Of a stretch of 49,264 nucleotides of DNA, positions 1-49,264 are shown piece by piece (within the stretch, counting starts at the first letter, position 1; the number at the start of each line of letters is the position of its first letter). The notes beneath the pieces were generated by a model. The model did not search any database and was not told where the DNA came from. It saw only the letters and a list, made by a program, of their open reading frames with translations. The stretch is from Bacteroidetes bacterium GWF2_40_14. Lineage in GTDB: Bacteria > Bacteroidota > Bacteroidia > Bacteroidales > UBA932. The position numbers were made by a program, and so were the translations under genes. The stretch covers positions 78,499 to 127,762 of the forward strand of contig MEOK01000019.1 of assembly GCA_001769195.1 (NCBI GenBank). The letters run 5' to 3'.

Positions 1-360
1 CTTTTAGGTCTGTCCGAGTCAAATGCTCTTTTAGGTCTGTCGCTGTCGTATGGTTTGCGATCTCTGTCAAATGGCTTACGTTCTCTGTCAAAAGGTTTGT
101 CGTCGCGGCTTCCGTATGTTCTTTTAGGTCTGTCCGAGTCAAACGCTCTTTTAGGTCTGTCGCTGTCGTATGGTTTGCGATCTCTGTCAAATGGTTTGTC
201 TTCGCGGGGTGCGTATGCTCTTTTAGGTCTGTCACCATCAAATGGTTTACGTTCTCTGTCGAAAGGCTTACCATCACGGCTGCCATAACTTCTCTTTGGT
301 CTCTCTGAATCAGATGACCTTTTTGGTCTTTCACTGTCAAATGGCTTACCATCACGGCTG
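1..360. repeat. Tandem coding repeat, about 120-bp unit
   Basis: Positions 1-83 and 121-203 are almost identical (one clear difference, T24 versus C144), and shorter degenerate copies continue to about 360. The unit is a multiple of three, so gain or loss of a unit changes protein length without breaking the frame. The repeats lie inside the gene that starts at 428 on the minus strand. Confidence 0.85.
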
Positions 361-428
361 CCATAGGCTTTTTTTGGTCTGCCTGAAGGCTTAGCTCCGG
401 CACGACTTGGTTTTGGATTATTTCTCAT
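1..428 (-). CDS. Repeat-rich N-terminus, probably RluB-type rRNA pseudouridine synthase (partial)
   Basis: The reading frame opens at the ATG at 428-426 and runs off the window edge, so only about 142 N-terminal residues are visible. They begin MRNNPKPSRAGAKPSGRPKK and then consist almost entirely of degenerate units of the type K-P-F-D-S-D-R-P-K-R, very rich in Arg, Lys, Asp and Pro and surely disordered. Many Bacteroidota RluB/RsuA-family 23S rRNA pseudouridine synthases carry such a basic low-complexity leader before the S4 and catalytic domains, which is why I favour that family, but no catalytic domain is in view. Another RNA-binding protein with a charged tail is possible. A good promoter -10 element at 447-454 supports the start. 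Confidence 0.5.
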   Translation of the reverse strand, partial: MRNNPKPSRAGAKPSGRPKKAYGSRDGKPFDSERPKRSSDSERPKRSYGSRDGKPFDRERKPFDGDRPKRAYAPREDKPFDRDRKPYDSDRPKRAFDSDRPKRTYGSRDDKPFDRERKPFDRDRKPYDSDRPKRAFDSDRPK

Positions 429-446
429 TTAAATACAATTCGGTGG

Positions 447-454
447 CAAAGTTA
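447..454 (-). promoter_or_regulatory. Bacteroidota-type -7 element
   Basis: The plus strand reads CAAAGTTA, which is TAACTTTG on the minus strand and matches the Bacteroidota consensus TAnnTTTG. It lies 18 bp upstream of the ATG at 428, giving a leader of about a dozen bases. I see no clear TTTG -33 partner. Confidence 0.5.
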
Positions 455-511
455 GGTCAATAAGATATATTTTCCTACTTTTACATACTTATTTAGCGTA
501 ATTACGTTTTA

Positions 512-1789
512 ATGCAATCAATCAAATCAATAATTGTCCATAAACTGGGCTTAACACCTCTTTTAAGAGAGAACTTCAATGTTTCAATCAAATCAATATT
601 GAGCAGTCGTCTGAGGTCAATCCTTACTATTATGATTATTGCAATTGGAATTACCTCTCTTATTGGTATTCTTACAGCGACTGATTCTTTGAAGGCTCTA
701 ATGAAAGAGAATTTTGGCAAGATGGGGGCCAACTCTTTTTCAATAAGATCGCAATTTTCTGACGACCAGTCGGGGGACAGACGCACTAGGGTGATAAACA
801 GAAGGAACATTACGTATACACAGGCAACTGACTTTGTAGCAAATTATTCCATACCTGCCATTACAACAATTTATGCAACAGCTGTCAATAATGCAACTAT
901 AAAGTATAGCTCAAATAAAACCAATCCTACATTCAGAGTAAATGCAGTGGATAACAGTTATATAGGATATGTGGGAGCTAAGATAGCAGCCGGAAGGAAC
1001 ATGAACAGCAGAGATATCGAGGCTGCTTCGTTCAACGCAGTTATTGGTTCGGGTGTTGTAACGTCAATCTTCAAAGGAGTCAATCCTATCGGGAAAATCA
1101 TATCTGTAGGAGCTGTCAGATATGAGGTCATTGGTACGCTTGAATCACAAGGCAGTACATTCGGGGGAGGGTTAGATAATCAGGTTTGGATCCCTATTTC
1201 AAATGCAAGAACCACTTTTCTAAACGATAACTCTTTTTATATTGTTGGGGTAATTCCTAAGGAAGGGGTCAATCAGGTGAAAGCAATTGACGAAGCGGAA
1301 CAGATGTTCAGATCTGTAAGAAGATTGAGCCCAATGGATAAATCTGATTTCAGGATAGCAAAATCGGATGCAACTATGGAAGATGTAATGAAGATAATGT
1401 CATACGTTACCATAGCTGCATTTATCATTGGTATAATTACCCTGTTGGGAGCTGCAGTTGGGCTGATGAACATAATGCTGGTTTCCGTAAAGGAGAGGAC
1501 AAGGGAAATTGGAACCCGTAAGGCATTGGGTGCAAACTCGAAAACAATTAAACAGCAGTTCCTTTTTGAATCTATTGTCATTGGCCAGCTAGGAGGGTTA
1601 TTTGGAATAATCCTGGGCATTATTGTAGGCAACATAACCGGTGCCATTATGAAAAGTCCGTTTGTTGTGCCTTGGCTATGGATGTTTTTTGGAGTTATGG
1701 TTTGCCTGATAGTAAGCATAGCTTCTGGTTATATTCCGGCGGTGAGAGCATCCCGACTCGATCCTATTGAGGCGCTCAGATACGAATAA
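512..1789 (+). CDS. MacB/FtsX-type ABC transporter permease
   Basis: A 425-residue inner-membrane permease of the MacB/LolC type. Residues about 38-60 form the first membrane helix, followed by a large extracytoplasmic MacB_PCD domain (about 65-285). The C-terminal FtsX domain has three helices (about 295-330, 345-375 and 385-410), and the conserved loop [16 protein letters not shown] is visible. Such proteins drive mechanotransmission export of lipoproteins, peptides or antibiotics together with an ATPase and often a periplasmic adaptor. Neither partner gene is adjacent: the gene before is on the other strand and the next is convergent. The cognate ATPase must therefore be elsewhere. Substrate unknown; family assignment is secure. 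Confidence 0.9.
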
Positions 1790-1810
1790 TCTTATTTTTA
1801 TAAGATTTCT
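1790..1810. terminator. Weak bidirectional hairpin between convergent genes
   Basis: TCTTAT (1790-1795) and ATAAGA (1800-1805) form a 6-bp AT-rich stem with a TTTT loop, directly after the permease stop and 10 bp before the tonB stop on the opposite strand. A short T-rich stretch follows. The stem is weak, so function is uncertain. Confidence 0.35.
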
Positions 1811-1815
1811 CCTTA

Positions 1816-2586
1816 CTATTTTAGCTTGAAAATATATGTAATTGTACCCTCCTGTACGACTGGAGAGGCTGAGCTGACGTTGAATTTAGCTTTTAGTGCA
1901 GCTTTCTTTGCAGCTTCCCACAAAGTTTTGTCCTGAACAGTGGTCCCGCTTATTCCAGGGGTTGCGCTAATAACTGTACCAAACTGGTCGACTGATATCC
2001 TGACTAGTACTTTGCCGGATTTATTAACTGCATATTCAGGCTCGGGCAGATTACCCATAAGGCTCCTGCCTGCAAGTCTTGCAGATGGTTCCCCTTCAAG
2101 ACTTCCAACCCTTGTGTTTCCTTCAGGGTGTCCTGCGGAGAGGCGTTCACTTATCTCTTTAGCAACCTGTGGAGCAGTAGAATCGGCATTTGCAGCGCTT
2201 GGAAAAAGTGCCCGCTTGTTAATTGGTTTTGGACGTGGAGCCTCATATTGTTCCACATCGCTTTTATCTCCCATTGTGCTTTCTGCACCCTTGTTGGCCA
2301 GATTGCCCTTAGTGGCTGATTCAGAACGTTGAACCAATCTTATCTCCTTTTCAGGATTGGGCTTTTCGACACGTGGTTCATTTCCTGTTTTTACTTCAAT
2401 TATCTTAGGCGGCTCAATTTCCAGATTTACCTCAATTCCCATCTCGGCAGGAGGGGGGTATACTATATTGAATCCAGTGGAAAAAAAGAGCACAAGTGCA
2501 AGAAGATGTATAGCTACAGTCATACCAAGGCCAATTACCCTGGCTCTCTGTTCTTCCTTTCCTGTCTTCTTTGGTGCCTTGTACAT
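1816..2586 (-). CDS. tonB: TonB-family energy transducer
   Basis: A 256-residue TonB homologue. Residues about 18-40 form the N-terminal membrane anchor. A long Pro/Glu/Lys-rich periplasmic linker follows, and a TonB C-terminal domain from about residue 175 contains the typical PEPEY..N..GKVLVRISVD segment and an A-x-K-A-x-F ending. It carries proton-motive energy from ExbB/ExbD to outer-membrane TonB-dependent receptors, one of which lies at 7020-9323. It is the last gene of the exbB-exbD-tonB unit, 1 bp after exbD. Its substrate partner cannot be read from sequence. Confidence 0.92.
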   Translation of the reverse strand: MYKAPKKTGKEEQRARVIGLGMTVAIHLLALVLFFSTGFNIVYPPPAEMGIEVNLEIEPPKIIEVKTGNEPRVEKPNPEKEIRLVQRSESATKGNLANKGAESTMGDKSDVEQYEAPRPKPINKRALFPSAANADSTAPQVAKEISERLSAGHPEGNTRVGSLEGEPSARLAGRSLMGNLPEPEYAVNKSGKVLVRISVDQFGTVISATPGISGTTVQDKTLWEAAKKAALKAKFNVSSASPVVQEGTITYIFKLK

Positions 2587-2587
2587 G

Positions 2588-3001
2588 TTATTCGGGGGCC
2601 GTAGCCAGTATTATTCTGTATTGATTTCTCTTTGCAATATTCATTACATTGACAACCTGCTCCATAGGAACTGTTTTGTCTACATTAAGAGAAATGGTTG
2701 GATCGTCGACACTTTTCAATTGTTGCTGAATCAGTCCTTCAATCTCCCCAAATGGTACCGGTACGTTAATGCCGTTGATGTGATAAGAGAATGTGTTGGA
2801 TGGCAGATAGTGCTTGATAGATATACTTACTGCTGCTTTTGCAGAGACCTGGTTGCTGCTTTTTGGCAACAGTAACTTGAGAGCATTTGGATTTACCAGT
2901 GTAGAAGTTACCAGAAAGAAAATTAGCAAAAGAAACACAATGTCAGTCATAGACGACATACTGAATGATGGTTCCACTTTTGCCCGACGCCTTAATGCCA
3001 T
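2588..3001 (-). CDS. exbD: Biopolymer transport protein ExbD
   Basis: A 137-residue ExbD/TolR protein. It has a short basic cytoplasmic start, one membrane helix at about residues 18-38 with the essential Asp20 in the S-M-T-D-I-V-F-L-L-L-I-F-F segment, and a periplasmic domain. That Asp corresponds to the proton-carrying Asp25 of E. coli ExbD. It lies 5 bp downstream of exbB and 1 bp upstream of tonB, so the three are clearly one operon. It could work with Ton rather than Tol, because a TonB protein follows directly and no Pal or TolB is present. Confidence 0.93.
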   Translation of the reverse strand: MALRRRAKVEPSFSMSSMTDIVFLLLIFFLVTSTLVNPNALKLLLPKSSNQVSAKAAVSISIKHYLPSNTFSYHINGINVPVPFGEIEGLIQQQLKSVDDPTISLNVDKTVPMEQVVNVMNIAKRNQYRIILATAPE

Positions 3002-3006
3002 AGTTT

Positions 3007-3714
3007 CTATTTATTTGCAGGTTCGTGGAGAAGATCCATAAACTCAATTGTGTAACTCTCCATTTTGTAGACAATATTGTCGATTCTTGCTACCAGAAAG
3101 TTGTATCCAAAGTATGCAGCAATACCGACAATAAGACCTGCAACGGTTGTTACCATTGCTGTATAAATACCTCCGGAAAGGAGTGTGATATCAAGATTAT
3201 TTCCTGCCTGGGACATATTGTAGAAAGCCTGAATCATACCAATAACTGTTCCAAGAAAACCTATCATAGGTGCTCCCCCTGCTATTGTGGCCAGGAATGG
3301 AAGCCCTTTTTCCAGCCTTGCAACCTCTACATTACCTGTATTTTCCACAGCAGTCTGAATGTCTGTCAAAGGTCTGCCGATTCTCTCTATACCTTTCTCA
3401 ATAAGTCTTGCAATAGGAGTCTCCTGCGACTGGCAAAGATTTACAGCAGCCTTGATTTTCCCTTCATGCACATAATCATGGATATTTCTCATAAAGTTCT
3501 CATCTATCTGAGAGGCTTTCCGAATTGCCCACCATCGCTCTCCAAAAAGATAAACTGTAAGAACAGACAGTACGAAAAGAGGAATCATGAGCCATCCGCC
3601 TTTAAATGCCATATCGATTAATGAAAAAGAGAGCTCCGACTTAACGGGAGCACCAACCTGTGCAGCAGCCTCGATTGACCCCTGACTTATAGCTGTTAGA
3701 ATCTGGAAAATCAT
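3007..3714 (-). CDS. exbB: ExbB/MotA/TolQ proton channel protein
   Basis: A 235-residue inner-membrane protein of the MotA/TolQ/ExbB family. A short periplasmic N-terminus is followed by a membrane helix at about residues 36-56, a cytoplasmic loop of about 90 residues, and two further helices at about 140-165 and 180-205 that contain the small-residue G-x-x-G-T-V-I-G-M and A-M-V-T-T-V-A-G-L signatures. Together with ExbD it forms the proton channel that energises TonB. It is the first gene of the operon and is preceded by a strong promoter match at 3750-3781. Confidence 0.93.
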   Translation of the reverse strand: MIFQILTAISQGSIEAAAQVGAPVKSELSFSLIDMAFKGGWLMIPLFVLSVLTVYLFGERWWAIRKASQIDENFMRNIHDYVHEGKIKAAVNLCQSQETPIARLIEKGIERIGRPLTDIQTAVENTGNVEVARLEKGLPFLATIAGGAPMIGFLGTVIGMIQAFYNMSQAGNNLDITLLSGGIYTAMVTTVAGLIVGIAAYFGYNFLVARIDNIVYKMESYTIEFMDLLHEPANK

Positions 3715-3749
3715 AATTATTGTAAAATTATTTCAAAAAGTTAATGTCA

Positions 3750-3781
3750 CAAATTTATAAAAATTGCGGTAACATAGCAAA
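3750..3781 (-). promoter_or_regulatory. Promoter of exbB-exbD-tonB
   Basis: On the minus strand TTTG (3781-3778) is followed after 20 bp by TAAATTTG (3757-3750), matching both boxes of the Bacteroidota housekeeping consensus (TTTG, about 19-21 bp, TAnnTTTG). The predicted start leaves a leader of about 28 bases before the exbB ATG at 3714. Confidence 0.7.
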
Positions 3782-3812
3782 TACATATGAAACACAAACA
3801 AAATGCATGCCC

Positions 3813-4889
3813 TTATTTGTTTAATCGCAACACCCATAATTCAACCATTTCGGTACTGCGCCATGTTTGGTTTCTTCTTGTACTCTCAGATGCAGGACCA
3901 ACACTTTTTTGCAGATAAAGTTCCCTGCTGTAGCGTCGGTTCTGCAATAATTCTGTCTCGATGGGGTGTGTGCTGCTGACACTGGTAATCTTATCCAGAT
4001 TGGAAAAGAGAAGGACAATTCTCCCGTCCGGCAGGAGATTCTTTTGTGCTTCGGAAAAAAAACGGGGAAAAAGGTCATTGTCGTAGTAAATTGCATTGTC
4101 AAGGCCTTCGTAATTATGGTTGGCGTTAAGCCAGGGGGGATTAAATACAATCAATTCAGATAAGATGTCTATGCCGGAAAACAGGTCACCATGCATTAAC
4201 TCAATTTTCGATTGGAAGGCATCTTTTTCCAGACTTTCTTTAAGTCCGGCAATAGCATTCCGGTTGCAATCGGTCCCGTATATTTTTTTAAAGCCACTCT
4301 TTAACATCATAAATGAGAGTATACCGGAGCCAATACCAATATCAATTGCCGATTTTTTCTCTCCCCTGTATTGTTTCAACCAGTCGTCGAATAGTTTCAG
4401 GTGCTCAAAACGTGTCGGAAAGTATGTGCCGTAGAATGGATGTATTTTTTTGCCCAGTCCAGGTATTGTTATGCCGTTCTTATACCATTGCCATGAGCTG
4501 TTTAGCCCTTGAACCTGTGGAAATGGCAGAAGAAACTCATTTATGCCAGGGTAGAGAATTTTTAACCATCCTATCTCAGGGGCTTTTTTTACAGTCAATC
4601 GGTTGTTTCTAATTAAAAGCAGAAGTTTGTTTGATAAATCATGATATTCCGACCTGGAATCACGCTGTCCCTTAAATGATTGATCAGGGAGTGTCAGTTT
4701 TAAATGACTTTTGAGACAATTCAGTACTGTGAGGCCGCTGCTGTATAAATCTTCAATTAAGACATAGTCTCCGTTAAGAAGAGCCTTTACAGCTATTTTC
4801 GGGTCTATACTATTTTCGTAAGGGAATACTTCAATATTGGTGCCGACTGGTTTGGGGCGGTCATACATCTCTTCATCTGTGTCATTCAT
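3813..4889 (-). CDS. Class I SAM-dependent methyltransferase with NPPW motif
   Basis: A 358-residue protein. Its N-terminal half is a poorly recognised domain (about 1-170). The C-terminal Rossmann methyltransferase domain has the SAM-binding motif A-I-D-I-G-I-G-S-G (about 190-198) and the catalytic N-P-P-W tetrapeptide (about 255). The NPPY/NPPW motif is typical of enzymes that methylate planar nitrogen, such as N6-adenine of nucleic acids or glutamine amide. The layout resembles HemK/RsmC/RlmG-like enzymes, with an N-terminal substrate-recognition domain. Target unknown. Its ATG overlaps the stop of the preceding methyltransferase gene by 4 bp, so translation is probably coupled. It ends the eight-gene run. 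Confidence 0.8.
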   Translation of the reverse strand: MNDTDEEMYDRPKPVGTNIEVFPYENSIDPKIAVKALLNGDYVLIEDLYSSGLTVLNCLKSHLKLTLPDQSFKGQRDSRSEYHDLSNKLLLLIRNNRLTVKKAPEIGWLKILYPGINEFLLPFPQVQGLNSSWQWYKNGITIPGLGKKIHPFYGTYFPTRFEHLKLFDDWLKQYRGEKKSAIDIGIGSGILSFMMLKSGFKKIYGTDCNRNAIAGLKESLEKDAFQSKIELMHGDLFSGIDILSELIVFNPPWLNANHNYEGLDNAIYYDNDLFPRFFSEAQKNLLPDGRIVLLFSNLDKITSVSSTHPIETELLQNRRYSRELYLQKSVGPASESTRRNQTWRSTEMVELWVLRLNK

Positions 4890-5503
4890 CTCTTTGTCAG
4901 TTTTATTAGTCGCATATTGCCTCCAAAACCAGCATCAGTATCAGAAACAATAGATAATTGTGTGTTACCGGCAATGGATTCGAAATCTCGGGTTATATTG
5001 GAAAAAAGGATATCAGAAAAGATGTTCGCCAATCTGCGTCTTGTAGAAATCTTTCTGTTTTTTGGAAGGAATTTATCAAAAACAGTAATCAGACCGCCGG
5101 ATTTCAAAACTCTTTCACTTTCCTTGATGCAGCTCACAGGATCTGGTATTACTGCAAGAACCAGATGTAAGATAATCTTATCGAACGAGTTATCCTCAAA
5201 TTCAAGATGCTGTCCGTCCATAACCAAGATTTGGGCAATGGTGCCATACTTTTTACTTCGTATTTTTATTATCTCAACCATAGCCGGTGTGATATCAATT
5301 GCAACAATTTCGCAACCCTTTGGCAGGAACTCCAGATCAAGACCGGTTCCGGCACCAATTATAAGTACCTTCTCCCCGTTTTTCACATCCAGAGAATCTA
5401 TGGACCTCTTTCTGATATTCCTGAAATATCCGGCGATAAGATCATAACCTGGCAAATATAATGTATATCTTATTTTGTTCCAGGTATTTGTGTTTATTCT
5501 CAT
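4886..5503 (-). CDS. Class I SAM-dependent methyltransferase, small-molecule or lipid type
   Basis: A 205-residue Methyltransf_11/UbiE-like enzyme. Visible motifs are V-L-I-I-G-A-G-T-G-L-D (motif I), the acidic A-I-D-I-T end of strand 2, and D-K-I-I-L-H-L-V-L-A-V-I-P-D (motif IV region). The short helical N-terminus with Y-x-x-x-A-G-Y-F resembles the bacterial phosphatidylethanolamine N-methyltransferase (PmtA) group, so a membrane lipid substrate is a reasonable guess but not shown. It overlaps the SGNH hydrolase stop and the next methyltransferase start by 4 bp each, which suggests the three are translated together. Confidence 0.8.
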   Translation of the reverse strand: MRINTNTWNKIRYTLYLPGYDLIAGYFRNIRKRSIDSLDVKNGEKVLIIGAGTGLDLEFLPKGCEIVAIDITPAMVEIIKIRSKKYGTIAQILVMDGQHLEFEDNSFDKIILHLVLAVIPDPVSCIKESERVLKSGGLITVFDKFLPKNRKISTRRRLANIFSDILFSNITRDFESIAGNTQLSIVSDTDAGFGGNMRLIKLTKR

Positions 5504-6204
5504 TTTAATTGTCCAGATTTTAATGCTGTTTGAATTGCTTTCTCTGCTAAGGGCTCCATGATCCTGTATCCGGCTAATGTCGGATGAACTCCGTCATTTG
5601 TGTACCTTTTATCCAATCCTTTCCGTTCGTCAACCATTACTGAGTAGTAGTCAATATATACAATATTGTTTTTAATTGCATAAGATTCTAACATACTGTT
5701 CAGCTTTGCAACCTTTTCCGCCGGTTCCAGACCCGGGTGCCAGGAGATATCATATGCAGGCAGAACAGAACATAGAACTACAACTATCTTATTAGCCTTG
5801 GCAATATCTACCATTGAAACAATATTGCCGAATATGTCCTCAAGTGGGATTGGCCCGGTATTTTCTGCAATATCATTAATACCTGCAAGTATTAAAACTA
5901 CTTTTGGATTGAGTTCAACTACATCTTTTCTGAACCTGAGAAGCATCTGCGGAGTTGTCTGTCCGCTTATTCCTCTGTCTATGTATGGCTTGCCTGCAAA
6001 GAAGCTGCTGTCTGTCACTTTCCATAATTCAGTAATGGAATTGCCCATGAATACAACACGTTTTTCGTCTGTTGAACGACCTTTCAGCAGCTCATTGTCA
6101 GCCGCATATTTTTTAAAATTGGCCCAATCGCTCTTCATTTTTGTATCCTGCCCATAGACGACAAATTGGGCAAAAAGTAATATTGTTAAAACTATTCTCT
6201 TCAT
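5500..6204 (-). CDS. Secreted SGNH/GDSL-family esterase or lipase
   Basis: A 234-residue enzyme with a signal peptide (MKRIVLTILLFAQFVVYG, cleavage before about residue 19). All four SGNH blocks are present: catalytic Ser56 in F-M-G-N-S-I-T, a Gly in G-I-S-G-Q-T-T (about 81), Asn110 in A-G-I-N-D, and the D204-x-x-H207 pair in N-D-G-V-H-P. It probably removes acyl groups (acetyl, platelet-activating-factor-acetylhydrolase-like) from glycans or lipids in the periplasm. It sits between the DUF4249 lipoprotein (13 bp) and two methyltransferases (overlapping), in the TonB-receptor run. Natural substrate unknown. Confidence 0.88.
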   Translation of the reverse strand: MKRIVLTILLFAQFVVYGQDTKMKSDWANFKKYAADNELLKGRSTDEKRVVFMGNSITELWKVTDSSFFAGKPYIDRGISGQTTPQMLLRFRKDVVELNPKVVLILAGINDIAENTGPIPLEDIFGNIVSMVDIAKANKIVVVLCSVLPAYDISWHPGLEPAEKVAKLNSMLESYAIKNNIVYIDYYSVMVDERKGLDKRYTNDGVHPTLAGYRIMEPLAEKAIQTALKSGQLK

Positions 6205-6217
6205 ATTTTAAATATGT

Positions 6218-7009
6218 TTATTTGACGACAGCAGCCTGAAAAGTACTGGAATAAGCTGCAAAATAACCCATTACATGAGTCCCGAAATTTGAAAGCGGAT
6301 TATATGGAGTCGAAGATGCTCCCATTCCTGACACTTTTAAATCATTAAGCTGATTGTAATATTTGTATGTCTCTTTGTCTATGGAATATAATCCAATAAT
6401 GAGTGAGTCTCCTTGTGCAAACCTGTGTCTTAAAGGCTTATATTCGATGGTGCCATTAACTATATAGTAGCTGTCTTTTAGAAGTATGTAGCTGTTGTTT
6501 TCCAGTGTGTCGTTTAGTTGTATCTGGATCATATAATGGTTCTCAATAAAGGGATTGTCCATGAATTTCAGAATCACAGAGTATGATTTGGTCAGATCGC
6601 CCGGTTGTTGAAAAAGCTGCTCTTCAAAATTCACCGAAATTATCGGGGCAGGAGGGAAGAGTGTAGATTCGGCTGTGTATGTTTTATTCCCAATTGTTAT
6701 TTTTAAAGAGTATTTCTTATCTGGTTTGCCTTTAAGCAAATTTCCAAGGTACATTCCATTGCCTTTATATTTGAACTGTTCTGAGCCTCCGTTATTGTCA
6801 GATAATGTTACAATTGCGTTATCAATATATTCCGGTTTATTGCCGTCAAAGTAATCTGATGAGTAACTTAGTCTTATCCATCCGTTTGACCCAAGTTCAA
6901 TTAATCCTTCTGCCACTATTATCTTTTCTGCCTTATTGAGGTCGATATTTATCACATTTTCGCATGATGTTAGCAAAATCGCAATTATGAATATAAGTAG
7001 AAAACGCAT
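6218..7009 (-). CDS. DUF4249-family lipoprotein
   Basis: A 263-residue predicted lipoprotein. The signal ends in L-L-T-S-C with the lipidated Cys at residue 16, followed by the family's usual E-N-V-I-N-I-D-L start and a beta-rich body. DUF4249 proteins are encoded next to TonB-dependent receptors across Bacteroidota and are thought to be accessory or surface partners of the receptor. Here the gene lies 10 bp downstream of the receptor. No ligand is known. The family call rests on the N-terminal motif and the context. Confidence 0.82.
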   Translation of the reverse strand: MRFLLIFIIAILLTSCENVINIDLNKAEKIIVAEGLIELGSNGWIRLSYSSDYFDGNKPEYIDNAIVTLSDNNGGSEQFKYKGNGMYLGNLLKGKPDKKYSLKITIGNKTYTAESTLFPPAPIISVNFEEQLFQQPGDLTKSYSVILKFMDNPFIENHYMIQIQLNDTLENNSYILLKDSYYIVNGTIEYKPLRHRFAQGDSLIIGLYSIDKETYKYYNQLNDLKVSGMGASSTPYNPLSNFGTHVMGYFAAYSSTFQAAVVK

Positions 7010-7019
7010 TACATTAATT

Positions 7020-9323
7020 TTAAAAAGTGAAATTCCAGGTTATTGAAGGCACAATTCCAAACAGACTTAACCTTACTGCCTCTGTGGTCCCGGGTGTTGC
7101 CTCGCTTTCGCGAAAGTTTATTATATATGCATTATGTCTGTTGTAGAGGTTGTAAATTGAAAAATCCCAGCTGGATTTAAACCTGTTCTTCTCTTTCCCA
7201 TTCATGTGAATATTAAGGTCCAGCCTGTGATAATCCGGCATACGGTATCCGTTTCTCTCAGTGTAATATGCCCATACCTGTCTGTCGTATTCATATTTTC
7301 CGCTTGGGAATGTTACGGCATTACCTGTATAGTATACCCAGGATGAAGAAACAGACAGTTGTTTTGTTATCTGATAACTTGCAACAATAGAGAAGTTATG
7401 GGCCTTGTCTGTTTTTGAAGGATACCAGTCATTACTGTTAATCCCTTCAATTTTATTTTCTGTGCGTGCAAGAGTATAACTCAGCCAGCCATTAAAACGA
7501 CCAAGTCTTCTCTTTACATAGAACTCTGCTCCATAACTCCTTCCCTTGCCAGGAAGAATATTTGCCTCAATATTCTCATTGAGCATTATATCGGTTCCAT
7601 CTTCATAGTCCGTTATATTTCTCATATCCTTGTAGTAACACTCAACAGATAGTTCGTATTTATTGTCAGAAAAATTTCTGAAATATCCTAGTGAATATTG
7701 AGATGCCATAGTTGGCTTAATATTAGAAGAACATGGAATCCAGGTGTCTGTAGGTTGCCCCGATGTGCTATTGGACAGTAGATGGAGATATTGGGCCATT
7801 CTGTTGTATGATACCTTTAAGGAACTGGTTGCGCTGGTATTAAGATTCAACGACACACGAGGTTCAAGGGCAACATAGGTTTTCATAATTTCCCCTTTGT
7901 TGTAGTATGTAGAATCGACCTTAGTGTTATTATTGTCATAAACATTACTCCAACCCGAACCGAGCTGATTAAACATCGATATCCTCAATCCATACTCAAT
8001 GGAGAGGTTTCCGCTTATCTTCTGGTTGTCTGAGAAATATGCCGCACTTTCAACTCCTTGTTTCTGCTCAAGGATTATCTCTGAGTTTATTTTGTTGCCT
8101 GTTAGCAGTTTGCCGGGATTAAAAGTATGATGTGTTGAGCAGAATCCGAAACGCAAGGTGTTCTCCGGATTCTTGTACCATGTAAAATCCTGTTTTATGC
8201 TTAAATCCACAATTCCGGAACTCATCCTGGCATCGCTTCCGATATTGAATCCGTAGTTGTAGTTGCTGTATAAAAAAGTAGTATTGGAAAAAAGCCTTTT
8301 ACTAAAAAGATGGTTCCAGCGTAAAGTGGTTGTGGAATTTCCCCAGCCCATGCCCAATACCCCAAATCCGAAATCATCCTTTCCAAAGTATCCGGAAAGA
8401 TAGAAACGGTTATTATTGTTAAATCTGTAATTAAGCTTCAAGTTAAGGTCGTAAAAATAGAGAGTCATCTCCTCCTTTATTAATCCGGACAATTTTCCGA
8501 CAAGATCTGCATAGCTGCGTCTTCCGGAGACTATAAATGACATTTTATCCTTGATTATGGGACCCTCTATTGTCAGTCGGGATGAGATTAGTCCGAGTCC
8601 GCCTGAAACCGTGAAATTCTGGTTGTTGCCATCTTTCATTGTAATATCAAGGACAGAGGATGCCCTGCCGCCATATTGTGCAGGGATGCCTCCTTTGTAG
8701 ACGGAAATATTTTTAAGAGCGTCAGAATTAAAAACAGAAAAGAACCCCATAAGATGTGATGCACTGTAAACAGGCGCCTCATCCAAAAGAATAAGGTTCT
8801 GGTCAATTGATCCACCACGTACAGTAAATCCGCTACTCCCCTCAGATGCAGCACTAATTCCCGGGAGCAGTTGAATAGTTTTAAGGATATCTTTTTCTCC
8901 AAATAATACGGGTATGGTTTCCAACTGCTTTATATTAATTCGTTCAACTCCCATTTCAACGGATTTTATATTTAGATCCCTTCTTTCGGGTGAGACTATG
9001 ATTGCTCCAAGGTTTGTATTTGATGGTTCAAGATCGATATTTAAAATTATGTCCCTTTTCAGGGCAATTTCTTTAATGATTGTTTTGTAACCTAAATAAC
9101 TGAACTTGACCTTGTGGTTGCCACGGGGAAGGGTAAGTGAATAAAACCCATATGAGTTCGATACCGATCCAGTGGTTGTCCCCTCTCTATATACAATAGC
9201 TCCCATAAGATCCTCCCCGGTAAGGGAATCGGCAATTTTTCCGCTTAATGTGAATTTTTCCTGAGCATAAACATGACAGGATAGGAGAGAGATGATAGCT
9301 AATGCTATGGCGCGTCTAATCAT
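7020..9323 (-). CDS. TonB-dependent outer-membrane receptor with N-terminal carboxypeptidase-like domain
   Basis: A 767-residue receptor. The signal peptide covers residues 1-20. A CarboxypepD_reg-like beta-sandwich (about 24-105) carries the typical G-x-x-x-D-S-L-T-G-E and Y-G-F-Y-S-L-T-L-P-R-G features. The plug domain (about 120-230) includes the G-F-T-V-R-G-G-S-I-D-Q-N segment, and a large beta-barrel ends in a C-terminal aromatic (W-N-F-T-F). It would import a bulky ligand with TonB energy, probably supplied by the products of 1816-3714. Its partner is the DUF4249 lipoprotein rather than SusD, which fits the smaller FecA/CirA-like class. Ligand unknown. Confidence 0.93.
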   Translation of the reverse strand: MIRRAIALAIISLLSCHVYAQEKFTLSGKIADSLTGEDLMGAIVYREGTTTGSVSNSYGFYSLTLPRGNHKVKFSYLGYKTIIKEIALKRDIILNIDLEPSNTNLGAIIVSPERRDLNIKSVEMGVERINIKQLETIPVLFGEKDILKTIQLLPGISAASEGSSGFTVRGGSIDQNLILLDEAPVYSASHLMGFFSVFNSDALKNISVYKGGIPAQYGGRASSVLDITMKDGNNQNFTVSGGLGLISSRLTIEGPIIKDKMSFIVSGRRSYADLVGKLSGLIKEEMTLYFYDLNLKLNYRFNNNNRFYLSGYFGKDDFGFGVLGMGWGNSTTTLRWNHLFSKRLFSNTTFLYSNYNYGFNIGSDARMSSGIVDLSIKQDFTWYKNPENTLRFGFCSTHHTFNPGKLLTGNKINSEIILEQKQGVESAAYFSDNQKISGNLSIEYGLRISMFNQLGSGWSNVYDNNNTKVDSTYYNKGEIMKTYVALEPRVSLNLNTSATSSLKVSYNRMAQYLHLLSNSTSGQPTDTWIPCSSNIKPTMASQYSLGYFRNFSDNKYELSVECYYKDMRNITDYEDGTDIMLNENIEANILPGKGRSYGAEFYVKRRLGRFNGWLSYTLARTENKIEGINSNDWYPSKTDKAHNFSIVASYQITKQLSVSSSWVYYTGNAVTFPSGKYEYDRQVWAYYTERNGYRMPDYHRLDLNIHMNGKEKNRFKSSWDFSIYNLYNRHNAYIINFRESEATPGTTEAVRLSLFGIVPSITWNFTF

Positions 9324-9352
9324 CCTTTATTGTTTTTTCATATTGTTTGTAT

Positions 9353-9643
9353 TTATTCTATTCCCTTAATTAAGATAGTATCACAATCTGCCGCACTTAA
9401 TCTGTACTTTAATATTTTCTGATAATCCTCAGAATCATACCATTCTTTAAAGTCTTTCATCGTATTAAACTTTATCAATACAGTGCGGTTATAATCACAT
9501 TTACCTTCGAGCAACAATGGAGCATTATCTACTGACAGATACTCCCCTTTATACTTTTTGAAAATATTTCCGGCACTATCGATATATTTCTGATATTCAT
9601 TATCATCGTTAATTCTTATCTGCGCAAGAAAATAGTAACTCAT
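9353..9643 (-). CDS. DUF1330-family small protein
   Basis: A 96-residue cytoplasmic protein with a ferredoxin-like alpha/beta-barrel sequence pattern. It starts M-S-Y-Y-F-L-A-Q-I-R-I, then Y-x-x-Y-I-D-S-A-G-x-I, L-L-L-E-G-K and F-K-E-W-Y-D-S-E-D-Y-Q-K-I. These match the DUF1330 (dimeric alpha-beta barrel) family, whose biochemical role is unknown. It lies 29 bp upstream of the TonB receptor and 29 bp downstream of the transglutaminase-like gene, so it is probably co-transcribed. No promoter of its own is visible. Confidence 0.72.
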   Translation of the reverse strand: MSYYFLAQIRINDDNEYQKYIDSAGNIFKKYKGEYLSVDNAPLLLEGKCDYNRTVLIKFNTMKDFKEWYDSEDYQKILKYRLSAADCDTILIKGIE

Positions 9644-9672
9644 ATCTTATTATTATTGGGATTTATATTTCT

Positions 9673-10647
9673 TTACTTTAGTATTTTATATGTGACAAAG
9701 GGTTTATGGTTTATATAAACAGTCAGGTATGTATTTGAATTTTTCTTGTATGCTATTTCATAGTTACAATACTGATCTGTTATTTCCGGATATACCTCTC
9801 TGGCAAATTTTTCATTGTCAAATTTAATCATTACCGGTTTGTTGTTTGCGTATTTTAGTGTAAAGCCAATAACTTCCTCTTTTGATACTCTAATGATTCC
9901 TTTTTCTGGCTTCACAACTTCAATATCATTATTATGAAAATCGGGATAATATAATGGTAAATTTGTAAATGACTCTTTGGAAATATCAGAAAACAGCCAG
10001 ACAGGGTCTTCCGGATAGTGGTTTAAATTAAAGATAGCAGGAGTTGTTGAGAAAAATATATCTTTAAAGGAACGAATGAATTTTGTCTGATCCTCTGTTA
10101 GGTAGCCTGCACCCCAGGAAACATCTATCAACTTCCACATACCATATATCTTAACAGCGTTCCATGCATGATTTATTTTTAATGGCATATTACCGATTTC
10201 TGATTTTTTTGTTTTAGAATAGCCGGAAATAATTACACACTCCAGAGAGACCAAATCACATATATGTTTATACAATGCGGAGTATCCCTGGCATGTTGCC
10301 TTTTTATCTCTTAATGTCTGGATTGCAAGATCTTCCATTATTTTTCTTTCTCTGTAAATCTTCTCTTCATCGGAGCAGTACAGATAATGGATTATTTTTG
10401 GCCTGGCTTTAAGTGCCTTTATGTCATAAACGATATTTGCTGCGATCCATGTATAGATTGCCCTTGCTTTATCTTCCGGCAATTCAAAATCTCTGTTTAT
10501 CAGTTTGACCAGCTGATTCGGATTAGTTAAAGAACGGGGATAATTTTTAACTATACGATCTGTTTTTTCGAAATTATTAGAAAAAGCAGATGTATTTATA
10601 AAAGATAGAATTATGATTAGAAGTACAATTAACGGACTTTTATTCAT
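9673..10647 (-). CDS. Secreted transglutaminase-like (papain-fold) protein
   Basis: A 324-residue exported protein with a signal peptide (1-23). The transglutaminase/kyphoscoliosis-type core is clear: Y-T-W-I-A-A-N-I-V-Y-D at about 65-75, catalytic Cys119 in A-T-C-Q-G-Y-S, His160 in N-H-A-W-N-A-V, and Asp175 in L-I-D-V-S-W-G. A beta-rich C-terminal part follows. Such proteins act as periplasmic peptidases or cross-linkers, and the substrate cannot be told. It follows the GH130 gene by 4 bp. Confidence 0.88.
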   Translation of the reverse strand: MNKSPLIVLLIIILSFINTSAFSNNFEKTDRIVKNYPRSLTNPNQLVKLINRDFELPEDKARAIYTWIAANIVYDIKALKARPKIIHYLYCSDEEKIYRERKIMEDLAIQTLRDKKATCQGYSALYKHICDLVSLECVIISGYSKTKKSEIGNMPLKINHAWNAVKIYGMWKLIDVSWGAGYLTEDQTKFIRSFKDIFFSTTPAIFNLNHYPEDPVWLFSDISKESFTNLPLYYPDFHNNDIEVVKPEKGIIRVSKEEVIGFTLKYANNKPVMIKFDNEKFAREVYPEITDQYCNYEIAYKKNSNTYLTVYINHKPFVTYKILK

Positions 10648-10651
10648 ATTG

Positions 10652-12229
10652 TCATTTGTTCTTTAACACATCCAGCAGTTCCTTAAGGTTGACAGTTGCA
10701 TAGGAAGAAGAGTGATCAGACATTGCATATGGTATAATGAGATCATTGTTATGTATCATAGATCCGCAAGAATAAATTACATTAGGAACATACCCCTCTC
10801 GTTCTACTTCGTTTGGTACCATCAGCGGACTACTTAGCCGGCCTATCTCTTTCTCGGGGTTCTTGAGGTCATACAACGAGGCACCCAGAGAATATTCCCT
10901 CATAGGACCAACACCGTGTGTAATAATCAACCATCCATCCTCAGTCTCTATCGGGGACCCGGAATTGCCAATCTGAACCAGTTCCCAGGGATATATGGGT
11001 TTCTGAATGATTTTTGCTTCACGCCAGATATTTATGCTGTCTGAATATGCTATATAATTATTAACGCCATCTATCCTGCACAACATGGCATATTTGCCAT
11101 TAATTTTGCGTGGGAACAGAGCCATACCCTTGTTTTGGGCTATCTCACCGTTTATGGGCAAAATCTTGAAATTATAAAAATCAGTTGTTTTGATTAACTT
11201 CGGTAGTATGGCCTCTCCGTCATAAGCAGTATATGTAGCATAATACGTGATTTCTCCATTTTCATCGGTAAATTTAACAAAACGGGCATCTTCAATTCCC
11301 TTTTGCTCAGTTGATGATATTGGGAAAATAACCCTTTCGGAAATGGCAGAATCTATCGAAAAATTTATCTCATAGTGCGATGATGCAAGCCACATCATTT
11401 GATTGATTATTTTCAACTTATCTTCGGTCAACTTTGGTTCTGTTCTCGCAATAACAAGAATCTTCATTAAATCGCCATAAGTGAAATTAGCCTCAAGTTT
11501 GTCCAGAATGAATGATGGAGATGTGTGGTTCACCTGAACAGGAGGTTCTTTGGGAATTTCTAATATAGCAGGAATAAAGACATTTTCCTGATTTTGCAGT
11601 TTGTCAGGGGTATCTACTTTAGATGGTGGTGCGACATTAACCTGTTCCTGCATCTCGTCCAGTTTTTTTTGAAAAGTGGCCTTATCGTAAATATGTCTTT
11701 TGATTACATCTGCTTCTGCCAGCATCTTACCAACAGGTTCCAGAATTAGGTTGTTGTTCTTATCAAGTACCCCTGACCGGAAGACAACTGATGATATATG
11801 ACCTTCACCAGTGGCGCGAAAACTGAAGATTACTCTTTTTTCTTCTGAACTTAATTCAGACTGATCTGGATTTTCAATAATTGACGGGTTGAAAAATGCA
11901 GCGGATTCAATGGAATATTCCATTGTAAAATATGAACCTATAAGAGCCTTCTGCGACTCACTCAGGTCCTCTTCGTTAACTTCAATCTTATCAAATATGG
12001 GAGCCAACTTGGCAAAATGTTTTTCAAATATGCGAGAGATATTCCTGTGTCGTCTTGAATACCCTCTTAACAGCTGACTAATTGCAATACTTACCTCTTT
12101 TTCAGGCATTGCCAAAACCTTCCTTATTATATCGGCAGATCTCTCATCATCCAGATATAAAAAACGGGCGATTACTCTGGTAGAATCGGGGTAAAATACA
12201 AATTTTTTTCTGGTTACGGCTACTTGCAT
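10652..12229 (-). CDS. Glycoside hydrolase family 130 enzyme (mannoside phosphorylase-type)
   Basis: A 525-residue protein without a signal peptide, so cytoplasmic. After a helical N-terminal extension (about 1-110), the five-bladed propeller shows F-R-A-T-G-E-G-H-I-S-S-V-V-F-R-S-G, the I-E-D-A-R catalytic-acid segment (312-316) followed by Y-Y-A-T-Y-T-A-Y-D-G, and G-S-P-I-E-T-E-D-G-W-L-I-I-T-H-G-V-G. Known members are beta-mannoside or mannosyl-glucose phosphorylases, or hydrolases. It is the first gene of the run that ends at 3813. The long N-terminal extension and a linker around 195-240 make it longer than the usual GH130 phosphorylase of about 330-390 residues. Exact substrate unknown. 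Confidence 0.87.
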   Translation of the reverse strand: MQVAVTRKKFVFYPDSTRVIARFLYLDDERSADIIRKVLAMPEKEVSIAISQLLRGYSRRHRNISRIFEKHFAKLAPIFDKIEVNEEDLSESQKALIGSYFTMEYSIESAAFFNPSIIENPDQSELSSEEKRVIFSFRATGEGHISSVVFRSGVLDKNNNLILEPVGKMLAEADVIKRHIYDKATFQKKLDEMQEQVNVAPPSKVDTPDKLQNQENVFIPAILEIPKEPPVQVNHTSPSFILDKLEANFTYGDLMKILVIARTEPKLTEDKLKIINQMMWLASSHYEINFSIDSAISERVIFPISSTEQKGIEDARFVKFTDENGEITYYATYTAYDGEAILPKLIKTTDFYNFKILPINGEIAQNKGMALFPRKINGKYAMLCRIDGVNNYIAYSDSINIWREAKIIQKPIYPWELVQIGNSGSPIETEDGWLIITHGVGPMREYSLGASLYDLKNPEKEIGRLSSPLMVPNEVEREGYVPNVIYSCGSMIHNNDLIIPYAMSDHSSSYATVNLKELLDVLKNK

Positions 12230-12289
12230 GTTTTTTGGTTTTAAACTCTAAACTTACAATAATTAATCGGACATGCCTTAAAAGAGGTT

Positions 12290-13066
12290 TCAGTTATACA
12301 CTATACTGTCGAGAGTGAAAGTCCCATAACACAGGTCTCCTTTGGGGTAGCTGTAGATTGCCTCTGCGTATCCCGCAAGTCTGTACCCGTTTATCTCCTT
12401 ATAATCTTTGAGTGGTGTTGCCCAGGGAAGTTTCTTGCCTGCATCTGCAGCATATCTGTCGTTTGAAATAAAGTTAATAAGTTCTCCTTTGTCGTTAAAA
12501 TGGAGCCATGCAAAGATTGTGATGCCGTTATTGGTAAATGAGGCCTTTACTGTATTACCGGCAACCTCCAGCCAGTTTATCCGTTTGTCTATGAGAGTAG
12601 GAGGGGCCATGCAGCACATGTCATTGAAAAATGTAACGGTTTCTGCCATATTCATGTTTTCACCATCCAGATACTGTACTTTGAATAGTGAAAATAGTCT
12701 TATGTCCATATAGGCATTGCCATTTTTGAAACAATGATAGCCGGTAACAGGAAGATGTTTCATAGTGGCTCTCAGAAAGAACAACCGGGTAGGAATTTGC
12801 ATGAAATTATATTGTTCCGATTCAAACTTCATCCACTCAGATTGCTCATCTTTTCTAATTCCCCCTGCAAACTCGATTTTAAAACGATTTACTTTTGGTT
12901 TTCCGAGAGAACAGGTATAGCGGAGATAATTTTTCACAGGCTCAGGAAGCGATTGAATGTCTGATTCTGTCAGCACCCCTTCTGAAAAATAATCTCCCTG
13001 TTTAAGATTTGTTTTGACATCATCCAGATACTTTTTGTAAAATCTTCTGTTTAAAGAAATTCTCAT
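12290..13066 (-). CDS. DUF6544-like conserved protein
   Basis: About 258 residues if the second in-frame ATG (13066) is used. An earlier ATG at 13093 would overlap the upstream gene by 26 bp and add MNSKKHVNN, which reads as shadow sequence. The protein shows L-P-E-P-V-K-N-Y-L-R-Y near the start, F-F-N-D-M-C-C-M-A-P-P-T-L-I in the middle, and Y-K-E-I-N-G-Y-R-L-A-G-Y-A-E-A-I near the end, consistent with the DUF6544 family. No membrane helix or catalytic motif is evident. It follows the DUF3788 gene closely, so it probably shares its transcript. Function unknown. Confidence 0.7.
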   Translation of the reverse strand: MRISLNRRFYKKYLDDVKTNLKQGDYFSEGVLTESDIQSLPEPVKNYLRYTCSLGKPKVNRFKIEFAGGIRKDEQSEWMKFESEQYNFMQIPTRLFFLRATMKHLPVTGYHCFKNGNAYMDIRLFSLFKVQYLDGENMNMAETVTFFNDMCCMAPPTLIDKRINWLEVAGNTVKASFTNNGITIFAWLHFNDKGELINFISNDRYAADAGKKLPWATPLKDYKEINGYRLAGYAEAIYSYPKGDLCYGTFTLDSIVYN

Positions 13067-13067
13067 A

Positions 13068-13490
13068 TTATTTACATGTTTTTTTGAATTCAATTATTTT
13101 TAGGACATCATCTAACTGGCTGATATCATTAATACTAATTACAAGTGGTATTAATTTGCCAATGTTCTTACTGTTTGAAAAGGAATGCTTGATTGAATCG
13201 TCGATTGTCAGTTCCATTATGCCGGATCTGTTTTTTTCTGTAAAGAAGAAACTTGTTTTGAAGCAGGTATCCCATACAGATAGCCAGAATATGGTTTTTT
13301 TCCTATAGGTAACCTTGCAGAGCCATGACTTGCCGTCTTTGTAGTAGTTCCAATGATGATCAAGTGAGTAGGGCTCATGTGATACCACAGATATAAGATG
13401 ATCATAGAGGGGAAATTTCTCTTGTAAAGTCTCTTTTAGAACCTGATTATCGGGAAATTGCTCGCTTTCCCTTAATAGTACTATTTCCAT
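13068..13490 (-). CDS. DUF3788-family protein
   Basis: A 140-residue soluble protein with the DUF3788 core: H-H-W-N-Y-Y-K-D-G-K-S-W-L-C-K-V, then K-K-T-I-F-W-L-S-V and F-K-T-S-F-F-F. The fold class is thought to be related to small ligand-binding or YdhG-like proteins, but no activity is established. It lies 12 bp downstream of the histidine kinase and just before the DUF6544-like gene. This could mean co-expression with the kinase, but a functional link is not shown. Confidence 0.8.
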   Translation of the reverse strand: MEIVLLRESEQFPDNQVLKETLQEKFPLYDHLISVVSHEPYSLDHHWNYYKDGKSWLCKVTYRKKTIFWLSVWDTCFKTSFFFTEKNRSGIMELTIDDSIKHSFSNSKNIGKLIPLVISINDISQLDDVLKIIEFKKTCK

Positions 13491-13502
13491 CAGTTCGTTG
13501 TT

Positions 13503-15362
13503 TTATTGGTTATATGTATTTGCAGGAATAGTGAAATAAAACGTACTTCCTTCTCCCTCTTTACTCTCTGCCCATATTCTGCCACCATGCATTTCAACAA
13601 ATTCCTTACAAAGCAATAATCCAAGACCCGTACTGGGTTCGTCTTTGGTACCCTTTCGATTATTCTGTACGTCAATCATGAATAAACTGTCGAGCATAGA
13701 CTTGCTCATCCCAATCCCGCTATCCATGACAGAAAAAATGATATTATTATATTTGTCAGGAGTGACAGAAAGATTTATCTTCCCACCATCTGAACAGAAC
13801 TTAACAGCGTTTGAAACAAGATTACGTATAACTGTCTTCATAATATTGCTGTCGGCAACTACTTTCGGCTTGTCGGGAGTGTTTACGGTTATCTCAATTC
13901 CCTTTATTCTAGCAGATTCCTGTATCATATCTATGCATTCGTCTATTAGAGGTCTAAAATCTATATTTTCCGGATTGAAAGATATTGCCCCTTTCTGTAT
14001 TTGAGCCCATTGCAGCAGATTCTCGATCAAACGATTCAAGTTTCTTGCAGATTTACTCATTTGAGCAGCTATCTCTTGTACCTGCGACATTGTAAGATCA
14101 GGCAGCTCTTCTGCCATAATTTGTGTCAGTCCCAAAAAACTATTCAAAGGGCTTCGCAAGTCGTGAGCAATTATTGAGAAGAATTTGTCTTTACTGGCAT
14201 TAAGGACCCTAAGACGTTCCTCACTATCCTTTAACTCCTCCTCGAATCTTTTTTTCTCGGAAATATCGGTGATGAAACCCTCAAGATGGTTCAAATTGCC
14301 ATTCTGTTCGTAGAAACCCTGCCCCCTTTCCCAAACGTGCTTTATTGCTCCCGATTTTGCCACAATCCTGTATTCTAAAGCATATGAAGCATGTCTTTCA
14401 AGAGCATCCTGAATGGTTTCCCACACAGCTTCCCTGTCGTCGGGATGAATAACCTGATTGAATGATGCTGTTTTATTTTCTATAAGTTCTTCCGGTGAAT
14501 AGCCGGTAAGTTCTGCAGAACCCTCACTAATAAAATTCATGGTCCAGTCATGTACATTCATACATGAATATACCATTCCCGGCATATTATTCATTAATGT
14601 TGACAGCTCTTTTTTTGTCTTCTTTAATTCCTCTTCGGCTAATTTGCGATCAGTTATATTTCTTGAGAAAATTGCAACTCTGTCAGTTATCTCATTATCA
14701 ATAAACACTGGATGAAAGGTGGATTCATTCCAGTATCCTGCACGAAAATCTTCTGAATTGACAGTTTTGCCGGTAGAAAGAACTTTATTGACAAGTTCTC
14801 TCCTTCTGTCAGCTACATCTTTTGGCAGCAGGTCAAAAACATTTTTTTTCAATAATTCTTTACGAGTTGTATTTATCCTTTTTGCATGCGCTTCGTTGCT
14901 ATCAACCACAATGCCGTCTTTATCGAGCAATATGAATATGTCATCTGTCGACTCCATGATGGCCCTGGCATTAGCCTCACTCTCCCTGAGCCGTTTTTCT
15001 GTCTCCTTACGAGTAGTTATATCACGGGCAATAATCATCATGTTTACGAACACATCATCTTCAAATATCGGCACAAAATAGCTTTCGTAATACCGAGATA
15101 TTTTGTTGTCGCCCAATGCGGAATGTTCTACATATTGAGATAATCTGGTTTGTTTTGCATTGTAGAATGCCTGGTCATAAATTTGTTTGGAATCATCTGA
15201 AAGAAAATCATTGTATGATTTTCCCTCAATATCCTTTATAGAGAAACCTTTGGCAAAGTGGTTCAGATAAATATATTTACCATTACGGTCATATAAGGCT
15301 ATAAAGTCCGGCAGAGTTTGTACCAGTTTGTGCCATTTAATTTCACTCGTTAACTCATTCAT
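13503..15362 (-). CDS. Cytoplasmic PAS-PAS-PAS sensor histidine kinase
   Basis: A 619-residue kinase without membrane helices. It has three PAS domains at about 8-118, 125-238 and 250-368 (the last with a PAC-like Y-R-I-V-A-K-S-G), then HisKA with phospho-acceptor His400 in I-I-A-H-D-L-R-S-P-L. The ATPase domain (about 470-612) carries the N box N-L-V-S-N-A-V-K-F, G1 D-S-G-I-G-M and G2 G-L-G-L-L-L. It senses an internal signal through the PAS domains. No response regulator lies next to it and no receiver domain is fused, so it is an orphan kinase here. A -7 element at 15386-15393 lies just upstream. Confidence 0.93.
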   Translation of the reverse strand: MNELTSEIKWHKLVQTLPDFIALYDRNGKYIYLNHFAKGFSIKDIEGKSYNDFLSDDSKQIYDQAFYNAKQTRLSQYVEHSALGDNKISRYYESYFVPIFEDDVFVNMMIIARDITTRKETEKRLRESEANARAIMESTDDIFILLDKDGIVVDSNEAHAKRINTTRKELLKKNVFDLLPKDVADRRRELVNKVLSTGKTVNSEDFRAGYWNESTFHPVFIDNEITDRVAIFSRNITDRKLAEEELKKTKKELSTLMNNMPGMVYSCMNVHDWTMNFISEGSAELTGYSPEELIENKTASFNQVIHPDDREAVWETIQDALERHASYALEYRIVAKSGAIKHVWERGQGFYEQNGNLNHLEGFITDISEKKRFEEELKDSEERLRVLNASKDKFFSIIAHDLRSPLNSFLGLTQIMAEELPDLTMSQVQEIAAQMSKSARNLNRLIENLLQWAQIQKGAISFNPENIDFRPLIDECIDMIQESARIKGIEITVNTPDKPKVVADSNIMKTVIRNLVSNAVKFCSDGGKINLSVTPDKYNNIIFSVMDSGIGMSKSMLDSLFMIDVQNNRKGTKDEPSTGLGLLLCKEFVEMHGGRIWAESKEGEGSTFYFTIPANTYNQ

Positions 15363-15385
15363 AAAGATTTACTGGCAAATTCACT

Positions 15386-15393
15386 CAAATTTA
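15386..15393 (-). promoter_or_regulatory. Bacteroidota-type -7 element for the kinase gene
   Basis: CAAATTTA on the plus strand is TAAATTTG on the minus strand, an exact match to TAnnTTTG, 23 bp upstream of the kinase ATG. No convincing -33 TTTG lies at the usual distance. Confidence 0.45.
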
Positions 15394-15448
15394 TAAAAAA
15401 TGAATGAAAAATGCTAATAAATGATCTTATAAAAAAATGAGGAGTAGG

Positions 15449-16114
15449 CTATTTTGGCTTTACCACACAGGCGAACTGAACAAACCTGGTGTCTGTAAGG
15501 TACCCGAAAGACAAAAAATCAAGAATATTAAACTTCCACAATCTTATGGGATTAATACCTTCAATAGTTATAATCTCATACCCTAATGATATAAACATTT
15601 CAATAATGCTTTTTTGAGTGAAAAATCTCAGGTGAGTTTTGTCCAGTATGCCGGCATCCTCATACTTCCACTGTTTTTTTATAAGCAGGTCCCTCAGGTT
15701 ATAAAAGTATCTTACATTTGGTATAGAACTTACAATTATGCCGTCACCACTTAACTTCTCCTTGATTAACAACAGTGCAGAGAAGGGGTCGGCCAGATGT
15801 TCAAGCACATCATTGAAAATTATGCAGTCGAAGTATTTGTCAGGTATGGAACGAACTAAATCTGTAAGGTCACCTGTCAGAACCTTGTCCATTTTTGTTC
15901 TGGCAATTTCACCGGCCTCCTTATCAATCTCAATTCCCCAGATTTCTGCATTAAGCTTTTGTTTCAGCTGATAGCCGAATAATCCCTGACCACAGCCTAC
16001 ATCCAGTATTCTTTTGGCTGTATCAGGGATATATTTCATCATCTCCGGACGAGTCTGGATGTGATAACCATCGGGTTTGACCGACAGGTCCAGCAGATTT
16101 TGGGTGTAGGCCAT
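15449..16114 (-). CDS. Class I SAM methyltransferase, UbiG/Methyltransf_23-like
   Basis: A 221-residue soluble methyltransferase. Motif I is R-I-L-D-V-G-C-G-Q-G-L-F-G. The SAM ribose-binding acid is in W-G-I-E-I-D, and F-D-C-I-I-F-N-D-V-L-E-H-L-A-D-P is motif IV with the usual E-H. The type often acts on glycans, lipids or small molecules. It starts 1 bp after the Fe-S membrane protein gene and ends the five-gene unit 15449-20370, so it is likely co-transcribed. Whether it takes part in the same process is unknown. Confidence 0.85.
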   Translation of the reverse strand: MAYTQNLLDLSVKPDGYHIQTRPEMMKYIPDTAKRILDVGCGQGLFGYQLKQKLNAEIWGIEIDKEAGEIARTKMDKVLTGDLTDLVRSIPDKYFDCIIFNDVLEHLADPFSALLLIKEKLSGDGIIVSSIPNVRYFYNLRDLLIKKQWKYEDAGILDKTHLRFFTQKSIIEMFISLGYEIITIEGINPIRLWKFNILDFLSFGYLTDTRFVQFACVVKPK

Positions 16115-16115
16115 T

Positions 16116-17204
16116 TTATTTTATCGCTTTTGCCTTACAGCTGTCGCTGCATTTGTTGCACTGTACACAGTCATAGTTTGAGAGTGAAGAGACCTTGTTC
16201 TTCCTGTCTATCACAATTGCCTGGGTAGGGCAGACCTTCTGACAGGCCCCGCAATGAATACAGCTTGCATTGTCTATACGGCGCTGTTTTACCGAGAAAA
16301 ACGAGAACACTCCCAGCAACACCCCGTAAGGGCACATGAACCTGCAGAAAGGTCTCGGGAACCAGTAGCCAATTATCATCATCACAAGCAGATAACCCCA
16401 GGCGAAAAGGCCGAACGACCACAGTAGCTTGGCCTCCATGGGCTGACCTGCAATGAATGCCACCAGCTGCTCGAACCAGCTCTTTCCAATGAAGAACACA
16501 GCCTTGTACGGCTCCAGCTCACAGGCCAGGAAATAGCTTGATTTGAGTGCGAAGTATATTGTGCCCACAAGCAGTGCAATAGGGAAAATCTTGATTATGG
16601 TATTAAGTTTCTGCGGTATTTTTACCAGCTTCTTCTTTTTCTGGAAAAGATGCTGCATTGCCCCGAGTGGGCATCCGGATGTACAGAACACCCTTCCGGC
16701 AATAAGCGCCACAATGAGAGGCGACAGGAAGACAACAAGAGTAACCAGCCCCACCATCCTCGGGCTGACCATGCCCATTGTCACATTGGTTATCACTCCG
16801 ACGGGGCAGATACATCCACCACGGATAATACCGAGGTATGCCAGTGCAATTATCGCAAGCATGCTGAGCATCCATGAAGCCTTCCTCTTAATGACGAAGA
16901 ACACCCCTACAAGCATTATCACTATTAGCACAGCCATATCCACGAACACCATGTACTCGGGAGTAGGGTTGTACTGTATTGGAACATAATTTTCACGGAA
17001 CTCAGCCACGTTTCCGTTGGGATCTATCTCCTTTACACAATTGGGGTCATTGGCATCCTGAACTGCCTGATTGGTCTGTTGTGCCTGCTGCTGAGTCTGA
17101 TCCTCCTGGGCTGTTGCCATGCAGCTCACAGCTGCTGCTGCGGGAGAGCTAAGTGATAGCGTTGCAATTATAATAGCGGTAAAAAACTTCAATATTGATT
17201 TCAT
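16116..17204 (-). CDS. NapH/NosR-like membrane Fe-S protein
   Basis: A 362-residue polytopic inner-membrane protein. Residues 1-25 are a signal or first helix, and the periplasmic stretch (about 27-80) has Cys28 and Cys56. About five helices follow with three cysteine-proline turns: C131-x-C-P-V-G, C174-x3-C-P-L-G and C287-x3-C-P-Y-G. The C-terminal cytoplasmic ferredoxin domain has C315-x2-C-x2-C-x3-C-P and C346-x2-C-x2-C-x3-C. NapH, NosR and CcoG relatives move electrons across the membrane between quinol or flavin and periplasmic partners. The extra C-x-C-P-V-G turn in the second helix is unlike NapH. It follows the exported ferredoxin gene by 12 bp. Electron donor and acceptor unknown. 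Confidence 0.85.
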   Translation of the reverse strand: MKSILKFFTAIIIATLSLSSPAAAAVSCMATAQEDQTQQQAQQTNQAVQDANDPNCVKEIDPNGNVAEFRENYVPIQYNPTPEYMVFVDMAVLIVIMLVGVFFVIKRKASWMLSMLAIIALAYLGIIRGGCICPVGVITNVTMGMVSPRMVGLVTLVVFLSPLIVALIAGRVFCTSGCPLGAMQHLFQKKKKLVKIPQKLNTIIKIFPIALLVGTIYFALKSSYFLACELEPYKAVFFIGKSWFEQLVAFIAGQPMEAKLLWSFGLFAWGYLLVMMIIGYWFPRPFCRFMCPYGVLLGVFSFFSVKQRRIDNASCIHCGACQKVCPTQAIVIDRKNKVSSLSNYDCVQCNKCSDSCKAKAIK

Positions 17205-17216
17205 CCTTTCATCGTG

Positions 17217-17819
17217 TTAAATGTATTCTCCACCATTCTCAAGACTGTATTCGCCCTTGAAGTCATCCTCCGGGCCAATGTACACCCTGTCAATTGCCTT
17301 CTGGGGACACTTAGCAGCAATGTTGCAGCTGTTGCAAGCAAGGCAGAGGTCTGGGCGAATGATAAGGAACATAGATCGTGTACCTTTTTCATTGCAGTTC
17401 TTGACACACTTTCCGCATGCGGTGCAGAGCTTGTCATCGATTTTATAGATGAAAGAACCGTCCTGACCACCCGAGTAGTTCTGACGTTTAACGGCGTCGT
17501 ATTTGCAAACCTTTATCCCTTCGGTCATTATCTTGTCCGACTCGATATCCTTGTTGCTTATGTGTCCGTAGCATACAACACAATAAGAACACTTCTTCTG
17601 GTCGTTCACGGCCTTCACTGCCGACGGGTTTCGCACACATGCCGTCTCGCAGATACCGCAACCGTTGCACTTCTCAGGGTCTATTGCCCATACATACCTT
17701 GTCAGCGGGCCGGCCTCCTCGGGATTGAGTTGCTTGCTCACTATCCGGTAGGCAACACCGCCAATGGCGATTGCACATGTTGCCCTTCCGAAATTCACCA
17801 GAAACTTACGTCTGTCCAT
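17217..17819 (-). CDS. Exported four-cluster ferredoxin (Tat-type signal)
   Basis: A 200-residue Fe-S protein. The N-terminus M-D-R-R-K-F-L-V-N-F-G followed by a hydrophobic stretch (about 13-28) resembles a Tat signal or signal anchor. Four [4Fe-4S] motifs are visible: C51-C61; C77, C80 and C83 with a distant C105; C132-C142; and C159, C162 and C165 with C171. This NapG/NrfC-like pattern suits a periplasmic electron carrier that docks on the NapH-like membrane protein encoded next. No catalytic molybdopterin or nitrite reductase subunit is nearby. It lies 18 bp after the PhnD-like gene. Confidence 0.88.
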   Translation of the reverse strand: MDRRKFLVNFGRATCAIAIGGVAYRIVSKQLNPEEAGPLTRYVWAIDPEKCNGCGICETACVRNPSAVKAVNDQKKCSYCVVCYGHISNKDIESDKIMTEGIKVCKYDAVKRQNYSGGQDGSFIYKIDDKLCTACGKCVKNCNEKGTRSMFLIIRPDLCLACNSCNIAAKCPQKAIDRVYIGPEDDFKGEYSLENGGEYI

Positions 17820-17837
17820 TACTATATAATTTTTTTA

Positions 17838-18770
17838 TTACTTTTTATCTTTTACAAACGGAACTGGAGCCCATTTTGCAGGCATTACAAACCCCTTTCC
17901 CAACAAACCCTTTGGAGCATTTTCTCCGGAAATCGCAATAAGAGCGTTCTGCAGACGGAGAGCGTCTGACTCGCTTACCTTTGCCATATCCAGAATAACC
18001 GAACATAAAGGTATCTCTTCTGTCTGCCCTATGACCCTGAAATCCTCAGGCTTTGCAAAATCAACGGCACAGCTGGCAGTAAGTGCATAATCGGATATTA
18101 TTGCAACATCGGCAAGGTTATCGGAGAGGGTATTGATGCACTCTGTGCAGCTTGCCTTGTTGATGACCTCACCAGGCTCTATGCCCTCTTTTTTAAACAT
18201 TGCAAATGGAGCGTGGTATTTTTCGTAGGAATCAGGCTGTCCGGCAACAAGTGTCTTTCCGTCAATATCCTTCAGACTCTTTAAAGGGGAGTCTTGCTTT
18301 ACGATTATTTTTCCTGTGAGCCATTGGTTGCCAGAAGGGTCAAGCAAATCTGCAACACGTTTGTATTTGATATCAGTGTCTGGAGTGATCATGAATGCCA
18401 GCCAGGGCTTGCAAATTACTCCGTCAAATTTACGGGCAACAAGCGAATCATTCAGCTCATACTCCTCCATGAAATAGCTAATCTGCAGGTCGATGTTGAA
18501 TTTAGACTTTAGAGTGTCCTGCAGCTCTTCATACTCTCTGGCTGCAAGATCGTGGATGCATGAGCAGGCTGTGAGCTTGCAGTATGTTTCGCTGACGGCT
18601 ATACGGAGGGTCAACATTGAGTCATTCGCAGAAGCGATGGTTCCGGTTGCAGGTTCAAATGCGGTTTCGTCATATTGACCTGCTGTCACAATATGATTAT
18701 TGCAGCCTGCAAAAAAAGTGCAGACTGCAACAATAATAAGGATTCCTTTTATTAAGGCTGATGTTTTCAA
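17838..18770 (-). CDS. Cysteine-rich PhnD/SsuA-type substrate-binding lipoprotein
   Basis: A 310-residue predicted lipoprotein, with lipobox F-A-G-C at Cys23. The body has the two-lobed periplasmic binding fold of the PhnD/transferrin type, including S-L-K-D-I-D-G-K-T-L-V-A-G-Q-P-D-S and A-D-V-A-I-I-S-D-Y-A-L. Unusually it has many cysteines: C64-x4-C69-x-C71 right after the first strand, C120, the pair C208-x2-C211, C234 and C256. No ABC permease or ATPase gene is near, so it is unlikely to serve uptake in the usual way. It may bind a metal, cofactor or oxyanion for the Fe-S proteins encoded beside it. Ligand unknown. Confidence 0.8.
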   Translation of the reverse strand: MKTSALIKGILIIVAVCTFFAGCNNHIVTAGQYDETAFEPATGTIASANDSMLTLRIAVSETYCKLTACSCIHDLAAREYEELQDTLKSKFNIDLQISYFMEEYELNDSLVARKFDGVICKPWLAFMITPDTDIKYKRVADLLDPSGNQWLTGKIIVKQDSPLKSLKDIDGKTLVAGQPDSYEKYHAPFAMFKKEGIEPGEVINKASCTECINTLSDNLADVAIISDYALTASCAVDFAKPEDFRVIGQTEEIPLCSVILDMAKVSESDALRLQNALIAISGENAPKGLLGKGFVMPAKWAPVPFVKDKK

Positions 18771-18780
18771 ATTCCTGATG

Positions 18781-20370
18781 TTATTTTGTTGGTATACACT
18801 TTACAAGACCACCTGTCTTAGATGCAAGGTATACGTTGTCTTTAGTGTCAACTGCCATTGGTATATATGCACAACCTTTAACCAGTTCCTCAATTCCCTC
18901 TACTTTCTTCGCTCCCTCCTTGCTGTATACTTTTATGCGAGTAGGGTCCTTCTCAACTGTTACTATACCGCCGTTTGAAAGGAATGCTACGCTTACAGGG
19001 TTGCAGCAACCGTGGAAATCATCGATTCCGTTTCCGCGTTGACCAAATGAGATGGTTGGCTTGCCTGAATAATCAAATCCGTTAACCCTGAATGCACCCA
19101 GGTTGGCAACCAGAATTTCATTGTTGCGTATGCTGAAATCCAGAATTCCGCAGCATGTACGTAATTTTTCAATTGCAGATGTTTTCTCCCCTGTTTCTGC
19201 ATTGTAAATTGCAATCATCCTGGTTCTTGTGTCTGCAACCATGATTTTGCCTTCAGCAACTCTTGCACCTGTCGCGCTAATGATGTCAGCAAGCTTAAGT
19301 TCTCTTACTATTACACCTTTAGCATTGAATACCACGCACTCAACGCCTACAGGAGCATCAATCTCTGAAGTTTTTCCTCTTGCTTCAACTTTCTTTTTGC
19401 CCATTACTGTGCCGAAAACATAGATGTTGTCGCTCTTGTCAACGGCAATTGCAGAAGCTTTGGATGTCATTTTTGTCTTGAATTCACTTACTTTGGTACC
19501 CTTTGCATCAATAATACGGACACTACCGTCACTCTTGAGGGCACATATATTGTCATTTGACAGAATTGAAAGATAGATAACCTCCTGATGGTCCTTGCCA
19601 GCAAAAGCGGCATCTACCATATAGGCCAAATCATGAGCATTGGTGATTAATGAGTCAATACCAACTTCTGTTTTTTTCATCTCCTCTGTCTGCTGACGCA
19701 TTTTTGTAACTCTTGCAGTAGCAGCAATTTTAGGATCAAGCATGCTTATGTATCTCTCAATTTCAGTTGCACTTTTACCAGATGTCAACTGACCTACCAA
19801 TATTGCTGAATAATATGATTTTGGATTCTCCTTTATGAAATTTTCAGAAAGTTGTCTTGATTCCTCCTGATACCGTTTAATAATTTCAGTGATTTCTGCT
19901 TCGCGCTCTGGAGTAGCTTTAAGTGAGTCTACTCTTTGATAGAGCTCTTTCTGAAGTTCTTCAAGATTATATTTTTCATATAGTTCCTTAGTTTTATTTT
20001 TAAGGATATTTGCATCATCCTGTGTCTTTCCACCTGTGAAAATTGCATTATTCAATGAATCCACATGTCCTGTGACAGTCATTTCTGCATTTTCTGCATA
20101 GAAATAAGTCATGCTTCTTTTTCCTTCAATCATAAGATAGTACAAAGAAGGTTCAGCAATAGTGTCTTTAAACGCAAACTTGCCATTTTCAATAATTGCA
20201 GTATCTGCAGGGGTTTCCCTGTTTTCAATAGACATAAGAATGGCTTTACCATCTGTAATGCCTTCCAGGGTTCCAGTTAAACTAAAGCTTTTAGGTTCAT
20301 TTTTGCAGGCAGTTAAGGCTCCAATCAAGAGCGTAATAGCTGCACAACGTAAGAATAATGTTGGTTTCAT
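18781..20370 (-). CDS. DUF4369 plus NHL-type beta-propeller lipoprotein with paired cysteines
   Basis: A 529-residue lipoprotein, with lipobox L-T-A-C at Cys22. Residues about 27-115 match DUF4369 (G-T-L-E-G-I-T-D-G-K-A-I-L, D-T-A-I-I-E-N-G-K-F-A-F), a domain often fused to TlpA-like thioredoxins. A helical linker (120-250) follows, then a six-bladed NHL-like propeller (about 260-528) with repeated V-x-D-x-x-D-N-I-Y-V units. In place of thioredoxin there are vicinal cysteines C406-C407 (R-T-C-C-G-I-L) and C455-C456 (H-G-C-C-N-P-V), plus C500 and C525. It is the first gene of the five-gene unit. I infer metal or Fe-S binding or a redox partner; not shown. Confidence 0.82.
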   Translation of the reverse strand: MKPTLFLRCAAITLLIGALTACKNEPKSFSLTGTLEGITDGKAILMSIENRETPADTAIIENGKFAFKDTIAEPSLYYLMIEGKRSMTYFYAENAEMTVTGHVDSLNNAIFTGGKTQDDANILKNKTKELYEKYNLEELQKELYQRVDSLKATPEREAEITEIIKRYQEESRQLSENFIKENPKSYYSAILVGQLTSGKSATEIERYISMLDPKIAATARVTKMRQQTEEMKKTEVGIDSLITNAHDLAYMVDAAFAGKDHQEVIYLSILSNDNICALKSDGSVRIIDAKGTKVSEFKTKMTSKASAIAVDKSDNIYVFGTVMGKKKVEARGKTSEIDAPVGVECVVFNAKGVIVRELKLADIISATGARVAEGKIMVADTRTRMIAIYNAETGEKTSAIEKLRTCCGILDFSIRNNEILVANLGAFRVNGFDYSGKPTISFGQRGNGIDDFHGCCNPVSVAFLSNGGIVTVEKDPTRIKVYSKEGAKKVEGIEELVKGCAYIPMAVDTKDNVYLASKTGGLVKCIPTK

Positions 20371-20426
20371 ATAATATTTTATAGGGTTTGTTTCAGTATT
20401 TGACTATTATCATCACAAAAGGTTTA

Positions 20427-20490
20427 CAAATATACGCTCTTATTGGATTTTCCTAATATACCATTAGCAAAATTACAATATTTCCAATAA
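20427..20490 (-). promoter_or_regulatory. Promoter element and inverted repeat upstream of the Fe-S/propeller unit
   Basis: CAAATATA at 20427-20434 is TATATTTG on the minus strand, an exact TAnnTTTG -7 match 56 bp before the propeller-gene ATG. Upstream of it an 8-bp inverted repeat, TTATTGGA (20440-20447) and TCCAATAA (20483-20490), brackets the -33 region and could be an operator. The rest of 20371-20553 shows no gene. Confidence 0.4.
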
Positions 20491-20553
20491 AATATTTGTT
20501 TATGTACCAATATATATACAGATGAAAACGATTTTACCCTAATTTAGTTGTTT

Positions 20554-20994
20554 TTACAGATGGGCAAATAGTATGAATATTGCAGAAACTACAACAAAAT
20601 ATCCGACATCAACAAGCGCCAGGGTTATGTAACGCTTCCAGTCTGCAATCTGAAACTTAAGCATAGATTTGGTCCAGGCAGCAAAAGCAATGCATACGAA
20701 TATTGCCATACACAGAGAGAGTTGTGTCAGGAAAAAATACATCAGACCAATAATGGCGGTTGATATAAATTGAAATATCATCTCCCATGGGAAACGTGAC
20801 TCACATTTGCATTCTTCACCTTTACTAAGATTAGCTCCGCATTTGCACTCGTAATTTACTGCCTTTATCCACTGTTTGCCAAATATCACCGTGTACCACA
20901 AGGCGCCTGTACCAAAGGCTATTACTACAGCTACGGCGTACCATAGCCATGAGATTTCATAACAAGGGCAGTTTGTTCCAAAAGTTGTTTCCAT
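20554..20994 (-). CDS. DUF1761-family membrane protein with cysteine insert
   Basis: A 146-residue inner-membrane protein with four predicted helices. The DUF1761 signature is seen around residues 28-45 (G-A-L-W-Y-T-V-I-F-G-K-Q-W-I-K-A). Between the first and second helices lies a cysteine-rich insert with two C-x-C pairs (E-C-K-C-G and E-C-K-C-E, about 49-66), and an N-P-C-P-C-like pair (T-N-C-P-C) sits near the start. These could bind a metal. Function of the family is unknown. It follows the SMR exporter gene by 12 bp. Confidence 0.7.
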   Translation of the reverse strand: METTFGTNCPCYEISWLWYAVAVVIAFGTGALWYTVIFGKQWIKAVNYECKCGANLSKGEECKCESRFPWEMIFQFISTAIIGLMYFFLTQLSLCMAIFVCIAFAAWTKSMLKFQIADWKRYITLALVDVGYFVVVSAIFILFAHL

Positions 20995-21006
20995 AATATT
21001 CTAGAT

Positions 21007-21333
21007 TTAATGAGATACCATTTTAAGACCAATGATTGAGACAATTAATGTTGATATGAAAAAAAGTCGCCAAAAATCGGTCGGTTCCTTAAATACGATT
21101 ATCCCGACCAAAACTGTTCCAACAGCTCCAATCCCTGTCCAGACAGCATATGCAGTCCCAATAGGTAATTCTTGTGTTGCCTTGACAAGCAAATACATAC
21201 TTAGGGTAAGGCAGATGAAAAATCCAATATACCAATATGTAACAGCTGTTCCTGTTGATTCTCTTGCTTTGCCAAGACACGCAGCAAAACCAACTTCAAA
21301 TAGTCCTGCTATTATGAGTAAAAACCAATTCAT
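21007..21333 (-). CDS. gdx: SMR-family exporter, SugE/Gdx type
   Basis: A 108-residue protein with four helices and the membrane-embedded Glu13 (A-G-L-F-E-V-G). The segment G-T-A-Y-A-V-W-T-G-I-G-A-V-G and the C-terminal G-L-K-x-x-x-H match SugE/Gdx guanidinium exporters more closely than EmrE-type multidrug pumps. It would act as a dual-topology dimer exchanging guanidinium or small quaternary ammonium ions for protons. I see no guanidine riboswitch in the short gap upstream. It lies 35 bp after truA and just before the DUF1761 gene. The subtype is inferred from these motifs. Confidence 0.85.
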   Translation of the reverse strand: MNWFLLIIAGLFEVGFAACLGKARESTGTAVTYWYIGFFICLTLSMYLLVKATQELPIGTAYAVWTGIGAVGTVLVGIIVFKEPTDFWRLFFISTLIVSIIGLKMVSH

Positions 21334-21368
21334 TATTAATCATGATTTAGTATAAAGGTAAGAAATCT

Positions 21369-22142
21369 TCAGAAAATCCTGTACGGATATTCTATACCTG
21401 TAAGGAAAAGAGGGTGGGCAGGAACTGAACTGCCAGCCGCACATCGGTTTTTTTGTTCCAGTATATCAGCTATCCATTCAGGTTCCTGTTTGCCTCTGCC
21501 AACATCCAGCAGAGATCCCACTACAGCCCTCACCATATTTCGTAAAAAACGGTTTGCCGATATAGTGAAACAGAAAGAGGAATTTATCAGGGAAATATTC
21601 ATAGGGGATTCAGGGGTCCACAAGGCTTCAGTTACAGTGCAGATATTTGTCTTGACGTCTGTGTGAAGCTTTGCCATTGAGGTAAAGTCCCGTTCGCCAA
21701 GAAGACTGACAGCTGCCATATTCATTTTTTCAATATTGATTTCGTATGGAAAAAAATATGAGTACTGATTCAGAAAAGAGTCTTTTTTTGTGTGAATAAA
21801 ATATTTATAGGTCCTGCTGACAGCGTCAAAACGGGCATGCGCATCACATGCAACCTGACAAATGTCATGAAGTGTGATGTCGGAAGGCAGAATGGCATTT
21901 ATTTTGTAAATCAGCTTTGGGTAATCCTGAACGAGTATAGGGTTAGCGGAGTCGAAATGGGCAATGTAGTTGATTGCATTAACTCCGGCATCTGTTCTTC
22001 CGGCTCCCGTAATCCCCGTCTCGTTACCTAGATAAATTGAGAATGCTCTTTCCAGCTCTGCCTGAACAGAAGCCTGACTGATCTGAATCTGCCACCCGCA
22101 GTAAGAGGAACCTCTGTAAGAAAGAGAAATAAAGTAACGCAT
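21369..22142 (-). CDS. truA: tRNA pseudouridine(38-40) synthase TruA
   Basis: A 257-residue enzyme that makes pseudouridine at positions 38-40 of the tRNA anticodon arm. The catalytic Asp51 sits in G-A-G-R-T-D-A-G-V-N-A. Other family features are the Y-R-G-S-S-Y-C-G-W-Q start, R-x-Y-K-Y-F-I (about residue 130) and N-R-F-L-R-N-M-V-R-A-V-V-G-S-L near the end. Length is normal. It is divergent from the moxR operon across a 60-bp gap holding -7 elements for both directions. Confidence 0.94.
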   Translation of the reverse strand: MRYFISLSYRGSSYCGWQIQISQASVQAELERAFSIYLGNETGITGAGRTDAGVNAINYIAHFDSANPILVQDYPKLIYKINAILPSDITLHDICQVACDAHARFDAVSRTYKYFIHTKKDSFLNQYSYFFPYEINIEKMNMAAVSLLGERDFTSMAKLHTDVKTNICTVTEALWTPESPMNISLINSSFCFTISANRFLRNMVRAVVGSLLDVGRGKQEPEWIADILEQKNRCAAGSSVPAHPLFLTGIEYPYRIF

Positions 22143-22156
22143 TCTTAAAAATAAGT

Positions 22157-22188
22157 TAAATTTGTAAGATTTGAATGCTACAAAAATA
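22157..22188. promoter_or_regulatory. Divergent -7 elements between truA and moxR
   Basis: TAAATTTG at 22157-22164 (plus strand, toward moxR, about 40 bp before its ATG) and CAAAAATA at 22181-22188 (TATTTTTG on the minus strand, toward truA) both fit TAnnTTTG. The two promoters would face each other across a 16-bp gap. No clear -33 boxes are seen for either. Confidence 0.45.
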
Positions 22189-22202
22189 CAAAATCATTTA
22201 AT

Positions 22203-23195
22203 ATGGAAACCGTAAATATCAAAGAACTAAACGAAAGAATTCAGAGAGAGAGCGCATTTGTAGATATGATCACTCTGGAGATGAACAAAGTTATTGTCGG
22301 ACAGAAACAGCTGGTAGAGAGCCTTATGATTGGGCTACTTGCCGATGGTCACATTCTTCTGGAAGGTGTTCCCGGTCTGGCCAAGACGCTTGCAATCAAT
22401 ACGCTGGCATCAATTGTGGACTCACAGTTCAGTCGTATCCAGTTTACCCCGGACCTGTTGCCTGCCGACCTGATAGGGACACTCATCTACAGTCAGAAAA
22501 GTGAACAATTTCAAATCAGGAAAGGACCGATTTTCGCAAATTTTGTATTGGCCGATGAAATCAACCGGTCCCCGGCTAAAGTTCAATCTGCTCTTCTGGA
22601 GGCAATGCAGGAGAGACAGGTGACTATTGGTGACCAGAGCTTCAAGCTTCCTCAGCCATTTTTGGTTATGGCAACCCAGAACCCGATAGAGCAGGAGGGG
22701 ACATATCCGCTTCCGGAAGCACAGGTAGACCGTTTCATGCTGAAAGTGGTTGTAACATACCCTAAGAAAGAGGAGGAGAAACTTATCATTAGAATGAATA
22801 ACAGCGGAACTTTCCCTAAGGCAAACAAGGTTCTTAAGCCGGAAGATATCCTTCGTGCAAGAGAAGTGGTGAGAGAGGTATACATGGATGAGAAAATTGA
22901 AAAATATATAGTCGACATTGTTTTTGCAACAAGGACACCAGAGGAGTACGGCCTGAAGAATCTAAAGGACCTCATCTCTTACGGAGGTTCACCAAGGGCC
23001 AGCATCAACCTGGCAATGGCAGCAAAGGCCTATGCATTCATCAGAAGAAGAGGATATGTTATTCCGGAAGACGTGAGAGCAGTATGCTATGAGGTTCTAA
23101 GGCACAGGATAGGTCTTACTTATGAGGCAGAGGCAGAAAATGTCACAACTGAGAATATTATTACAGAGATAATGAACGCAATAGAAGTTCCTTAA
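22203..23195 (+). CDS. moxR: MoxR-type AAA+ ATPase
   Basis: A 330-residue AAA_3 ATPase. Walker A is G-V-P-G-L-A-K-T (55-62), Walker B is V-L-A-D-E-I (115-120), and sensor 1 is in M-A-T-Q-N-P-I-E-Q-E-G-T-Y. The C-terminal lid carries G-G-S-P-R-A-S-I-N-L. MoxR proteins act as chaperones that mature or insert VWA-domain proteins. It is the first gene of the eight-gene aerotolerance operon ending at 30251, with 1 bp between it and the DUF58 gene. Confidence 0.94.
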   Translation: METVNIKELNERIQRESAFVDMITLEMNKVIVGQKQLVESLMIGLLADGHILLEGVPGLAKTLAINTLASIVDSQFSRIQFTPDLLPADLIGTLIYSQKSEQFQIRKGPIFANFVLADEINRSPAKVQSALLEAMQERQVTIGDQSFKLPQPFLVMATQNPIEQEGTYPLPEAQVDRFMLKVVVTYPKKEEEKLIIRMNNSGTFPKANKVLKPEDILRAREVVREVYMDEKIEKYIVDIVFATRTPEEYGLKNLKDLISYGGSPRASINLAMAAKAYAFIRRRGYVIPEDVRAVCYEVLRHRIGLTYEAEAENVTTENIITEIMNAIEVP

Positions 23196-23196
23196 T

Positions 23197-24078
23197 ATGT
23201 CAACAACAGAGTTACTTAAAAAGGTCCGGAAAATTGAGATTAAAACCAAAGGTTTATCCCGGCAGATCTTTGCAGGAGAATACCACTCAGCCTTTAAAGG
23301 CAGGGGGATGGCATTTAGCGAGGTGAGGGAGTACCAGTATGGCGACGATGTCAGAAGTATGGACTGGAACGTGACTGCCAGACTCAATGCACCTTATATC
23401 AAGGTTTTTGAAGAGGAGCGAGAATTAACAGTTGTGTTGCTGGTAGATGTCAGCGGATCCAGGACATTTGGTACAACGACCAAGCTTAAGAAAGAGCTGA
23501 TAACAGAGGTTGCAGCTGTGCTTTCTTTTTCTGCCTCTGCAAACAACGACAAAGTTGGAGCACTTTTTTTCAGTTCAAAGGTAGAGAAGTTCATACCGCC
23601 CAAAAAGGGGAGGAGCCATCTGCTCAGGATTATAAGAGAACTACTGGAGTTTGAACCGGAGGACCAGGGAACAAACGTTGGAGAGGCGTTGAGGTTCCTG
23701 ACAAATGCCATCAAAAAAAGATGTACTGCGTTCTTATTGTCTGACCTGATTGATGTAGATTCCCAACTTAAACCGAGGTACGAGGATGCAATTAAAATTG
23801 CTGCAAACAGACACGATATATCGGTTATTTCTGTTTATGATTCAAGAGAGCGGGAGTTACCCGATGTCGGTCTTATAAGAGTAGTGGATTCCGAAAGCGG
23901 TAAGGAGAAGTGGGTTGACACCTCCAGCAAGGGTGTGCGAGAACATTTCGATGACTGGAACAAAAAGGTTTTGTTCTACACCCAGCAGTGCCTTAGAAAA
24001 TATCAGATAGACTCTGTGAGCATCTCTACTAACGAAGATTTTGTGAAAGGTTTAATTGCTCTTTTTAATAAAAGGTAG
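23197..24078 (+). CDS. DUF58-domain protein with VWA-like fold
   Basis: A 293-residue soluble protein. The DUF58 core G-E-Y-H-S-A-F-K-G-R-G-M-A-F-S-E-V-R-E-Y lies near residues 28-47, with D-D-V-R-S-M-D-W-N-V-T-A-R after it. A degenerate metal-site motif D-V-S-G-S follows at about 84-88. Such proteins are standard partners of MoxR and Bat proteins, probably as adaptor or substrate. There is a 6-bp gap to the next gene, which is in the same frame after the TAG stop. Confidence 0.92.
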   Translation: MSTTELLKKVRKIEIKTKGLSRQIFAGEYHSAFKGRGMAFSEVREYQYGDDVRSMDWNVTARLNAPYIKVFEEERELTVVLLVDVSGSRTFGTTTKLKKELITEVAAVLSFSASANNDKVGALFFSSKVEKFIPPKKGRSHLLRIIRELLEFEPEDQGTNVGEALRFLTNAIKKRCTAFLLSDLIDVDSQLKPRYEDAIKIAANRHDISVISVYDSRERELPDVGLIRVVDSESGKEKWVDTSSKGVREHFDDWNKKVLFYTQQCLRKYQIDSVSISTNEDFVKGLIALFNKR

Positions 24079-24084
24079 AAAAGT

Positions 24085-24948
24085 ATGAATGTAAAGGATA
24101 CATTACTAATTGGAGATCAAATAATATTAAGCTTTAAAACGACAGTTCCAAAGGGTACAAAGTTCATCTTTCCTGCCCCTTCGAACCCAATTACAGAAGG
24201 AGTGGAAATTGTAGGGACACCAAAGATTGATACCCTGTCTGAGGTTAACGGGCTGTTGAATCTTGAGGCAAAAATGGTTGTAACCTCTTTTGACAGTGGC
24301 TCCTTTGTGTTGCCGAAGTTCCCGGCATACCTAAGCAAGCTCGATGGTACGATAGATACAGTATGGTTCGATGGTGGGAAGCTTGAGGTTCAGACAATAC
24401 AGATAGACACAACAACATTCAAGCCATTTGATGTTAAGGACCAGATAACCTATCCATACACCGTCAAGGAGTTCCTGCCGTGGTTTGCGATGGCAGCCGT
24501 AGTTGTATTGCTAGGATATCTTATCAGGAGATTTATTAAAAACCGGAAGCTTAAGAGGACGCTATTCGGCAAACCTGTAGTTATTGATCCTCCTCATATT
24601 GTGGCACTAAGAACACTGGAACAGATACGGGGCGAGAAACTATGGCAAAGCAATCAGGAGAAGCTATACTATACAAATATTATAGACACCCTCAGAATTT
24701 ATATTGAAAAGAGATACAACATTCAGACAATGGAGATGACCTCAAAGGAAATTCTTGATGCGCTGTCAAAAGAGAAGATAGAACCTAAGGAGTATCAAAA
24801 CCTTGGAGAACTTCTCAAATTATCTGATCTGGTAAAGTTTGCCAAGTATAAAGCTACACAGGAGGAAAACGAAAATGCAATACCTGTTGCTGTGAGATTT
24901 GTGAATGCTACATTTTTACAGGAAATGGAACAAGAAAAAGGGAGGTAG
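24085..24948 (+). CDS. BatD-like single-pass protein lacking a signal peptide
   Basis: A 287-residue protein encoded between the DUF58 and batA genes. Residues 1-125 form a beta-sandwich-like domain (D-T-L-L-I-G-D-Q-I-I-L-S-F), residues about 130-148 one membrane helix, and the rest is a basic-to-acidic cytoplasmic domain with a helical T-S-K-E-I-L-D-A-L segment. Homologues at this place in Bat operons normally carry a signal peptide so that the first domain is outside. Here the ATG starts directly at the domain, the upstream in-frame codon is the TAG of the DUF58 gene, and no alternative start with a signal is visible. Function unknown. Confidence 0.8.
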   Translation: MNVKDTLLIGDQIILSFKTTVPKGTKFIFPAPSNPITEGVEIVGTPKIDTLSEVNGLLNLEAKMVVTSFDSGSFVLPKFPAYLSKLDGTIDTVWFDGGKLEVQTIQIDTTTFKPFDVKDQITYPYTVKEFLPWFAMAAVVVLLGYLIRRFIKNRKLKRTLFGKPVVIDPPHIVALRTLEQIRGEKLWQSNQEKLYYTNIIDTLRIYIEKRYNIQTMEMTSKEILDALSKEKIEPKEYQNLGELLKLSDLVKFAKYKATQEENENAIPVAVRFVNATFLQEMEQEKGR

Positions 24949-24949
24949 T

Positions 24950-25936
24950 ATGTTTTTTGAATATCCGAATTTACTCTATTTAGAATTATTTCTAATTCCG
25001 GTTTTAACCCTCTACATATGGAGAGAGATAAAAGGTTCTGTACCGGCGATACGATTGTCTACATCTGCTCCATGGAGCGGAAAGGGAGGGCAATACAAAA
25101 AAATACTGAGACACCTCTCTTTCCTGTTCAAGTTTATTATGTTTGCGGCATTAATTGCAGCAATTGCCAGACCCCGCTCATCGCAGGATTTTGAGAAGGT
25201 AAACACAGAAGGCATTGACATTGTTTTTGCTCTTGATATCTCTACTAGTATGCTTGCCCGCGACTTCAAACCCGACAGGATAAGTGCTGCAAAGGATATT
25301 GCTATAGAGTTCATTGCGCAACGTCCCAATGACAGGATGGGAGTTGTTGTTTTTGCAGGTGAAAGTTTTACGCAATGTCCACTTACGACTGACAGAGCAA
25401 CTCTAATCAATCTGATGAAGGAGATTGAGACGGGACTGATTGAAGATGGAACCGCAATAGGCAATGGTCTTGCAACAGCAGTTGCCAGGCTTAAAGATTC
25501 ACAGGCAAAAAGCAGAGTGATAATACTTTTGACTGACGGGGTTAACAACAGGGGAGAAATTGCTCCGCTAATGGCAGCAGAAATTGCCAAGACATATGGC
25601 GTTAGGGTATACACAATTGGTGTGGGCGCAATGGGAATGGCTCCGTATCCTGTTATGACACCATTTGGAGTTGATGTACAGCAGATGCAGGTGGAGATAG
25701 ACGAACCCCTCTTGCAACAGATTGCCAACGATACAGGCGGAAAGTATTTCAGAGCCACCGATAATACAAAGCTGCTTGAGATTTACGGGGAGATAAACAA
25801 GATGGAGAAGAGCAGGACAGATGTGGATTCATTCCCAATATACAAGGAACTTTTTATGATTTTTGCCTTGATTGCTCTTTTTGCCCTTGCCCTTGAGGTT
25901 ATTTTCAGACTTTTTGTTTCACGTAGAATACCATAG
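24950..25936 (+). CDS. batA: BatA, VWA-domain membrane protein
   Basis: I place the start at the ATG at 24950, 4 bp after a good Shine-Dalgarno GGAGG (24941-24945), which is unusual in this phylum. An upstream frame extension to 24905 overlaps the previous gene and looks spurious. The 328-residue protein has two N-terminal helices, a VWA domain with the complete MIDAS motif D-I-S-T-S-M, then T-D-R-A-T and L-T-D-G-V-N-N, and a C-terminal helix (F-M-I-F-A-L-I-A-L-F-A-L-A-L). BatA and BatB are inner-membrane VWA proteins of the Bacteroides aerotolerance operon. Exact role unresolved. Confidence 0.93.
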   Translation: MFFEYPNLLYLELFLIPVLTLYIWREIKGSVPAIRLSTSAPWSGKGGQYKKILRHLSFLFKFIMFAALIAAIARPRSSQDFEKVNTEGIDIVFALDISTSMLARDFKPDRISAAKDIAIEFIAQRPNDRMGVVVFAGESFTQCPLTTDRATLINLMKEIETGLIEDGTAIGNGLATAVARLKDSQAKSRVIILLTDGVNNRGEIAPLMAAEIAKTYGVRVYTIGVGAMGMAPYPVMTPFGVDVQQMQVEIDEPLLQQIANDTGGKYFRATDNTKLLEIYGEINKMEKSRTDVDSFPIYKELFMIFALIALFALALEVIFRLFVSRRIP

Positions 25937-25939
25937 AAT

Positions 25940-26941
25940 ATGTTACAGTTTGCACAGACACAATATTTATTGCTGATACTTGTAATACCTTTCCTGTTTC
26001 TCTTTTACGCTTTATCCAGAAGAGGCAGAAGAAAGAGGCTGGAAAAGTTCGGACAAAAAGAGGTTATTGAAAGCCTTATGCCTACAGTTTCCAGAAGCCG
26101 GGGCTGGATAAAATTGTCTATATTCTCTTTGGGATTATTCTTTTTCGCTCTTGGACTTGCCAGACCACAATTAGGTGCAAAACTTAAGGAGGTAGAAACC
26201 AAGGGGGTAGAGATTATGATTGCACTAGATGTTTCAAACTCTATGCTTGCAGCAGATTACTCGCCAAACAGACTGGAAAGAGCCAAACTGGCAATTTCAC
26301 GCCTTGTAGACAAGTTGAATGAGGATAGGATTGGATTGATTGTCTTTGCAGGACAGGCTTATGTTCAATTGCCTATAACAACTGACTATGTCTCTGCAAA
26401 AATCTTCCTCAACAACATAAACAGTGAGTCGGTCCCGGTACAGGGAACAGCTCTGGCTGAGGCAATCAACGCAAGTATCAAGAGTTTCAGTCTGGACAGC
26501 AAGAACAGCAGAGCAGTCATTCTTATCACAGACGGAGAGAATCACGAAGATGATCCTGTTAGTGCCGCAAAAACTGCAAATGACCTTGGTGTAAAGATCT
26601 TCACGCTTGGTATAGGTTCAGATACAGGGAAACCTATACAGATGCCAGGAGGCGAATTGCTCAGGGACAAGGACGGGAACATAGTGGTTACAAAACTGGA
26701 CCAGGAGACACTTGCAAAAGTTGCCGAAGCAGGGGGTGGAGTTTTTGTAAGAGCAGGCAACAGCGATTTCGGGCTGGATGCTATAGTGGACAAAATTCAC
26801 AACATGGACAAACAGAACTACAAGTCAGTCGTTTTTGAAGACTTTGATGAGCAGTACATGTACTTTTTTGCAATTGCTCTATTCTTCTTTCTGCTGGAAT
26901 TTATAATTTTGAACAGAAAAGGTAAAATATTTTTTAAATAG
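25940..26941 (+). CDS. batB: BatB, VWA-domain membrane protein
   Basis: A 333-residue paralogue of BatA, 3 bp downstream of it. Two N-terminal helices (about 7-25 and 55-75) precede a VWA domain with the MIDAS motif D-V-S-N-S-M, a threonine in T-T-D-Y, and I-T-D-G-E-N-H-E-D-D. A C-terminal helix ends the protein in a basic tail. It is probably a partner of BatA in a large membrane complex together with the TPR proteins BatC and BatE. Family knowledge, not shown here. Confidence 0.93.
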   Translation: MLQFAQTQYLLLILVIPFLFLFYALSRRGRRKRLEKFGQKEVIESLMPTVSRSRGWIKLSIFSLGLFFFALGLARPQLGAKLKEVETKGVEIMIALDVSNSMLAADYSPNRLERAKLAISRLVDKLNEDRIGLIVFAGQAYVQLPITTDYVSAKIFLNNINSESVPVQGTALAEAINASIKSFSLDSKNSRAVILITDGENHEDDPVSAAKTANDLGVKIFTLGIGSDTGKPIQMPGGELLRDKDGNIVVTKLDQETLAKVAEAGGGVFVRAGNSDFGLDAIVDKIHNMDKQNYKSVVFEDFDEQYMYFFAIALFFFLLEFIILNRKGKIFFK

Positions 26942-26950
26942 CAGATACAT

Positions 26951-27655
26951 ATGAGAGGTTTTATATTGACGATAATTTTTGCTTTTTTAATAAATACAGC
27001 CTGGTCACAGGTGGAAAAGGGAGAGATTCGTTCCGGAAATTCTGCCTATAAAAAAGGAAACTATCAGAAGGCAGAGATAGATTACAGGAGAGCTCTTGAG
27101 AGGAGTCCAAATTCCATTCAGGCCAAGTACAATCTGGGTAATGCTTTGTACAAGCTCAACAATGCTCCTGAGGCGGAGAAAGTTTTGGCTCCGGTTGCAG
27201 ATTCTGTCATAGACAAGGGTATGAAGGCAGATGTTTTCCATAATATTGGCAACTTTAACCTTGCTCAAAAAAAATACAAGGAGTCGGTTGATTCATACAA
27301 AAACTCATTAAGGATACGTCCCGGTGACATGCAGACAAAATCGAACCTTGCATACGCGCAAAAAATGCTGAAGAACGAACAGGACAAACAGAAAAAAGAC
27401 CAGAACAAGGACCAGAACAAAGACCAGGACAAGGACGACAAGAAGGACCAGAACAAAGATCAAAACAAAGACCCAAATAAAGACCAGAACAAGGAGAATA
27501 AAGATAAACAGCAGCAACCCCCCCCTAAAATAACCCCTCAGGCTGCTCAGCAGATGTTGCAAGCAATACAGAACAAGGAGAAAGAGACACAGGAGAAGGT
27601 GAACAAAGAGAAAGTAAAGGTACTGGAAGGCAGACAGAAAGAGAAGAATTGGTAA
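26951..27655 (+). CDS. batC: BatC, TPR protein with charged low-complexity tail
   Basis: A 234-residue exported protein with a signal peptide (1-19). TPR repeats span residues about 25-130 (A-Y-K-K-G-N-Y-Q-K-A-E-I-D-Y, A-K-Y-N-L-G-N-A-L-Y-K-L, S-Y-K-N-S-L-R-I-R-P-G-D). A tail of K-D-Q-N-type repeats (about 135-185) follows, then a Gln/Pro patch and a charged helix. The repeated DNA includes a run of eight C at 27518-27525 coding for prolines. BatC is thought to scaffold the Bat complex in the periplasm. Confidence 0.88.
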   Translation: MRGFILTIIFAFLINTAWSQVEKGEIRSGNSAYKKGNYQKAEIDYRRALERSPNSIQAKYNLGNALYKLNNAPEAEKVLAPVADSVIDKGMKADVFHNIGNFNLAQKKYKESVDSYKNSLRIRPGDMQTKSNLAYAQKMLKNEQDKQKKDQNKDQNKDQDKDDKKDQNKDQNKDPNKDQNKENKDKQQQPPPKITPQAAQQMLQAIQNKEKETQEKVNKEKVKVLEGRQKEKNW

Positions 27656-27675
27656 AGAATAATATAGAAAATAAT

Positions 27676-29493
27676 ATGATAGGAATGTATCTTAAAAGGG
27701 TGATGTTGCTTCTGGGCTCTGTTGTGATAAGCATAGCATGTATGGCCCAGGGTGCTTTTACTGTTGATGCTCCAAGGGTTGTTGAACTTGACGAGAGTTT
27801 CAGGCTTGTCTTCACTGCAAACTCGGAGCCGACAAGCTTTAATCCTCCTGCTTTTTCGGGATTTGACGTGCTGGCCGGCCCATCTGCCTCTACAATGAGC
27901 AGTACGCAAATTATCAACGGAAAAAGAACCGAAAGTTTTCAGGTGAGTTACACATATGTTCTACAACCAAAATCGGTGGGGAAATTTACAATTCCTGCAG
28001 CATCTGTAGTCATTGGCGGGAAAGGGTATACATCAAACCCTATAACAATAGAAGTTGTAAAGGGAGATGGAAATGCGGCAGGTAATTCCGAACGGTCTGC
28101 ACAGGCTACCGGAAACGTATCGGGTGACGATATCTTCATGCGGATGGGCATTAGCAAGGGAAGGGTTGTAAAAGGAGAGAGTCTTGTAGCAACCTTGAAG
28201 ATTTATACCAAGGTTCCTATAGCAGGATTCGAAAACGTAAAGTTCCCTACTTTCAATGGATTCTGGAGTCAGGAGATCGAGACCCCGTCGAACATAGAGT
28301 TTGTAAGAGAAACAGTAAATGGCAAGATATATGATGCCGCAGTATTGAGAAGATATATGCTTGTTCCTCAACAAACAGGAAGTCTGGCTGTTGAGCCATC
28401 GGAGATGATATGTCTTATTCAGATAAAATCACCAGCCGGCGGAGGCCAAAGATCTGTTTTTGACGATTTTTTTGAAAGTTACCAGACTGTAAAGAAGAGA
28501 ATAACAGCTCCAGGAATACATATTATGGTAGATGCTTTGCCTCCAGGGGCTCCTGCAACATTTGCCGGCGGTGTGGGTGACTTCAAAATGTCGGCAAAAC
28601 TATCAAGAGATACCGTTCAAGCTAATGAAGCTGTATCTTTAATAGTTACGATAAGCGGGACGGGAAATATTAACCTGATTGAGGCTCCTAAAATTGAATT
28701 TCCTGCCGATTTCGAGGTCTATGATGTGAAAATTTCTGACAAAAGTAGTAAAACCAACAAAGGGGCATCCGGTATAAAGGAGTTTGAATTTCCGATAATA
28801 CCAAGGGGTTCGGGACATTTTGTACTTGGTCCGGTTAGGTTTAGTTACTATGATATATCTTCCAGGAAGTATTTAACACTCTCATCGGGAGATCTTGAAC
28901 TTAAAGTAGGAAAAGACAAAGGTGGCAATTCGGGTATGAGCTCCTCTCTCTCTCTTGGAGTGAACAAACAGGCTGTAAAAAGTCTTACAAACGATATAAG
29001 ATACATACATACAGGACTATCCCACCTCAAAAGAGGAAACCAGTTTTTTGTGGCATCATTTACATTCTACGCCCTTCTGGCAATTATAATTTCTCTATTC
29101 TTTATTACTAACAGTTTCCTTTCAAAGAGAATCGAGAGGAACAGGGATATTGCCGGCGTTAAAAACCGCAGGGCAAATAAGGTTGCCAGAGCAAGACTCA
29201 AAACAGCTGAATCTTTTCTAAAACAAAAGCTTTATACCGGATTCTACGAAGAACTACACAGAGCAATTCTTGGGTATTGCTCAGACAAGCTTGCCTTGCC
29301 ACTCTCCGACCTGTCTAGGGAGAAGATAGCGGAATCATTAATAAAGAAGTCGGTGAAACCTGATTTGATTCAGGAACTGTTATCCCTTATTGAGGCATGT
29401 GAGTATGCCCGTTACGCACCTGACCCGGGAGGTGTGGAGATGGACAAAAATTATTCAAGGGCAATGAGACTTATTTCAGATCTGGAGGTATAA
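27676..29493 (+). CDS. batD: BatD, oxygen-tolerance membrane protein
   Basis: I choose the ATG at 27676, giving M-I-G-M-Y-L-K-R-V-M-L-L-L-G and a normal signal peptide. An upstream TTG at 27649 would overlap batC, and an ATG at 27685 is also possible. The protein of about 605 residues has repeated Ig-like domains (about 30-430, BatD family pattern with S-F-N-P-P-A-F-S-G-F and S-Y-T-Y-V-L-Q-P-K-S-V-G), a membrane helix near 460-485, and a helical cytoplasmic domain with a Y-A-R-Y-A-P ending. It follows BatC and precedes BatE by 2 bp, completing the operon core. Confidence 0.9.
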   Translation: MIGMYLKRVMLLLGSVVISIACMAQGAFTVDAPRVVELDESFRLVFTANSEPTSFNPPAFSGFDVLAGPSASTMSSTQIINGKRTESFQVSYTYVLQPKSVGKFTIPAASVVIGGKGYTSNPITIEVVKGDGNAAGNSERSAQATGNVSGDDIFMRMGISKGRVVKGESLVATLKIYTKVPIAGFENVKFPTFNGFWSQEIETPSNIEFVRETVNGKIYDAAVLRRYMLVPQQTGSLAVEPSEMICLIQIKSPAGGGQRSVFDDFFESYQTVKKRITAPGIHIMVDALPPGAPATFAGGVGDFKMSAKLSRDTVQANEAVSLIVTISGTGNINLIEAPKIEFPADFEVYDVKISDKSSKTNKGASGIKEFEFPIIPRGSGHFVLGPVRFSYYDISSRKYLTLSSGDLELKVGKDKGGNSGMSSSLSLGVNKQAVKSLTNDIRYIHTGLSHLKRGNQFFVASFTFYALLAIIISLFFITNSFLSKRIERNRDIAGVKNRRANKVARARLKTAESFLKQKLYTGFYEELHRAILGYCSDKLALPLSDLSREKIAESLIKKSVKPDLIQELLSLIEACEYARYAPDPGGVEMDKNYSRAMRLISDLEV

Positions 29494-29495
29494 TT

Positions 29496-30251
29496 ATGAA
29501 AAGAGCAATATTTCTTTTTTATTTCTGTGTCGTTTTATCGTCAATGAACGCACAAACACCCAAAGAACTTTGGGCAAGTGCAAACAATCTGTATTCCAAG
29601 GCACAATATGCCGATGCCTTGCAGGGCTATCTTAAAATTGAGGAGTCGGGCTATGCTTCAGAATCGCTTTTCTATAATCTGGGCAACTGCTACTTCAAGC
29701 TTAACGAGATTGGAAAGTCGATTCTCTATTACGAAAAGGCTCTCAAACTCAATCCTTCTAATGAAGATCTTTTAAACAACCTGAGTCTGGCAAAGGACTT
29801 TTCTCTAGACAAAATTGAAGAGGTCCCGGATTTTATACTTAAGACATGGATAGAGAATATCAACTACTCATTCTCATCAGATACATGGAGCTATTTTGCA
29901 TTAATATTTTTTGCTGCAACAGCGTTTTTGCTGCTTAACTTCAGGTTCGGTTCAAGTTCAAGGTTGCGCAAAATATCATTCTTTCTTGCAATTGCCTCTG
30001 TTTTACTTGGCTTGCTGGCTGGATATTTTTCTCTTATCCAGAGATACAGGTACACACTTAAGAATACAGCAATAGTTATGAAGCCGGTGAGTACCGTGAG
30101 AAGTTCTCCGGACGACTCAGGCAAGAGCCTTTTTATTCTTCATGAGGGTACAAAACTTGAGCTTCTGGAGGAGATTGGGGACTGGAAGAGAATCGAACTT
30201 GCAGATGGAAGACAAGGCTGGATAACATCACTTGACATTGAGGTCATATAA
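29496..30251 (+). CDS. batE: BatE, TPR and SH3-domain membrane protein
   Basis: A 251-residue protein with a signal peptide (1-19). TPR repeats cover about 25-105 (L-F-Y-N-L-G-N-C-Y-F-K-L, I-L-Y-Y-E-K-A-L-K-L-N-P), two membrane helices lie at about 130-150 and 162-182, and a C-terminal bacterial SH3 domain (about 195-250) contains V-R-S-S-P-D-D-S-G and W-I-T-S. It is the last gene of the Bat operon. Its final 24 bp overlap the 3' end of the convergent M28 peptidase gene. Confidence 0.9.
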   Translation: MKRAIFLFYFCVVLSSMNAQTPKELWASANNLYSKAQYADALQGYLKIEESGYASESLFYNLGNCYFKLNEIGKSILYYEKALKLNPSNEDLLNNLSLAKDFSLDKIEEVPDFILKTWIENINYSFSSDTWSYFALIFFAATAFLLLNFRFGSSSRLRKISFFLAIASVLLGLLAGYFSLIQRYRYTLKNTAIVMKPVSTVRSSPDDSGKSLFILHEGTKLELLEEIGDWKRIELADGRQGWITSLDIEVI

Positions 30252-31793
30252 ACCATCCCTTGAGAGCAAATTGTCCAGATTTGCAAGGTTGTACAGAACA
30301 ATGGCCATTACAACTGCTGTATGGTTCATATAAACAGGGATGCTCATATTGTATGTATCTCTCTCGGTATGCCATATTTCTGAATAATTGAAGTCGTAGC
30401 CTTTTGGGTCAGCTGTGCCGAAACTTATTGCAGGAACTCCGTTAATCGCAAAATATGCATGGTCAGACCCCCCGCCTGAGGTAGGTTTTGGCCTGGGTTC
30501 ACCACTTCTTTTGTTTAGTTTGAAAGGAAATTCTTTGTTTATCCTGTCAAGCGGTTCGCAAACCTTCTCAAAATCAGTGTACATTGCCGGAGGAACTGTA
30601 ATGCTGTTGGCTACTGTCGGGCCACCATCACGGTTGAAGTAGTTAGATATTTTGTCAAGCTTGTCCATATTGTTTTGCACCCAGAATTTTGAACCCCACA
30701 AGCCAAACTCTTCGCCGGCCCAAAGACAGAAAAGGATTGTTCTTTTTGGCTTACCGCCGGCTGCCATTATCAATCTGGCCGCTTCAAGATTAGGAGCGAC
30801 TCCTGTTCCGCAGTCAACTGCTCCTGTTGCCACATCAAAGGCATCGAGGTGTCCGCCGCTCATTACATATTCGTCAGGAAACTCGCTTCCTCTTATTATC
30901 CCAATTACGTTATGGTATTTTACGGGACCGGGCTTGAAATGGTTCCTTATATCAAATTCCAGCATGAAATACACTCTCTCTTTAACCTTCTGTTCAATTA
31001 TCCGGAACTGATGCTCGTCCAGTTTGATATCGGGACAGGTGGGCAGAGAATCGAAACTCATATATTCGATGTTCTTCCTGTCATATAATGCCCTTACAGG
31101 CAACTTTGAAGATTGGATGATACCGAGAATGCCAGCCTCTCTCATCTGTTTGTAGAAGAGAGCAGGTGAATCCTTTAGTGCCTTAAGAGGTTTTTGCTCT
31201 TTTTTGGGATATGCCTTGTTTAACTTGGTAATTGAATCATTATATCTGCTAATGTCAAGATTTTCTTCAATAATCAGTCCTCTTTCAACATCGGCATATT
31301 CTGAAAAGTCTACCGGCCAACCTTCATTCTCTCCGGTAATCAGTACCCAGGCACCATTCAGTTTGCCTTTAACCCTGTCAAATTCTGCCTGATTCTTTGG
31401 TTCCATTAATACATGGCCCCTTTGAACTCCTTTGGTGCCAGATGTGTATGAAGGAGTTGCAAAGTGAAGAATAAATCCCTCATCACTCAACATCCTCCCA
31501 AACCATGGCCCTCTGTTAAAACCAACTGGAAGAGAACCTACCTCCTGAACCTCAACCTCCATTCCCCATTTTTTAAATAAACCCGCTGCCCAGTAGGTAG
31601 CATTCTCATATGCATCAGAACCAAGCAATCTGCCACCAATCCTGTTTGAGAGCACATCGAGGTGATCCATTGTTCTGTTGTCAGTATTGCCTGTTTCAAT
31701 AATTTTGTCTTCAACACTCTTATCCTGAGCAAGCACTGGTGATAGAGAAAGCAAAGAGTAGAGCAAGAATAAATTAAGAAAAGATATTTTCAT
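30228..31793 (-). CDS. Secreted M28-family zinc peptidase
   Basis: A 521-residue exported enzyme with a signal peptide (1-22). A PA-like inserted region (about 120-240) is followed by the M28 zinc domain: His315 and D317 in G-G-H-L-D, bridging Asp327 in V-D-C-G-T-G, the Glu pair at 361-362 in W-A-G-E-E-F-G, a further Asp in N-R-D-G-G-P, and a distal His in I-W-H-T-E-R-D. It is a dipeptidase or aminopeptidase of the plasma-glutamate-carboxypeptidase-like branch, and probably feeds peptide nutrition. It is convergent with batE, overlapping it by 24 bp. Confidence 0.92.
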   Translation of the reverse strand: MKISFLNLFLLYSLLSLSPVLAQDKSVEDKIIETGNTDNRTMDHLDVLSNRIGGRLLGSDAYENATYWAAGLFKKWGMEVEVQEVGSLPVGFNRGPWFGRMLSDEGFILHFATPSYTSGTKGVQRGHVLMEPKNQAEFDRVKGKLNGAWVLITGENEGWPVDFSEYADVERGLIIEENLDISRYNDSITKLNKAYPKKEQKPLKALKDSPALFYKQMREAGILGIIQSSKLPVRALYDRKNIEYMSFDSLPTCPDIKLDEHQFRIIEQKVKERVYFMLEFDIRNHFKPGPVKYHNVIGIIRGSEFPDEYVMSGGHLDAFDVATGAVDCGTGVAPNLEAARLIMAAGGKPKRTILFCLWAGEEFGLWGSKFWVQNNMDKLDKISNYFNRDGGPTVANSITVPPAMYTDFEKVCEPLDRINKEFPFKLNKRSGEPRPKPTSGGGSDHAYFAINGVPAISFGTADPKGYDFNYSEIWHTERDTYNMSIPVYMNHTAVVMAIVLYNLANLDNLLSRDGLYDLNVK

Positions 31794-31810
31794 GTTTAGC
31801 GAAATTTATA

Positions 31811-31818
31811 CAAAAATA
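31811..31818 (-). promoter_or_regulatory. -7 element for the M28 peptidase gene
   Basis: CAAAAATA on the plus strand is TATTTTTG on the minus strand, matching TAnnTTTG 17 bp before the ATG at 31793. No -33 partner is evident. On the other strand TAAATTTT at 31885-31892 is a near match for the divergent gene at 31967. Confidence 0.4.
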
Positions 31819-31966
31819 ATCATTTAAAGCATAATTTTTTATTTCCCGCAGAAATTATTTACTTTAGCAAATTAAATGCTGAGTTAAATTTTAATAATCT
31901 TTAATGGTAGGGTATTTACCCCGGAAATCGGTTAAGAAATATATCTACAAAAAAACATTTCGAAAT

Positions 31967-32341
31967 ATGAAAAAATTATTCTTAATCTTGTTATTTATAA
32001 CAGAATTCATGATTGTTGGAAAAGCCTGTGATATCAAACTGGTTGTTACCGGAGAAAAAAAAGATACTTACAAAGCAGAAGATGTCATAGTTATTAATGT
32101 GACAGTAACATATATCCACCGGATATGTGAACTTGAGCTCTCTGATACCAGAATAACATGTACCGGAATGAAAATTGTTGACGCAACCGAGTGGAAAGAG
32201 ACTCAACCCGGGACATTTACAAAGGATTTAAAGGTAAGGTTATTGCAGGATGGCAATCCCGATGCATCATTGAAAATTATCAGAAAATGCAGTGCTGATG
32301 GAGGAATCGGATTATTAAAGATTAAAAAGTCGGATAAATGA
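31967..32341 (+). CDS. Small exported four-cysteine protein
   Basis: I place the start at the ATG at 31967 because it opens a normal signal peptide (M-K-K-L-F-L-I-L-L-F-I-T). A longer frame from 31904 adds unlikely basic sequence. The 124-residue product has a predicted cleavage near residue 20 and a beta-rich mature part with Cys21, Cys54, Cys65 and Cys108, which could form two disulfides or bind a cluster. I do not recognise the family. Its TGA overlaps the ATG of the following outer-membrane barrel gene (ATGA), so the two are translationally coupled. It begins the unit that encodes the ten-cluster polyferredoxin. Confidence 0.72.
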   Translation: MKKLFLILLFITEFMIVGKACDIKLVVTGEKKDTYKAEDVIVINVTVTYIHRICELELSDTRITCTGMKIVDATEWKETQPGTFTKDLKVRLLQDGNPDASLKIIRKCSADGGIGLLKIKKSDK

Positions 32342-33504
32342 AGAAGAGGATACTCATCTTTGTCTTGATTTTGTTTTCAATCTCAGATTTGTCTGCACAA
32401 TGGGAGTGCCCAAGTCTTCTGGGTGCCTCACTTAAACCAATAGGAAAAAGCAAAATTTTCTGGGGTTCGGAAATTACCGCAGGTGCAGGCTATCTTAATA
32501 ATAATGCCATTTTCAACAGTATGGGATTAATAGGCCTGGACAGGTCAGGTAAAAAGTGGACCATTTATGCAGAAGGCGGATATAAATTTTGGGATATTTA
32601 TGATTTGGACACCAAGCAGAATTTAAAAAACTTTCATTTAGGCATAAGGGAGCTGCTGTTCCAATACAAGAGCAGGTACGGTAAGTTTACAGCCGGAATC
32701 CAGTCAGCAAGGCTGGATGATTATTTTCTTCTTAATGAAAGGATTCTGGGATTGAATTATAAGTATTCCAGTGGTTCCTGGTCCTTGAATTTTACAGGAG
32801 GTACAGTAATGAAGGCCTTTGCAAGAAACGGCACTTTCTGTGCTGTTGGTTACCTCTACGACATTGTGCCGGGAAGGGAGATAGCCTTACTTGGCAACAA
32901 ACCGGGGCAGACCAACCTTGTTGCGGCAACACTTAAATTCTCTCCTTTAAGGTTTATTGATCATGCCGGTCTTGCTCTCTATTATGAATTTGGCTCGTGG
33001 GTGGAAAAGCCACTTTTTACAGGAGGGCTCTTTGCCAGTTTTGCTTTGCCCGGAGGTATATCTTTTAATCCGGAAATCCTATACCAGTCAGCCAATGACA
33101 ATAATGCAATTATATATCTTCTTTCACTGGAAAAACTTATCACCGGAGAAAAATTAAGAACAACCATCAATATGCGTTATTCCGGCTTTTCACCGCTGGA
33201 TGAAAGTGCGAAAATTCTGAACTCTTTCAGTAATATGTTTGCAGGGAATGTTTTACGACTAGATTCGGGCGACTTGCCTTTTATTCAGACAAGTCTGAAA
33301 TTCTCGGTACCACCTGTAAGGACACATTTAAAAATACAGTATACAGCACAAACAAGAAAAAATGCCATGCAGGAATTCGATGTGGAGCTGGGGAAGAAAT
33401 TTAAGAAGCATCTTCAGATTAATGCAGTAGGAGCCATGGTTAAAAGCCCTCTGTTGGAAAAACGGGCAATTCTTGGACGGATAGAATTCCGATTTTATTT
33501 TTAA
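32338..33504 (+). CDS. Predicted outer-membrane beta-barrel protein
   Basis: A 388-residue protein with a signal peptide (1-21, ending L-S-A-Q). The mature part alternates short amphipathic strands rich in Gly and aromatic residues (A-G-A-G-Y-L, Y-A-E-G-G-Y-K-F, L-A-L-Y-Y-E-F-G-S-W). It ends in R-I-E-F-R-F-Y-F, a classic C-terminal aromatic barrel signature. I do not recognise a named family. It is coupled to the small cysteine protein gene (4-bp overlap) and lies 20 bp before the polyferredoxin gene. That context suggests it may form a conduit or docking site for the Fe-S protein. Inference only. Confidence 0.72.
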   Translation: MKKRILIFVLILFSISDLSAQWECPSLLGASLKPIGKSKIFWGSEITAGAGYLNNNAIFNSMGLIGLDRSGKKWTIYAEGGYKFWDIYDLDTKQNLKNFHLGIRELLFQYKSRYGKFTAGIQSARLDDYFLLNERILGLNYKYSSGSWSLNFTGGTVMKAFARNGTFCAVGYLYDIVPGREIALLGNKPGQTNLVAATLKFSPLRFIDHAGLALYYEFGSWVEKPLFTGGLFASFALPGGISFNPEILYQSANDNNAIIYLLSLEKLITGEKLRTTINMRYSGFSPLDESAKILNSFSNMFAGNVLRLDSGDLPFIQTSLKFSVPPVRTHLKIQYTAQTRKNAMQEFDVELGKKFKKHLQINAVGAMVKSPLLEKRAILGRIEFRFYF

Positions 33505-33524
33505 ACCTCATACATTTCAGCAAA

Positions 33525-34538
33525 ATGAAACTGAATACATATCAGCGGCGTGAATTTCTGATCAGGGCCCTCCAGGGAACCGCATTACTGTTGACGGCAC
33601 CTGTGCTGAATGCATGCAAAGATGATTGGTTGTATGCATCTTACAAAGTGATCCAGACCGACTGCAACGGTTGCGGAAAATGCCTGATAGTTTGTTCTTA
33701 TAAGGCTATAATTCTCCCTAATCTCAGTCGTTACTCAATAATAAAGACAAAGTGTACAGATTGCGGTATCTGCAAATATGCATGCAAGGAGAATGCGATA
33801 AGTATTTCGACAACAGATTACATGATCAAGTCTTCTTTATGCACAAAGTGCGGAAAGTGTATTCCGGTATGTGCACCGGGTTCAATAAAACTTCCTACAG
33901 GATCGCTCAAATATTCAATTACAAGTTCATGTGTGGGATGCGGAAAATGTGTAGATGCATGTTTTTCACAGGGAAAGGCAATCTCCTATACAGTTTCTGG
34001 TTACTCTATAGTGACATCTAAGTGCCACGGTTGTGTGGAAAGATGTGCGTCGGTTTGCACCGACAATGCAATAACCAAGGTAAACGGCAAAGCAAGTATT
34101 AACACCAGCAAATGCACTAAGTGCGGGAAATGCCTGCCAAGGTGCAACTACGCAGCCATAACCAGGTCTGCAGTAGAGCTTATTCAGAGCAAGTGTACAC
34201 AATGCGATAAATGTTACTTGATCTGTAAATATAACGGGATAAAGAAAGAGGGTGCATTGTCAGGTACCGATCCGCATATAGAGCAATCAGAATGTACCCG
34301 ATGTGGCAAGTGTCTGCCGGTTTGTCCGGAGGATGCCATTTATAAAGTATTACCTGCTTCATATTCTGATCCTGTGATAAATACTTCGTTATGTAATAGT
34401 TGCGGGATTTGCGCCCCTCTTTGCCCACAAAATGCAATTGATGCTGAGATATACAAGGCAGAAATTGATCAAAAAAAATGCTACAGATGTGGAAAATGTG
34501 AGGATATTTGTCCATTGGATGCAATAGAGAATAGTTGA
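33525..34538 (+). CDS. Exported polyferredoxin with ten 4Fe-4S motifs
   Basis: A 337-residue protein. The N-terminus Q-R-R-E-F-L followed by a hydrophobic stretch is a Tat signal. It ends in L-N-A-C with Cys31, a plausible though imperfect lipobox, followed by K-D-D. Ten cysteine motifs repeat about every 30 residues, starting at residues 47, 77, 106, 136, 167, 197, 224, 257, 290 and 319. Nine are C-x2-C-x2-C-x3-C. The fifth is C-x2-C-x3-C-x3-C. Ten clusters would make a long electron wire. No catalytic subunit is fused. It lies between an outer-membrane barrel gene and a YfcC-family carrier gene. Partners and redox role unknown. Confidence 0.93.
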   Translation: MKLNTYQRREFLIRALQGTALLLTAPVLNACKDDWLYASYKVIQTDCNGCGKCLIVCSYKAIILPNLSRYSIIKTKCTDCGICKYACKENAISISTTDYMIKSSLCTKCGKCIPVCAPGSIKLPTGSLKYSITSSCVGCGKCVDACFSQGKAISYTVSGYSIVTSKCHGCVERCASVCTDNAITKVNGKASINTSKCTKCGKCLPRCNYAAITRSAVELIQSKCTQCDKCYLICKYNGIKKEGALSGTDPHIEQSECTRCGKCLPVCPEDAIYKVLPASYSDPVINTSLCNSCGICAPLCPQNAIDAEIYKAEIDQKKCYRCGKCEDICPLDAIENS

Positions 34539-34546
34539 AGCAAAAT

Positions 34547-36139
34547 ATGAAGAAATTTAAAATTCCACACACTTTCGTAATCATTTTTGCGCTGATAGTG
34601 ATCAGTGCACTTGTGACATTTTTTGTTCCCGGGGGAGAGTATGTAAAAAAAAGTGTTGTAGAGAATGGGACAGAGATTAAGACTGTAGAATTCAAATATG
34701 TGGAAAACCAACCTCAGAGCTGGCAGATACTGTCTGCTTTCTATTCGGGATTTACCAGACAAGCCGGAATAATTGTTTTTATACTGGTTATTGGAGCGAC
34801 ATTCTGGGTAGTGAATTCCTGCAAGGCTATAGATGCTGGTATTTTTTCTTTCCTCCGGTTTACTAAAAAACTGGAAAACAACAGGATGCTCAGACGAATT
34901 GGCGTCAATAACATTGTAATTATATTGATAATGACTATGTTCAGTCTTTTCGGGGCAATATTTGGAATGAGTGAGGAGACAATAGCCTTCACCATTATCC
35001 TGATACCTCTTGCTATATCCATGGGTTACGACTCCATTGTGGGAATCTCAATGGTTTATGTTGCCGCTCATGTCGGTTTTGCAGGCGCAATACTGAACCC
35101 ATTCACTATAGGAATTGCGCAGAGTATAGCCGGATTGCCACTCTTCTCGGGAATAGAGTATCGTTTCTTCTGCTGGCTGGTTCTGACTACCGTCACTATT
35201 ATCATTGTTTTAATTTACGCAAACAGAGTAAAGAAGAATCCCAGGAAATCCTCATTGTTCAACGAAGATTCATACTGGAGAGAAAAGAACAGCGGGCGCT
35301 CGGAAATTATTGAATACTATACTCCAAAATCATCATGGATTAGTTATTACATAACTCTTGCTGCATTGATATGTTTCTCAATATTTTATCCGCATACAAC
35401 TGTTAAAATTGGAAACAGTTCTGCCGATATTCCGTTTTTAATTCCGGCCCTGACAGCTCTTTTTGCAATTTTTGGATATTTGGCTCTTAAAAAATCGATG
35501 CACTTCTATGTTCTGACGCTACTCTTTTTTACAATAATCTTCCTTATAACAGGTGTTATGGGGTATAGCTGGTACATCTCGGAAATTTCTGCACTGTTTC
35601 TGGCTCTGGGTATACTAAGTGGAATTGCAGCCGATTATAGCTCGAATGAGATTGTAGCCAAATTGACAGAGGGAGCAAAGGATATCCTCTCTGCTGCTCT
35701 GGTCGTAGGTCTAGCCGCCGGTATTGTTGTCATCCTGCAAGAGGGAAAGGTTATAGATACATTGCTCTATAAGATGTCGCTGGCTATGAATGAGGCAGGA
35801 AAAGTAAGTTCCCTTGGACTAATGTATGCAATTCAGACAATGATAAATATTGTGATTCCCTCTGCCAGTGCAAAGGCAGCCATAACAATGCCAATAATGG
35901 CTCCATTCTCTGATCTTATTGGTGTATCTCGACAGGCGACAGTTCTTGCTTTTCAGTTTGGTGACGGTTTTACCAATATGATAACTCCGACATCAGGCGT
36001 GTTGATAGCTGTTCTGGCAATCGGGCGTGTGCCTTATGGCAAGTGGTTTAAACTGATACTGCCATTTATCCTTTTTCTCACTATTCTTGGGTTCCTTCTG
36101 CTGTTGCCTACGATATTCATGAATCTGAACGGTTTCTAG
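34547..36139 (+). CDS. YfcC/DcuC-like (ArcD-related) anion or amino-acid carrier
   Basis: I use the ATG at 34547, 8 bp after the polyferredoxin stop; an alternative TTG at 34535 overlaps that stop. The protein of 530 residues has about 12-13 helices and the family's P-G-G-E-Y start, an E-E-T-I-A-F-T-I-I-L segment, repeated hydrophobic V-V-A-A or G-F-T-N-M-I-T-P-T-S-G-V-L motifs, and P-S-A-S-A-K-A-A-I-T-M-P-I-M-A-P-F-S-D-L. Members move C4-dicarboxylates, arginine/ornithine or similar metabolites. Substrate unknown. It ends tail-to-tail with the S41 protease gene, sharing the CTAG. Confidence 0.86.
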   Translation: MKKFKIPHTFVIIFALIVISALVTFFVPGGEYVKKSVVENGTEIKTVEFKYVENQPQSWQILSAFYSGFTRQAGIIVFILVIGATFWVVNSCKAIDAGIFSFLRFTKKLENNRMLRRIGVNNIVIILIMTMFSLFGAIFGMSEETIAFTIILIPLAISMGYDSIVGISMVYVAAHVGFAGAILNPFTIGIAQSIAGLPLFSGIEYRFFCWLVLTTVTIIIVLIYANRVKKNPRKSSLFNEDSYWREKNSGRSEIIEYYTPKSSWISYYITLAALICFSIFYPHTTVKIGNSSADIPFLIPALTALFAIFGYLALKKSMHFYVLTLLFFTIIFLITGVMGYSWYISEISALFLALGILSGIAADYSSNEIVAKLTEGAKDILSAALVVGLAAGIVVILQEGKVIDTLLYKMSLAMNEAGKVSSLGLMYAIQTMINIVIPSASAKAAITMPIMAPFSDLIGVSRQATVLAFQFGDGFTNMITPTSGVLIAVLAIGRVPYGKWFKLILPFILFLTILGFLLLLPTIFMNLNGF

Positions 36140-37512
36140 AGTGGTCTTTCAGCTTTATAAACACCATAATTTTTAGAATCTTCGTCAGTTGAAATCCTTG
36201 AATACGGTGTCAGAGATTGCACGCCGGCAGATTTAGCCGGCAAGGAGGGATACTGCCCTGTTGTGATAAATGTAAGAGCAGCCTTTAACCAATCCTCCTG
36301 CAACCCGAAATCGTGATAAAGGTCATCTGGTCTGTCGTGGTCAGGTACTATCCCGTTTTCGTAATGTCCGGCTCCCACGCTGTTTACACTGAAGAATGCT
36401 ATTGGAAGGAAAACGTACACAGGGTTTGTCTGGTTATCTTCCGGATAAAACCATACATACATCCCGTTTGGTTTACCATATGTTGTCTTGCCAATCTGGA
36501 TGACACTCATCAGAGGTTTCAATCCATTGATTATAACTTCACTTGCAGATGCAGTCCCTTTACTTGTAAGAATGATGATTCTCCTGAGATCAAGCGAATT
36601 AGCAATTCTTTTAACGATTGTCATTGTTGTCTGGTCATTGTCGTATTGCGCAAGCTTGTCGTTATGTTCGCGGCGTGCAATGATTTTTCCCTCTGCACTA
36701 GCCGGGGAAATGTAGTTAGCCAGCAGAGAGGTGGCCTTACCATCACCGCCACCGTTATATCTTAAGTCAAGAACAAGTTCCTGAATATTTGCCGCCTTGA
36801 ATGTAGCCATAGCATCATCTATATCTGATAACATGCCTGCCTTGAAAGAATAATAATGAAAGTAGCCGACCGGATATGGAAGATTAGGGAAATCGGTGCT
36901 TCTTATTACCATCGTCTTAAGTGCGGAACGTGTGCTTACTTCACGTGCCGTGGCAGTAAATGTAGTCGAGGTGCCGTTATAGTCTTTAAATGTAAAAGAG
37001 TTTGTTGTCTGAGCAAGTGTTGAATTAAAAGTATTGGCTGTAACAAGGTCCATAACCGGTGTATTGTTCAGGTGAGTTAAAAGATATCCTCTTTTAACAC
37101 CTTTCTCAGACAAGGGAGAGTTGTCAAATATGTATCTAACCCGAATACCATAGTCGTTATAATATTCAATCGGTTGACTGTAACTTGCTCCATATGTGAG
37201 GTACACTCCTGTTTCGGACGAGAGGTAATCTGCACCAGACATCATCCATGACCATCTGTCCTGCGATACCAGAAGTGTGTCAAAATAGGGATAAATGGAA
37301 GTTATGGGCTTAGCATTAATATTTTTTGGCATATCCTTGTACCAGTAATACACATCGCTCATTAATTCAAATAGATATGTCTTTGCCTTTGTCAGTTCCG
37401 GGTTTGGATCTGTCTCTGGTATGGGCTCAACTTCTTTCTTACAGGATGCATTAAATATTAGGACAGTTGCTGTCAGGAAAATAATTGCAGCTTTTTTGAT
37501 AATTCTGTTCAT
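36136..37512 (-). CDS. S41-family peptidase lipoprotein
   Basis: I choose the ATG at 37512, which opens a lipoprotein signal (lipobox F-N-A-S-C, Cys24). A frame extension to 37575 lies in the promoter region. The 458-residue protein has an S41 N-terminal helical part (Y-Y-W-Y-K-D-M-P), a PDZ-like part (G-V-K-R-G-Y-L-L-T-H-L-N), and a tail-specific protease core with L-V-L-D-L-R-Y-N-G-G-G-D-G, catalytic Ser in T-S-K-G-T-A-S-A-S-E and Lys in I-G-K-T-T-Y-G-K. It processes envelope or imported peptides. It is divergent from tpx. Confidence 0.92.
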   Translation of the reverse strand: MNRIIKKAAIIFLTATVLIFNASCKKEVEPIPETDPNPELTKAKTYLFELMSDVYYWYKDMPKNINAKPITSIYPYFDTLLVSQDRWSWMMSGADYLSSETGVYLTYGASYSQPIEYYNDYGIRVRYIFDNSPLSEKGVKRGYLLTHLNNTPVMDLVTANTFNSTLAQTTNSFTFKDYNGTSTTFTATAREVSTRSALKTMVIRSTDFPNLPYPVGYFHYYSFKAGMLSDIDDAMATFKAANIQELVLDLRYNGGGDGKATSLLANYISPASAEGKIIARREHNDKLAQYDNDQTTMTIVKRIANSLDLRRIIILTSKGTASASEVIINGLKPLMSVIQIGKTTYGKPNGMYVWFYPEDNQTNPVYVFLPIAFFSVNSVGAGHYENGIVPDHDRPDDLYHDFGLQEDWLKAALTFITTGQYPSLPAKSAGVQSLTPYSRISTDEDSKNYGVYKAERPL

Positions 37513-37530
37513 TGTTATATAATTTTCGTC

Positions 37531-37577
37531 CAAAATTAAACAATTTAAAATTATTATTGTTAATAGAAATAACAATA
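37531..37577. promoter_or_regulatory. Promoter element and inverted repeat between S41 gene and tpx
   Basis: CAAAATTA at 37531-37538 is TAATTTTG on the minus strand, a -7 match for the S41 gene. Next to it TATTGTTA (37555-37562) and TAACAATA (37570-37577) form a perfect 8-bp inverted repeat with a 7-bp spacer, a good size for a dimeric regulator. It sits upstream of tpx, whose weak -7 candidate is TAATTTTA at 37586-37593. Confidence 0.4.
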
Positions 37578-37607
37578 TTAGATTATAATTTTAAAATACA
37601 ATATATT

Positions 37608-38138
37608 ATGAGAGATTTAGCATCAATTGAGACAAAGAACATTTTTGCTTCCAAAGGTAATCCTTTGACTCTGCTGGGTAAACAGATTGAGGTTGGTGAT
37701 ACTGCTCCTGAGATTGTGGCTTCTGACAACTCATTAAAGGATGTTAAGCTGTCGGACTTTCTTGGAAAAGTGGTTGTTTTGAGTGTTTTTCCATCTATAG
37801 ATACACCTGTTTGTGCAACACAGACAAGGACGTTTAACAAAAAGGCAACAGAATTATCTTCAGACGTGGTCATTCTTACCATTTCCAAGGATTTGCCGTT
37901 TGCGCTCGGACGTTTCTGTGCTGCTGAGGGAATAAACAACATTCATACATTATCAGATTACAAGTTTTCAAAGTTCGGTCTGGAGTATGGATTTTTAATC
38001 AAGGAAATTCAGCTTCTTGCCAGAGGCGTGGTTGTGGTAGACAAGAAAGGAGTGGTCCAGTATAAGGAGATAACAAAGGACATTATTGAAGAACCGGATT
38101 ACGATAAGGCAATTGGGGTAATTAAGAGGCTTTTATAG
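37608..38138 (+). CDS. tpx: Thiol peroxidase Tpx
   Basis: A 176-residue atypical 2-Cys peroxiredoxin, started at the ATG at 37608. The signature D-T-P-V-C-A-T-Q-T-R-T-F holds the peroxidatic Cys69, and the resolving Cys104 is in G-R-F-C-A-A-E-G-I. Length and motifs are typical. It reduces hydrogen peroxide and alkyl hydroperoxides using thioredoxin. A possible operator lies upstream at 37555-37577 and a strong terminator downstream. Confidence 0.93.
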   Translation: MRDLASIETKNIFASKGNPLTLLGKQIEVGDTAPEIVASDNSLKDVKLSDFLGKVVVLSVFPSIDTPVCATQTRTFNKKATELSSDVVILTISKDLPFALGRFCAAEGINNIHTLSDYKFSKFGLEYGFLIKEIQLLARGVVVVDKKGVVQYKEITKDIIEEPDYDKAIGVIKRLL

Positions 38139-38159
38139 AATTTGTTTCATATGATGTGA

Positions 38160-38200
38160 AGAGAGGGTTGGCTATATGCTGCCCTCTCTTGTTTTTTTTA
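38160..38200 (+). terminator. Rho-independent terminator of tpx
   Basis: AGAGAGGG (38160-38167) pairs perfectly with CCCTCTCT (38182-38189), with a small inner GC pairing in the 14-base loop, followed by TTGTTTTTTTT. The hairpin and T tract lie within the last codons and stop of the convergent DUF454 gene. Confidence 0.85.
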
Positions 38201-38543
38201 CTGTTATATGGATCGTAACGCCGATACCAACAATTACAAGGAAAATTCTCATATGCAGATTTTCTGTTGCAAACAATATGCTTGATATCAGTGTGATCCA
38301 CAGAATAGTGAGGGTCCTTATTTTAAGACGCAGGGGTATTCCTTTCTTTGATAGATAATCCTGGATATACGGGCCCAGATATCTGTTTCTAAGCAGCCAT
38401 TTAAGCCTTTTTCCGGAGGAGTTCATATAGAAATAAACAGCCAGAAGCAAAAATGGTGTTGTAGGAAGCAATGGCAGAAATATACCGATTGTACCTAAGG
38501 CAACAAAAATAGAAGCAAGAGCAGTATATATATATTTTTTCAT
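38172..38543 (-). CDS. DUF454 (YbaN-like) membrane protein
   Basis: A 123-residue inner-membrane protein with three or four helices. The DUF454 signature is visible: F-V-A-L-G-T-I-G-I-F-L-P-L-L-P-T-T-P-F-L-L-L-A, with the strongly conserved P-L-L-P-T-T-P. A basic segment W-L-L-R-N-R-Y-L-G-P-Y-I-Q-D-Y follows. Function unknown; in other bacteria it is a small conserved membrane protein. It is divergent from the AGCS symporter across a 16-bp palindrome that provides -7 boxes in both directions. Confidence 0.85.
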   Translation of the reverse strand: MKKYIYTALASIFVALGTIGIFLPLLPTTPFLLLAVYFYMNSSGKRLKWLLRNRYLGPYIQDYLSKKGIPLRLKIRTLTILWITLISSILFATENLHMRIFLVIVGIGVTIHITVKKTREGSI

Positions 38544-38544
38544 T

Positions 38545-38560
38545 TATATTTGCAAATATA
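38545..38560. promoter_or_regulatory. 16-bp palindrome forming divergent -7 boxes
   Basis: TATATTTGCAAATATA is a perfect palindrome. Read to the right it gives TATATTTG (38545-38552), 18 bp before the symporter ATG. Read to the left it gives the same box (38560-38553), with the DUF454 start codon only 9 bp away, so that transcript would be almost leaderless. It could also be an operator. Confidence 0.55.
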
Positions 38561-38570
38561 CTACTTAACT

Positions 38571-39944
38571 ATGAATTCTTTTGCTTCAATTGTAGAGAGC
38601 GTAAGTGCTTTTCTATGGGGTTGGCCAATGATAGCCCTGCTATTTGGAACCCACATTTATCTTACAATTATTTTAAAATTTCCACAAAGGAAAATATTCA
38701 CAGCCATCAAACTCTCAGTTACCAAAGACAAAGACGGCAGTGGCGATGTCAGCCAGTTTGGTGCTCTTGCAACTGCTCTGGCTGCAACAATTGGAACAGG
38801 TAATATTGTGGGTGTGGCCACAGCGGTCGCTCTTGGTGGTCCTGGTGCTGTATTATGGTGCTGGCTCACCGGAGTATTGGGAATAGCAACCAAATATTCA
38901 GAAGGTCTGCTTTCAATAAAATACAGGGTAAAGACTTCTGATGGGACCATGCTTGGAGGGCCCATGTATGCTTTGGAACGTGGATTGAACATGAAATGGC
39001 TGGCTGTCATATTCTGTATATTTACAGCGGTGGCGGCTTTCGGAATAGGCAACACGGTTCAGGCCAACTCAATAGCAATGATAGTCAATGAGACTTATGC
39101 CATTCCTACATACATTACTGGTTTATTTCTCAGTATATCTACTGCCATGGTTATCCTATTCGGGATAAAGGGAATTGCCAGAGTTTGCGAGACGCTGGTG
39201 CCTTTCATGGCTATTTTTTACATACTTGGCTGCCTCTTTATACTTTATTTAAACGCTCCGTTTCTTAAAGATACATTTGTGCTGATATTTGAATCGGCAT
39301 TCAGTGCAAAAGCGGCCGGCGCAGGCTTTGTCGGAACAACTATAATGATGGCGGCCCGTTTTGGGATCGCAAGAGGATTGTTCTCAAATGAGTCTGGTTT
39401 AGGTTCCGCGCCAATTGTAGCAGCTGCTGCCAAGACCCGAAATCCTGTCCGTCAGGCACTGGTATCCTCTACCGGTACATTCTGGGATACTGTAGTTGTT
39501 TGTGCACTGACCGGCCTTGTAATCGTAAGCACAATTATAGCTTATCCGGAAGTTGACCACACACAGGGTGCTGCATTAACAAAGGTTGCTTTTTCAAAAG
39601 TTCCTTTTGGCTCCATAATTCTGACTATAGGTATTCTGACCTTTGCATTCTCGACAATTCTGGGATGGAGCTATTATGGAGAGAAAGCAGTAGAATATCT
39701 GGGAGGGAAAAAATATATTTTTGTTTACCGTATAGCCTGGATCATTGCAGTATTTCTTGGATCGGTTGTCAATCTTGCACTTATATGGAACATAGCAGAC
39801 AGCATGAATGCACTTATGGCAATTCCTAACCTTATTGCTATTCTGTTGCTCTCAAAAGTACTTGTAAAGGAGACAAAGAAATATCTCTGGTCAGGCAATC
39901 TGGATATGGCAGATACAGAAGAGATCCCTACTATTATCAAGTAG
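38571..39944 (+). CDS. AGCS-family sodium:amino-acid (alanine/glycine) symporter
   Basis: I use the ATG at 38571 rather than a TTG at 38550. The 457-residue protein has about ten or eleven helices. The AGCS hallmark A-T-I-G-T-G-N-I-V-G-V-A-T-A-V-A-L-G-G-P-G-A-V-L-W is at about 65-90. Others are G-G-P-M-Y-A-L-E-R-G, G-F-V-G-T-T-I-M-M-A-A-R-F-G-I-A-R-G-L-F-S-N-E-S-G-L-G-S-A-P and F-A-F-S-T-I-L-G-W-S-Y-Y-G-E. It takes up alanine or glycine with Na+. Confidence 0.93.
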   Translation: MNSFASIVESVSAFLWGWPMIALLFGTHIYLTIILKFPQRKIFTAIKLSVTKDKDGSGDVSQFGALATALAATIGTGNIVGVATAVALGGPGAVLWCWLTGVLGIATKYSEGLLSIKYRVKTSDGTMLGGPMYALERGLNMKWLAVIFCIFTAVAAFGIGNTVQANSIAMIVNETYAIPTYITGLFLSISTAMVILFGIKGIARVCETLVPFMAIFYILGCLFILYLNAPFLKDTFVLIFESAFSAKAAGAGFVGTTIMMAARFGIARGLFSNESGLGSAPIVAAAAKTRNPVRQALVSSTGTFWDTVVVCALTGLVIVSTIIAYPEVDHTQGAALTKVAFSKVPFGSIILTIGILTFAFSTILGWSYYGEKAVEYLGGKKYIFVYRIAWIIAVFLGSVVNLALIWNIADSMNALMAIPNLIAILLLSKVLVKETKKYLWSGNLDMADTEEIPTIIK

Positions 39945-39975
39945 AGATCTCGTTTATTCTGGTTTTTTCTGATTA

Positions 39976-41991
39976 TTATTTGACCGGCAGGAAGTTGTAT
40001 TTTTTACCGTAATCGCGCATCTGTTGTAGAAAATCAGCAGGATATTCAACTTTATAATCGATAACCTTACCCTCTTTTTCGACAGGAATTATCTCTGGAT
40101 TTATGAATCCGCCGTAAGGTTTAAGGTTAAGGGCAGCATATCTCTCTTTAAGTTCCTTATGGAGAACTGGATCTATATTTACCCCATAGGTTGTTATGAG
40201 ATTTTTGCCTGATGCATAATCTCCTTCCGATTTTATGCGCTGAAGTTCTTTTAGAAGTTCACCAAAAAGTGTGCGGAGTTTCTGGTAATCGTTTATTACA
40301 AAATATGTCTTTCCCTCTTTCACCTTCTTCTCTATCACATTCTCCTCTTTACCTTTCTCGTAGCACCATTCAGATATCATCTTACGTCCCTGCATATGAG
40401 CTTGTGTAACAGTCTTCCCAAGATCTATCCTGACAAACTGGGTGAAAATTCCGTTGCGGATATATGAAATATACTCAGACTTGAATGCATCGGCATTCGG
40501 AACGATTCCCAACTCAATCAGTTTTGGATCTGCCAGATAGTATAAGGCAAAAAGATCTGCACGGGACTCTTCCAGAGAGGAACTGTAGTCCTTGAGGGCA
40601 TTTGAAGATACACCCTCTTTAAGTTGTCCGGAACCATGTCCCAGGCATTCATGAAGGTCGGTGTGCAGGTTTCCTGTGAGTGTGCCATAATCCTTTATAA
40701 GTGCAATTTCAGCCTCATCCCATGAAAACTCGTTTGTCATGTTTTTTGGGGACTCTTCTGCTGCTTTTGCGTATGCTTCTGTAATGTTTGCTACAGTAAC
40801 CGATTTTGAACCATGTTCCTTACGAATCCAGTCGGCATTTGGTAGGTTTATCCCAAGTGGAGATACAGGATAGCAGTCACCTCCAAGCTGAACTGCCGAT
40901 ATTACCTTTGCCGACACACCTTTTACCTCTTTCTTCCTATACTCAGGATTGACAGGGGAGTTGTCCTCGAACCATTGTGCATTGTCACTGATTATCTGGG
41001 TCCTCTTTGATGCCTCAATATCTTTAATGTTAACCATAGATTCCCATGTGGCTTTCATTCCCATCGGGTCGTTGTAATTTTCAATGAACCCGTTTATGAA
41101 ATCAACCTGAGAACCAGTCTCTTTTACCCATGCTATATTATATTCATCCCATGTCCTAAGGTCGCCGGTTTTGTAATACTGTATAAGAAGGTTTATGTAA
41201 TATTTCTGTATATCATTCTCTGCAACCAAAGCTGCCTTTTCCAGATGAAAGATTATTTTTTCAATTGCCGGACCATAAAGTCCTCCTGCTTTATAAACCT
41301 CTTCGTATATCTTACCATCTTTTTTTACAAGTTTGGAATTAAGCCCATAAGATATTGGTTGAGTATCTTTTGGATTTTCCATTTTGGCATAGAAAGCCTC
41401 TGCCTCTTTTTTGTCAACTCCATCATAGAAATTTACAGCGCTTCCAAGAAGAAGGTCTCCTTTTTCAGTAATGTTCTTTCTTTGTGGATATAAAGCCGGG
41501 TCATACAGTATAGGAAGTATTTCGGCAGAGAGTGAGTCTTGTCCGGTATTTATCATCAGATTCTTGAAGAACTCCTGACTACAGGCCGGAATTATCTTGT
41601 CCTCCGCATAGTGGTGGTGAATACCGTTACTGAAGAAAACGCGCTTTGCATAAACCAGAAAATTTGCATATTCCTCATTGTTTTTATCTCCCCGATAATT
41701 ATCAAGGATAGTCTCCAGAACTTTACGAATCTTAAGCCCGTATCTGAAGTTTTGGTCCCAGAATATGTCCCTGCCGCTTTTGGCTGCCTCGCTCAGGTGA
41801 TAGATGTACTCCTTCTGCATAAGCGTGAGAGAGTCCCATCCCGGAACCTGATATCGGATAACCTTGATGTCGGCAAATTCGTCTGCCAGATACTTGAAAG
41901 ATTCCTGTTTAACATATTTTGGACCATTTTGGCAAGAGGTTGCAAAAAGTCCTATCGCGCTTGCTAATAGCATAATTTTATTAAAGTTCAT
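39976..41991 (-). CDS. M49-family dipeptidyl peptidase (DPP III-like), lipoprotein
   Basis: A 671-residue predicted lipoprotein (F-A-T-S-C, Cys20). The M49 zinc signature H447-E-C-L-G-H452 and the second motif E-E-S-R-A-D (474-479) are both intact. The family cleaves dipeptides from N-termini of oligopeptides. The export signal suggests periplasmic or surface peptide breakdown, which would fit with the M28 and S41 peptidases in this window. It is convergent with the AGCS symporter. Confidence 0.92.
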   Translation of the reverse strand: MNFNKIMLLASAIGLFATSCQNGPKYVKQESFKYLADEFADIKVIRYQVPGWDSLTLMQKEYIYHLSEAAKSGRDIFWDQNFRYGLKIRKVLETILDNYRGDKNNEEYANFLVYAKRVFFSNGIHHHYAEDKIIPACSQEFFKNLMINTGQDSLSAEILPILYDPALYPQRKNITEKGDLLLGSAVNFYDGVDKKEAEAFYAKMENPKDTQPISYGLNSKLVKKDGKIYEEVYKAGGLYGPAIEKIIFHLEKAALVAENDIQKYYINLLIQYYKTGDLRTWDEYNIAWVKETGSQVDFINGFIENYNDPMGMKATWESMVNIKDIEASKRTQIISDNAQWFEDNSPVNPEYRKKEVKGVSAKVISAVQLGGDCYPVSPLGINLPNADWIRKEHGSKSVTVANITEAYAKAAEESPKNMTNEFSWDEAEIALIKDYGTLTGNLHTDLHECLGHGSGQLKEGVSSNALKDYSSSLEESRADLFALYYLADPKLIELGIVPNADAFKSEYISYIRNGIFTQFVRIDLGKTVTQAHMQGRKMISEWCYEKGKEENVIEKKVKEGKTYFVINDYQKLRTLFGELLKELQRIKSEGDYASGKNLITTYGVNIDPVLHKELKERYAALNLKPYGGFINPEIIPVEKEGKVIDYKVEYPADFLQQMRDYGKKYNFLPVK

Positions 41992-42002
41992 GTTAATTAA
42001 AT

Positions 42003-42035
42003 TTTGACAAATATATGGTTTTTTGGCTAAATTTG
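42003..42035 (+). promoter_or_regulatory. Promoter of the DUF486 gene
   Basis: TTTG (42003-42006), 21 bp, then TAAATTTG (42028-42035): both boxes of the Bacteroidota consensus, leaving a leader of about 30 bases. Overlapping it on the other strand, CAAATATA at 42008-42015 gives a -7 match for the M49 peptidase gene. Confidence 0.65.
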
Positions 42036-42071
42036 CCCGACCTATCTTTCTGTCAAATTATAATTTATATT

Positions 42072-42437
42072 ATGCAAGGTATTTATACAATTCTACTGTT
42101 GGTAGTAGCTAACATTTTTATGACTTTTGCTTGGTATGGACATCTAAAGTTACAAGAAATGGGAAAAATATCAACTTTACCATTAATAATTGTAATACTA
42201 TTTTCTTGGTTTTTGGCTCTTTTTGAGTACATATTTCAAGTACCTGCTAATAGAATAGGTTATATAGGAAATGGTGGATCATTTTCATTAATGCAACTTA
42301 AAATCATTCAAGAGATCATTACATTAATAGTATTTTCAGTTTTTTCTTTTCTAGTATTTAAAGTACAAATTCAATGGAATCATTTTGCTGCTTTCATTTG
42401 TCTAATACTAGCAGTATATTTTGTATTTATGAAATAA
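42072..42437 (+). CDS. DMT-like DUF486 membrane protein
   Basis: A 121-residue four-helix protein with the conserved DUF486 sequence: N-I-F-M-T-F-A-W-Y-G-H-L-K near the start, then F-E-Y-I-F-Q-V-P-A-N-R-I-G-Y and L-K-I-I-Q-E-I-I-T-L. The start at 42072 is preferred over 42015, because the longer version reads through the promoter. Function unknown, probably a small transporter-like protein. Base composition is more AT-rich than the genes to the left. Confidence 0.85.
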   Translation: MQGIYTILLLVVANIFMTFAWYGHLKLQEMGKISTLPLIIVILFSWFLALFEYIFQVPANRIGYIGNGGSFSLMQLKIIQEIITLIVFSVFSFLVFKVQIQWNHFAAFICLILAVYFVFMK

Positions 42438-42895
42438 GGAATACTTCTTTTGATAGGTAATAAAGGTTGTATAGTTTGTGCTCATCTCAATACTTTAATG
42501 ATAGTATTAAGTTAGGTTCGCCGAACTTAGATTATCTGTTAAAGGTTCTACAAAGGTACAAATTTTGTTTGGAATAAATTGCTTAATTACAGAATATCAA
42601 CATACTATGAATGGGGATCAATCTAAAGCCAAATTCTTCCCATTACAGGAGAGCGAATTTTAAATTTCGGGTTTTAGATATACTTGTAGAGAGGGGATTT
42701 TGGGAAACTGGTTGTATCTGGTTGGTATATATAAGGAATTTATATCCCCTTAAGTTCAGATTTAAAATTGATATGAAATCTGCAAATGCTTTATTTTATA
42801 TACGGGGCGCTATGCAGTTAAGACTCCAGGTCGATGAATTAGGTCAACAATTTAGAAAGTCTTTGTAAAGAGTGCCATCAGAAGGAACATAATTC
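42438..42895. other. Accessory-junction stretch with hairpins and an unassigned 85-codon frame
   Basis: No gene can be assigned with confidence. Two adjacent inverted repeats are visible: AATACT/AGTATT (42489-42494 and 42503-42508) and TAAGTT/AACTTA (42508-42513 and 42524-42529). An open frame from 42611 to 42868 (plus, 85 codons) has unusual basic and aromatic content and resembles nothing I recognise. It may be chance or a remnant. Confidence 0.4.
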
Positions 42896-43900
42896 TTAAA
42901 GGTATATTATCTCCTCTTGGTTTTTACAGTCACGAAATGTTAAATTATTCTTGCTTTCCTTACTAAATACTGTATCTGTAAATGAATTAATATCATAAAA
43001 ATTTGCTGTATTTATGAAATTTGCACTATGAAAATTACACTGAGTCAAATAAACTGTATGAGCATAGAAATTTTCAAGATTTGCTAGATCAAAACTTACT
43101 TCGTTCATTATATTCTCAAAGAAAGTTACATTATCCATTTCCGACCCCCAAAATTGACAATTTTCCATAATAGTAGTACCTATACCAAATCTACTATCTT
43201 TTATTACGGTAAGTTCGAAATTGCAATTGATAAGATTGCATTTGAAATTACAGCTATAAAATAAAGATGAATCAAAGGAACAGTCTTTTATATCACCTTT
43301 AAAGGTTATGTATTTAAAATAAGTACTAGAAAAATCTAATTTTTCTCCTATAAATATACTGTCTTTATTAATTAATAGATCGAGGATTGTTTTTACTATT
43401 ATTGGAACATTTCTAATAGCTAAAAGATTTGTATTGTTTTTTCTACTAGTTTCTATTTTAGTATATAATAATTCAGAATGTTCTTGTAAAAATTTGGTAA
43501 ACAATCCTGCAACAATTGATTTATATCTACAATCTTCTTTTGCTAGTTGATATAAAGCATAGATACCACCTAAAATAATAGATGTTTTATCACTCCCTAA
43601 ATAACCTATCGCATCACTAAATCTTTGATCTGAATTACTATTCTCCGAAATGCAATTTTGACGATTCTGCTCTTTGATCCTTTGGCTATTTATCCATAAC
43701 CCATAAATAAGTCCTATACCACCTAGAACAGATAATATTACTTTGAAAAATTCTCCATTCGGATTATCCTTACTAAAATTCAGAGCTATATCTGAATAAA
43801 AGTAAAAAAATCCACTAATAAGGATTAATAGGATTAATGACCCGATAATAACCCATACTTTGTAATCATTCCAGAATTTCTTTAATTTTTCCATTTTCAT
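42896..43900 (-). CDS. Membrane protein with pentapeptide-repeat-like C-terminus
   Basis: A 334-residue protein with two N-terminal helices (about 15-36 and 52-70). A short region R-F-S-D-A-I-G-Y-L-G-S-D-K-T-S-I-I-L-G-G-I-Y-A-L-Y follows, commonly found before pentapeptide repeats. The C-terminal half (about 185-325) has a five-residue rhythm with F or L at the centre (C-N-F-K-C, N-C-N-F, S-R-F). Such proteins are frequent in accessory regions, and their function is unclear. It is the first minus-strand gene of the AT-rich stretch. Confidence 0.75.
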   Translation of the reverse strand: MKMEKLKKFWNDYKVWVIIGSLILLILISGFFYFYSDIALNFSKDNPNGEFFKVILSVLGGIGLIYGLWINSQRIKEQNRQNCISENSNSDQRFSDAIGYLGSDKTSIILGGIYALYQLAKEDCRYKSIVAGLFTKFLQEHSELLYTKIETSRKNNTNLLAIRNVPIIVKTILDLLINKDSIFIGEKLDFSSTYFKYITFKGDIKDCSFDSSLFYSCNFKCNLINCNFELTVIKDSRFGIGTTIMENCQFWGSEMDNVTFFENIMNEVSFDLANLENFYAHTVYLTQCNFHSANFINTANFYDINSFTDTVFSKESKNNLTFRDCKNQEEIIYL

Positions 43901-44240
43901 AGATTTAGGTATACAAAAGTATAATAAAAACTTTGGATTATTCTGTTAAATGTCAAAACAATAACCGTAAGTTTTAATAAAATTCTTTTTTGGATATTCA
44001 AATTTTATTCATCTGTGATGTGGAAAGATGTATAAAAAAGAAGATAGTGTTTGATGTAGGTGTTAAAAAAATAATTTTTTAGATTTAAATTAAAATAGTA
44101 TTTATATTCAGATATTTATAAATAAATTTGAAGAGAATAAAACTTTCTGAAAACATAATAGATAATCTGGGGCTTTGTTGCCTTAAACGACTATTCTCAA
44201 TTTCAAATCAGCGATAAAACATTATAATATTGTTAGCAAA
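43901..44240. other. Gene-free stretch with one -7 element and a possible IS-end relic
   Basis: CAAAAGTA at 43914-43921 is TACTTTTG on the minus strand, a -7 match for the pentapeptide-like gene. GGGGCTTTGTTGCC at 44169-44182 resembles the terminal bases seen in some transposon families, but no second end or transposase is present. Nothing else is visible. Confidence 0.3.
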
Positions 44241-45373
44241 ATGGGACAAATGAAACAATACCAACAGGATTTTGATTGTGCTGAAGATGCTTTATCTGAG
44301 CTGATTACAATTCTAAAATCAAATCTTTTTAATGGGTTTTTAACTTATAGCGGCCTTAAAATAAATTTAAGATTGTATGAAGATTTTATTACCGAACTTT
44401 TTAAAAATTTAACTCTTTCAAGACAGGTTGTAGATATTAGACTTTTGAATTTTATTCATAATATTATCATACCGATATATTTGGAAATTAAGGAATTAAC
44501 TAATTTAGAAAAGAGCTTAAGCTTCAAATTAAAAGTAATAACGATTTTAAAAAAACTTGATACAGCTAAAAATGATTATTATACTTTTTGTCCAGAGGAT
44601 ATAAATAAAAAAGTAGTAAATTCTGCGGCTTATTACAATTCAAGACTTCAAGAATTAAAGAATTAAAGAATAAAGAAGCTGAATTATCAACTGTTATAAA
44701 AAAAACAAAAAATGAATCAGAGGAAGAAATACTAAAAGCTAAAAAAGAGTCTGAAGAAGCAAAAGCTACAATAATAAAATATGAGAAGGAGCTTGAAAGA
44801 ATAAGTAAACAGAAAGATGCAGAGGAAAATTCGAAGAAAAATATTGAAGACACTTTTGATGAATTAAAGAAATATCTTCAACCTATTAGATCAGAAAAAT
44901 TAAGATTAAGGTGTCTTTTTTGGGCCTATTTAATTTCTTCTTTATTGATTGTTATATTGATATTTATCATAGAAATTGTTGCAGTAGCCAAAGTATTTTC
45001 AATATCTGGATTTCCAAGTTTCAAAGAGTACCTTACTATATATTTACCACTGCCCGTTGCGGGAGCTTTACTTTGGGGTTTTATATACCAGATGAATAGA
45101 GCACAACGACAACTAATTGTATTAGCTAAAAGTATTCATAAAGTTGAGTATATTCAAGGGTTACTATTATCAATTAATAAATTAGCTCCAACAATTGATG
45201 ATGGAATAACTAGAATAAATCTTGCTTTAGATAAATTGATAAATAATTACTTCAATGAAAAGGAGTGTAATTCAGAAGAAGATATTATTAGAGAGGAAAA
45301 AAAAGACCTTGTTCCAGTTGATTCATTCATAAAATTACTGAGAGAAATTAAAGGAGTAGTTAGTAAAGAATAA
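44241..45373 (+). pseudogene. Coiled-coil two-helix membrane protein gene split by an 8-bp tandem duplication
   Basis: The first frame (44241-44666) encodes 141 residues, starts M-G-Q-M-K-Q-Y-Q-Q-D-F-D and ends in a TAA. Directly downstream another frame runs on to 45373 without a start codon of its own: a long charged coiled coil, then two membrane helices and an acidic tail. The junction is AAGAATTA repeated exactly at 44650-44657 and 44658-44665. Removing one copy restores a single open frame of 374 residues. The unit length (8) is not a multiple of three, so copy number toggles the frame. Function unknown; coiled-coil membrane proteins of this kind are common in defence-type regions. Confidence 0.8.
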
Positions 45374-45424
45374 TTCTTCTTTCTAGGCATTATCCAATAA
45401 TTGAGAAATCTATAATTTAAAAAG

Positions 45425-45456
45425 GGTTCTGTACTTAATTGTGCAGAACCTTTTTT
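45425..45456 (+). terminator. GGTTC hairpin A, terminator-like
   Basis: GGTTCTGTAC (45425-45434) and GTGCAGAACC (45441-45450) form a 10-bp stem with one G-T wobble and a TTAATT loop, followed by six T. It lies 51 bp after the broken coiled-coil gene and is nearly identical to hairpin B at 46679. Confidence 0.8.
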
Positions 45457-45460
45457 GTAA

Positions 45461-45622
45461 ATTTTATTAATTTCTTATAAGAGTGGATTAACAGAGTATA
45501 AAGATGCTCAATTAAGTGTTGATGTTTCAGGTAATAGCAATCGTTTATTGAGAGATAATTTCTATAACTTAGGTATATATCTTAATATATCAACATTTTC
45601 TATGTTGGTTGTAGGATATTGA
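45461..45622 (+). pseudogene. Possible startless coding remnant
   Basis: An open frame of about 53 codons without any start codon near its 5' end reads like real protein (V-S-G-N-S-N-R-L-L-R-D-N-F-Y-N-L-G-I-Y-L) and ends in TGA at 45620-45622. It may be the tail of a deleted membrane protein gene. Chance cannot be excluded. Confidence 0.25.
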
Positions 45623-45645
45623 GTATTCAATAAATTTTATAAAAT

Positions 45646-45981
45646 ATGAATAAAATTTCTGAAGCAATTATTCTGAGTGCAAACCTCTCTTCTATGTTCT
45701 TATCGGTTTTTCAACCAACTGCTCTTCTTTTAAGAATAATGATTATTCTTGGGTCATTGGGTTTATCATTCTTTTTCCTATCAAAAAAGAGAAGGATGTC
45801 TTATAAAATTCGATTATATATTAAAATATCGAAATTGATAAAAAATGGACATAGCTTTTTAAATCAACTTGAACAGAAGCATATTTATCATAAATACATT
45901 AATCGAATAATTGTCTGTATACAATATGTTGTTAGATATAAGGAAATTATATATAACTTTATTAAAAGAATTATTTATTGA
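45646..45981 (+). CDS. Small hypothetical membrane protein
   Basis: A 111-residue protein with two adjacent hydrophobic helices (about 8-25 and 28-47), then K-K-R-R and a basic, tyrosine-rich helical tail. No family is recognised. It lies 15 bp before the next gene on the same strand. Its AT-rich codon use matches its neighbours in the accessory stretch. Confidence 0.55.
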   Translation: MNKISEAIILSANLSSMFLSVFQPTALLLRIMIILGSLGLSFFFLSKKRRMSYKIRLYIKISKLIKNGHSFLNQLEQKHIYHKYINRIIVCIQYVVRYKEIIYNFIKRIIY

Positions 45982-45996
45982 TTAAATATTTATATT

Positions 45997-46656
45997 ATGT
46001 GGCTATTTATAATAATTTGTATTGTTGTTGGCATAATTATTATGCTTGTTTCCGATTCTATAAAATCAAATGAAGCAAAGAAAGAACTTCTTGAGATAAA
46101 AAATTCTTATGCTAAAAATATTTTAGAAGCTGATCAAAAATATTCTTTGGAATATGGTGTAATAACAAAATCATTTCATAAAGAATTCAATGAAATTGAA
46201 TCCATAAGAGTATTTGAGGAGTCTGAAACCATAGTGATTATGGATGTACCCTACAAATTTGTCGATATCATTTCAGTAGAATTATATGATGACTCTAAAA
46301 TAATAATTACAAACTCTGTCACAAAAACGTCTACTGGAAGTATGATAGGTAGAGCAGTCGTTGGTGGTGCATTAATAGGGGGTGTTGGTGCGGTAATTGG
46401 TGGAGTTTCGGCAAAACAGAATACAGTTGCAACTCAAGAAACAAGCCATCATTACTGTATGTATATAACAATTAATAATTTGACGAATCCATTAATATCG
46501 TTTGTTTTTAAAGGAGGAGTAGTAGAATTGGACAATACTAAAGAATCTGGCATCGAAACCTATTGGCCTATTCCGTATGAAAAAATTATGAGCGTCGTAT
46601 CAATGATATCGGTAATCATTGAAAGAAATAAAAGATTGCAAAAGGATATAATTTAA
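45997..46656 (+). CDS. Hypothetical membrane-anchored protein with glycine-zipper segment
   Basis: A 219-residue protein with an N-terminal helix (1-20), then a short coiled region and a compact beta-rich part. A glycine-zipper-like stretch follows, S-T-G-S-M-I-G-R-A-V-V-G-G-A-L-I-G-G-V-G (about 112-131), continuing A-V-I-G-G-V-S-A-K-Q. This segment is seen in small proteins of phages and mobile elements and may insert into membranes. Function not known. It is followed by hairpin B. Confidence 0.62.
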   Translation: MWLFIIICIVVGIIIMLVSDSIKSNEAKKELLEIKNSYAKNILEADQKYSLEYGVITKSFHKEFNEIESIRVFEESETIVIMDVPYKFVDIISVELYDDSKIIITNSVTKTSTGSMIGRAVVGGALIGGVGAVIGGVSAKQNTVATQETSHHYCMYITINNLTNPLISFVFKGGVVELDNTKESGIETYWPIPYEKIMSVVSMISVIIERNKRLQKDII

Positions 46657-46678
46657 CATATGACTAATGTAACTTGAA

Positions 46679-46710
46679 GGTTCTGTACTTAATTGTGCAT
46701 AACCTTTTTT
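46679..46710 (+). terminator. GGTTC hairpin B, terminator-like
   Basis: GGTTCTGTAC (46679-46688) and GTGCATAACC (46695-46704) form a 10-bp stem with one mismatch and the same TTAATT loop as hairpin A, followed by six T. It ends the transcript of the gene at 45997-46656. Confidence 0.78.
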
Positions 46711-46725
46711 ATATAAATCATTGTT

Positions 46726-47091
46726 TTAAGTAATACTGAAGGTTGATAATCGACCTATGTTTCCTTCAACAAATTTTTTTTGGGGATATGCTAATCTGCA
46801 TAACTCTTTAAATATGAATCTGTAACAATCACCAGACCTAAATAATGTTATATTTTGATTTTTAATTTCATCAAAAATAATTATTCTATTTTTATCCAAA
46901 GTATCCCATAAAATATTAAGCTCAGTTCTAGTGATGTTTTTAGATTGAGTTTCTGATATTTTATATTTTAAAACATCTTCATTTTTTCTATTAGTCCCAA
47001 AACAAGTTAAGGTGAATTCAGTATTTCTACTTGTTTTATGTAATACAGTACCAATCTTTAGTTTTTTGCATAAATCAAAAAAATCTTCCAT
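46726..47091 (-). CDS. Small hypothetical soluble protein
   Basis: A 121-residue protein without signal or membrane helix, with alternating beta and helical segments (F-R-S-G-D-C-Y-R-F-I-F-K-E-L-C-R-L). No family recognised. It is transcribed against its neighbours. Its own -7 element TATATTTG (47113-47106 on the minus strand) lies 15 bp upstream. Confidence 0.55.
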   Translation of the reverse strand: MEDFFDLCKKLKIGTVLHKTSRNTEFTLTCFGTNRKNEDVLKYKISETQSKNITRTELNILWDTLDKNRIIIFDEIKNQNITLFRSGDCYRFIFKELCRLAYPQKKFVEGNIGRLSTFSIT

Positions 47092-47105
47092 AACTATTTT
47101 TTATT

Positions 47106-47113
47106 CAAATATA
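47106..47113 (-). promoter_or_regulatory. -7 element for the gene at 46726-47091
   Basis: CAAATATA on the plus strand is TATATTTG on the minus strand, an exact consensus match 15 bp before the ATG at 47091. Confidence 0.45.
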
Positions 47114-47122
47114 GGAAATTAT

Positions 47123-47153
47123 AAGGTTCAGTAATTATATGCGAACCTTTTTT
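47123..47153 (+). repeat. GGTTC hairpin C (third copy, divergent)
   Basis: AAGGTTC (47123-47129) pairs with GAACCTT (47143-47149) across a 13-base loop, with six T at 47148-47153. It resembles hairpins A and B in arm sequence, but no plus-strand gene ends before it: it lies between a divergent pair, upstream of the gene at 47237. Confidence 0.6.
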
Positions 47154-47236
47154 AATCGAATAACTTGTTGATAAATAGTTATTGGTGATCAGATATTTAT
47201 GTTTAATTTTATAGCATACTTAAAATTTGTATTTTT

Positions 47237-48151
47237 ATGAAAACCGTATTTTACCTGATAACTCTTATAATTATTATTAGCTGTAGGAATGCAGAAGCTG
47301 ATAAATATGATAAGTACCTAACCTATAAATGGGGTAATGATAGTTTAGTAGTAATAGAAAATGGATTTTTTCATTCCAAAACTCATTACGATAGTATTTT
47401 AAATAAAATGGTTGGAGATACATTAATTCCAATAAAAAGGATTGATTCGATGTTAATAATTACTCAAATAGTGGCAAAAGGTAAATGGGAATTAATAGAT
47501 GATAGACATATTTTTTTCCCATCATCTGACACTTTGATAACAGATACAGTTCTTTTCAAATTCAGAAATTTATTTGGCTCAAAACTTTTTTTGTTCAATA
47601 AAAAGGGGGAATATTTACAATTCTATACATTGCTTGAAAAGCAAAATGATGTTATTCTTGAAAATTTTGATGATAGAATAAAATTTGAAATAAAAGGTTT
47701 CACAATAGGGGACACAATAAGCCGCGAACTAGTAGAAATTGAAGATATACATAATTATGAAACATATACAATTGAAAAATCTGTTTTAAAATCAAATAAA
47801 AATATAGAAATAGATATAATTGGAGATAGTATCATTTATAGTATTGCACAAAGAGAAATTAGTGATTCAGAGGCTGATGACATAAAACTAGTTGTAAAGA
47901 ACAAATTGTCATCAGAACCAGAATATATACCTAAAGATATAAAAGATGATTATGAATTTGAGTACTATTATTGGAATAAATTTGAAATTACAATCCAATT
48001 ACAGAAAATGACTTATAAAGGGAATAACTTTTACAGTCTTTTAAACACTAAGGTAAATAATTGGGCACTATATTATAGTGACAGATTTATAGAAAATATA
48101 TTAATTAATGAATTTAAAAATAAAACTCCTAAATCATTAATAGTAAAATAA
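47237..48151 (+). CDS. Hypothetical lipoprotein
   Basis: A 304-residue predicted lipoprotein. The signal M-K-T-V-F-Y-L-I-T-L-I-I-I-I-S-C has the lipidated Cys at residue 16. The rest is beta-rich with repeated D/E-I-x-I and I-x-F patterns and has no recognised domain. Near its start W-G-N-D-S-L-V-V-I-E-N-G-F-F and G-K-W-E-L-I-D-D-R resemble small extracytoplasmic beta-sheet lipoproteins. It is AT-rich like its neighbours. Confidence 0.6.
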   Translation: MKTVFYLITLIIIISCRNAEADKYDKYLTYKWGNDSLVVIENGFFHSKTHYDSILNKMVGDTLIPIKRIDSMLIITQIVAKGKWELIDDRHIFFPSSDTLITDTVLFKFRNLFGSKLFLFNKKGEYLQFYTLLEKQNDVILENFDDRIKFEIKGFTIGDTISRELVEIEDIHNYETYTIEKSVLKSNKNIEIDIIGDSIIYSIAQREISDSEADDIKLVVKNKLSSEPEYIPKDIKDDYEFEYYYWNKFEITIQLQKMTYKGNNFYSLLNTKVNNWALYYSDRFIENILINEFKNKTPKSLIVK

Positions 48152-48204
48152 GTATATTATAAAAAAAAGTGCCACGAATTACTTTTTAAATATGGACAAT
48201 TTTG

Positions 48205-49184
48205 ATGGAATTATTTATTAAAAATATAGCAAGATATAACTATAACATACGTATTAATTTGAGTAACAGTTATACAAAACAAATTTATCTTCACAAAGAC
48301 GTATTTGGTATAGAAATTCCGTTTGAATTTGAAGGAGTAATTGGAAAAATTACTTTCCCAAATATACTTTTAGATTCAGATTTTGATCCAAAGAAACGAT
48401 TCAAGGATATCTATTATTCAGATGATAACAAACATATAGTAGGAAGTTTCCTTTCATCAAATTTATTCTATATAGATCACCTAAGGTGCTATATTACATC
48501 ACTAGATAAGTTAGATAAAACATTCATTACTAAATTAAACAGTAGAATTGATTTAGTTTCACAAATAATTGAAAACTATAAATTTGGTATTTTTAGAGTA
48601 AGAAAAACTTTGAATTCTATCACTCCTAGAGTTGATTGTGATATGATAGATCAGCACTCTCTAGAAAGATATTATGCAACAAAATGTGTGTCAGATGAAA
48701 TTACATTAATAAATCAAGGATTTTCTAAGCGGATGCTTACAACCATTCTGGGTTATTCTAAAAAAGAATTTGAATTTGAATTTAAACACACTTTACTAAT
48801 AGAAGCAAGAGATCATTTAGATTTGAAAAAGTATCGGCATTGTATTATAAATTGTTGCACTATAGTTGAGATTCTTATGTCAGAGCAGATAACTTTAAAA
48901 TTAACTAAGAATGGTGCTAAAGAAGGAGATGTTGAAATTATACTTAAAAGTATATCTGGGATTGATGCACTAGTAAAAGTAGCTAAAAATTTAGGTGTGA
49001 ATTTTCCGAATAATTTCAATTCTCCAAGAGGATTTGATTATCAAAAACTAGCACACAATTAAGAAATCGTTCTGCACATAGAGGTATTGCTCCATCATAT
49101 GATGACTGTATTAAGTATATTCAAGGGATTAAGAAATTATTAATGTTTTATAGAATAAAATTTATTAAAGTATTAGGAGAATAA
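48205..49184 (+). pseudogene. HEPN-like protein gene with a frameshift before the R-x4-H motif
   Basis: From the ATG at 48205 the frame runs 285 residues and stops at 49060-49062. The shifted frame directly beyond it encodes T-Q-L-R-N-R-S-A-H-R-G-I-A-P-S-Y-D-D and stops at 49182-49184. R-N-R-S-A-H is an R-x4-H motif of HEPN RNase domains, preceded by the helical part (about 195-280) expected of such a domain. Adding one base near 49053 rejoins the frames into 326 residues. HEPN proteins act in toxin-antitoxin and abortive-infection defence. A sequencing error at this point is possible. Confidence 0.7.
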
Positions 49185-49189
49185 AGAAT

Positions 49190-49264
49190 ATGAATAAATT
49201 TTTGTCAAAATATAAATGGCACTTAGCACCATTTGTGGTATTTATAGTATTTATTGGAATAGCT
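49190..49264 (+). CDS. N-terminal fragment of a membrane protein (window edge)
   Basis: An ATG at 49190, 5 bp after the HEPN-like gene, opens 25 codons to the window edge: a short basic start (M-N-K-F-L-S-K-Y-K-W-H) and the beginning of a hydrophobic helix. The rest of the gene is outside the window, so no function can be assigned. Confidence 0.55.
   Translation, partial: MNKFLSKYKWHLAPFVVFIVFIGIA

Follow-up and report, generated by a model that had tools for sequence, protein, structure and literature searches.

Do the four tightly packed genes at positions 31967-36139 of the window (the whole 49,264-nucleotide stretch of Bacteroidetes bacterium GWF2_40_14 DNA analyzed here) encode a dedicated module that carries electrons on Fe-S clusters to the outer membrane, or even across it? 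Such a role had been proposed in a sequence-only reading, and the layout that it described was borne out: the coordinates are right, and all four genes are on the + strand. They encode a small exported Ig-like protein (31967..32341) with Cys at 21, 54, 65, and 108, the mature form of which would start with an N-terminal Cys after the likely cleavage; a predicted outer-membrane barrel (32338..33504), the gene of which overlaps that of the small protein by 4 bases; a Tat-type polyferredoxin (33525..34538); and a carrier that starts either with TTG at 34535 or with ATG at 34547 and ends at 36139. To our knowledge, the described electron conduits of Gram-negative outer membranes use multiheme cytochromes, and our literature search found no described Fe-S system of this kind.

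The polyferredoxin contains 41 Cys residues, 40 of which form ten [4Fe-4S] cluster motifs, nine CX2CX2CX3C and one CX2CX3CX3C (residue 167), in agreement with the earlier count, whereas the remaining one, Cys31, belongs to a lipobox. The Pfam Fer4 profile matches with an E-value of 6.7e-43, nine stretches passing individually, and the motifs are presumably occupied by Fe-S clusters. The best PDB match is MvhB (E 6.5e-21). Membership in the MvhB or FwdF families was considered and rejected, given the scores of 77 bits against a cut-off of 600 for NCBIfam Vhu_polyferre and 71.6 against 375 for FwdF. The window protein is 52-54% identical to those of loci L057, L058, and L060. Ten motifs are present in the window protein and its nearest relatives, 13-19 in the longer polyferredoxins, and only two in two short ones (L056 and L045, from genomes G197 and G169), which counts against a dedicated module; the locus maps count CX2CX2CX3C only, and a looser motif was used in a later recount. 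None of the 12 polyferredoxins contains a CXXCH motif.

At the N-terminus, a Tat-type RREFL motif, which had been noted before, is followed by a hydrophobic stretch and the LNAC lipobox (LNAC/KDDW; Cys31 codon at 33615..33617, + strand), where the mature lipoprotein would start. Judging from these features, which were read by eye in the window protein, ten relatives, and L101, the polyferredoxin should be an exported lipoprotein; the lipobox is present in all 12 polyferredoxins inspected. The sequence-only reading did not mention the lipoprotein nature of this protein. An acidic signal of the K-(D/E)2 type just past the lipobox Cys directs lipoproteins to the surface (PMC5080379), and the start of the window polyferredoxin, CKDDW, resembles such a Bacteroidetes export signal, in which the acidic residues occupy +3/+4; this is the B. 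fragilis arrangement and comes one position before the C. canimorsus optimum (PMC5080379). An acidic pair at +2 to +6 was found in 6 of the 11 polyferredoxins compared, versus 1 of 19 other lipobox-like ORFs (Fisher p 0.004, the two sets split by hand); its lack in the other five polyferredoxins counts against a dedicated module. In C. canimorsus, KDD immediately following the Cys is exported worse than X-KDD (PMC5080379), an observation that weighs on the same side.

At E <= 0.1, the barrel matches neither a Pfam nor an NCBIfam family, and its sequence has no counterpart in the PDB. Its assignment, made in the earlier reading, is upheld by an AlphaFold2 model with 18 strands (mean pLDDT 83, pTM 0.78). 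The fold of this predicted model, as opposed to sequence membership, matches the AlgE/OprD 18-strand type, with 7-16% identity among the matches listed. Cys24 and Cys168 are conserved across the barrel family. The analogy with porin-cytochrome complexes drawn previously turned out to be loose because the predicted barrel is not of the larger MtrB type; it looks too narrow to sheathe a ferredoxin wire, so that a wire inside the barrel is unlikely. The predicted fold offers no obvious electron path over the membrane, which also counts against a dedicated module.

A rival reading is a substrate porin accompanied by a periplasmic redox hub. In such a hub, the polyferredoxin would face the periplasm and either feed an unlinked reductase or directly reduce a compound entering or leaving through the AlgE/OprD-like barrel, and no electrons would cross the outer membrane. 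We consider this a possible explanation, on the doubtful side, given the predicted lipoprotein nature of the polyferredoxin, the resemblance of its start to a surface-export signal in some family members, and the fact that no periplasmic reductase was recognized repeatedly, by eye, in the mapped loci. No terminal reductase was recognized in these loci, which counts against a dedicated module.

In an alignment of 18 small proteins, Cys21, His51, Cys54, and Cys108 are invariant, whereas Cys65 is not. These residues may have a structural role, which counts against a dedicated module, or they may point to metal(loid) or Fe-S handling, that is, uptake, export, or detoxification, with the small protein as a metal carrier and the polyferredoxin as a reductant or metal store. 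The two conserved Cys of the barrel fit metal handling too, as do loci L042, L045, and L060, where the gene of the Tat ferredoxin is followed by those of another small protein and of an ArsP_1-like permease (scanned for ArsP_1 in L060 only; in L042 and L045, ArsP was recognized by eye, without a Pfam match, as were the Rnf and TetR gene names). Such a role is nevertheless improbable: by eye, no such permease was recognized next to any of the remaining mapped polyferredoxins, that of the window included, and nothing in the window indicates a particular metal.

The carrier (34535..36139), of the DcuC/YfcC type, is co-directional here with the other three genes. It is DcuC-like (E 7.6e-95), and its NCBIfam YfcC score of 354.9 bits is below the family cut-off of 500. 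Among the 30 mapped barrel loci, a BLASTP relative was found in L069 only, at a distance of 7 kb and on the opposite strand relative to the barrel; the carrier is thus outside the conserved set, and its inclusion in the system had to be abandoned.

The other three genes co-occur. Among the 247 genomes of the order, the barrel was found in 15 (a count that rests on a single barrel sequence as the query). The small protein is present in every one of these 15 and in 21 genomes overall. The long polyferredoxin (E <= 1e-30, best 8 candidates per genome scored) was detected in seven, all seven of which also encode the barrel; two-cluster short polyferredoxins, in G197 and G169, were missed by the profile. 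A later profile search raised the number of genomes with a barrel to sixteen through G084 (77% complete), where a fragment of the gene lies at a contig end and no long polyferredoxin was found. In a sample of 395 genomes of the phylum, both the barrel and the polyferredoxin were detected only in the source genome itself (best 4 / best 5 candidates per genome scored). The association of the barrel, small protein, and polyferredoxin, which the sequence-only reading had proposed to check, is therefore real. Chance adjacency of an orphan polyferredoxin, a porin, and a secreted protein, suggested by genome G077, where the polyferredoxin and barrel genes are on different contigs, and by the unrelated carrier next door, is very improbable in the face of this co-occurrence, the repeated gene order, and the split of the barrel tree by a single branch.

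In that tree of 29 barrels, one branch (100/100) sets the 12 polyferredoxin-associated barrels apart from 14 others for which no polyferredoxin gene was seen beside the barrel, an absence that extends genome-wide (E <= 1e-15) for G049, G053, G076, and G174 only. Three barrels (L049, L074, and L079) were unlabelled due to an incomplete genome or a contig end, and the broken or cut barrels of L076 and L081 were left out. The 14 barrels lacking a neighboring polyferredoxin count against a dedicated module. The earlier reading had named barrels mostly devoid of the polyferredoxin as grounds for refutation; this pattern holds within a separate barrel clade only. The sequences analyzed gave no sign of the other ground, a polyferredoxin that remains with a known oxidoreductase on the inner membrane, although such a location is conceivable. 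The small protein and a NapH-like protein also occur without a detectable barrel or long polyferredoxin, in G052, G063, G065, and G138, which again speaks against a dedicated module. In L139, the same pair adjoins a DUF5777 barrel, a DUF2271 protein with a type IX tail, and a lipoprotein-like protein with one CXXCH; these neighbors look like another set of surface redox proteins and count in favor of a dedicated module.

In 9 of the 12 loci with a polyferredoxin, the barrel gene is directly preceded by a gene for a NapH-like inner-membrane Fe-S protein, the exceptions being L060 (which starts at a contig edge), the window, and G077. All five operon-type NapH proteins scanned match PF12801, and none of them matches an FMN-binding domain; neither this domain nor ApbE appeared among the Pfam matches of the locus proteins scanned, which included some of the neighbors. 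The lack of NapH in the window operon counts against a dedicated module. The nearest NapH-like inner-membrane 4Fe-4S protein, encoded at 16116..17204 on the - strand, falls outside the operon-NapH clade and is not an orthologue, and another member of the genus, which has no barrel, carries a 63% identical copy; it is a possible, unproven substitute.

Most operon-type NapH proteins and their barrels share an acidic DEF repeat. Among 420 ORFs in 35 loci, 44 contain at least two DEF motifs: 23 barrels, 17 NapH proteins, and four further ORFs that include a NapH fragment. In a 25-row barrel alignment, the first DEF motif follows window residue 205 in all 23 DEF-bearing rows, the other two being the window barrel and the cut L079. 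In the 18-strand model, this insert site is the turn at residues 202-206 (32941..32955, + strand), which shares its side of the membrane with the N-terminus and is predicted to be periplasmic. Many barrels owe one of their counted DEF motifs to a conserved site beyond the insert, at residue 216, which counts against a dedicated module.

We regard the case for a dedicated Fe-S electron-transfer module between the quinone pool and the outer membrane, the likeliest of the readings, as evenly balanced. It builds on the observed gene content, motifs, co-occurrence, and barrel-tree split, from which surface exposure, docking, direction of electron flow, acceptor, and conduction across the outer membrane can be pictured as follows. 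In the complete form, encoded by the relatives, the NapH-like protein would oxidize quinol, as its family suggests, and pass electrons to the periplasm. The DEF repeats in its probably periplasmic N-terminal region and in the predicted periplasmic turn of the barrel would bind a common partner, for which the basic Ig-like small protein is a candidate, drawing the inner- and outer-membrane components together. The polyferredoxin would be exported via Tat and sit next to the barrel, held by its lipid anchor in the outer membrane and most likely facing outward, and would hand electrons to an acceptor outside the cell or on its surface. The window copy would represent the outer-membrane half only, that is, the small protein, barrel, and polyferredoxin; lacking both the operon NapH and the DEF insert, it would need another electron source. 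The stronger proposal, a cytochrome-free Fe-S conduit through the outer membrane in which an Ig-like adaptor on the shared DEF repeats joins the NapH-like protein to an 18-strand two-Cys barrel, with the surface polyferredoxin lipoprotein (up to ~19 motifs) as the outer terminal, seems doubtful to us.

If it exists, such a conduit would add a second type to the heme-based electron conduits of outer membranes. With this gene set, some uncultured Bacteroidota may move electrons to or across their outer membrane in the absence of the usual heme proteins. Were an exported Fe-S counterpart of the heme-based conduits conserved, electroactive uncultured Bacteroidales could have escaped notice, since CXXCH is what genome surveys search for. 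The polyferredoxin that can be purified, a DEF peptide for docking, and the polyferredoxin-free barrel clade as a natural control offer experimental handles.

Porin-cytochrome conduits (MtrCAB, Pcc) combine an outer-membrane barrel, of 26 strands in the MtrB type, with a multiheme c-type cytochrome. The present locus is similar in that a barrel gene adjoins that of an exported multi-center redox protein, to which the relatives add a quinol-linked inner-membrane protein, but differs in the use of Fe-S motifs in place of CXXCH and in the smaller predicted barrel without a family match. The barrel, in turn, differs from AlgE and OprD (Occ) in this lack of a family match, in the conserved Cys pair, and in the DEF insert of the relatives. 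MvhB and FwdF are cytoplasmic polyferredoxins. Like these and the AorA filament (PMC10413684), the window protein has serial [4Fe-4S] repeats as a potential electron path; unlike these parts of enzyme complexes, it has a Tat signal and a lipobox, and no enzyme subunit was recognized in the locus. The PF12801 inner-membrane Fe-S protein of the relatives' loci resembles the NapH-like extracytosolic electron-transfer systems (PMC8238504), from which these loci differ in that the five NapH proteins scanned match no FMN-binding domain, in the partners (barrel and polyferredoxin), and, for the window, in the absence of NapH from the operon. Finally, NapG, with four predicted clusters, and the dual Sec-Tat polyferredoxins (PMC5449189) are likewise Tat-exported multi-cluster ferredoxins; compared to NapG, the window protein has ten cluster motifs, appears to be a lipoprotein unjoined to a membrane part, and is paired with an outer-membrane barrel.

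The four co-directional genes that the sequence-only reading placed at 31967-36139 of the window are borne out, coordinates included, all on the + strand and either overlapping or separated by gaps of 20 bases or fewer. The polyferredoxin (33525-34538, +, 337 aa) contains 41 cysteines, 40 of them forming ten [4Fe-4S] motifs (CX2CX2CX3C in nine cases, CX2CX3CX3C in one) and one in a lipobox. It should be a lipoprotein, because its N-terminal Tat-type signal (RREFLIRAL...LNAC/KDDW) ends in this lipobox, which the earlier reading had missed. For the barrel (388 aa), searches at E ≤ 0.1 gave nothing in Pfam or NCBIfam, and no PDB sequence matched it. The small Ig-like protein carries four cysteines; Cys21, Cys54, Cys108 and His51 do not vary among 18 aligned sequences. 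The carrier is DcuC/YfcC-like. Farther along, the ORFs of 42015-49062 have a GC content of 25-31% and GC3 of about 0.16-0.23, versus mostly 35-45% elsewhere, so that the region resembles an island, placed at the end of the contig.

The sequence-only reading asked whether barrel, small protein and polyferredoxin co-occur, and in the 247 genomes of the order their association is real. The window barrel, used as query, matched 15 genomes representing 13 of 173 genera, its own genome counted. A long polyferredoxin (E ≤ 1e-30) was found in seven, all of them barrel genomes; in one genome, G077, the two genes are on separate contigs. The small-protein profile matched 21 genomes, including all 15 with the barrel; among the other six, a fragment of the barrel gene lies at the end of a contig in G084, and no barrel could be detected in the rest. 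Under random draw, the probability of 7/7 falling inside 15/247 is ~6e-10 and that of 15/15 inside 21 is ~1e-19, both figures being too small owing to shared ancestry. In a phylum-wide sample of 395 genomes, barrel or long polyferredoxin was detected in the own genome only, as was the barrel among 99 genomes of the own family. A scan of species genomes yielded 26 named loci, with titles mostly of Bacteroidales, Marinilabiliales or Bacteroidetes bacterium, and one each of Lutibacter and Neomarinimicrobiota.

The recurrent gene order in the mapped regions is small protein, NapH-like inner-membrane 4Fe-4S protein and barrel, with or without a Tat lipoprotein ferredoxin, which follows the barrel in part of the barrel family only. 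In a tree of 29 barrels (12 with polyferredoxin, 14 without, three unlabelled), a single branch with 100/100 support splits those with polyferredoxin from those without; the proposed tie between barrel and polyferredoxin therefore holds on the window's side of the tree, but not for the family as a whole. By motif recount, the polyferredoxins of the window and loci L057, L058 and L060 contain 10 clusters, those of L044, L059, L066, L072, L078 and L101 contain 13-19, and those of L045 and L056 contain 2, with CXXCH in none of the 12. Nine of the 12 loci with polyferredoxin have a NapH-like gene immediately upstream of the barrel gene; of the other three, L060 starts at a contig edge, and no NapH-like gene occupies this place in the window or in G077. 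BLASTP of 30 mapped loci detected TetR-like genes (8 loci) and MMPL-like transporters (5 loci); these are all polyferredoxin-less loci, with L048 unlabelled. A second Ig-like small protein and an ArsP_1-like permease (ArsP_1 match scanned in L060) directly follow the polyferredoxin or short Tat ferredoxin in L042 (12815-14259), L045 (7103-8578) and L060 (2311-3736). In L047 (genome G049) and L048 (G199), genes that by eye resemble those for Rnf subunits lie near the trio of small protein, NapH and barrel, here of the type that has no polyferredoxin.

According to PMC5080379, the Capnocytophaga surface-export signal has the optimum C-X-K-(D/E)2-X, with less export when KDD is shifted next to the cysteine, and in B. 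fragilis the acids are mostly at +3 and +4, preceded by a polar residue. From the lipobox cysteine on, the sequence reads C-K-D-D-W in the window, C-Q-E-E-W in L058, C-R-K-E-D-S in L059 and C-K-K-E-D-L in L101. Two adjacent acids at +2 to +6 occur in 6 of 11 polyferredoxins (L057, a near-copy of L058, left out) versus 1 of 19 other lipobox-like ORFs of the loci, with groups split by hand from 26 such ORFs found by script, seven of them polyferredoxins. This difference favours a predicted location at the outer membrane and, in part, one at the surface.

In the relatives, the NapH-like protein would supply electrons. Those scanned contain two Fer4_5 stretches and ferredoxin motifs, and such proteins are thought to carry electrons between quinol and varied extracytosolic partners (PMC8238504). 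The best match to an operon NapH in the window genome (16116-17204, E 3.2e-14) is at most a putative substitute, falling outside the operon clade; a 63% identical copy is encoded in a same-genus genome without the barrel. This gene belongs to a separate redox-looking cluster (16116-20370, - strand) encoding also a DUF4369/propeller lipoprotein-like protein, a PhnD-like binding protein and a Tat-type ferredoxin with several Fe-S motifs; its NapH-like protein has an extra Cys pair. In the polyferredoxin-less barrel clade, all 15 of 15 NapH-like proteins have lost the two Cys that precede the first CX3C motif in the membrane (GGCPCM to GGPG), one Cys remaining in L063, and the pair is kept in NapHs of barrel-less genomes.

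Most NapH-like proteins of the mapped loci carry an acidic D-E-F motif (DEF), often several in a row; the stretch that holds it is probably periplasmic, because it lies between a cleavable-looking signal and the first membrane helix. The barrels contain the same motif in one insert. At least two DEF motifs are present in 44 of 420 ORFs (35 loci), namely 23 barrels, 17 NapHs and four others, including a NapH fragment; the barrel counts often include a conserved motif at residue 216 that is not part of the insert. In all 23 aligned barrel rows with such motifs, the first DEF follows window residue 205, predicted by the 18-strand AlphaFold2 model to lie at a short turn between strands 8 and 9, on the N-terminus side and opposite the long loops. 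In porins, the side with the N-terminus and short turns is periplasmic. The same motif would thus be offered into the periplasm from both membranes, which suggests a shared partner; the small proteins are candidates, since all 18 precursors tested are net positive. The window barrel lacks DEF and its operon lacks NapH, and in the near relatives L057 and L058 NapH lacks DEF and the barrel DEF count is two and one, so that these reductions look correlated.

In L139 (G138:C49, 107-3703), the small protein and NapH adjoin a DUF5777 barrel, a DUF2271 protein with a type IX secretion tail and a one-CXXCH lipoprotein-like protein. This is possibly another surface redox set. Flavinylation is known for some DUF2271 proteins (PMC8238504). 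In genomes G052, G063, G065 and G138 the genes for small protein and NapH share a region, with no detectable barrel of this family or long polyferredoxin, which shows that this core does not serve the polyferredoxin exclusively and fits an inner-membrane core serving different outer-membrane redox parts.

The gene set stands, and the conduit reading is partly supported. The main rival, in which the polyferredoxin would be a periplasmic hub and the barrel a substrate porin, is less likely; an Fe-S electron-transfer module at the outer membrane, fed by a NapH-type protein, is the most likely reading, held with moderate confidence. No such system appeared in the literature searched, judged by titles and abstract beginnings; the portion of PMC7399161 consulted mentions Bacteroidetes in anode communities and contains nothing on Fe-S conduits. 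Because two defining features of porin-cytochrome conduits, a multihaem CXXCH partner and a large MtrB-type barrel, were looked for and not found in the window system, whose barrel is predicted to have 18 strands, we class it with NapH-like electron-transfer systems rather than with those conduits. If electrons cross the outer membrane here, this would be a new kind of system.
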